This document shows, one piece after another, positions 1-32,231 of a stretch of DNA of 32,231 nt (the stretch's first letter is position 1; each line of letters starts with the position of its first letter). The position numbers were made by a program, and so were the translations under genes. The stretch covers positions 1-32,231 of the forward strand of contig JAFWRC010000293.1 in NCBI GenBank assembly GCA_017508825.1. Reading direction: 5' to 3'. Under the pieces are notes generated by a model, which did not search any database, was not told the DNA's origin, and worked only from the letters and a program-made list of their open reading frames with translations. This stretch comes from Lachnospiraceae bacterium. Its GTDB lineage: Bacteria; Bacillota; Clostridia; Lachnospirales; Lachnospiraceae.

Positions 1-41
1 GAGGCCTTGATTATTAATTGGGTTGGGCTGTTCGCTTGAGA

Positions 42-1229
42 TTACTCAATGATGGAAGCCACACGACCGGAACCTACGGTACGGCCACCTTCACGGATAG
101 CGAAAGTAAGACCCTGCTCCATAGCGATCGGGTGGATCAGCTCGATGGTCATCTCTACGTTATCACCAGGCATGCACATCTCAGTGCCTTCCGGCAGGTT
201 GCAAACACCGGTGATATCCGTTGTACGGAAGTAGAACTGCGGACGATAGTTGTTGAAGAACGGAGTATGACGTCCACCTTCATCCTTGGTCAGTACGTAT
301 ACCTGAGCCGTAAATTTCTTGTGGCAGGTAACGCTGCCCGGCTTAGCAAGAACCTGTCCACGCTCGATGTCGGTTCTGTTAACACCACGAAGCAGAGCAC
401 CGATGTTATCACCAGCCTGTGCCTCATCCAGCAGTTTGTGGAACATTTCGATACCGGTAACAACGGTCTTTCTGGACTCTTCACGAACACCAACGATTTC
501 AACTTCCTCGTTCAGGTGCAGTGTACCACGCTCTACACGGCCGGTAGCAACAGTACCACGACCGGAGATGGTGAATACGTCCTCAACCGGCATAAGGAAC
601 GGCTTGTCAGTATCACGCTGCGGATCCGGGATATAGGAATCTACGGTATCCATCAGTTCCATGATCTTGTCGCCCCACTCACCCTTAGGATCTTCCAGAG
701 CCTTCAGAGCGGAACCCTTAACGATCGGGCAATCATTGAAGTCGTACTCAGCCAGCTGATCAGTTACTTCCATCTCAACCAGTTCGATCAACTCCGGATC
801 GTCAACCATATCGCACTTGTTCAGGAATACTACGATGTAAGGTACACCTACCTGACGGGACAGAAGGATGTGCTCCTTGGTCTGAGCCATAACACCATCA
901 GTTGCAGCAACAACCAGGATAGCGCCGTCCATCTGTGCAGCACCGGTGATCATGTTCTTTACGTAGTCAGCATGTCCCGGGCAGTCAACGTGTGCGTAAT
1001 GTCTCTTCTCGGTCTCGTACTCAACGTGTGCGGTAGAGATCGTGATACCTCTTTCTCTCTCTTCCGGAGCCTTATCGATGTTCTCGAAATCGGTAGCTGT
1101 GTTACCAGCAACACGCTCGGACAGAACCTTGGTGATAGCTGCGGTCAGAGTAGTCTTACCATGGTCTACGTGACCGATGGTACCGATGTTACAATGCGGT
1201 TTCGATCTGTTAAATTTCTCTTTAGCCAT
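42..1229 (-). CDS. tuf: Elongation factor Tu
   Basis: This GTPase delivers aminoacyl-tRNA to the ribosomal A site. The 395-residue product has the full EF-Tu layout. The P-loop GHVDHGKT is at residues 19-26, DCPGH at about 81-85, NKCD at about 136-139 and SAL near 174. The two beta-barrel domains follow, ending in [14 protein letters not shown]. The length is normal for the family. The ATG is preceded by AAGGAGG with ordinary spacing. It is the last gene of the rpsL-rpsG-fusA-tuf (str) group. A 110-nt gap separates it from fusA and contains its own strong promoter, so it can be made in excess of EF-G. No terminator is visible in the 41 bases left after the stop. The identification is secure. 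Confidence 0.98.
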
Positions 1230-1283
1230 TTTGTTTCTTTCCTCCTTGATGAGTTAAATGGTTTTTTAAAGTCGCTAGGGAAT

Positions 1284-1312
1284 ATTATATTAAAATTCCC
1301 CAGCTTTTTCAA
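1284..1312 (-). promoter_or_regulatory. Promoter of tuf inside the fusA-tuf gap
   Basis: Reading the minus strand, TTGAAA (1307-1312) is followed after exactly 17 nt by TATAAT (1284-1289), a near-consensus sigma-A promoter. Transcription would start near 1277, giving a leader of about 50 nt before the tuf start codon. This explains how tuf can be transcribed independently of the str operon. Confidence 0.85.
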
Positions 1313-1339
1313 GTATTAACTTTTAGGATTTGGCAATAA

Positions 1340-3457
1340 TTAGTTGCCCTTTGCTGCCAGAACTTTCTCCTGGATGTTCTTCGGTACCTGCTCGTATTTC
1401 TCAAAGAACATAGAGTAGTTACCACGGCCCTGAGTCTTGGAACGCAGGTCGGTGGAGTAACCGAACATCTCAGCCAGAGGTACGTAACCACGTACGATCT
1501 TGCCGCCGCCCAGGTCATCCATACCTTCGATACGTCCGCGACGGGAGTTGATATCACCGATAACATCGCCCATGTACTCTTCCGGCATGGTTACTTCGAC
1601 CTTCATGATCGGCTCAAGCAGTACCGGGTTACCCTTCTGCATAGCCTCTTTGAATGCCATAGAACCTGCAATGTGGAATGCCATTTCGGAGGAGTCTACC
1701 TCGTGGTAGGAACCGTCATAAACATTCGCATGCACACCGAGTACAGGGAATCCGCCCAGGATACCTGCCTTAGCAGCTTCTTCGATACCTTCGCCGACTG
1801 CCGGGATGTATTCCTTCGGGATCGCACCACCGACAACGGTGGACTCAAACTTGAAGGTCTCCTCGCCGTTCGGATCCATCGGCTCGAATTTTACCTTACA
1901 GTGACCGTACTGACCACGACCACCGGACTGCTTCGCATACTTGGAATCTACATCTACAGCCTTGGTAAATGCTTCCTTGTAAGCAACCTGCGGTGCACCA
2001 ACGTTTGCTTCTACCTTGAATTCTCTCAGCAGACGGTCTACGATGATCTCCAGGTGGAGCTCACCCATACCTGCGATGATGGTCTGTCCTGTTTCGGTAT
2101 TAGTGTGAGCACGGAAGGTCGGGTCTTCTTCAGCCAGCTTCGCAAGTGCTTCACCCATCTTGCCCTGACCAGCCTTGGTCTTCGGCTCGATTGCAAGCTC
2201 GATAACCGGCTCAGGGAATTCCATAGACTCCAGGATTACCGGATGCTGCTCGTCGCAGATGGTATCACCTGTTGTCGTAAACTTAAATCCAACTGCTGCT
2301 GCGATATCACCGGAGTATACCTTATCAAGCTCAGTACGCTTGTTAGCGTGCATCTGCAGCAGACGGCCTACACGTTCCTTCTTATCCTTGGTCGCATTCA
2401 GCACGTAAGAACCGGAGTTCAGAGTACCGGAATATACACGAACGAAGGAAAGCTTACCTACGAACGGGTCGGTCATGATCTTGAATGCCAGAGCGGAGAA
2501 CGGTTCTTCATCGGAAGAATGTCTCTCTACTTCGTTGCCGTCCAGGTCAACACCCTTGATTGCAGGGATGTCGGTAGGAGCCGGCATATACTCAAGTACT
2601 GCATCCAGAAGCTTCTGAACACCCTTGTTTCTGTATGCGGAACCACAGCATACCGGTACGGCACGGCATTCGCAAGTAGCCTTACGAAGTGCTGCCTTCA
2701 TCTCGTCTACGGAAGGAGTCTCATCTTCCAGGAATTTCTCCATCAGATCATCATCCAGCTCGCAAACCTTCTCGATCAGTTCTGCATGATACAGTTCTGC
2801 ATCGTCTTTCTTATCATCCGGGATATCAACGATGGAAATGTTCTCGCCCTTATCATCGTTATAGATGTAAGCTTTCATCTCGAACAGATCGATGATACCC
2901 TTGAACAGATCTTCCTTACCGATCGGCAGGTTCAGAATGATCGCATTCTTACCCAGACGGTTACGGATCTGATCTACCGCGCCGTAGAAGTTTGCACCCA
3001 TGATATCCATCTTGTTGATGAATGCCATACGCGGTACGTTGTATGTATCTGCCTGACGCCATACGTTTTCAGACTGCGGTTCAACACCACCCTTTGCACA
3101 GAAAACGCCTACTGCGCCGTCCAATACACGGAGTGAACGCTCCACCTCTACCGTGAAGTCAACGTGTCCCGGAGTATCAATGATGTTGATACGATGCTCC
3201 AGAGCACCTTCCTTGGGCTTGCAGTTTTCCTGCAGTGTCCAGTGGCAGGTGGTAGCGGCTGAGGTGATCGTAATACCACGCTCTGCTTCCTGCTCCATCC
3301 AGTCCATGGTTGCAGTACCTTCGTGAGTATCGCCGATCTTATAGTTAACGCCGGTGTAGTACAGGATACGCTCTGTCAGCGTAGTCTTACCTGCGTCGAT
3401 GTGAGCCATAATACCGATATTTCTGGTACGCTCCAACGGGTATTCTCTTCCAGCCAC
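1340..3457 (-). CDS. fusA: Elongation factor G
   Basis: This is the ribosomal translocase GTPase. The 705-residue product starts with [21 protein letters not shown], which contains the P-loop AHIDAGKTT. It has the DTPGHVDF G3 motif and the NKMD G4 motif, and ends in the EF-G domain IV/V region (RGRIEGM, then a lysine-rich tail). The length is that of a standard single-copy bacterial EF-G. The start codon is GTG at 3455-3457, with AGGAGG (3466-3471) eight nt upstream. It begins 18 nt after rpsG, so the two are co-transcribed. No frameshift or missing motif is seen. Confidence 0.98.
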
Positions 3458-3475
3458 CTTTGGTTCCTCCTTCCC

Positions 3476-3946
3476 TTAAAATCTGTAATGAGCAAACGCC
3501 TTGTTAGCCTCTGCCATACGATGCATTTCATCTTTACGCTTAACAGCTGCACCGGTACCGTTTGCTGCATCTAAAATCTCGTTAGCCAGCTTGTCTTCCA
3601 TGGTCTTCTCAGAACGCTTTCTGGAGAACATGGTCAGCCATCTGAGTGCTAACGCCTGGCGTCTTTCCGGACGAACTTCGATCGGTACCTGATAAGTTGC
3701 ACCGCCGACACGTCTTGCCTTGACTTCCAGCTGCGGCATGATGTTGTTCATCGCCTCACCGAACACTTCCAGTGCCGGCTTGCCGCTCTTCTCTTCTACC
3801 TTGGCAAACGCATGATATACAATACGCTGTGCTACACCCTTCTTGCCGTCCAACATGATATTGTTGATCAGCTTGGTGACCACCTTGTCATTGTATAAAG
3901 GATCTGCCAAAACATCTCGTTTTTGAATGTGTCCTTTACGTGGCAC
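3476..3946 (-). CDS. rpsG: 30S ribosomal protein S7
   Basis: S7 is the primary 16S rRNA 3'-domain binding protein. It also acts as the translational regulator of the str operon in E. coli. I choose the GTG at 3944-3946. It gives [18 protein letters not shown] right after the start and 156 residues, the normal S7 length. An ideal AGGAGG (3955-3960) lies 8 nt upstream. A longer in-frame start at 3967 would add seven residues and would include the ribosome binding site in the coding region, so I reject it. The end ([14 protein letters not shown]) is typical. The gene is 18 nt upstream of fusA. Confidence 0.97.
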
Positions 3947-3993
3947 GGTTCTTCCCTCCTTAATCATTAATGAATTGCTTGATTAAATCATAG

Positions 3994-4021
3994 GTACTCA
4001 CACGCATTAACTAATGTGTAC
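3994..4021 (-). promoter_or_regulatory. Imperfect hairpin in the rpsL-rpsG spacer
   Basis: The 153-nt spacer between rpsL and rpsG is unusually long for this operon. It contains an imperfect inverted repeat whose outer arms are GTAC...GTAC and whose inner arms are ACATTA...TAATG-type sequences with a small bulge. In E. coli the S7 autoregulatory site lies in the rpsL-rpsG intercistronic region. The position is therefore suggestive, but I see no direct match to a known S7 site and the function is a guess. Confidence 0.3.
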
Positions 4022-4099
4022 GCGCCGGATCCTGTATTACGAAAGAATGAATCAGAATTCCAACACTTATTAGTCCTGTGATACCCTAGGCTTGTTGCC

Positions 4100-4519
4100 T
4101 TACTTCTTGTCCTTAGGACGCTTTGCACCATACTTGGAACGCGCCTGCTTTCTGTTGGCAACACCTGCGGTATCAAGCGTACCACGGATCACATGATATC
4201 TGGTACCCGGCAGATCCTTAACACGGCCGCCACGAACCAAAACCACGCTGTGCTCCTGCAGATTGTGACCTTCGCCCGGAATGTAGCTCGTTACCTCGAT
4301 TCCGTTGGAAAGACGTACTCTGGCGATCTTACGAAGTGCAGAGTTCGGCTTCTTCGGGGTAGCGGTCTTTACTGCTGTGCACACACCACGCTTCTGCGGA
4401 GAATTCGTATCGATCGCTTTCTTGTGCAGAGAGTTGTAGCCTTTCAGCAGAGCCGGAGCTGTGGACTTCTTTACGGAAGTCTGACGTCCCTTTCTTACTA
4501 ACTGGTTAAATGTTGGCAT
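4100..4519 (-). CDS. rpsL: 30S ribosomal protein S12
   Basis: S12 is the decoding-centre protein. The product is 139 residues and begins [14 protein letters not shown] use the ATG at 4517-4519, because the alternative GTG three codons earlier lies inside the AGGAGGTGA ribosome binding site. The Gram-positive-type insertion ([17 protein letters not shown]) is present. The conserved loops [11 protein letters not shown] and [10 protein letters not shown] are also present, with lysine at the classical streptomycin-resistance position in PKKPNS, i.e. a wild-type-looking sequence. It is the first gene of the str operon, with its own promoter about 85-110 nt upstream. Confidence 0.97.
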
Positions 4520-4541
4520 TCTGTTCACCTCCTGTCTGATT

Positions 4542-4558
4542 TCACATAAACTATGTGA
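4542..4558. repeat. Short palindrome in the rpsL leader
   Basis: TCACATA, three bases, then TATGTGA forms a perfect 7-bp inverted repeat about 25 nt upstream of the rpsL start codon. It could be a leader hairpin or an operator. No regulator is suggested by the sequence. Confidence 0.4.
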
Positions 4559-4570
4559 TTTAAACGCAAC

Positions 4571-4603
4571 AAAAAATCAAGCGTGCAAATCACACGCTTG
4601 ATT
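4571..4603 (-). terminator. Hairpin plus T run between rpoC and rpsL
   Basis: On the minus strand TCAAGCGTG (ending at 4593) and CACGCTTGA (4585 to 4577) form a perfect 9-bp stem with a 7-nt loop, followed by TTTTTT (4576-4571). It is positioned to terminate rpoC transcripts. It also overlaps the predicted start point of the rpsL promoter, so an rpsL transcript would begin with most of the same hairpin. It may therefore double as a 5' leader structure. Confidence 0.8.
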
Positions 4604-4632
4604 ATTGTACTTCTTATATATTCCTTTGTCAA
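4604..4632 (-). promoter_or_regulatory. Promoter of the rpsL-rpsG-fusA operon
   Basis: On the minus strand TTGACA (4627-4632), 17 nt, then TACAAT (4604-4609) lies in the 122-nt gap after rpoC. Transcription would start near 4597, at the foot of the hairpin at 4577-4601. This makes the str group independent of rpoBC transcription. Confidence 0.85.
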
Positions 4633-4641
4633 GAAATATTT

Positions 4642-8549
<3,908 letters not shown>

Positions 8550-8582
8550 TTAAACACAGTGTATGGTTCAGGATTCGTAACC

Positions 8583-8601
8583 GTCCGCAATCCCCGCGGA
8601 C
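8583..8601. repeat. Hairpin in the rpoB-rpoC spacer
   Basis: GTCCGC and GCGGAC form a perfect 6-bp stem around a 7-nt loop within the 95-nt spacer. There is no T run, so it is not a terminator. A processing or stability element is possible. Confidence 0.4.
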
Positions 8602-8623
8602 TGCAGACGATTACCAGATATTA

Positions 8624-11600
8624 TCAATCTTCATCATCCACAAGGCTGTCTGCAAACTCATCAACGGATTCATCGTCAAACGATTCTTCCTCGTCTGCTT
8701 CCAGATCACCCTCTTCGGTCAGACGTCCGGTTCCGAAACCGTCTGCCTTGGAGTAATCGCCCTTACTCTCGCCCAGCTCGAACTTGAACTCGCTGTCGCT
8801 GTAGTCCACGTTCTCCTTCAGCTCGATCTCCTTGCCGTTCTCATCCAGCACGCGTACATCCAGTGCCAGAGACTGCAGTTCCTTCAGCAATACCTTGAAG
8901 GACTCAGGGATACCCGGCTCAGGAATGTTCTCGCCCTTAACGATCGCTTCGTAGGTCTTTACACGGCCAACTACGTCGTCGGACTTCACGGTCAGGATCT
9001 CCTGCAGTGTGTAAGATGCACCGTAAGCTTCCAGCGCCCAAACTTCCATCTCACCGAAACGCTGTCCGCCAAACTGCGCTTTACCACCCAGCGGCTGCTG
9101 TGTTACCAGGGAGTACGGACCGGTGGAACGTGCGTGGATCTTATCGTCTACCAGGTGATGCAGCTTCAGGTAATGCATGTGTCCGATGGTAACCGGTGAA
9201 TCGAAGTACTCGCCGGTACGTCCGTCACGCAGTCTTACCTTACCGTCACGGGACAGGGGCACGCCCTTCCACAACGCTCTGTGTGCCTTATTCTCATCCA
9301 GATACTGATATACTTCCGGAAGTAATTCTTCTTTATGTTTCTTGGAGAACTCATCCCACTCCATGTTGACATAGTCATTTGCCAGATCCAGAGTGTCCAT
9401 GATGTCCTCTTCGTTTGCGCCGTCAAAGACCGGTGTCTCAATGTTGAAGCCCAGTGCCTTTGCAGCCAGGGACAGATGGATTTCCAGGACCTGTCCGATA
9501 TTCATACGGGACGGCACACCCAAAGGATTCAATACGATATCCAGCGGACGACCGTTCGGCAGATACGGCATATCCTCTACCGGCAATACGCGGGAAACAA
9601 CACCCTTGTTACCGTGACGACCAGCCATCTTGTCACCAACGGAGATCTTTCTCTTCTGTGCGATATAGATGCGAACCTTCTGGTTTACACCCGGAGAGAG
9701 CTCGGTATCACCGTCTGCACGGGAGAATACCTTAGCATCCACAACCACACCGTACTCACCGTGAGGTACCTTCAGAGAGGTATCACGTACTTCACGCGCC
9801 TTCTCACCGAAGATCGCACGCAGCAGTCTCTCTTCCGCGGTCAGATCGGTCTCGCCCTTCGGCGTTACCTTACCAACCAGGATATCTCCGGCACGAACCT
9901 CTGCGCCGACACGGATGATACCGCGATCGTCCAGATCCTTCAGCGCATCTTCACCGACGCCCGGGATATCACGGGTGATCTCTTCCGCACCCAGCTTGGT
10001 ATCACGCGCTTCGATCTCGTGCTCTTCAATATGTACGGAAGTGTAAACATCTTCCTTTACCAGACGCTCGCTCAGAAGAACGGCATCCTCGTAGTTGTAA
10101 CCTTCCCAGGTCATAAAGCCGATCAGCGGGTTCTTACCAAGTCCCAGTTCACCCTGAGAGGTGGAAGGACCGTCTGCGATCACCTGTCCTGCTTCTACAT
10201 GATCGCCCGTAAATACGATCGGTCTCTGGTTGTAGCAGTTCGACTGGTTGGAACGTACAAACTTCTGCAGCGGGTAATCCATCTTCTCGCCGTCATCAGT
10301 CTTGATGCGGATCTTTTTGGTGGATACCTGCTCTACGGTACCTGCCTTCTTAGCAACAACGCATACACCGGAGTCAACGGCTGCCTTGGTCTCCATACCG
10401 GTACCTACTACAGGTGCTTCGGTAAAGAGCAGAGGCACGGCCTGGCGCTGCATGTTCGATCCCATCAGTGCACGGTTAGCATCGTCGTTCTCCAGGAACG
10501 GGATGAGTGCCGTTGCAACAGAGAATACCATCTTCGGAGACACGTCCATGTAATCGAACATGGTCTTCGGATATTCCTGTGTTTCTGTACGGTAACGACC
10601 GGAAACGGAATTTCTTACGAAGTGTCCCTGTGCATCCAGTTTCTCGTTCGCCTGTGCTACATGGTAATTATCTTCTTCATCCGCAGTCATATATACTACT
10701 TCATCGGTAACCACCGGATTCTGCGGATCGGTCTTGTCGATCTTACGATACGGTGCTTCGATGAAACCATACTCATTGATCCTTGCATAGGATGCCAGAG
10801 AGTTGATCAGACCGATGTTCGGACCTTCCGGGGTCTCGATCGGGCACATACGTCCGTAATGTGTATAGTGTACGTCTCGTACTTCGAAACCTGCACGGTC
10901 TCTGGAAAGACCGCCCGGTCCCAATGCGGAAAGACGACGCTTGTGTGTCAATTCACCCAGCGGGTTGTTCTGATCCATAAACTGGGACAGCTGGGAAGAT
11001 CCGAAGAACTCCTTCACGGCTGCCTGTACCGGCTTGATGTTGATCAGAGACTGCGGGGAAATGTCCTCGCTTGCGTGTGCATCGTGCGTAGTCATACGCT
11101 CACGTACCACACGCTCCATACGGGTCAGACCGATACGGTACTGGTTCTGCAGCAACTCACCTACTGCACGGATACGACGGTTGCCCAGGTGGTCGATATC
11201 ATCCGGACTTCCGATGCCGTATCCCAGTGTCACCACATAGTTGATGGATGCCAGGATATCGCTCTTGGTGATGTGCTTCGGGATCAGATCCAGCACATTT
11301 TCCTTGATAGCTGCCTGGATGCGATCCGGCTTTGCACCGTACTCACGCAGCAGCTTCTTCAATACCGGCCAGTATACCTTTTCGTTGATGCCCAGTTCTT
11401 TTGCATCCACATCCAGCCACTCTTCGATGTCTACCATCAGGTTGGAGATAACTTTTACGTTCTTCTCCTCGGTCTGGATCATGACATACTCTACTGCAGA
11501 GTTCTGGATCGTACTTGCCAGTTCTGCATCCACCTTGGTGCCTGCGGTAGCGATCGCCTCACCGGTGAACGGATTCAGCACATCTTCTGCCAGCACATGG

Positions 11601-12475
11601 CCCACGATACGGTTCATATAGGAAAGCTTCTTATTGAACTTGAAACGTCCTACCTTTGCCAGGTCATAACGTCTTGCATCAAAGAAGGTCGCTGTTACAT
11701 AGCCTTCTGCGCTTTCCATGGTAAACGGCTCGCCCGGACGTACCTTGTTGTACAGTTCCTTCAGGCCTTCTTCATAGCTCTTGCTGCTGTCCTTCTCGAA
11801 GGACTTGGTGATCAGGGGTTCGTCGCCGAAGAAATCGATGATCTCTTCATTGGTTCCCAGACCGATGGCACGCAAAAATACGGTGATAGGCACCTTTCTG
11901 TTACGGTCTACACGTACATAGAAGATTTCCTTATCATCGGTTTCGTACTCCAGCCATGCACCTCTATTCGGAATCACCTGTGCAAAGAAGTTGGGGTTAC
12001 CTGTTTTCTCGTCTTTCTTGATGTCATAGTAAACACCCGGAGAACGTACCAACTGGCTGACGATAACACGCTCAGCGCCGTTGATCACAAAAGTACCGTT
12101 CTCGGTCATCAGCGGGAAGTTACCCATGTAGATCTCGTGCTCATGGAACTCATCCTTCTCCTGATTGTGTAAACGCACTTTTACCTTCAGCGGAGCTTCG
12201 TAAGTCAGATCGCGCTCCTTGCACTCGTTGATCGTGTGCTTGATCTCGGACTTGTCCAGCTTGAAGCTGACGAAATCCATCTTCAGCTTACCGCTGTAAT
12301 CCGTGATCGGAGAAATGTCATCGAAAGCTTCCCTGAGTCCCTCATCCAGGAACCACTTGTAGGAATCCTTCTGCACCTCGATCAGGTTGGGCATATCCAG
12401 AACTTCTTTCCTTCTGGAATAGCTCATACGCATGCTGTTTCCCTTTACGACAGGTCGTATTCTGTTTTTTTCCAT
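8624..12475 (-). CDS. rpoB: RNA polymerase beta subunit
   Basis: The product is 1283 residues from the ATG at 12473-12475 ([20 protein letters not shown]), the start typical of clostridial RpoB. The frame is open a further 44 codons upstream. That stretch is the transcribed leader, starting almost at the promoter and without a ribosome binding site, so I exclude it. Motifs seen are the rifampicin-pocket segment [21 protein letters not shown] with wild-type-looking residues, [18 protein letters not shown], and [13 protein letters not shown] near the active site. The C-terminal [20 protein letters not shown] is followed by an acidic tail rich in D and E. The promoter at 12590-12618 makes it independent of the inserted dlt-like operon upstream. 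Confidence 0.97.
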
Positions 12476-12544
12476 ACCGGCTTCCACTCCCATTCGTATG
12501 ATATTGTTACGACGGTTAGAACGCGTCAAAACGCATAAAAAGAT

Positions 12545-12571
12545 GAAAAGTGTACAAAATCCCCACTTTTC
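12545..12571 (-). promoter_or_regulatory. Candidate attenuator hairpin in the rpoB leader
   Basis: On the minus strand GAAAAGTG and CACTTTTC form a perfect 8-bp stem with an 11-nt loop about 12 nt after the predicted transcription start, followed by ATCTTTTTATG. The stem is AT-rich and the T run is short, so termination would be weak. It may be an attenuator or simply a 5' stabilising hairpin. Confidence 0.35.
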
Positions 12572-12589
12572 CATAATGACGCATTTTCC

Positions 12590-12618
12590 AATATAACACA
12601 ACCACAATAGTTCGTCAA
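12590..12618 (-). promoter_or_regulatory. Promoter of rpoB-rpoC
   Basis: On the minus strand TTGACG (12613-12618), 17 nt, then TATATT (12590-12595). Predicted start is near 12583, giving a leader of about 107 nt to the rpoB ATG. Just upstream (about 12621-12660) is a weak GU-containing hairpin followed by a T-rich stretch, which may terminate the lipoprotein operon. Confidence 0.88.
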
Positions 12619-12678
12619 CAAGAAAATAAAGAACCTGCCCTCAGCAGCAAGTGCTTCGGACTGTAGTAAAATCTTTCG

Positions 12679-13284
12679 TTATTCTCCAAGAGCGCACGAA
12701 TCATATTCTATTGATTGAATAGTATCGTCATCATTTAAGATGAATACCAGCTTCATCCCGCCCTTTTCGTAAGACAGCTTGTGCCCGTCCTCCTGATAGC
12801 CGTCTCCGTACACTTCGACGATCTTGTCTTTATTCATGGAAAGATCCACGCCTTCCGCCGTTGCCACATTATCCGTCTTCAATAAGATATAGTAAATACG
12901 GTCCGTATCACCATCCGGCCATGTATTGATCTCATAATCCGCAAAGGTGTAAAAGTGCGCCATTCCCTGCGCCGCGCAGCTCTCCTCTTCATAATGGGTA
13001 TACTCTCCCAGCGCTTCCGGCACCGTTGTCACATCCATATCCGGAAACAGTCTGACGCCGGAGATCTCAAACGCATACCCTGCCGGCGCGCTCTCCGTTG
13101 TCCCTGCAGGCGCATCCGCATCTGCTGCCGGCGTTGTTTCTGCTCCCGCAGCCTCTGCCGTTGCCGCCACCGGTGCATTGCTCCCGTTATCACCACCGCC
13201 GATCGTCTTCACTTCTTCGCCACAGGCTGCCAGACTTACTGCCAGAACCCCCGCTGCTGCTACCGCCATCATCTTCCTTTTCAT
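12679..13284 (-). CDS. Small secreted lipoprotein, last gene of the dlt-like operon
   Basis: I do not recognise the family. The 201-residue product opens with a lipoprotein signal: MKRK, a hydrophobic core, then lipobox SLAAC with Cys at residue 21. It should therefore be anchored on the outer face of the membrane. Residues about 25-70 are an Ala/Thr/Pro/Glu-rich linker. From about 75 onward there is a compact acidic domain containing FEISGVRLFPDMD, YILLKTDNVAT and EVYGDGYQEDGHKLSYE. AAGGAGG lies upstream of the ATG. It starts 21 nt after the SGNH gene and is clearly the operon's last member. A role as acceptor or chaperone for the surface modification is possible but unproven. Confidence 0.8.
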   Translation of the reverse strand: MKRKMMAVAAAGVLAVSLAACGEEVKTIGGGDNGSNAPVAATAEAAGAETTPAADADAPAGTTESAPAGYAFEISGVRLFPDMDVTTVPEALGEYTHYEEESCAAQGMAHFYTFADYEINTWPDGDTDRIYYILLKTDNVATAEGVDLSMNKDKIVEVYGDGYQEDGHKLSYEKGGMKLVFILNDDDTIQSIEYDSCALGE

Positions 13285-13305
13285 CGTTTATCCTCCTTCA
13301 ATAAT

Positions 13306-14370
13306 TTACTCTTTCGCCGGCAGCCCTGCTGCCAGCCTTGCTTCCTGCTGTGCGCGTTCCGCATCATACGCAGCCGCCTTCTCCTCCCAGATGGCTGCCA
13401 CCGCTGCATCTCCCCTGCGGTCAGGCACTGCGAAATCTTCCGATAAGATACCGCCGAAATATCCGGCCAGTTTTTCTGCTCCGGCAAGATTTAAATGCAG
13501 CCCTGCATCGTAAGTATCCGTTGCAAAATCCAGGCCGTATGCATCCGGCTCCTCCAAAAAGTTGTAATACGGCAGGTTATATTTTGCCGCATACGCATCC
13601 ACCTGCGCTTCCCACTCATCGTACCAGTGCGGCATCAGGGAAGGCGCCTTCACCAGGATCAGCTGCACTCCGTTCTCCTCACACAGGATGCGCATCTTAT
13701 CCAGATACCGCCACGCATTTTCACCGAATTCATAATCGCCCAAAGGTCTGGGATCCGGAATGTTCTCCGCCGGGCGCACATCCACGCGCATATAGTAGCC
13801 GCTGTGCGTCACCTTATCCCGATGAAACAGATAATTTACATCGTCCGCATCCAGTTCCTGCCATCTGGAATGATAGCGCAGGATTGGAAAAACATAATCC
13901 GCAAAGTTCTCCTCCGGCAGCATCGACGCTTTGATCGCATCCACCTTGCTCAGCGACCAGCGCATGCCGTCCAGCGTCATACGGTTGTACGTCTCCTTCT
14001 GGGGCGTATCATATTTTAACGACAGCACATTAAAGACAAAGACCTGCGGTTTCTCGTAACGCAGCGTATCTTCCATTAAATAGTAGGACTGCCAGATCAG
14101 CTGCTGGGCGCTGCCGCGGATGTAACTGCTGATCCCGTACTCCCGCCAGAGCGTTACCGTGGAGATGTTCTCATACAGCTCGCAGTCTCCCACGAAGACC
14201 ACATCGTGGTTCATGGTCTCCTGATAAAACTCCGCCGTCATAGCGCCTTCCACGATACCGTGCATATATTTCGGCATCAGAAGACGCTGCAGCAGCCAGA
14301 GACCTGCCACGATAAGAACGATCGATATGAGCCCGTAAACGGGCACTTTTATGGAACGTCTTTTTTTCAT
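13306..14370 (-). CDS. DltD-like SGNH-fold membrane-anchored protein with Cys in place of the catalytic Ser
   Basis: The product is 354 residues from the ATG at 14368-14370. An earlier in-frame GTG lies inside the AAAGGTG ribosome binding site. One N-terminal membrane helix (about residues 10-30) precedes an extracellular SGNH/GDSL-type domain. Block I reads VVFVGDCELYENIS, so Cys63 occupies the place where GDSL enzymes have serine. The C-terminal block TYDAGLHLNLAGAEKL carries a conserved Asp288/His292 pair. In dlt systems DltD works outside the membrane with MBOAT DltB in transfer of the acyl group to the polymer. This gene directly follows an MBOAT gene (8-nt gap), as expected. A hydrolase or transferase using a thiol nucleophile, or an inactive binding protein, are alternatives. 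Confidence 0.75.
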   Translation of the reverse strand: MKKRRSIKVPVYGLISIVLIVAGLWLLQRLLMPKYMHGIVEGAMTAEFYQETMNHDVVFVGDCELYENISTVTLWREYGISSYIRGSAQQLIWQSYYLMEDTLRYEKPQVFVFNVLSLKYDTPQKETYNRMTLDGMRWSLSKVDAIKASMLPEENFADYVFPILRYHSRWQELDADDVNYLFHRDKVTHSGYYMRVDVRPAENIPDPRPLGDYEFGENAWRYLDKMRILCEENGVQLILVKAPSLMPHWYDEWEAQVDAYAAKYNLPYYNFLEEPDAYGLDFATDTYDAGLHLNLAGAEKLAGYFGGILSEDFAVPDRRGDAAVAAIWEEKAAAYDAERAQQEARLAAGLPAKE

Positions 14371-14378
14371 TAACACCT

Positions 14379-15971
14379 TTAAAACTGATTATAGATAAAC
14401 TGCGAAGCATCAAAGCCGATGCCGTACGCGCCGAAGATCAGCACGATCAGAAACAGCCCGTACCAGATCACGAAGCGCAGCGGATAAGCCAGTCCGGCGA
14501 TCCGCTCCCGCACACTCTTTCTCCTCTGCAGCAGGCTTACGATCAGGATCAGTACCGCCCCTGCGATCACCACCGCATAGTCCGCCACCGAAAGCCCCAG
14601 TTCCAGCAGGCTTCCGTTCGCCAGTTCTCCCCAGTTACGCGCGCTCACCATACTGCCAAACATCCGGATCGTCAGCGGCACGTCGCGATAGCAGTCGAAC
14701 AGTCGCAGGGTGCTTACGATCAACAGCGTGCGTCCCACACGGAACGCATCCCACCAGCGCCTGCCCTCCACCTTGATATGTGCATGGAACCGGCGGTAAA
14801 ACGGCTCCAGCTCCTGCGAGATGAGCAGCACTACGCAGTTTCCCAGTCCCCATACGATAAAGTTCCAGCTCGCGCCATGCCAGATACCGGTCGCAAACCA
14901 CACGATAAAGCAGGACAGATACACCGGTACGCGTTTGCCCACCGCATCTCCCAGATGCTTTCTCGACCAGCGGCTGGTATTTAACATAAACTTGCTGACG
15001 GAAACCGGATAAAAGATATAATCCGTAAACCACGATCCCATGGTGATATGCCAGCGATTCCAGAACTCCTTTAGGTTCTTCGAAAAATACGGCCGGTCAA
15101 AGTTTTCCTTCACACCGATCCCCAGCGCCTGCGCGATACCGATGGTGATATCGATGCCGCCGGTGAAATCGCAGTACAGTTCCACCGCGTAAAAGACCAT
15201 CCCCGCAAAGACAAAGGCCCCTGAATACGTTTCCGTATCCCCGATGATCGTCGTCACCGCGCCAAGCAGCCGGTCTGCGATCACCATCTTCTTAAAGTAG
15301 CCCCACAGCACACGCTGCAGGCCGAACGCTACCGTCTTCTTTTCAAACGGATGCTCCCGGTACAGCCCTTCCGCCAGATCGTCAAAACGGCTGATGGGTC
15401 CCTGTACCAGTTGCGGGAAGAACGATACAAACAATGCATAACGGAAAATGTTCTTCTCTGCTTCCGTCTTGCCCCGGTACACGTCGATCAGATAGCCGGC
15501 GCTCTGGAACACATAAAAAGAGATACCCATGGGCAGCATGATGTCCAGAAACGAAAGCTGCTTATCACTATGAAAGACCGAAAGCACACCGTTGATATTG
15601 GCGATCGTAAAATTGGTATACTTGACCACTGCCAGCATACCGACGGACAGCAGGATCCCGAGCGCCATCAGCCGACGCTGCTTTGTCTTTTCCGCCGCCT
15701 TCCACTCTTTGCGCTCTTCTCTGGACATCTCCGCTTTATGTGCTGCCAGATACGCTTTATCCGCCGCCTGCCTTTTGCCGATGGCCAGCGCCGTCAGGTA
15801 GGTCGTCACCGTTGCCGCCAGCAGGTAGAACAGGTTGGTCCATCCGCTGAAGTAATAAAAAACATAGCTGCCTAAGAGCAGCAGCTCCCACTGCCACTTC
15901 TTCGGCACCAGATAATAGAGAAGTATGAGTACCGCCAGAAAGGCGATAAATGCGTAAGAAGTAAATAACAT
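14379..15971 (-). CDS. MBOAT-family O-acyltransferase, DltB/AlgI-like
   Basis: This is a polytopic membrane protein of about 530 residues. It starts MLFTSYAFIAFLAVLILLYYLVP, the usual opening of DltB/AlgI proteins, and I choose the ATG at 15969-15971 for that reason. A longer frame would run into the upstream gene. Many hydrophobic segments follow. The family core is clear: QGPISRF, then ELYCDFTGGIDI, FWNRWHITMGSWFTDYIFYP and GIWHGASWNF with the presumed catalytic His near residue 365. Proteins of this class pass an acyl group from a cytoplasmic carrier across the membrane to a surface sugar polymer. Here the donor would be the carrier protein encoded two genes upstream. It sits 7 nt after the transglutaminase-like gene. 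Confidence 0.92.
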   Translation of the reverse strand: MLFTSYAFIAFLAVLILLYYLVPKKWQWELLLLGSYVFYYFSGWTNLFYLLAATVTTYLTALAIGKRQAADKAYLAAHKAEMSREERKEWKAAEKTKQRRLMALGILLSVGMLAVVKYTNFTIANINGVLSVFHSDKQLSFLDIMLPMGISFYVFQSAGYLIDVYRGKTEAEKNIFRYALFVSFFPQLVQGPISRFDDLAEGLYREHPFEKKTVAFGLQRVLWGYFKKMVIADRLLGAVTTIIGDTETYSGAFVFAGMVFYAVELYCDFTGGIDITIGIAQALGIGVKENFDRPYFSKNLKEFWNRWHITMGSWFTDYIFYPVSVSKFMLNTSRWSRKHLGDAVGKRVPVYLSCFIVWFATGIWHGASWNFIVWGLGNCVVLLISQELEPFYRRFHAHIKVEGRRWWDAFRVGRTLLIVSTLRLFDCYRDVPLTIRMFGSMVSARNWGELANGSLLELGLSVADYAVVIAGAVLILIVSLLQRRKSVRERIAGLAYPLRFVIWYGLFLIVLIFGAYGIGFDASQFIYNQF

Positions 15972-15978
15972 AATTTGA

Positions 15979-17694
15979 TCACTGTATCTCCGGATAAAGC
16001 GACGGATCGTAATTATGCGACTTGTAATGCGCATTGGAATACTTCATCAGCGTCTCATTATCCACATAGAAGAAACTCTTTCCGTCCGAACGCCGGCATG
16101 CATCAAAATGATACCAGCCCTCGCCAAGGTTGATCAGATTCCAGAAATGCAGGCGCCTGGTCGGGATCTTCTCGATCAGGATATTGTCGATCCCTGCGTG
16201 GGTCAGCAGGATCTGTGACGTGATCGCATAGGTATAGCAGTCGCCGCTGCGCTTATACAATCCGTCATAAGCCGCCTGTACCGGATCGTCATGATTGCTC
16301 TTGTCGATATAGCCCATGGAATGCACCCACTTGAAGATGGCTTCCGCTTTTTCATAGCCGCTCATCTCCGGTGTGGTGATCTTTTCCAACACCTGGTCCG
16401 CCAGCAGGTCCACTGCTTCCTGCGTCACCTGGGAAGGCATCGCCACCGTCAGCTTCACTGTCCGGGTCGCCTGGTTTCCCGCGCTGTCGGTCGCGCTGTA
16501 GACTACGTTATAGGACCCCAGTTCCTGCAGGTTTACTTCGGACGAATCCACTACCAGTTCCACTTCCGCATCGTGGTTGTCCGTAACCGTCACGTTTCTC
16601 TTATAGGATACGCTGTCCCCGATCACCACGCGCATATCCTGCACACCGGTGATCATCGGTGCTTCCGTATCCGCCTTCACATTGTAAGATACCGGCATCT
16701 GCACCTGATTTCCTGCTGCATCGGTATAGACTGCCTCCACAGTGAAATCGCCTTCGGCCGATGTATCCGGCTCTGTCACAAAGCTGCCGCTCACCGGAGA
16801 CGCATCCGCTGCCAGCGAGATGAAATCCTCTGCCGTCAGTTCGTCCCCCAGAAAGATCTGCAGATCCTGCGTCACCACTTCCGGCGGCGTCGTATCGATC
16901 ATCTTCAGATGCGACGGATAGACCCCGCCGTATGTCTCAAGATATACGGTATATTCCCCGACCAGATCCTGAAATGGATGTTCGTCGGTCAGTCCGTTTG
17001 CACTCAGATAAGCCTCTGTTTCTTCCGCTGTCGCGTATCGGATCTCCTGTCCTTCCGCCACGGAAAATACCTCCGGGTCCGGCAGGCCGCAGCCCGCTTC
17101 CGCGGTCATCTCCTGCAGCACAGGCACCACGCTCATATGCGCCATCAGTTCCGTCACATTGCCGCCGGCATCCGTCAGCAGGATAAACACTTCGCTGTCC
17201 CGCACGGTATCAAACAGCGGCTGCGCCGCAAAACGCACCGTCACCGCCGTCTCATCCGTGATCCCCTCCAGGAATTCCTCCGGCGTATGCACCTGTCCCG
17301 GAATGGAGACGATATCTACGGTCTCCGCCGTCGGTGCCACGGTATCCACGATCTCCAGTTCCGAATGATAGGTAAAATGCCCGGACTGGATATATACCTG
17401 GTATACCCCCGGCACTCTCGTATCGATCGGGTTGCCCATATCGGCAATGATCATGCCGGTATAGTTCTTTTTCATAAAATCCGCAGCAGTGATCTCCGTT
17501 CCGGCTTCCGCCCTGCAATGGCGGTACACCCGGTCGAAGCAGGCTTTCCAAAGTACCACGCCGAGAACAGACAACACCAAAAGCACGCCCACCACGATCA
17601 GGATGCGCCGCCATTTGTTTGTCCCTTTTTTCGAAACCGTTCTCTCTGTTCTTCCAGTCCTTCTTGTCCGCACTACCGCGCCCGTCATTCCCAT
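15979..17694 (-). CDS. Membrane-anchored transglutaminase-like protein with Ig-like repeats
   Basis: The 571-residue product has a basic N-terminus, one membrane helix at about residues 30-52, and then an extracellular part. Three or four bacterial Ig-like modules follow, each introduced by a D-T-x-x-P phrase (VDTVAPT, IDTTPPEV, ADTEAPMI) and containing TDAAGN or TDSAGN turns. The last about 130 residues form a transglutaminase/cysteine-protease-like domain. It has the full triad: Cys486 in RSGDCYTYA, His516 in RLHFWN and Asp531 in YHFDAC. The family breaks or remakes peptide-type bonds, and the target here is unknown. It lies between the carrier gene and the MBOAT gene, tightly packed, so it belongs to the operon. 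No good ribosome binding site precedes the ATG, which suggests coupling to the upstream gene. Confidence 0.88.
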   Translation of the reverse strand: MGMTGAVVRTRRTGRTERTVSKKGTNKWRRILIVVGVLLVLSVLGVVLWKACFDRVYRHCRAEAGTEITAADFMKKNYTGMIIADMGNPIDTRVPGVYQVYIQSGHFTYHSELEIVDTVAPTAETVDIVSIPGQVHTPEEFLEGITDETAVTVRFAAQPLFDTVRDSEVFILLTDAGGNVTELMAHMSVVPVLQEMTAEAGCGLPDPEVFSVAEGQEIRYATAEETEAYLSANGLTDEHPFQDLVGEYTVYLETYGGVYPSHLKMIDTTPPEVVTQDLQIFLGDELTAEDFISLAADASPVSGSFVTEPDTSAEGDFTVEAVYTDAAGNQVQMPVSYNVKADTEAPMITGVQDMRVVIGDSVSYKRNVTVTDNHDAEVELVVDSSEVNLQELGSYNVVYSATDSAGNQATRTVKLTVAMPSQVTQEAVDLLADQVLEKITTPEMSGYEKAEAIFKWVHSMGYIDKSNHDDPVQAAYDGLYKRSGDCYTYAITSQILLTHAGIDNILIEKIPTRRLHFWNLINLGEGWYHFDACRRSDGKSFFYVDNETLMKYSNAHYKSHNYDPSLYPEIQ

Positions 17695-17701
17695 GAGATG
17701 A

Positions 17702-17941
17702 TCACTCGTCCAACAATTCGCTTACCAGCTGTGCCAATGCTTCCATGGAATTGAAATGCTCCGGTACGATCTTGTCCGCCGGGATCGCCACATCAAATTC
17801 CTCATCGATACGCGCGATGATCGTTACGATATCAAACGAATCTATGATCTTGCGCTCTACCAATTCATCCTCCGTCTCAAAATTCACATCCGGATGCAGC
17901 TCCCCCAGCACCTCCAGCAATACTTCTTTGATCTCGTCCAT
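17702..17941 (-). CDS. Acyl/D-alanyl carrier protein, DltC-like
   Basis: This is a 79-residue acidic carrier with the phosphopantetheine attachment motif IIDSFDIVTII. Ser35 would carry the 4'-phosphopantetheine arm. The DSF version of the motif, rather than the DSL of fatty-acid ACP, is the pattern of DltC-type and other stand-alone amino-acid carriers. The ATG directly abuts the stop codon of the adenylation enzyme (no spacer). The ribosome binding site GGAGG lies inside that gene's last codons, so translation is coupled one-to-one. It would receive the activated substrate and present it to the MBOAT protein. Confidence 0.9.
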   Translation of the reverse strand: MDEIKEVLLEVLGELHPDVNFETEDELVERKIIDSFDIVTIIARIDEEFDVAIPADKIVPEHFNSMEALAQLVSELLDE

Positions 17942-19483
17942 TTAATGTTCCCTCCGCCCTTTCTTTTCCGCCAGCAGTTCTTCATACATTTCCTTCAGCC
18001 GTACACGATTGATCTTGCCGTTGGCGGTAAACGGCATTTCGTCCAGTTTCTCGATACGGTTCGGCAGCATATACCTGGGCAGCATATCCTTCAGTTCTGC
18101 CATCAGCGCCGCTTTGTCCGGATCCCCCACATAATACAGGATGATCCGTTCCTTTTCTTTATAGTAGATACAGCCGCACAGCTTCACGCCATCCACCGAG
18201 TTCACGTTTGCCTCGATCTCACCCAGCTCGATGCGGTGCCCCATATGCTTGATCTGATAATCCTTGCGGGAAACAAATACGAGCTCGCCCCGCTCATTGT
18301 ACCGTCCCAGATCCCCGGTCCGGTAGATCAGTTCCGGATAAGCGCTCTGCAGAGGATTCTGTACAAAAGCCTCACGGGTCTTTTCCGGATTGTTATAGTA
18401 TCCAAGGGTCACACAGGTGCCGCGGATGCAGATCTCGCCCGTTTCATCCCCGGAAGCCAATCGATTGTCATCCGTGAGTAGCAGGATCTGCGTATTCTTA
18501 AACGGCCGTCCGATGGGGATCGGTTCGTCCTCTTCCAGGGAACGTTCCACGTGAAAGTAACAGCTCATCCCCGTGCATTCCGTCGGACCGTACAGGTTCG
18601 TGAAATGCGCCTCCGGCAATGCTTCCCGCCATAGCTTAAACTGCTTTTTCGGGAACACTTCGCTGCCGAATGCCACGGTCTTCAGATATTCCGGCCGAAT
18701 CTGCTCAAAGGTACCATAGGCAGAGATCATTGTCAATGCCGAAACGACCCAGCAGATCGTATTGATCTTTTTCTCATTCAGGTATTCCACCAGTTTTGCC
18801 GGGAACATAAACAACTGTCTCGGCACCAGGTAAGTGGTCGCGCCGAATTTGATCGTCGGATAGAGTTCCTTTAAACACGCATCAAAATACAGCGGCGACT
18901 GGTTGCCGAATACCGTATCTTCCGAAAAGCCAAGTGTCTCCGATAACTGCTCCACATAATCGATCACGGATCTGTGGCAGGCCGCAACACCCTTGGGCAC
19001 ACCGGTAGACCCGGAAGTAAATACGATGTAGATCGGATCGATATCCATAGCATTCCGGCAGATCTCACGGATCTTTTCATACTCCGGCTGCGTACGGATG
19101 ATGTCATCGTACAGCACGCACTTTGTATCTCCGGCAAAAGTCTGCGCCTTATCGATCGTTGTCTCATCACAGATCATCAGACGCGGCTTACAGTTCTCCA
19201 GGATCAGCCGGATCCTGGCCGCCGGCATTTCTTCATCGATCGGCACATAAAAACAGCCGGATGCGATCACGCCGAAAAACGTGGCAATGGTACGCACACT
19301 CTTATCCATAAATACCAGGACCGGTTCGTGCGAATATCCGCCCTGCATCAGGCCGGTCGCAACGGAATGCAGCGTATCATAAAGCCTGCGGAAGGTCATC
19401 GCCTCCGTTTCATCTACGAATGCCGGCTTATCCGGTACCCGTTCTACCGTTTCATATAAATAATCCAATACATGGTTTTGCAT
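17942..19483 (-). CDS. Amino-acid adenylation enzyme, DltA-like
   Basis: The product is 513 residues from the ATG at 19481-19483 (MQNHVLDYLYETVE); AAGGTGA lies five nt upstream. It belongs to the ANL adenylating superfamily and shows the core motifs in order. These are VFTSGSTGVPKG (about 155-165), NLYGPTECT (about 296-304), YRTGDLGRYNERG, HRIELGEIE and the C-terminal FTANGKINR with catalytic Lys. Asp201 in LYFDACLKELYP matches the Asp that binds the alpha-amino group in amino-acid-activating members, so an amino-acid substrate is likely. In DltA the segment before the YGPTE motif reads F-C-G-E. Here it is FGSEVFP with Gly at the Cys position, so D-alanine specificity cannot be assumed. First gene of the operon, with its own promoter. 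Confidence 0.9.
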   Translation of the reverse strand: MQNHVLDYLYETVERVPDKPAFVDETEAMTFRRLYDTLHSVATGLMQGGYSHEPVLVFMDKSVRTIATFFGVIASGCFYVPIDEEMPAARIRLILENCKPRLMICDETTIDKAQTFAGDTKCVLYDDIIRTQPEYEKIREICRNAMDIDPIYIVFTSGSTGVPKGVAACHRSVIDYVEQLSETLGFSEDTVFGNQSPLYFDACLKELYPTIKFGATTYLVPRQLFMFPAKLVEYLNEKKINTICWVVSALTMISAYGTFEQIRPEYLKTVAFGSEVFPKKQFKLWREALPEAHFTNLYGPTECTGMSCYFHVERSLEEDEPIPIGRPFKNTQILLLTDDNRLASGDETGEICIRGTCVTLGYYNNPEKTREAFVQNPLQSAYPELIYRTGDLGRYNERGELVFVSRKDYQIKHMGHRIELGEIEANVNSVDGVKLCGCIYYKEKERIILYYVGDPDKAALMAELKDMLPRYMLPNRIEKLDEMPFTANGKINRVRLKEMYEELLAEKKGRREH

Positions 19484-19531
19484 GCGTCTCACCTTCCGGC
19501 TGCGTTTTCTCTTTCCGAATACAGCACGCCT

Positions 19532-19560
19532 ATTTTATCGTTATCGTTTGCTTTTGTCAA
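19532..19560 (-). promoter_or_regulatory. Promoter of the dlt-like operon
   Basis: On the minus strand TTGACA (19555-19560), 17 nt, then TAAAAT (19532-19537), placed between the rplL terminator and the adenylation gene. Predicted start is near 19525, giving a leader of about 42 nt. The near-consensus elements predict strong constitutive transcription. Confidence 0.88.
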
Positions 19561-19576
19561 GATATGGTATCGCATT

Positions 19577-19608
19577 AAAAAAGGGATCCCCATATCTTGG
19601 AGATCCCC
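19577..19608 (-). terminator. Terminator of rplJ-rplL
   Basis: On the minus strand GGGATCTCC (19607-19599), a 7-nt loop, GGGGATCCC (19591-19583) and TTTTTT (19582-19577). The stem has nine pairs, eight Watson-Crick and one G-T. It separates rplJL from the inserted dlt-like operon. Confidence 0.92.
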
Positions 19609-19628
19609 ATAGAATTCATTGGTTTGAA

Positions 19629-20009
19629 TTACTTCAGAGTAACCTTTGCGCCAACTTCTTCCAGCTTTGCCTTGATGTCGTTTGCTTCGTCCTTGGAAGC
19701 GCCTTCCTTTACCATCTTCGGAGCGCCTTCTACCAGTTCCTTGGACTCCTTCAGGCCCAGACCTGTGATGGTACGGATAACCTTGATAACATCCATCTTC
19801 TTCTCGCCGAAGCTGGTCAGCTCTACGTCGAACTCAGTCTTCTCTTCCTCAGCTGCGCCGCCTGCTGCTGCACCTGCTGCTGCAACAACAACACCTGCTG
19901 CTGCGGATACACCGAACTCTTCCTCGCAAGCCTTTACGATCTCACTCAGCTCAAGTACGCTGTACTCTTTGATCATTTCAATAAATTCCTCTTTGGACAA
20001 CTTAGCCAT
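19629..20009 (-). CDS. rplL: 50S ribosomal protein L7/L12
   Basis: L7/L12 is the multicopy stalk protein that recruits translation GTPases. The 126 residues show the N-terminal dimerisation domain ([20 protein letters not shown]) and an Ala/Gly-rich hinge (about 37-55). The C-terminal factor-binding domain is EKTEFDVEL...[18 protein letters not shown]...GAKVTLK. GGAGGT precedes the ATG by 8 nt. It follows rplJ by 35 nt and is ended by a strong terminator, so rpoB downstream is not in the same transcript. Confidence 0.98.
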
Positions 20010-20044
20010 TTGATTTTACCTCCATTCAATATTATCGGTTAAAA

Positions 20045-20566
20045 TTACTCTGCTGCAGGAGCTTCTGCTTCTGCTGCGCCTTCGCCACCTTTTTCGGCGA
20101 TCTGGTTCAGTACGCGAGCCAGATTGGTGATCGGAGACTGCAGGGATCCAAGCAGCTTGGAAAGCAGTTCCTCTCTTGACGGAACGGTTGCAATGTCTGC
20201 AATGCCTTTCGCATCATAAACGGTACCTTCTACGATACCACCCTTGACTTCCAGCTTCGGAGCCGTCTTTGCAAACTTAACGATCTCGCGGGCCGGTGCT
20301 GTTGCATCAGTCTTGGAAATCGCGATTGCGCTCGGTCCTTCCAGATACTGATCCAATGCTTCACAAGCAGTATCCTTGAATGCAAGGTGCATCATGGTGT
20401 TCTTGTATACCTTGTAGGTGATACCAGCTTCTCTTAACTGCTTACGAAGTGCTGTGTCCTGCTCTACCGTAAGACCTCTGTGGTCTACGATCACAACGGA
20501 CTGGGCATCTTTGATCGCCTCGGCAATTTCCTCAACGATCGGCTTTTTCAGCTCTACCTTTGCCAT
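20045..20566 (-). CDS. rplJ: 50S ribosomal protein L10
   Basis: L10 forms the base of the L7/L12 stalk and represses its own operon by binding its leader RNA. The product is 173 residues, MAKVELKKPIVEEIAEAIKD..., with the VVIVDHRGLTVEQ segment typical of Firmicutes. The C-terminal alpha-helix that binds L7/L12 dimers (SREELLSKLLGSLQSPITNLARVLNQIAEK) and an Ala/Glu-rich tail follow. AAGGAGGT lies upstream of the ATG. Its leader is described separately. Confidence 0.98.
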   Translation of the reverse strand: MAKVELKKPIVEEIAEAIKDAQSVVIVDHRGLTVEQDTALRKQLREAGITYKVYKNTMMHLAFKDTACEALDQYLEGPSAIAISKTDATAPAREIVKFAKTAPKLEVKGGIVEGTVYDAKGIADIATVPSREELLSKLLGSLQSPITNLARVLNQIAEKGGEGAAEAEAPAAE

Positions 20567-20604
20567 CTTTCTACCTCCTTATTTTATTTTTGGAGATATT
20601 CTCT

Positions 20605-20730
20605 AAAAAAGAAAATCCCCGGATATGCCGGAGAATCATAGTCGTTAAACTCTTTTCTCCTCGGCAGGTAAGCATTCACTTTTATGCCTTGCGGCACCTG
20701 CTGTCTACGGCATGGCTTTTCACAAACCTT
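20605..20730 (-). ncRNA. L10 ribosomal-protein leader with terminator/antiterminator
   Basis: The RNA upstream of rplJ carries the L10-binding core: AGACAGCAGGTGCC on the 5' side and AATGCTTACCTGCCGAGG on the 3' side, where GCAGGT pairs with ACCTGC and ATGCC with GGCAT. Downstream, TCTCCGG, CATAT and CCGGGGA followed by TTTTCTTTTTT (20634-20605) form an intrinsic terminator. The segment AGGAGAA just 3' of the core can pair with TTCTCC of that terminator's left arm, giving the expected antiterminator. L10 binding would favour termination. This is the established Firmicutes arrangement. Confidence 0.88.
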
Positions 20731-20734
20731 GAAT

Positions 20735-20763
20735 AGATTATCATATGCGCGTTTCGCTGTCAA
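20735..20763 (-). promoter_or_regulatory. Promoter of rplJ-rplL
   Basis: On the minus strand TTGACA (20758-20763) is followed by either GATAAT (20737-20742, 15-nt spacing) or TAATCT (20735-20740, 17 nt, with an extended TG). Either way transcription would start just before the L10 leader. Confidence 0.8.
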
Positions 20764-20794
20764 GCATTTTTTTATTCAAATTCCGGTTTATCGG

Positions 20795-20876
20795 GCCGGC
20801 GAGCCACGGGGACGGTTCTTGTGGCTAAAGATCATCGATCTTGTTGCCACAAGAACCGTCCCCATGGCTCACCGGC
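20795..20876. repeat. 82-bp near-perfect palindrome between the racemase gene and the rplJ promoter
   Basis: Two 31-bp arms (20795-20825 and 20846-20876) are inverted copies that agree at 29 of 31 positions. The core reads GGGGACGGTTCTTGTGGC. The 20-bp centre also contains an inner inverted repeat (AAGATC...GATCTT). The whole could fold into one long hairpin. From memory, this core resembles the ends of REP-associated or IS200-like elements scattered in Firmicutes genomes. No transposase is present here, so it would be a non-autonomous copy or end remnant. It begins 10 bp after the racemase stop codon and could also end that transcript. Confidence 0.85.
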
Positions 20877-20886
20877 AATCCCCAAA

Positions 20887-21603
20887 TTACATAGTTATCA
20901 ATTCTTCAAACTCTCTCTTCAGTTTTCCGCACGATTCCACGCTCACCTTGGCCATCAGCTGCATCACATCGAGATAGCCGGCGCCGATGTGGTTGTCGCG
21001 GTGAGCCATGGACAGTTCCGTGCACCCGAGAAGGATCACTTCGCTCCCGGCGCGGCGCAGCTCGCCGGCTGCACGTTCAAAGCGCTCCATGTTGACCGGA
21101 CGGTTGGCCTTGACATCGTCGTAGATTACGGACATCACGTCCTGCTGGGCGTTTTCTGTGGGAAGTGCCACGCGGATCCCTGCCTGTTCCAGCTGCTTCT
21201 GAAAAAAGCCGCAGCGCACGGTTCCGTCCGTCGCCATGATGCCGACACATTTCACGCCCCGTACTGCCAGATACTCCGCAGTCTCGGTGATAATATCGAT
21301 CACCGGCACCGGGATCTCCTCATTCAGCCGCCGGTAAAAGAAATTTGCCGTAACACAGGGAATGGCGATCAGTTCCGCGCCGTTCTCTGCCAGTTTCTTT
21401 CCGATCCGGATCATGGGCGGACAGGGGTCCTCTTCGCTCTTTCCAAGCAGAAAACGGGTACGATCAGGGATCTGCGGGCAGCTGTGCAGCAGCACTTCAA
21501 AATGCTCCTGATCCGTTGCCGCATCCGTCATCTCCGTCACCATCCGAAGAAAATATGCACTTGCCATGGGGCCGAGCCCCCCGATCACACCTAAAGTCTT
21601 CAT
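20887..21603 (-). CDS. Aspartate/glutamate racemase family protein
   Basis: The product is 238 residues from the ATG at 21601-21603 (MKTLGVIGGLGPMASAYF), with AAGGGA six nt upstream. The fold is that of cofactor-independent Asp/Glu racemases: the glycine-rich GVIGGLGP opening, first catalytic Cys83 in AIPCVTANFF and second Cys194 in LLGCTELSM. The usual first motif is PCNTAH; here it is PCVTANF, so substrate preference may differ. Such enzymes interconvert L- and D-aspartate, glutamate or a wider range of amino acids. It follows the CapA-family gene by 83 nt. Together they could suggest a D-amino-acid polymer, but no ligase (CapB/CapC-like) is in view. Confidence 0.87.
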   Translation of the reverse strand: MKTLGVIGGLGPMASAYFLRMVTEMTDAATDQEHFEVLLHSCPQIPDRTRFLLGKSEEDPCPPMIRIGKKLAENGAELIAIPCVTANFFYRRLNEEIPVPVIDIITETAEYLAVRGVKCVGIMATDGTVRCGFFQKQLEQAGIRVALPTENAQQDVMSVIYDDVKANRPVNMERFERAAGELRRAGSEVILLGCTELSMAHRDNHIGAGYLDVMQLMAKVSVESCGKLKREFEELITM

Positions 21604-21686
21604 TAAATATCCCTTCAGGTCCCCTCTCATCCGTCAACTGCGCCGACAGTTCGTCACCTGGCAGAAGCCGGAAGAAAGTATCCCTG

Positions 21687-23048
21687 TCATTTTGCGGTAA
21701 TATATCCGTCCCCGTCGATATTCACGCTCGGAGAGATCGACCGCATATAATCCAGCACCCGTCCTGCTTCCCCGTCGTGCAGCATCTTCACCGTACTGTT
21801 CGTCTGCAGGCACGGTACAAAACACAGCCTCTCGACAGCGCCGTCCGCCAGCGTCAATTCGATCAGGCAGGTATCCAGCGTCTTGGAATTGAACCAGAAG
21901 TTACCCATACTGTAGACCACCGGTACACCGTTTTTGTATGCCACCTGCTGCAGGATGTGCGGATGCGCGCCTATGATGGCATCAGCGCCGGCCTCCAGGA
22001 ATTTCGGAAGCTGTTCATTCTGCCCCCAGTCCGGTTCCACTTCCAGCTCCGTGCCCCAGTGGATCAGCAGGATCACAAAGTCACTGTTCGCCTCGGCTGT
22101 CCGGATCGCATCCAGCGTCATATTGATATCCGGAAAGCTGCGCAGCAGGCCCGCCTGCGTATCCGTAGCCGCTTTGGAATGCGGACTGTTGTATCGCTCG
22201 ATCTGTGTCGCGCATACGATCCCGATCTTCATCCCGCCTGCAACGATATAGATCGGTTTTTTTGCCTCTTCCAGGTTCCATCCGCCGCCGGCATAGGGAA
22301 TATTGGCATCCGCCAGTGTCGTCAGCGTATCTTCAAACGCCTGCAGTCCATAATCAAATGCATGGTTGTTCGCTACTCCGGCGATATCCACGCCCATATT
22401 CTTCAGGATCTCCACAGAGGAAGGATCCGCCCGGAACGTATAGGTCTTTCCTTCACAGGGGGAACCGCCCTTCGAATACGGGAACTCATTGTTCACGATG
22501 CACACATCCGCATCCCGCATCCGTCCCAGCAGATCAGAAGAAATGCAGTTTTCCAAAACATATCCGTTCTGACGATATTTCGAGTAGATGGCATAGCCGG
22601 GATCAAAAAGGATGTCCCCGGTAAAAGCAAAGGTGATCTTTCCCTCTTCCTTCGCGTCCACGGTATAGACGTGTTCTGCGGAAATACCACTGCCCAGGGC
22701 AACTGCTCCCGGGATTGCTTCCTGAACAGCCTCTGTCGGTTCTGCCGTTTCCCTGGATCCCTGCTCACCTTCGGCCGGTGTCACATCGGTCGCAGGCACC
22801 AGATCCACAGCGGTCTGAACTGCCGGATCCGCTGCCGGTTCTGTCGGCGTACCTGTCTCCGGCTCTGCCGTCGGCAAAACTGCCTGCTCCGGAGCGCCCT
22901 CCCCCGGCGCACCGTCTGCCGGTCCGGGTTCCTGCGTCTTCGATGCCCTGCCTGCCAGCAGAAGGATCGTGCCCATGACCAGCACCACTGCCAGCGTGAC
23001 CAGGAAGATCTTCAGTTGTTTCGGAAAACGCTTCTTTCTTTTCTTCAT
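21687..23048 (-). CDS. CapA-family (poly-gamma-glutamate capsule type) metallophosphatase-like protein
   Basis: The product is about 453 residues from the ATG at 23046-23048 (MKKRKKRFPKQL). A membrane helix (about 14-33) is followed by a Pro/Glu/Thr/Ala-rich extracellular linker (about 36-120) and then the CapA/PGA_cap domain. Its motifs are FTGDILFD, NNEFPYS, VANNHAFDYG, IHWGTELE and GAHPHILQ, which line the metal site in this family. The function of stand-alone CapA proteins is uncertain; some belong to capsule synthesis and some may be surface phosphatases or hydrolases. The start codon is only about 10 nt past the T run of the rplA terminator, and there is no visible promoter between. The gene is likely expressed by read-through of the rplKA transcript. 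The ribosome binding site (AGCAGG) is weak. Confidence 0.88.
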   Translation of the reverse strand: MKKRKKRFPKQLKIFLVTLAVVLVMGTILLLAGRASKTQEPGPADGAPGEGAPEQAVLPTAEPETGTPTEPAADPAVQTAVDLVPATDVTPAEGEQGSRETAEPTEAVQEAIPGAVALGSGISAEHVYTVDAKEEGKITFAFTGDILFDPGYAIYSKYRQNGYVLENCISSDLLGRMRDADVCIVNNEFPYSKGGSPCEGKTYTFRADPSSVEILKNMGVDIAGVANNHAFDYGLQAFEDTLTTLADANIPYAGGGWNLEEAKKPIYIVAGGMKIGIVCATQIERYNSPHSKAATDTQAGLLRSFPDINMTLDAIRTAEANSDFVILLIHWGTELEVEPDWGQNEQLPKFLEAGADAIIGAHPHILQQVAYKNGVPVVYSMGNFWFNSKTLDTCLIELTLADGAVERLCFVPCLQTNSTVKMLHDGEAGRVLDYMRSISPSVNIDGDGYITAK

Positions 23049-23057
23049 ATCCTGCTC

Positions 23058-23088
23058 ATAAAACAACCCCCATGAATGATCATGGGGG
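23058..23088 (-). terminator. Terminator after rplA
   Basis: On the minus strand CCCCCATGA, a four-base loop, TCATGGGGG (23088-23067) and then TTGTTTT. The 9-bp stem is perfect. It closes the rpmG-secE-nusG-rplKA block and nearly touches the start of the CapA-family gene. Confidence 0.85.
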
Positions 23089-23112
23089 CCGTGAGATAAC
23101 CTTTGTATTTCT

Positions 23113-23802
23113 TTAGAACTTAGCAGTGCTGATACGTACGCCCGGGCCCATCGTCGTTGCCAGCGTAATGCTGCGCAGATACTGGCCTTTCAGGGTGCTC
23201 GGCTTAGCCTTTACAATAGCATCCATCAGCGCGCCCAGGTTCTCGGAAAGCTGCTCTTCTGTGAAAGAAGCCTTGCCGATCGGGCAGTGGATGATGTTGC
23301 TCTTGTCCAGTCTGTATTCGATCTTACCGGCTTTGATATCGTTGATTGCCTTGGTAACGTCCATTGTAACGGTACCAGCCTTCGGGTTCGGCATCAAGCC
23401 CTTAGGACCGAGTACCTTACCTAAACGACCTACAACACCCATCATATCCGGTGTAGCTACTACTACGTCAAACTCAAACCAGCCTTCGTTCTGGATCTTC
23501 GGGATCAGCTCCTCGCCGCCTACATAATCAGCGCCTGCAGCCTCTGCCTCGTTGATCTTATCGCCCTTAGCGAAAACCAGAACTCTTACTGTCTTACCGG
23601 TACCGTTCGGAAGTACTACAGCGCCGCGGATCTGCTGCTCTGCGTGACGTCCGTCACAGCCCGTTCTGATATGAACCTCTACTGTCTCATCAAATTTTGC
23701 AGTAGCGGTCTTCTTGACCATACCGCAAGCCTCTGCCAGATCGTAGTAGGTTGCGCGGTCAAACTGCTTCATTGCCTCTGTATATTTCTTTCCGTGCTTC
23801 AT
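23113..23802 (-). CDS. rplA: 50S ribosomal protein L1
   Basis: L1 is the stalk protein at the E site and the translational repressor of rplKA in many bacteria. The 229 residues include [20 protein letters not shown], the [15 protein letters not shown] region and the conserved [15 protein letters not shown]. The end is [14 protein letters not shown]. It begins 13 nt after rplK; the GGAGGAG ribosome binding site overlaps the rplK stop region, so translation is coupled. Normal length. Confidence 0.98.
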
Positions 23803-23815
23803 CGTGATCTCCTCC

Positions 23816-24241
23816 TTACTCTTCTACAGTCACGCCCATGGAACGGCAGGTACCTGCGATCATGGACATAGCGGCTTCGATGGATGCAGCATTCAGATCC
23901 GGCATCTTCAGTTCAGCGATCTCGCGTACCTTAGCCTTGGAGATGGTAGCTACCTTGGTCTTGTTCGGTGTAGCGGATGCGGACTTCAGATTGCAGGCCT
24001 TCTTGATGAGAACTGCTGCAGGCGGAGTCTTGGTGATAAAGCTGAAAGAACGATCAGCATATACCGTGATGACTACCGGGATGATCAGATCACCCTTGTC
24101 TGCGGTCTGTGCGTTGAACTGCTTTGTGAATTCAACGATGTTTACGCCATGCTGACCCAGAGCTGGACCAACGGGCGGTGCCGGTGTTGCTTTTCCTGCC
24201 GGAATCTGCAATTTGATGTAACCAGTTACTTTCTTTGCCAT
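23816..24241 (-). CDS. rplK: 50S ribosomal protein L11
   Basis: L11 binds the GTPase-associated centre of 23S rRNA. The 141 residues are standard: [20 protein letters not shown], the [16 protein letters not shown] loop, [14 protein letters not shown] and the C-terminal [26 protein letters not shown] lies just upstream of the ATG. The 142-nt gap from nusG holds a structured leader. Confidence 0.98.
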
Positions 24242-24261
24242 TTTGGCTTCCTCCTTTATAA

Positions 24262-24350
24262 ATGTGGTAGTGGCGCAGTACCTGGCAATTTATATTGCGA
24301 TACCGCTCCCACATATCCGGATGATACGCACGCAAATGTGCGTGATCATC
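24262..24350 (-). promoter_or_regulatory. Structured leader before rplK, candidate L1 binding site
   Basis: Two hairpins are visible. The first (24320-24350) pairs GATGAT and CACGCA with TGCGTG and ATCATC around a CATT loop, with one bulge. The second (24262-24314) has three stacked stems: ATGTGG with CCACAT, GCGGTA with TACTGC, and GCAAT with ATTGC, separated by small internal loops. It sits right before the ribosome binding site. L1 represses rplKA through a leader hairpin in several bacteria, so an L1 site is plausible; I cannot confirm the exact motif. Confidence 0.5.
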
Positions 24351-24383
24351 GAATAAACATACTTTGACTTACTTTAACCGATC

Positions 24384-25064
24384 TTAATCGATCTTCTTTA
24401 CCTGATAGAAACCGATCTCTACCGGAGTCTCGCGGCCGAACATCTCAACCATAATGGTAACGGTCTGCTTGTTCTCGTCGATGCGTGCCACATTACCGAT
24501 GGTATCCTTCCAGGCACCGTCTGTGATCATAATGGTATCGCCCTTCTCGAACTCTACCTGTGCCACCTTGTCCTGGTCGATCTTTTCGATCTCGTAATCC
24601 TCCAAAGGAACCGGCTTGCTTCCCGGTCCGACGAAACCGGTCACACCGCGGGTATTACGCACTACATACCACGCTTCGGAATCATCCGCATCCATATGGA
24701 TCCATACATAGCCCGGATAACTCTTCTTCTGAACCGTCTTCTTGCCCTTGGAACTGATCTCTACGACTTCCTGCATCGGAACCTTGACCTCAAGGATCTT
24801 GTTTTCCAGATGCCGGTTTTCTACCATGTTCTCGATGGTCTCTTTGACCTTCTTCTCATAGCCTGAATAGGTGTGTACCACATACCAGCCCATACCGCGC
24901 CCGGACTTGTTGTCACTCTGGCCGATATCATGATCTTCCAGTTTCTTTATTTCCTCTTCGGAAACAGTACGAACCGGCTTTAAGATCTCGCTGGTCTCTT
25001 CCGGGCCTGCAAGGATTGCCTGCAGTTCACCCATTCGTTTGATCTTTGCTTTCCCGTCTGCCAT
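24384..25064 (-). CDS. nusG: Transcription termination/antitermination factor NusG with an N-terminal extension
   Basis: NusG binds RNA polymerase and modulates pausing and termination. The canonical NGN domain starts at about residue 59 (GWYVVHTYSGYEKKVKETIENM) and contains SYPGYVWIHM and RNTRGVTGFVG. The KOW domain follows (FEKGDTIMITDGAWKDTIGNV...VEMFGRETPVEI). Total length is 226 residues. The first about 57 residues are an extra charged segment not found in standard NusG. I keep the long start because its ATG at 25062-25064 has a GGAGAG ribosome binding site, whereas Met58 has none. It lies 14 nt after secE. Confidence 0.96.
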   Translation of the reverse strand: MADGKAKIKRMGELQAILAGPEETSEILKPVRTVSEEEIKKLEDHDIGQSDNKSGRGMGWYVVHTYSGYEKKVKETIENMVENRHLENKILEVKVPMQEVVEISSKGKKTVQKKSYPGYVWIHMDADDSEAWYVVRNTRGVTGFVGPGSKPVPLEDYEIEKIDQDKVAQVEFEKGDTIMITDGAWKDTIGNVARIDENKQTVTIMVEMFGRETPVEIGFYQVKKID

Positions 25065-25078
25065 AGTTTCTCTCCACC

Positions 25079-25285
25079 CTAAAATGTTGTCAAGAATTCC
25101 ACACCATACTTGATCACATAATCAAGCAAAGCGATCAACACGGACAAAATGGTCGTGATCACAACCACTGCTACCGTCTGGCGGGTCAGGGATTTCTTCT
25201 CCGGCCAGCTGATCTTCTTATACTCAGTCTTGACGCCTTTCAAGAAAGGGGGCTTTTTCGCCTTTTTCTCTTCGGTGTTCGCCAT
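25079..25285 (-). CDS. secE: Preprotein translocase subunit SecE
   Basis: SecE clamps the SecY channel. The 68-residue protein is the short one-helix form of Gram-positives. It has a Lys-rich cytoplasmic N-terminus, the conserved amphipathic segment FLKGVKTEYKKISWPEKKSL and one membrane helix (about 40-60). AAGGAGG precedes the ATG. It lies between rpmG and nusG, the standard order. Confidence 0.97.
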   Translation of the reverse strand: MANTEEKKAKKPPFLKGVKTEYKKISWPEKKSLTRQTVAVVVITTILSVLIALLDYVIKYGVEFLTTF

Positions 25286-25321
25286 AATCGGCCTCCTTAC
25301 CTAATAAAAAACTACAGAAAC

Positions 25322-25471
25322 TTACTTCGTCTCTTTGTGTAAGGTGTGAGCTTTGCAGAATCTGCAATATTTCTTTGTTTCCATACGATCCGGATGAGTC
25401 TTCTTATCCTTGCTCGTGTCATAGTTACGACGCTTGCACTCTGTGCATGCCAATGTGATTCTTGTACGCAT
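25322..25471 (-). CDS. rpmG: 50S ribosomal protein L33 (zinc-binding form)
   Basis: This 49-residue gene reads [20 protein letters not shown]..., with an ending HTLHKETK. Two Cys pairs (CTEC at residues 9-12 and CRFC at 36-39) make the zinc ribbon of the C+ form of L33, used when zinc is sufficient. AGGAGGT (25478-25484) lies just before the ATG, the same ribosome-binding and spacer sequence as rplJ. It is the first gene of the rpmG-secE-nusG-rplK-rplA block, 36 nt before secE. Confidence 0.96.
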
Positions 25472-25526
25472 CTTTCTACCTCCTGAAATTGCACAAAAAA
25501 AAGAGTCTTTTGCTCTTGCGAAGGAT

Positions 25527-25556
25527 AATATATCATGCCTTCCGCACGCGTGTCAA
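25527..25556 (-). promoter_or_regulatory. Promoter of rpmG-secE-nusG-rplKA
   Basis: On the minus strand TTGACA (25551-25556), 18 nt, then an extended -10 TGATATATT with TATATT at 25527-25532. The short leader contains AAGAG, a 7-nt loop and CTCTT running into a row of T, a possible weak attenuator just after the start point. Confidence 0.85.
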
Positions 25557-25581
25557 CTCTTTTTTTGATAAATCCTGTGTT

Positions 25582-26253
25582 TTATGCGTTTTCCAGCTCT
25601 GCCGCATATTCTTTCAGAAAGATCTTTCTGTACTTATTATAATTCCATACCGCAGAGATCGCTTTATCATGGAATACCCATGGCTGCTTCTGTACCGGCA
25701 CCACCAGTTTATACCCTTTGCGCCGCAGCTCACAGCTCTGGGATGCATCATACAGATCCCAGCCGTCAAAAATGTCCGCGCGCCATTTCAGATCTGCCGT
25801 AGTCGCCATCAGCAGACCGTCCACGCATTCCACTTCATCCATGCCATCATCGAGCTGGTAGGAATAATGCTCGTAATCGGTCTTGCCCGTTCCGCTGTTG
25901 TACAGCGCCCCTACCCTCGGCGCGCCCCAGAGCAGCATATCCTTCGGAAGCTTCGGGATCCCCGTCACCCCCACCATGCCGATCTCCGGATCCGAATCAA
26001 AGATCTTGAGCAGATCCCCGAGAAAATGCCGGTTCAGGATAAATACATCGTGATGGATAAAGATCTTGTATTTTGCATCCGTCACCTGCATCGCAGCATT
26101 GTAGCCGGAAGCCATCCCGGTAGCATTCGTCACCGGAACGCATTCCATCACATAACCTTCGGGCACCTTCAGGTTACTGATATAATAAACACATTCATTA
26201 TAATACTCTTCTTTATTTGTAACGATCAGAAAACAAAACTTTTTCCCGTTCAT
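25582..26253 (-). CDS. Glycosyltransferase-family protein (GT2-like)
   Basis: The 223-residue product begins MNGKKFCFLIVTNKEEYYNECVYYI. It has the Rossmann-like opening, the GMASGYNAAM segment and KYKIFIHHDVFILN with an acidic metal-site candidate (HHDV, 67-70). IGMVGVTG and VECVDGLLMATT follow, a layout of short family-2 glycosyltransferases that act on a nucleotide-sugar. No membrane segment is evident. It starts 3 nt after the stop of the acidic protein gene, with AGGAG about 10 nt before the ATG, so the two are one operon. Sugar donor and acceptor cannot be told. Confidence 0.78.
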   Translation of the reverse strand: MNGKKFCFLIVTNKEEYYNECVYYISNLKVPEGYVMECVPVTNATGMASGYNAAMQVTDAKYKIFIHHDVFILNRHFLGDLLKIFDSDPEIGMVGVTGIPKLPKDMLLWGAPRVGALYNSGTGKTDYEHYSYQLDDGMDEVECVDGLLMATTADLKWRADIFDGWDLYDASQSCELRRKGYKLVVPVQKQPWVFHDKAISAVWNYNKYRKIFLKEYAAELENA

Positions 26254-26256
26254 CCC

Positions 26257-27207
26257 TTATGACTCCTGCAGTTTCTCCAGCTTTTCCGCGATCAGCGCCT
26301 GCTCTTCCTCCGAACATTGCTCCTTCATCATATTGAGCAGATAGACTGCCTCTTTCTTCTGACCGTTCTCCTCATACAGATCCGCCAGGATCAGCGCAAC
26401 TTTGCCTTTTTCTCCAAGCTCACTCTCCTGCAGCATCTGTACGACAAAGTGAACCGTCAGGCACCATTCCTGCAGCCATATCATATAGTCGGAATAGTCC
26501 AGGCCAAACTGCATCCTTCGAAGGAAAAACATCATCTGTTCATATACCACCGTATAATCATCCAGGTATTCGATGCTGTCATAGATCGTGACCGGCTCTG
26601 CCCCGGCCTCCATCTGATAGATCGAGCCGGTGGTCTTAAATGCCGCCAGTTCCGCATCGTACTGTGAGATACGGTCATACTGCGGCTCATTGATGATCGA
26701 AGTCAGTGCATTGTAGCCTTCCGGCGTACGCTCCTGCAGTTTCTCGTTGATGCGTCCTTTGTAGATCACGATCCCCGCCGTGATCGAACGCTTCGCCTCC
26801 GCCAGCTGTTCTAGGTATGCATCCGCGTCAAAAGCAGGCGCTGCCGGTGCTTCGGCCGATTCTTCCGTCGATCCGCCTTCCGACTCCTGCGCTGCCGCTT
26901 CTTCTGTCACGTCTTCCGCAGATCCGCTTTCCTGCTCCTCATCTGCCGTTGCGGTGCCGTCCGGTCCCCCGTCTTCCGTCTCTGAAACGGTTTCCTTATC
27001 AGATTTTTCTGCCGGCTTCTCTTTTCCTTCCGGATCCGCCTTCTCTTCCTGTTCCGCCGCTTCAGAAAGTTCTGTTTCCGCAGAATTTTCTGTTTCCGCA
27101 TTTTTTTCCGCTTCCACAGTTTTTTCCGCTCCCGCAGGATTTTCCGTTTCCGCCGGATCTTCCGCTTCTATAATATCAATTGTAGTCTCTTCTTTCAGTT
27201 CTGACAT
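26257..27207 (-). CDS. Acidic low-complexity protein with helical C-terminal domain, unknown function
   Basis: I do not recognise this 316-residue protein. I take the ATG at 27205-27207 (MSELKEETTIDII) because GAGGG precedes it and the upstream frame lies in the promoter region. Residues about 10-125 are a very acidic Glu/Ala/Thr/Ser/Pro tract built of ETEN, AEK and EE-type phrases, probably disordered. From about 130 on there is a folded, mostly helical domain (EQLAEAKRSITAGIVIYKGRINEKL, QMMFFLRRMQFGLDYSDYMIWLQEW). The end resembles a TPR-like helical pair (ALILADLYEENGQKKEAVYLLNMMKEQ). No signal peptide or membrane helix. Co-transcribed with the downstream glycosyltransferase. Confidence 0.75.
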   Translation of the reverse strand: MSELKEETTIDIIEAEDPAETENPAGAEKTVEAEKNAETENSAETELSEAAEQEEKADPEGKEKPAEKSDKETVSETEDGGPDGTATADEEQESGSAEDVTEEAAAQESEGGSTEESAEAPAAPAFDADAYLEQLAEAKRSITAGIVIYKGRINEKLQERTPEGYNALTSIINEPQYDRISQYDAELAAFKTTGSIYQMEAGAEPVTIYDSIEYLDDYTVVYEQMMFFLRRMQFGLDYSDYMIWLQEWCLTVHFVVQMLQESELGEKGKVALILADLYEENGQKKEAVYLLNMMKEQCSEEEQALIAEKLEKLQES

Positions 27208-27244
27208 CCGTCCCTCTTGGTTCACATAACATATTTTCTCAATG

Positions 27245-27253
27245 AGTATAGCA
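27245..27253 (-). promoter_or_regulatory. Extended -10 promoter upstream of the acidic-protein gene
   Basis: On the minus strand TGCTATACT gives an extended -10 (TATACT at 27245-27250) about 38 nt before the start codon. The -35 region is weak (TTCTCA). Two direct copies of CGTAAACAA lie upstream at 27283-27291 and 27313-27321. Confidence 0.55.
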
Positions 27254-27281
27254 TAGAACAATTCATTTGAGAACTATTATT

Positions 27282-27321
27282 TCGTAAACAATGCGTATTT
27301 TTATCACAATTCCGTAAACAA
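27282..27321. repeat. Two direct repeats CGTAAACAA spaced 30 bp apart
   Basis: CGTAAACAA occurs at 27283-27291 and 27313-27321, upstream of a promoter. A period of 30 bp is close to three helical turns, so they could be a paired operator. A related inverted core (GTTTACG) occurs at about 27417-27423. Confidence 0.4.
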
Positions 27322-27365
27322 CCGGTGTATAACTCGATTTGTATATACATTTGCGGGAGTCTTTA

Positions 27366-27404
27366 CAGAAAGAACGAACCCCGGGATCATCGTCTCGGGA
27401 TTCG
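27366..27404 (-). terminator. Probable terminator of the FliD-like gene
   Basis: On the minus strand CGAATCCCG and CGGGGTTCG (27404-27375) form a GC-rich imperfect stem followed by TTCTTTCTG. The T run is interrupted, so the strength is uncertain. It lies about 50 nt past the stop of the FliD-like gene. Confidence 0.55.
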
Positions 27405-27456
27405 CCCACATTCCGCGTTTACGGATCATTTCGCTTCGTATCCGTATGTTCCCGTT

Positions 27457-28770
27457 TTACATATACCCGTTAAACAGCATTCCGCTGTATGCGCTGGTCA
27501 CATAAGGATTTGCAAAATGCGGTTTCGTCGGGTTCTTATATGCCACGATCCGCTTCTCCACATAATCCATCGGATTGAGCTGCACCTCATTCGCCTTGCG
27601 CAGCGCCGATTTCGTGAAGTCCTTTAAGCTGTCCAGCCCGTTCGGAGCTTCCGCATCGTTCAATACCTCCGACAGTTTTTCCTCATCCACCGCCAGTGTT
27701 CCGTCTTCCTGCTGCGTTACACCCAGGCGTTCCAGTCCGGAATTGTAAAATGCGCCGTTTACCTTCATATCCCTTACCAGCAGATTCGTTCTCGGCTGTT
27801 TTTCCGCGAATTCCGCAGTCGCCTTGATAAAGCTGTTGTAGGAACCCGCCAGCGATATGATATTATCTTTCATTGACTCCACATCCGGCTTGTACCCGAT
27901 CAGTACGCTCTTGCCCGGCGCCGCTTCCTTCAGCCGCACGTCATAGCTGTTGTTCAGTCGCACATCATTGCCCGGTGCCGTATGCGTCTCTCCGTTGATC
28001 GTATAGATCGAATCCGTGCCTTCCTGGCTCACCTTGCGTATTCCCAGATAATCCACGATGCCGCGCTGCTGGCTGGTATTCTCATCCGATATGGTGAAAT
28101 GTCCGCCCTCGGCGCTCTTATCACCGACCGATTTGGACCGGATCACCAGCGCCGTGTTGCCCAGATCATCCTCATCCACCTCAGCCTGCAGGCCCAGGTT
28201 GAAATTATTGATCAGGCGGGCCAGGCGCCCCTGGATCTCCTTGTTGGTATCCGTCTGGCTGATCGTAAACTGCAGCTCATAATTGGAAGAAAGCGTCTGC
28301 ACGTCAAAGGAATAATTTCCTTCCGCGATGCCCGCATCGTCCGGGTTCAGGTACTTGCCTACATTGACCTGCGGTTTGGCCAGCTGCCGCACCATCAGTT
28401 CCACCGGCTCCGTTTCTTCGCCGGCCTTCTGCGTATTGCTGCCGCGGTCCAATACCTCTGCGATCTCCGAGTCGGAAGAAAACGCCGTCTTCTGGTTAAA
28501 GATCGTTGCATCATCAAGTCCGCCGATGGTTCCCACTTCCGAGCGGAACTTCATGGCGTTCTCTTTCATATTAATGGTGTACTCTTCCACATCTTTGGAA
28601 CGATCCATCAAAAAGACGGGCTCGTCCTTACTGATCTTGACAATGGACTTATAAATGTCCTGAAGATCCTTCTTCTTGTGGGAATCAAAACGATTGGAAG
28701 AAGACCTGGGCACAAGATCGGCCTGGTAATAATTATAGACATTTGATAAAACAGCTGTATTGATCGCCAT
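27457..28770 (-). CDS. FliD-like (flagellar filament cap related) protein
   Basis: The product is 437 residues, MAINTAVLSNVYNYYQADL. AAAGGAGG lies shortly before the ATG. The middle and C-terminal half recall FliD/hook-associated protein 2. Features are a beta-rich repeat region (YSFDVQTLSSNYELQFTISQ), a coiled SLAGSYNSFIKATAEFAEK segment, GLERLGVTQQEDGTLAVDEEKLSEVLND and an end SAYSGMLFNGYM. The usual FliD N-terminal D0 phrase (G-x-D-T...LV) is missing; instead the N-terminus is Ser/Lys-rich. It may be a diverged cap, a hook-associated relative or a surface protein that reuses the fold. It is monocistronic, between a promoter with a long leader and a probable terminator. No other flagellar gene is visible; neighbours are glycosylation genes. 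Confidence 0.6.
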   Translation of the reverse strand: MAINTAVLSNVYNYYQADLVPRSSSNRFDSHKKKDLQDIYKSIVKISKDEPVFLMDRSKDVEEYTINMKENAMKFRSEVGTIGGLDDATIFNQKTAFSSDSEIAEVLDRGSNTQKAGEETEPVELMVRQLAKPQVNVGKYLNPDDAGIAEGNYSFDVQTLSSNYELQFTISQTDTNKEIQGRLARLINNFNLGLQAEVDEDDLGNTALVIRSKSVGDKSAEGGHFTISDENTSQQRGIVDYLGIRKVSQEGTDSIYTINGETHTAPGNDVRLNNSYDVRLKEAAPGKSVLIGYKPDVESMKDNIISLAGSYNSFIKATAEFAEKQPRTNLLVRDMKVNGAFYNSGLERLGVTQQEDGTLAVDEEKLSEVLNDAEAPNGLDSLKDFTKSALRKANEVQLNPMDYVEKRIVAYKNPTKPHFANPYVTSAYSGMLFNGYM

Positions 28771-29000
28771 ACCTGTACCCTCCTTTCTTCCATGATCGTT
28801 TGGATCTCTCCTCCGGCGCTATATCAGCTCCTATTCCATCCGGTGATTGATCCGATATCCGCACCTTCCGGCCGCCTCCGTTGCGTGCCGCTGCCTTTCA
28901 ATAATCCCGGATAACCGGTCTCTAAAGGCTCGTGCGAATGGGTACATCTGTTATAAGTCAGCTTCAAAAGGGTATAGTAACCCTTTTTATAGTTACTCTA

Positions 29001-29029
29001 AATATAGCATGTTTTTGTCAAACTTACAA
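29001..29029 (-). promoter_or_regulatory. Promoter of the FliD-like gene, with a long leader
   Basis: On the minus strand TTGTAA (29024-29029), 17 nt, then an extended -10 TGCTATATT (TATATT at 29001-29006). Transcription would start near 28994, leaving a 224-nt leader before the gene. The leader begins with a perfect 8-bp hairpin (AAAAGGGT with ACCCTTTT, 28966-28987). It contains one short open frame (28831-28947) with no convincing ribosome binding site. The rest of this gene-free stretch (29030-29118) is AT-rich and I see nothing else in it. Confidence 0.7.
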
Positions 29030-29117
29030 GAAATTTAAAAGAAATATTTGTGCAAAAAAGCAACAAAGATGTGCGTGAAACTTATGCATTTTTCACGCTC
29101 CGTTTCACAATTCTATC

Positions 29118-29207
29118 TCTTGGCTTCCCCTTGAGGGGCGCTGTGTGCCAGCGGCACACGTTCAGCGCCGACCGAGCCGGCAGGCGAGACCGCTGACTGA
29201 TGAGGTG
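29118..29207. repeat. REP/MITE-like palindromic element after the glycosyltransferase gene
   Basis: This GC-rich block of about 90 bp starts CTTGGCTTCCCCTTGAGGGG and ends CTGACTGATGAGGTG. In between it holds a strong hairpin: GGCGCTG and GTGTGCC on one side, GGCACAC and CAGCGCC on the other. From memory, blocks beginning with the TTCCCCTTGAGGGG motif and ending in TGATGAGGTG are widespread intergenic repeats in gut Firmicutes. It lies just past the stop codon of the glycosyltransferase gene and could fold as that transcript's 3' end. No transposase is present. Confidence 0.75.
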
Positions 29208-29212
29208 TTTCT

Positions 29213-30250
29213 TCAGCCTTTGCTCTCCATCGCCCTCCCCTTATATTCCACCGCCATCTGAAGAAGCGTCTCCGCCATCTCCGGATACAGCCCCGCCATC
29301 TTTTCGTAGCAGTGCGAGAGCATCTCCAACGGGATCTTCTCCCCGGCACGCGCCTGCAGGATCGGTTCGGTCTCCTGCAGCGCATTGATATACCAGACAC
29401 TGGCTTCCTCATAGTCCCCTGCATCAAAATAGTACTGCCCCAGCTCGCAGCAGACCTCCGAACAGGGTTCCAGACTGATATTCTTCAGTGCCCATTTAAA
29501 GAACGCATTCACATCTTTCGCCAGTCTGGCTGCTCTCGCCAGCACACAGTAGCAGTCCATCCGCTCATCCGCGCCGCGCTGTTCCTCATAGATCGCATTC
29601 TGAAATACCGGCACTGCCTGTGCAAAGTCCCTGTCCGTCCCAGATAAGAACAGCTCCATCGCATACATATGCAGCAGTTTCCCGGAAAGCGCCCTGCCTT
29701 CCGCTGCCGCCTTTAAGAAAACGCCGAAATCCCTTGCCGAATGCTGTGCCTCCGGCCAGTGCTGTATCTCGATCTCGCTGTCAAAGACCACAGGCTCCAG
29801 CCGCACCGATTCATGGATCGGATCGATCCAGACAAAAGTCCGCTGCCGCTTAAACAGCTTCGGTCGCAGATCCTTTTCAAAGTTTTCCGTCGTCTGGTAT
29901 CCGTGCCGGTTCACATACCACATCTGCACGATCTCGACTTCCGGCTCCATCACTTCCATCAAAGCCTTGAATTTTGCGGCATTCTCCGCATCGATCAGCT
30001 CATCCGCGTCGGCCGAGTAGATATAATCCCCGCTGCATTTGGAAAAAGCAAAATTCCGCGCCGCCGCAAAATCGAAGATCCATGCAAAATCATACAGCTT
30101 ATCCGTATACCGCGCCGCGATCTCCTTCGTCCTGTCCGTCGAACCGGTATCCACGATCACGATCTCGTCTGCCAAGTCTTTAAAAGAATCCAGACAACGT
30201 GCCAGCACATTCTCTTCATTTTTTACGATCATACATAAGGATACCGTCAT
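29213..30250 (-). CDS. Family 2 glycosyltransferase with C-terminal TPR-like region
   Basis: The product is 345 residues from the ATG at 30248-30250. The start overlaps the stop of the ligase-like gene by ATGA, so translation is coupled. Residues 1-100 are a GT-A domain: MTVSLCMIVKNEENVLARCL, VDTGSTDRTKEI and SADADELIDAEN (the DxD metal site, about 81-84). The second half is helical with TPR-like repeats (AVPVFQNAIYEEQ, EASVWYINALQE), as in many bacterial SPR-type glycosyltransferases. It probably transfers a sugar to a surface glycan or protein. Cytoplasmic, no membrane helix. A longer open frame upstream is a shadow of the ligase gene. Confidence 0.88.
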   Translation of the reverse strand: MTVSLCMIVKNEENVLARCLDSFKDLADEIVIVDTGSTDRTKEIAARYTDKLYDFAWIFDFAAARNFAFSKCSGDYIYSADADELIDAENAAKFKALMEVMEPEVEIVQMWYVNRHGYQTTENFEKDLRPKLFKRQRTFVWIDPIHESVRLEPVVFDSEIEIQHWPEAQHSARDFGVFLKAAAEGRALSGKLLHMYAMELFLSGTDRDFAQAVPVFQNAIYEEQRGADERMDCYCVLARAARLAKDVNAFFKWALKNISLEPCSEVCCELGQYYFDAGDYEEASVWYINALQETEPILQARAGEKIPLEMLSHCYEKMAGLYPEMAETLLQMAVEYKGRAMESKG

Positions 30251-31914
30251 TCTGCCGCTCCTTTCTCCGGATCCACCGACCTGTTGATCATTTCCGCCAT
30301 TCCCATCAGGATAAAGATGACCGGCGTACACTCGCACTGCTGGTAGCAGAAGATATTGTGTCCGACATACGCCGCAATACACGCCATAAAGACCATCAGT
30401 ACCGGTTCTTTTGCCACACGTTTTGCTGCCCGGAAAAATACCAGCAGAAAAATCCCCAGATAGGATACCAATCCCAGTACACCTTCCGTCACCAGCATAT
30501 TCAGCCATTCGTTGTGCGCGCAGGCCAGCGACAATCCATGCCAGTACTCTGCTACTTCATCCGCGCAATAGGTATCCATCGCCCCATCAAAACAGTCCGG
30601 TCCCACGCCGATCAGCAGGTCTTTAAACGATGCATTGGTAATGGCCCGCGCCGCCATACGCCAGTTAAAGCCGCGGTGGTTGCCCCAGCTTTCTCCGAAA
30701 TACAGAAAACTGCCTTCGCCTCCGATCTGCATTTTTCCGGTTGTCACCAGGATCATCAGCAGAAGCGCCGCCCAGACCACCAGTACTGCTGCCGTCTTCG
30801 TTACCCCCCAGATCCGGTCCCGGTGTTTTGAGATATCAAAAGCCGCTTTCCGCGCCCCCTCTTTTCCCTGCTGCGCATCTTCCATGGTTGCGATCCGGAA
30901 TGCCGCATAGATCCCGAGAAACAGGATCAGTACCACCAGCATCACCGGTGATCCGGTGATAAATCTCGTAAGCGCTTCGTCGTTGATGACATAGTTCGGT
31001 TCCCGTTCCGGGAACAATGCCCGCATCAAGCCGATCACACGGAACGATGCCAGCGCGATCAGTACGATTTCCAGGAAGCGCCGCATCTTCGCATTGCTTT
31101 CCAATGCGTAGCAGAAAAACACCATCAGGATAAGGAGCACCGCCATATACGCGCTGTCGCTGTTGATCGTGCAGACCATCCCGAACCCCAGCGCCACGAA
31201 GGCCCCGGCCAGTGCGCGCGTCCATATTTTTTCCGCGGTCTGGTAAAAATATAAACCAAAGGGCAGCGCCAGCACCGCATAAGAGGAATACCAGCTCGTC
31301 TGCCCGAGCGTTGAGAGAAACTTCTCGATATCCTCATCTCCCACCCGATCATACATCCCCAGTGGATTGAAGCAGAAGCGCTGCAGGATACCGATCTGGT
31401 AACAGATGGCTGCTGTGATCACCATCACGATCAGCGTAAACGGGCCCCACTTCCAGCCGCGCGCCACAAAGAAAAATGTTGCCACGAAAAACAGCTGGCT
31501 CATCACGCCCATATACCAGCCTTTATAGCCCCAGAGCGCCACATCCGGAAAACTGCTGAAGATATAGGACAGCATACTGACCGCAAGAAACACTGCCGCA
31601 GAATAATCCGCTGCAGATAAGGTCCTGAGCTTCCCGATCATCCGCTCATCCTTCCGCCAGGCAATAAAATTACAGATATACGCCGCCAGGATCAGAGACA
31701 GCCCGACAATGGAAACCCACTTAAAAAAGGCGTACTTGGTAGCCCCCATATTAAAGTATTTTCCGTGCTCTCCCAGATCATAATACAGTGGAAAAATGCA
31801 CAAAAAAAGAAACGCATATCCTGCGGTCAGCATCTCCAGCGCATTCTCGCTGAAGCTCTGCCATAACGTCTTCTGCGGCTTCTCCGGTGCCGCCTTTTTG
31901 TATTTTTTACCCAT
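30247..31914 (-). CDS. O-antigen ligase/polymerase-like (Wzy_C) membrane protein
   Basis: This is a 555-residue polytopic membrane protein with a Lys-rich start (MGKKYKKAAPEKPQK) and about ten to twelve hydrophobic segments. The large loop with RGFNWRMA, GVGPDCFDGAM and AHNEWLNMLVTEGVLGLVSYLGIF matches the Wzy_C signature of O-antigen ligases and polymerases. These join lipid-linked glycan units on the outer face of the membrane, and in Gram-positives relatives attach or polymerise surface glycans. AAAGG lies about 7 nt before the ATG. A strong promoter is 70 nt upstream. It is translationally coupled to the downstream glycosyltransferase, so the pair likely works on one glycan. Confidence 0.9.
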   Translation of the reverse strand: MGKKYKKAAPEKPQKTLWQSFSENALEMLTAGYAFLFLCIFPLYYDLGEHGKYFNMGATKYAFFKWVSIVGLSLILAAYICNFIAWRKDERMIGKLRTLSAADYSAAVFLAVSMLSYIFSSFPDVALWGYKGWYMGVMSQLFFVATFFFVARGWKWGPFTLIVMVITAAICYQIGILQRFCFNPLGMYDRVGDEDIEKFLSTLGQTSWYSSYAVLALPFGLYFYQTAEKIWTRALAGAFVALGFGMVCTINSDSAYMAVLLILMVFFCYALESNAKMRRFLEIVLIALASFRVIGLMRALFPEREPNYVINDEALTRFITGSPVMLVVLILFLGIYAAFRIATMEDAQQGKEGARKAAFDISKHRDRIWGVTKTAAVLVVWAALLLMILVTTGKMQIGGEGSFLYFGESWGNHRGFNWRMAARAITNASFKDLLIGVGPDCFDGAMDTYCADEVAEYWHGLSLACAHNEWLNMLVTEGVLGLVSYLGIFLLVFFRAAKRVAKEPVLMVFMACIAAYVGHNIFCYQQCECTPVIFILMGMAEMINRSVDPEKGAAE

Positions 31915-31990
31915 ATTAAAACCTTTTATATCATTGCCCTGTACACCACAGAGCCTTTTTCATCTTGCTATTATGTATTTTTCTATGTTC

Positions 31991-32019
31991 ATTATAGCCC
32001 CCGTCCTTTTATGCATCAA
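31991..32019 (-). promoter_or_regulatory. Promoter of the ligase-glycosyltransferase pair
   Basis: On the minus strand TTGATG (32014-32019), 17 nt, then TATAAT (31991-31996). Predicted start is near 31984. The -35 is inside one arm of a palindrome, GCATCAA, 8 nt, TTGATGC (32013-32034), a plausible operator. Confidence 0.85.
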
Positions 32020-32112
32020 CGTATTTCTTGATGCTTTTCATCTTTTTCGCGCTTTTTTCCTGAAACATTTCATCTTTTTCGCACTTTTTTCTTGAATAGT
32101 TTCATCTTTTTC
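32017..32112 (-). repeat. Three-copy 32-bp tandem repeat upstream of the ligase promoter
   Basis: On the minus strand each unit begins GAAAAAGATGAAA, continues with a variable middle containing TTCA or ATCA, and ends AAGAAAAAAG(C/T)GC. The conserved block occurs exactly every 32 bp (plus-strand positions 32039, 32071, 32103). The third copy, nearest the promoter, is more diverged and runs into the -35 palindrome. The array begins directly after the stop codon of the next gene to the right. Confidence 0.8.
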
Positions 32113-32231
32113 TCACATTGTGTAATTATGCTCCGCAATATCCTTGAAACATCCCGCCCCGAAATCCGGGAACTTCACCCAGTAGTTATCCAGATTATTG
32201 TTTCCGTTATTCTTCCGGATATAGGTGTCAA
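32113..32231 (-). CDS. C-terminal end of an unidentified protein, cut by the window edge
   Basis: The last 38 codons of a gene run in from the right edge and end at the TGA at 32113-32115. They read DTYIRKNNGNNN, then LDNYWVKFPDFGAGCF and KDIAEHNYTM. The composition is protein-like and the frame is the only long one at the edge. There is too little to name it. The glycan-related neighbours suggest, but do not show, a surface or carbohydrate role. Confidence 0.6.
   Translation of the reverse strand, partial: DTYIRKNNGNNNLDNYWVKFPDFGAGCFKDIAEHNYTM

What the first reader, a model, noticed from the sequence alone, without database searches (positions are those of the whole stretch)
12679..19608. 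A six-gene dlt-like operon is inserted between rplL and rpoB
rplJL and rpoBC are normally adjacent. Here they are separated by about 6.8 kb encoding, in order, a DltA-like adenylation enzyme, a DltC-like carrier, a transglutaminase-like Ig-repeat protein, a DltB-like MBOAT, a DltD-like SGNH protein and a lipoprotein. The operon has its own near-consensus promoter and a terminator shields it from rplL. The classical order is dltA-B-C-D with no transglutaminase or lipoprotein. The inference is a related but distinct surface aminoacylation system whose substrate and acceptor are unknown. Its location in a highly expressed housekeeping cluster suggests constitutive use.
Basis: partly seen in the sequence, partly recalled or inferred. 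Interest (0 to 1): 0.78.

Follow-up and report, generated by a model that had tools for sequence, protein, structure and literature searches.

The report
A D-amino-acid surface-decorating gene set
These genes look like a machine with which gut bacteria load a D-amino acid, most likely D-aspartate, on a carrier and hand it across the membrane to an unknown surface partner, using a cysteine where the usual relatives use a serine.

Summary
Six minus-strand genes (adenylation enzyme, carrier, transglutaminase-Ig protein, MBOAT, SGNH protein, lipoprotein) lie between rplL and rpoB, with a terminator and promoter kept in six genomes of the genus. This is not a dlt operon: adenylation enzyme, MBOAT and carrier score below the Dlt cut-offs, the pocket differs from true DltA, and the SGNH protein does not match DltD.

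In 64 of 71 flanked relatives such a gene accompanies the same set, mostly far from rpoB. An asparagine-synthase-like gene joins in 10 of 71, and the pocket carries Lys or Arg near the side chain. Together these suggest D-Asp (or D-Asn).

The MBOAT carries the FxYxxF acyl-shuttle motif on its own C-terminus although a carrier feeds it; the SGNH nucleophile is Cys in 50 of 51 orthologues, Ser in 11 of 11 more distant MBOAT partners. Ten searches of open papers listed no description of this set. Acceptor and chemistry are untested. New variant of the MBOAT/SGNH acylation kind.

The parts
20887..21630 (-). Amino-acid racemase of the aspartate-racemase family (two catalytic Cys, Arg48/Lys164 equivalents), donor supply; separated from the rest by rplJL
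   Evidence: TIGR00035 198 bits (cut-off 93.1) and NF052483 192.5 (cut-off 190); nearest PDB aspartate racemase 1jfl; a relative lies beside the module in 64 of 71 flanked loci
19582..19608 (-). Intrinsic terminator after rplL
   Evidence: a hairpin plus T-run at this place in 6 of 6 genus members, read by eye
19532..19560 (-). Sigma-70-type promoter TTGACA-17-TAAAAT of the module
   Evidence: same hexamers in 6 of 6 genus members
17942..19483 (-). DltA-like amino-acid adenylation enzyme, pocket code DAKAAGLGMK
   Evidence: TIGR01733 AA-adenyl-dom over cut-off, DltA models below cut-off; code
17702..17941 (-). Phosphopantetheine carrier protein (79 aa)
   Evidence: PF00550; DltC model 28.3 bits against cut-off 68
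15979..17694 (-). Membrane-anchored Ig-repeat protein with transglutaminase-like Cys-His-Asp domain
   Evidence: PF01841, PF16403; triad in 44 of 44 rows, window included
14379..15971 (-). MBOAT acyltransferase with C-terminal acyl-shuttle hexapeptide FIYNQF
   Evidence: PF03062; nearest PDB DltB 6bug/8jem; FxYxxF end in 48 of 50; the only minus-strand frame of the window that ends so
13306..14370 (-). SGNH-like transferase with Cys63 in place of the catalytic Ser (GDCE ... DTYDAGLHLN)
   Evidence: hhalign Prob 100 to 11 Ser-SGNH partners; Cys in 50 of 51
12679..13284 (-). Lipoprotein with conserved SCA cysteine; fused to the SGNH protein in two relatives
   Evidence: lipobox in sequence; Cys in 107 of 108 rows; fusions L046, L075

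Best explanation
A carrier-protein-fed MBOAT/SGNH envelope acylation system whose acyl group is a D-amino acid, most likely D-aspartate. Proposed steps: (1) the racemase turns L-Asp into D-Asp; (2) the adenylation enzyme activates D-Asp and loads it as a thioester on the carrier; (3) the MBOAT passes the aminoacyl group through the membrane to the Tyr of its own C-terminal FIYNQF hexapeptide (the job done by the separate protein DltX in dlt); (4) the SGNH protein takes the group on Cys63 as a thioester rather than a Ser ester; (5) with the lipoprotein and the transglutaminase-Ig protein it passes the group to a surface acceptor. Shown by sequence: gene set, co-occurrence, motifs, the Cys-for-Ser change, distinctness from Dlt. 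Inferred: every reaction, the D-Asp (or D-Asn) identity (about 0.55 on its own), the acceptor (unknown), and what the transglutaminase-like protein does.
For: Of 71 deduplicated flanked loci with this adenylation enzyme: racemase 64, carrier 70, transglutaminase-like protein 70, lipoprotein 63. Racemase catalytic Cys pair 87 of 87 rows, Arg48 86 of 87, Lys164 85 of 87 (numbering recalled; 4 rows are duplicates); nearest PDB entry is an aspartate racemase. Among 94 adenylation enzymes at least 50% identical to the window's (90 distinct), pocket position 239 is Lys in 91 and Arg in 3, and Asp235 is kept in 93 with one X; the ten true-DltA rows have Met at 239. Asparagine-synthase-like gene in 10 of 71 (PF00733 and GATase_7 checked for L241); in Lactococcus lactis racD lies in the operon of the D-Asp ligase and AsnH amidates the D-Asp (PMC4155827, passages). 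FxYxxF end in 48 of 50 MBOATs, the motif reported to carry the acyl group in PatA and DltX (PMC12148441, passages). Control: 3 of 5 true dlt operons of the same family show a separate small protein ending FxYxxF. Cys in 50 of 51 against Ser in 11 of 11; His kept in 142 of 142 rows and Asp in 139.
Against: The racemase family also holds enzymes for Arg/Lys/Orn (RacX) and homoserine (YgeA) (PMC8142540, abbreviation list). In 84 of 87 rows Ile, Val or Met stands where 1jfl has Asn after the first Cys. 8 of 11 racemases scanned pass the 'cysteate racemase' cut-off. 7 of 71 loci lack a nearby racemase (one of them, L097, has it about 26 kb away). Lys at 239 also occurs in four distant enzymes (L059, L060, L083, L084) scored without racemase beside them. 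The same SGNH/transglutaminase/lipoprotein set also occurs with other adenylation enzymes or none, so the acceptor side is not specific to D-Asp. No structure model could be made. No experiment.
Confidence: 0.58

Rival explanations
1. Same machine, other amino acid: D-Glu, D-cysteate or a non-acidic D-amino acid is loaded.
For: NF052483 (cysteate racemase) is passed by 8 of 11 scanned racemases; the wider family contains non-acidic racemases; the Asn after the first catalytic Cys is replaced in 84 of 87 rows.
Against: Arg48/Lys164 equivalents kept, Lys/Arg at pocket position 239, asparagine-synthase-like gene in 10 of 71.
Confidence: 0.27
2. An ordinary dlt operon that has been rearranged: D-alanine is put on teichoic acid.
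For: Same enzyme classes; MBOAT nearest in PDB to DltB; DltA models match well though below cut-off; classical DltA over the cut-off in only 6 of 250 family genomes, so this set could stand in for it.
Against: DltA 284 and 294 bits against cut-offs 560 and 476, DltB 153 against 375, DltC 28 against 68; code unlike the ten true-DltA rows; SGNH against DltD Prob 14; no separate FxYxxF protein on this strand of the window; the racemase is not of the alanine type.
Confidence: 0.07
3. Cys63 is not the acyl carrier; the transglutaminase-like protein makes the final bond and the SGNH protein is a scaffold.
For: Transglutaminase triad in 44 of 44 rows; one orthologue keeps Ser (L073).
Against: SGNH His kept in 142 of 142 rows and Asp in 139, which points to a working active site.
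Confidence: 0.12
4. The genes make a small secreted D-Asp metabolite (NRPS-like) rather than decorating the surface.
For: The adenylation enzyme is about as close to NRPS domains as to DltA.
Against: Single adenylation domain, no condensation domain found, MBOAT plus SGNH plus lipoprotein plus membrane-anchored protein.
Confidence: 0.05

Closest known systems
Dlt pathway (DltA, B, C, D, X): D-alanylation of teichoic acids
   Same: Adenylation enzyme plus carrier feed a MBOAT; Tyr shuttle motif; SGNH-type last step
   Different: No separate DltX (motif fused to the MBOAT); different pocket; SGNH not DltD and Cys for Ser; racemase, transglutaminase-like protein and lipoprotein added
PatA/PatB and related MBOAT-SGNH O-acetylation
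   Same: MBOAT with C-terminal FxYxxF; separate SGNH partner
   Different: PatA uses acetyl-CoA and no carrier; PatB has Ser
L. lactis RacD/AslA/AsnH (D-Asp/D-Asn cross-bridge)
   Same: Racemase gene beside a D-Asp-activating enzyme; asparagine-synthase homologue in the pathway
   Different: Ligation there is cytoplasmic, by an ATP-grasp enzyme on peptidoglycan precursors; here carrier, MBOAT and an extracellular step
McyF with the microcystin NRPS (role recalled; McyF structures listed)
   Same: Aspartate racemase serving an adenylation domain
   Different: Makes a peptide, not a membrane acyl relay

Membership tests
Dlt operon (D-alanyl-teichoic acid) | DltA over the curated cut-off (TIGR01734) | tested here: not met
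   284.3 bits against 559.85
Dlt operon (D-alanyl-teichoic acid) | DltB over the curated cut-off (TIGR04091) | tested here: not met
   152.7 against 375
Dlt operon (D-alanyl-teichoic acid) | DltC over the curated cut-off (NF003464) | tested here: not met
   28.3 against 68
Dlt operon (D-alanyl-teichoic acid) | DltD family SGNH protein (PF04914) | tested here: not met
   no PF04914 match; hhalign Prob 14 against five true DltD
Dlt operon (D-alanyl-teichoic acid) | Separate DltX microprotein | tested here: not met
   the MBOAT is the only minus-strand frame in the window that ends FxYxxF
Dlt operon (D-alanyl-teichoic acid) | D-Ala-type pocket | tested here: not met
   DAKAAGLGMK against DLMFLCTV(A/C)K in 10 of 10 rows L153-L162, six of which pass the DltA cut-off
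Dlt operon (D-alanyl-teichoic acid) | D-Ala ester on teichoic acid | not testable with these tools
   needs chemistry
MBOAT-SGNH envelope acylation (PatAB-like mechanism) | MBOAT with C-terminal FxYxxF | tested here: met
   FIYNQF; 48 of 50
MBOAT-SGNH envelope acylation (PatAB-like mechanism) | SGNH partner gene beside the MBOAT | tested here: met
   window; MBOAT in 71 of 71 flanked loci, which were selected by the SGNH gene
MBOAT-SGNH envelope acylation (PatAB-like mechanism) | Catalytic Ser in the SGNH protein | tested here: not met
   Cys63; Cys in 50 of 51 orthologues
MBOAT-SGNH envelope acylation (PatAB-like mechanism) | Acyl-CoA donor without carrier | tested here: not met
   carrier gene present here and in 70 of 71; the donor itself was not tested
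Aspartate racemase (TIGR00035) | Two catalytic Cys and family cut-off | tested here: met
   198.1 bits against 93.1; Cys pair 87 of 87 rows
Aspartate racemase (TIGR00035) | Acts on aspartate | not testable with these tools
   Arg48/Lys164 kept but Asn83 replaced in 84 of 87 rows

The most novel reading that the evidence does not exclude
An ester-to-thioester-to-amide relay outside the cell: the D-aspartyl group goes from a MBOAT tyrosine to the SGNH cysteine, and perhaps to the transglutaminase cysteine, and is joined to an amine of a surface peptide, protein or amino sugar. This would be a cysteine-based SGNH transferase and an extracellular, ATP-free D-amino-acid amide ligation, with a plug-in donor side (D-Asp, other adenylation enzymes, or perhaps acyl-CoA).
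Probability: 0.22. Interest if true: 0.86.

Novelty: new variant of a known kind. Interest (0 to 1): 0.66.

Why it matters
The SGNH review that I read in passages speaks of an invariant Block I Ser on which all SGNH family members depend (PMC9487903), and the PatAB paper sets carrier-plus-DltX systems apart from acyl-CoA-plus-fused-motif systems (PMC12148441). This set departs from both, in many gut and rumen bacteria of a family in which only 6 of 250 sampled genomes have a DltA over the curated cut-off. If D-Asp is the donor, the decoration would be zwitterionic rather than cationic, with a possible bearing on charge, antimicrobial-peptide response and host sensing (inference). The genes give short, direct in vitro tests.

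Tried and rejected
Rejected: ordinary dlt operon. Rejected: assembly artefact (6 genus genomes share the insertion). Rejected: capA (PGA_cap, 21687-23066) as part of the module: it lies between rplA and rplJ in 11 of 19 genus members that have no racemase there. Not pursued: defence system (no PADLOC match for the seven proteins). PF13813 was a poor first query for the MBOAT (no match). A first count of co-occurrence (74 loci) held duplicates, because the two genome collections share contigs; the count used is the deduplicated one (71). The other deduplicated flanked loci, not in the 71: 6 with a distant or broken adenylation enzyme (racemase in 1, L098/L206, whose enzyme gene is in two pieces) and 8 with none (racemase in 1). 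The Cys count uses only loci found by the genome search, since the genome-contig scan used a pattern holding the Cys, and leaves out L071, whose SGNH frame is broken. The tree is a quick one, its careful search not finished, and it warns of long branches that meet.

Literature: ten searches of open papers only; none listed a paper on this gene set or on a Cys-SGNH/MBOAT pair. Most subscription papers are not held, so 'not in print' is not shown. Papers seen: PMC12148441, PMC4155827, PMC8142540, PMC11035591 and PMC9487903 in passages only (PMC11035591 not used for a claim); others as search listings. Recalled, from no call: NRPS specificity-code numbering and that Lys at position 239 occurs in Glu-activating domains (looked for such a code and found no paper); aspartate-racemase residue numbers 48, 82, 83, 164, 194; the role of McyF.
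Full report
WHAT IS THERE. On the minus strand, between rplL (19629-20009) and rpoB (start read as 12475), lie an AMP-binding enzyme (17942-19483), a carrier (17702-17941), a transglutaminase-Ig protein (15979-17694), a MBOAT (14379-15971), an SGNH-like protein (13306-14370) and a lipoprotein (12679-13284). A hairpin with T-run follows rplL, and TTGACA-17-TAAAAT begins about 20 bases after it. In the six genus members with this layout the module promoter hexamers are identical and rpoB has its own promoter-like site.

HOW SPECIFIC IS THE PLACE. In the genus, 35 genomes were searched with the SGNH protein. Eleven, own included, have a close match (51-100% identity). In six of these (own, G278, G267, G263, G261, G262) the six genes lie between rplL and rpoB. 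Two others (L098, L100) carry the module elsewhere, and three (L099, L101, L102) carry a MBOAT-SGNH form without adenylation enzyme, carrier or racemase hits. In 19 other genus members fetched at rplL (two of them, G251 and G269, are among the eleven), no module gene lies between rplL and rpoB; 18 show rplL followed by rpoB and one contig ends. One of the 19 (L144) has a MBOAT-like hit (35%) on the other strand between capA and rplJ. So the location is seen in one branch only. Among the 71 flanked loci below, 3 lie at rpoB, all of this genus.

THE MISSED PART. Between capA and rplJ lies a racemase gene (20887-21630). In G278, G267 and G261 it sits at the same place (81-93% identity). In G262 it sits beside capA but about 26 kb from rplJ. 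The G263 contig begins in rplL, so it cannot be tested. Elsewhere the usual order is transglutaminase-like, racemase, adenylation enzyme, carrier, MBOAT, SGNH, lipoprotein, with some shuffling. After removing duplicates and keeping loci with at least 7.5 kb before and 2.5 kb after the SGNH gene, 71 loci have the same type of adenylation enzyme (the window is not among them): transglutaminase-like 70, racemase 64, carrier 70, MBOAT 71, lipoprotein 63, asparagine-synthase-like 10; all seven parts together in 56. These loci were chosen by SGNH similarity, so SGNH presence is by construction.

WHO HAS IT. 132 of 250 genomes of the family have some match to the SGNH protein. 42 of them, own included, have a row of 43% identity or more over most of its length; the 41 others were fetched as L038-L078. 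The family is Lachnospiraceae by the titles of contigs of the same length that came with names (L183, L184). In a phylum draw 3 of 398 genomes, own included, pass E 1e-60, all in this family.

NOT DLT. NCBIfam scores against cut-offs: DltA 284 of 560, DltB 153 of 375, DltC 28 of 68. The own genome has no DltA over the cut-off, and 6 of 250 family genomes do; four further loci of that search (L158-L161) score a little below it and share the true-DltA code. Five true dlt regions of the family were fetched: order A-B-C-D, DltD with GSSE, and in 3 of 5 a small protein ending FxYxxF just after dltD. On the minus strand of the window the MBOAT is the only frame with such an end. In the quick tree the module adenylation enzymes form one clade (35 rows, support 99) and the ten true-DltA rows another (94).

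DONOR. The ten pocket residues read DAKAAGLGMK in 72 of 107 rows (position names recalled). Among the 94 rows at least 50% identical to the window's enzyme (90 distinct), position 239 is Lys in 91 and Arg in 3; rows L153-L162 have DLMFLCTV(A/C)K in 10 of 10. A basic residue near the side chain and Asp235 fit an acidic amino acid. The racemase is nearest to Pyrococcus aspartate racemase among solved structures, with Cys82 and Cys194 in 87 of 87 rows, Arg48 in 86 and Lys164 in 85. Against this, the residue after the first Cys, Asn in that enzyme, is Ile 61, Val 19, Met 4, Asn 3; the wider family has non-acidic substrates; and 8 of 11 scanned pass the 'cysteate racemase' cut-off. The asparagine-synthase-like gene recalls AsnH, which amidates D-Asp in L. 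lactis. I put D-Asp (or D-Asn) at about 0.55.

MEMBRANE STEP. PMC12148441 reports that the FxYxxF Tyr of PatA is acylated, that DltX does the same job in Dlt, and that other MBOAT/SGNH pathways lack both a carrier and DltX. The window MBOAT ends in FIYNQF; 48 of 50 complete ones end in FxYxxF and the other two in FIYGKI and FIYGNM. So this system joins the carrier of Dlt with the fused motif of PatA.

THE CYSTEINE. Profile comparison of the SGNH protein with 11 SGNH partners of other MBOATs (L079-L089) gives Prob 100 over 337 columns and sets Cys63 on their Ser. In loci found without a Cys-bearing pattern, Cys is present in 50 of 51 (L073 has Ser; L071 left out, broken), and Ser in 11 of 11 of the distant set. 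The His is kept in 142 of 142 rows. The change goes with the acceptor side, not with the donor: of 130 rows with Cys, 122 have the transglutaminase-like protein or lipoprotein found nearby, and most of the other 8 have short flanks, though L099 has long ones; loci with other adenylation enzymes, or none, also have Cys. One of those other enzymes (L069) lacks Asp235, so may load no amino acid at all. The lipoprotein has its own conserved Cys (107 of 108 rows; 40 of 40 in the set free of the pattern) and is fused to the SGNH protein in L046 and L075, which ties the two in function.

READING. I conclude that this is a modular acylation machine: a donor side that varies, a MBOAT with fused shuttle, and an acceptor side of Cys-SGNH, lipoprotein and transglutaminase-like protein. 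In the window the donor is most likely D-Asp. The acceptor is unknown. A thioester on Cys would be well suited to amide formation, so amines are as open as alcohols; this is inference.

LIMITS. No structure model, no chemistry, most named relatives are metagenome bins, and the co-occurrence counts come almost wholly from one family.

Noticed in passing
window 21687-23066 and L139, L141, L143, L144, L146-L152: A PGA_cap (CapA-like) gene lies between rplA and rplJ in 11 of 19 genus members without the racemase; a separate insertion in the same ribosomal cluster. In L135, L136, L138 and L140 the rplA-rplJ gap is about 3-6 kb with other, unread content.
   Followed up: partly
window 25582-31914: Upstream of nusG lie glycosyltransferases, a protein with a FliD_C match and a membrane protein with a weak Wzy_C match: perhaps flagellar or surface glycosylation.
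   Followed up: no
G262 contig C62, about 18400-44100 (L142, L268): About 26 kb lies between the racemase and rplJ; its content was not examined.
   Followed up: no
L062, L064, L067, L068, L069: Variant sets with other adenylation enzymes (codes such as DVHAFAMHVK, and SMLALALDIK without Asp235) and no racemase; a Peptidase_M15_4-like gene lies near some.
   Followed up: partly
L066, L072, L074, L077, L099, L101, L102: Sets with MBOAT and Cys-SGNH but without hits for adenylation enzyme, carrier and racemase: perhaps fed by acyl-CoA.
   Followed up: no
L231, L258, L048, L256: A D-Tyr-tRNA deacylase family gene follows the SGNH gene in one lineage (4 of 130 loci), in keeping with a D-amino acid in the cell.
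   Followed up: partly
L060: A variant module lies downstream of rpoBC in another genus; chance or a second use of the same region.
   Followed up: no
module racemases, residue after the first catalytic Cys: Ile/Val/Met in 84 of 87 rows where the Pyrococcus aspartate racemase has Asn; unexplained, possibly a mark of altered substrate.
   Followed up: partly
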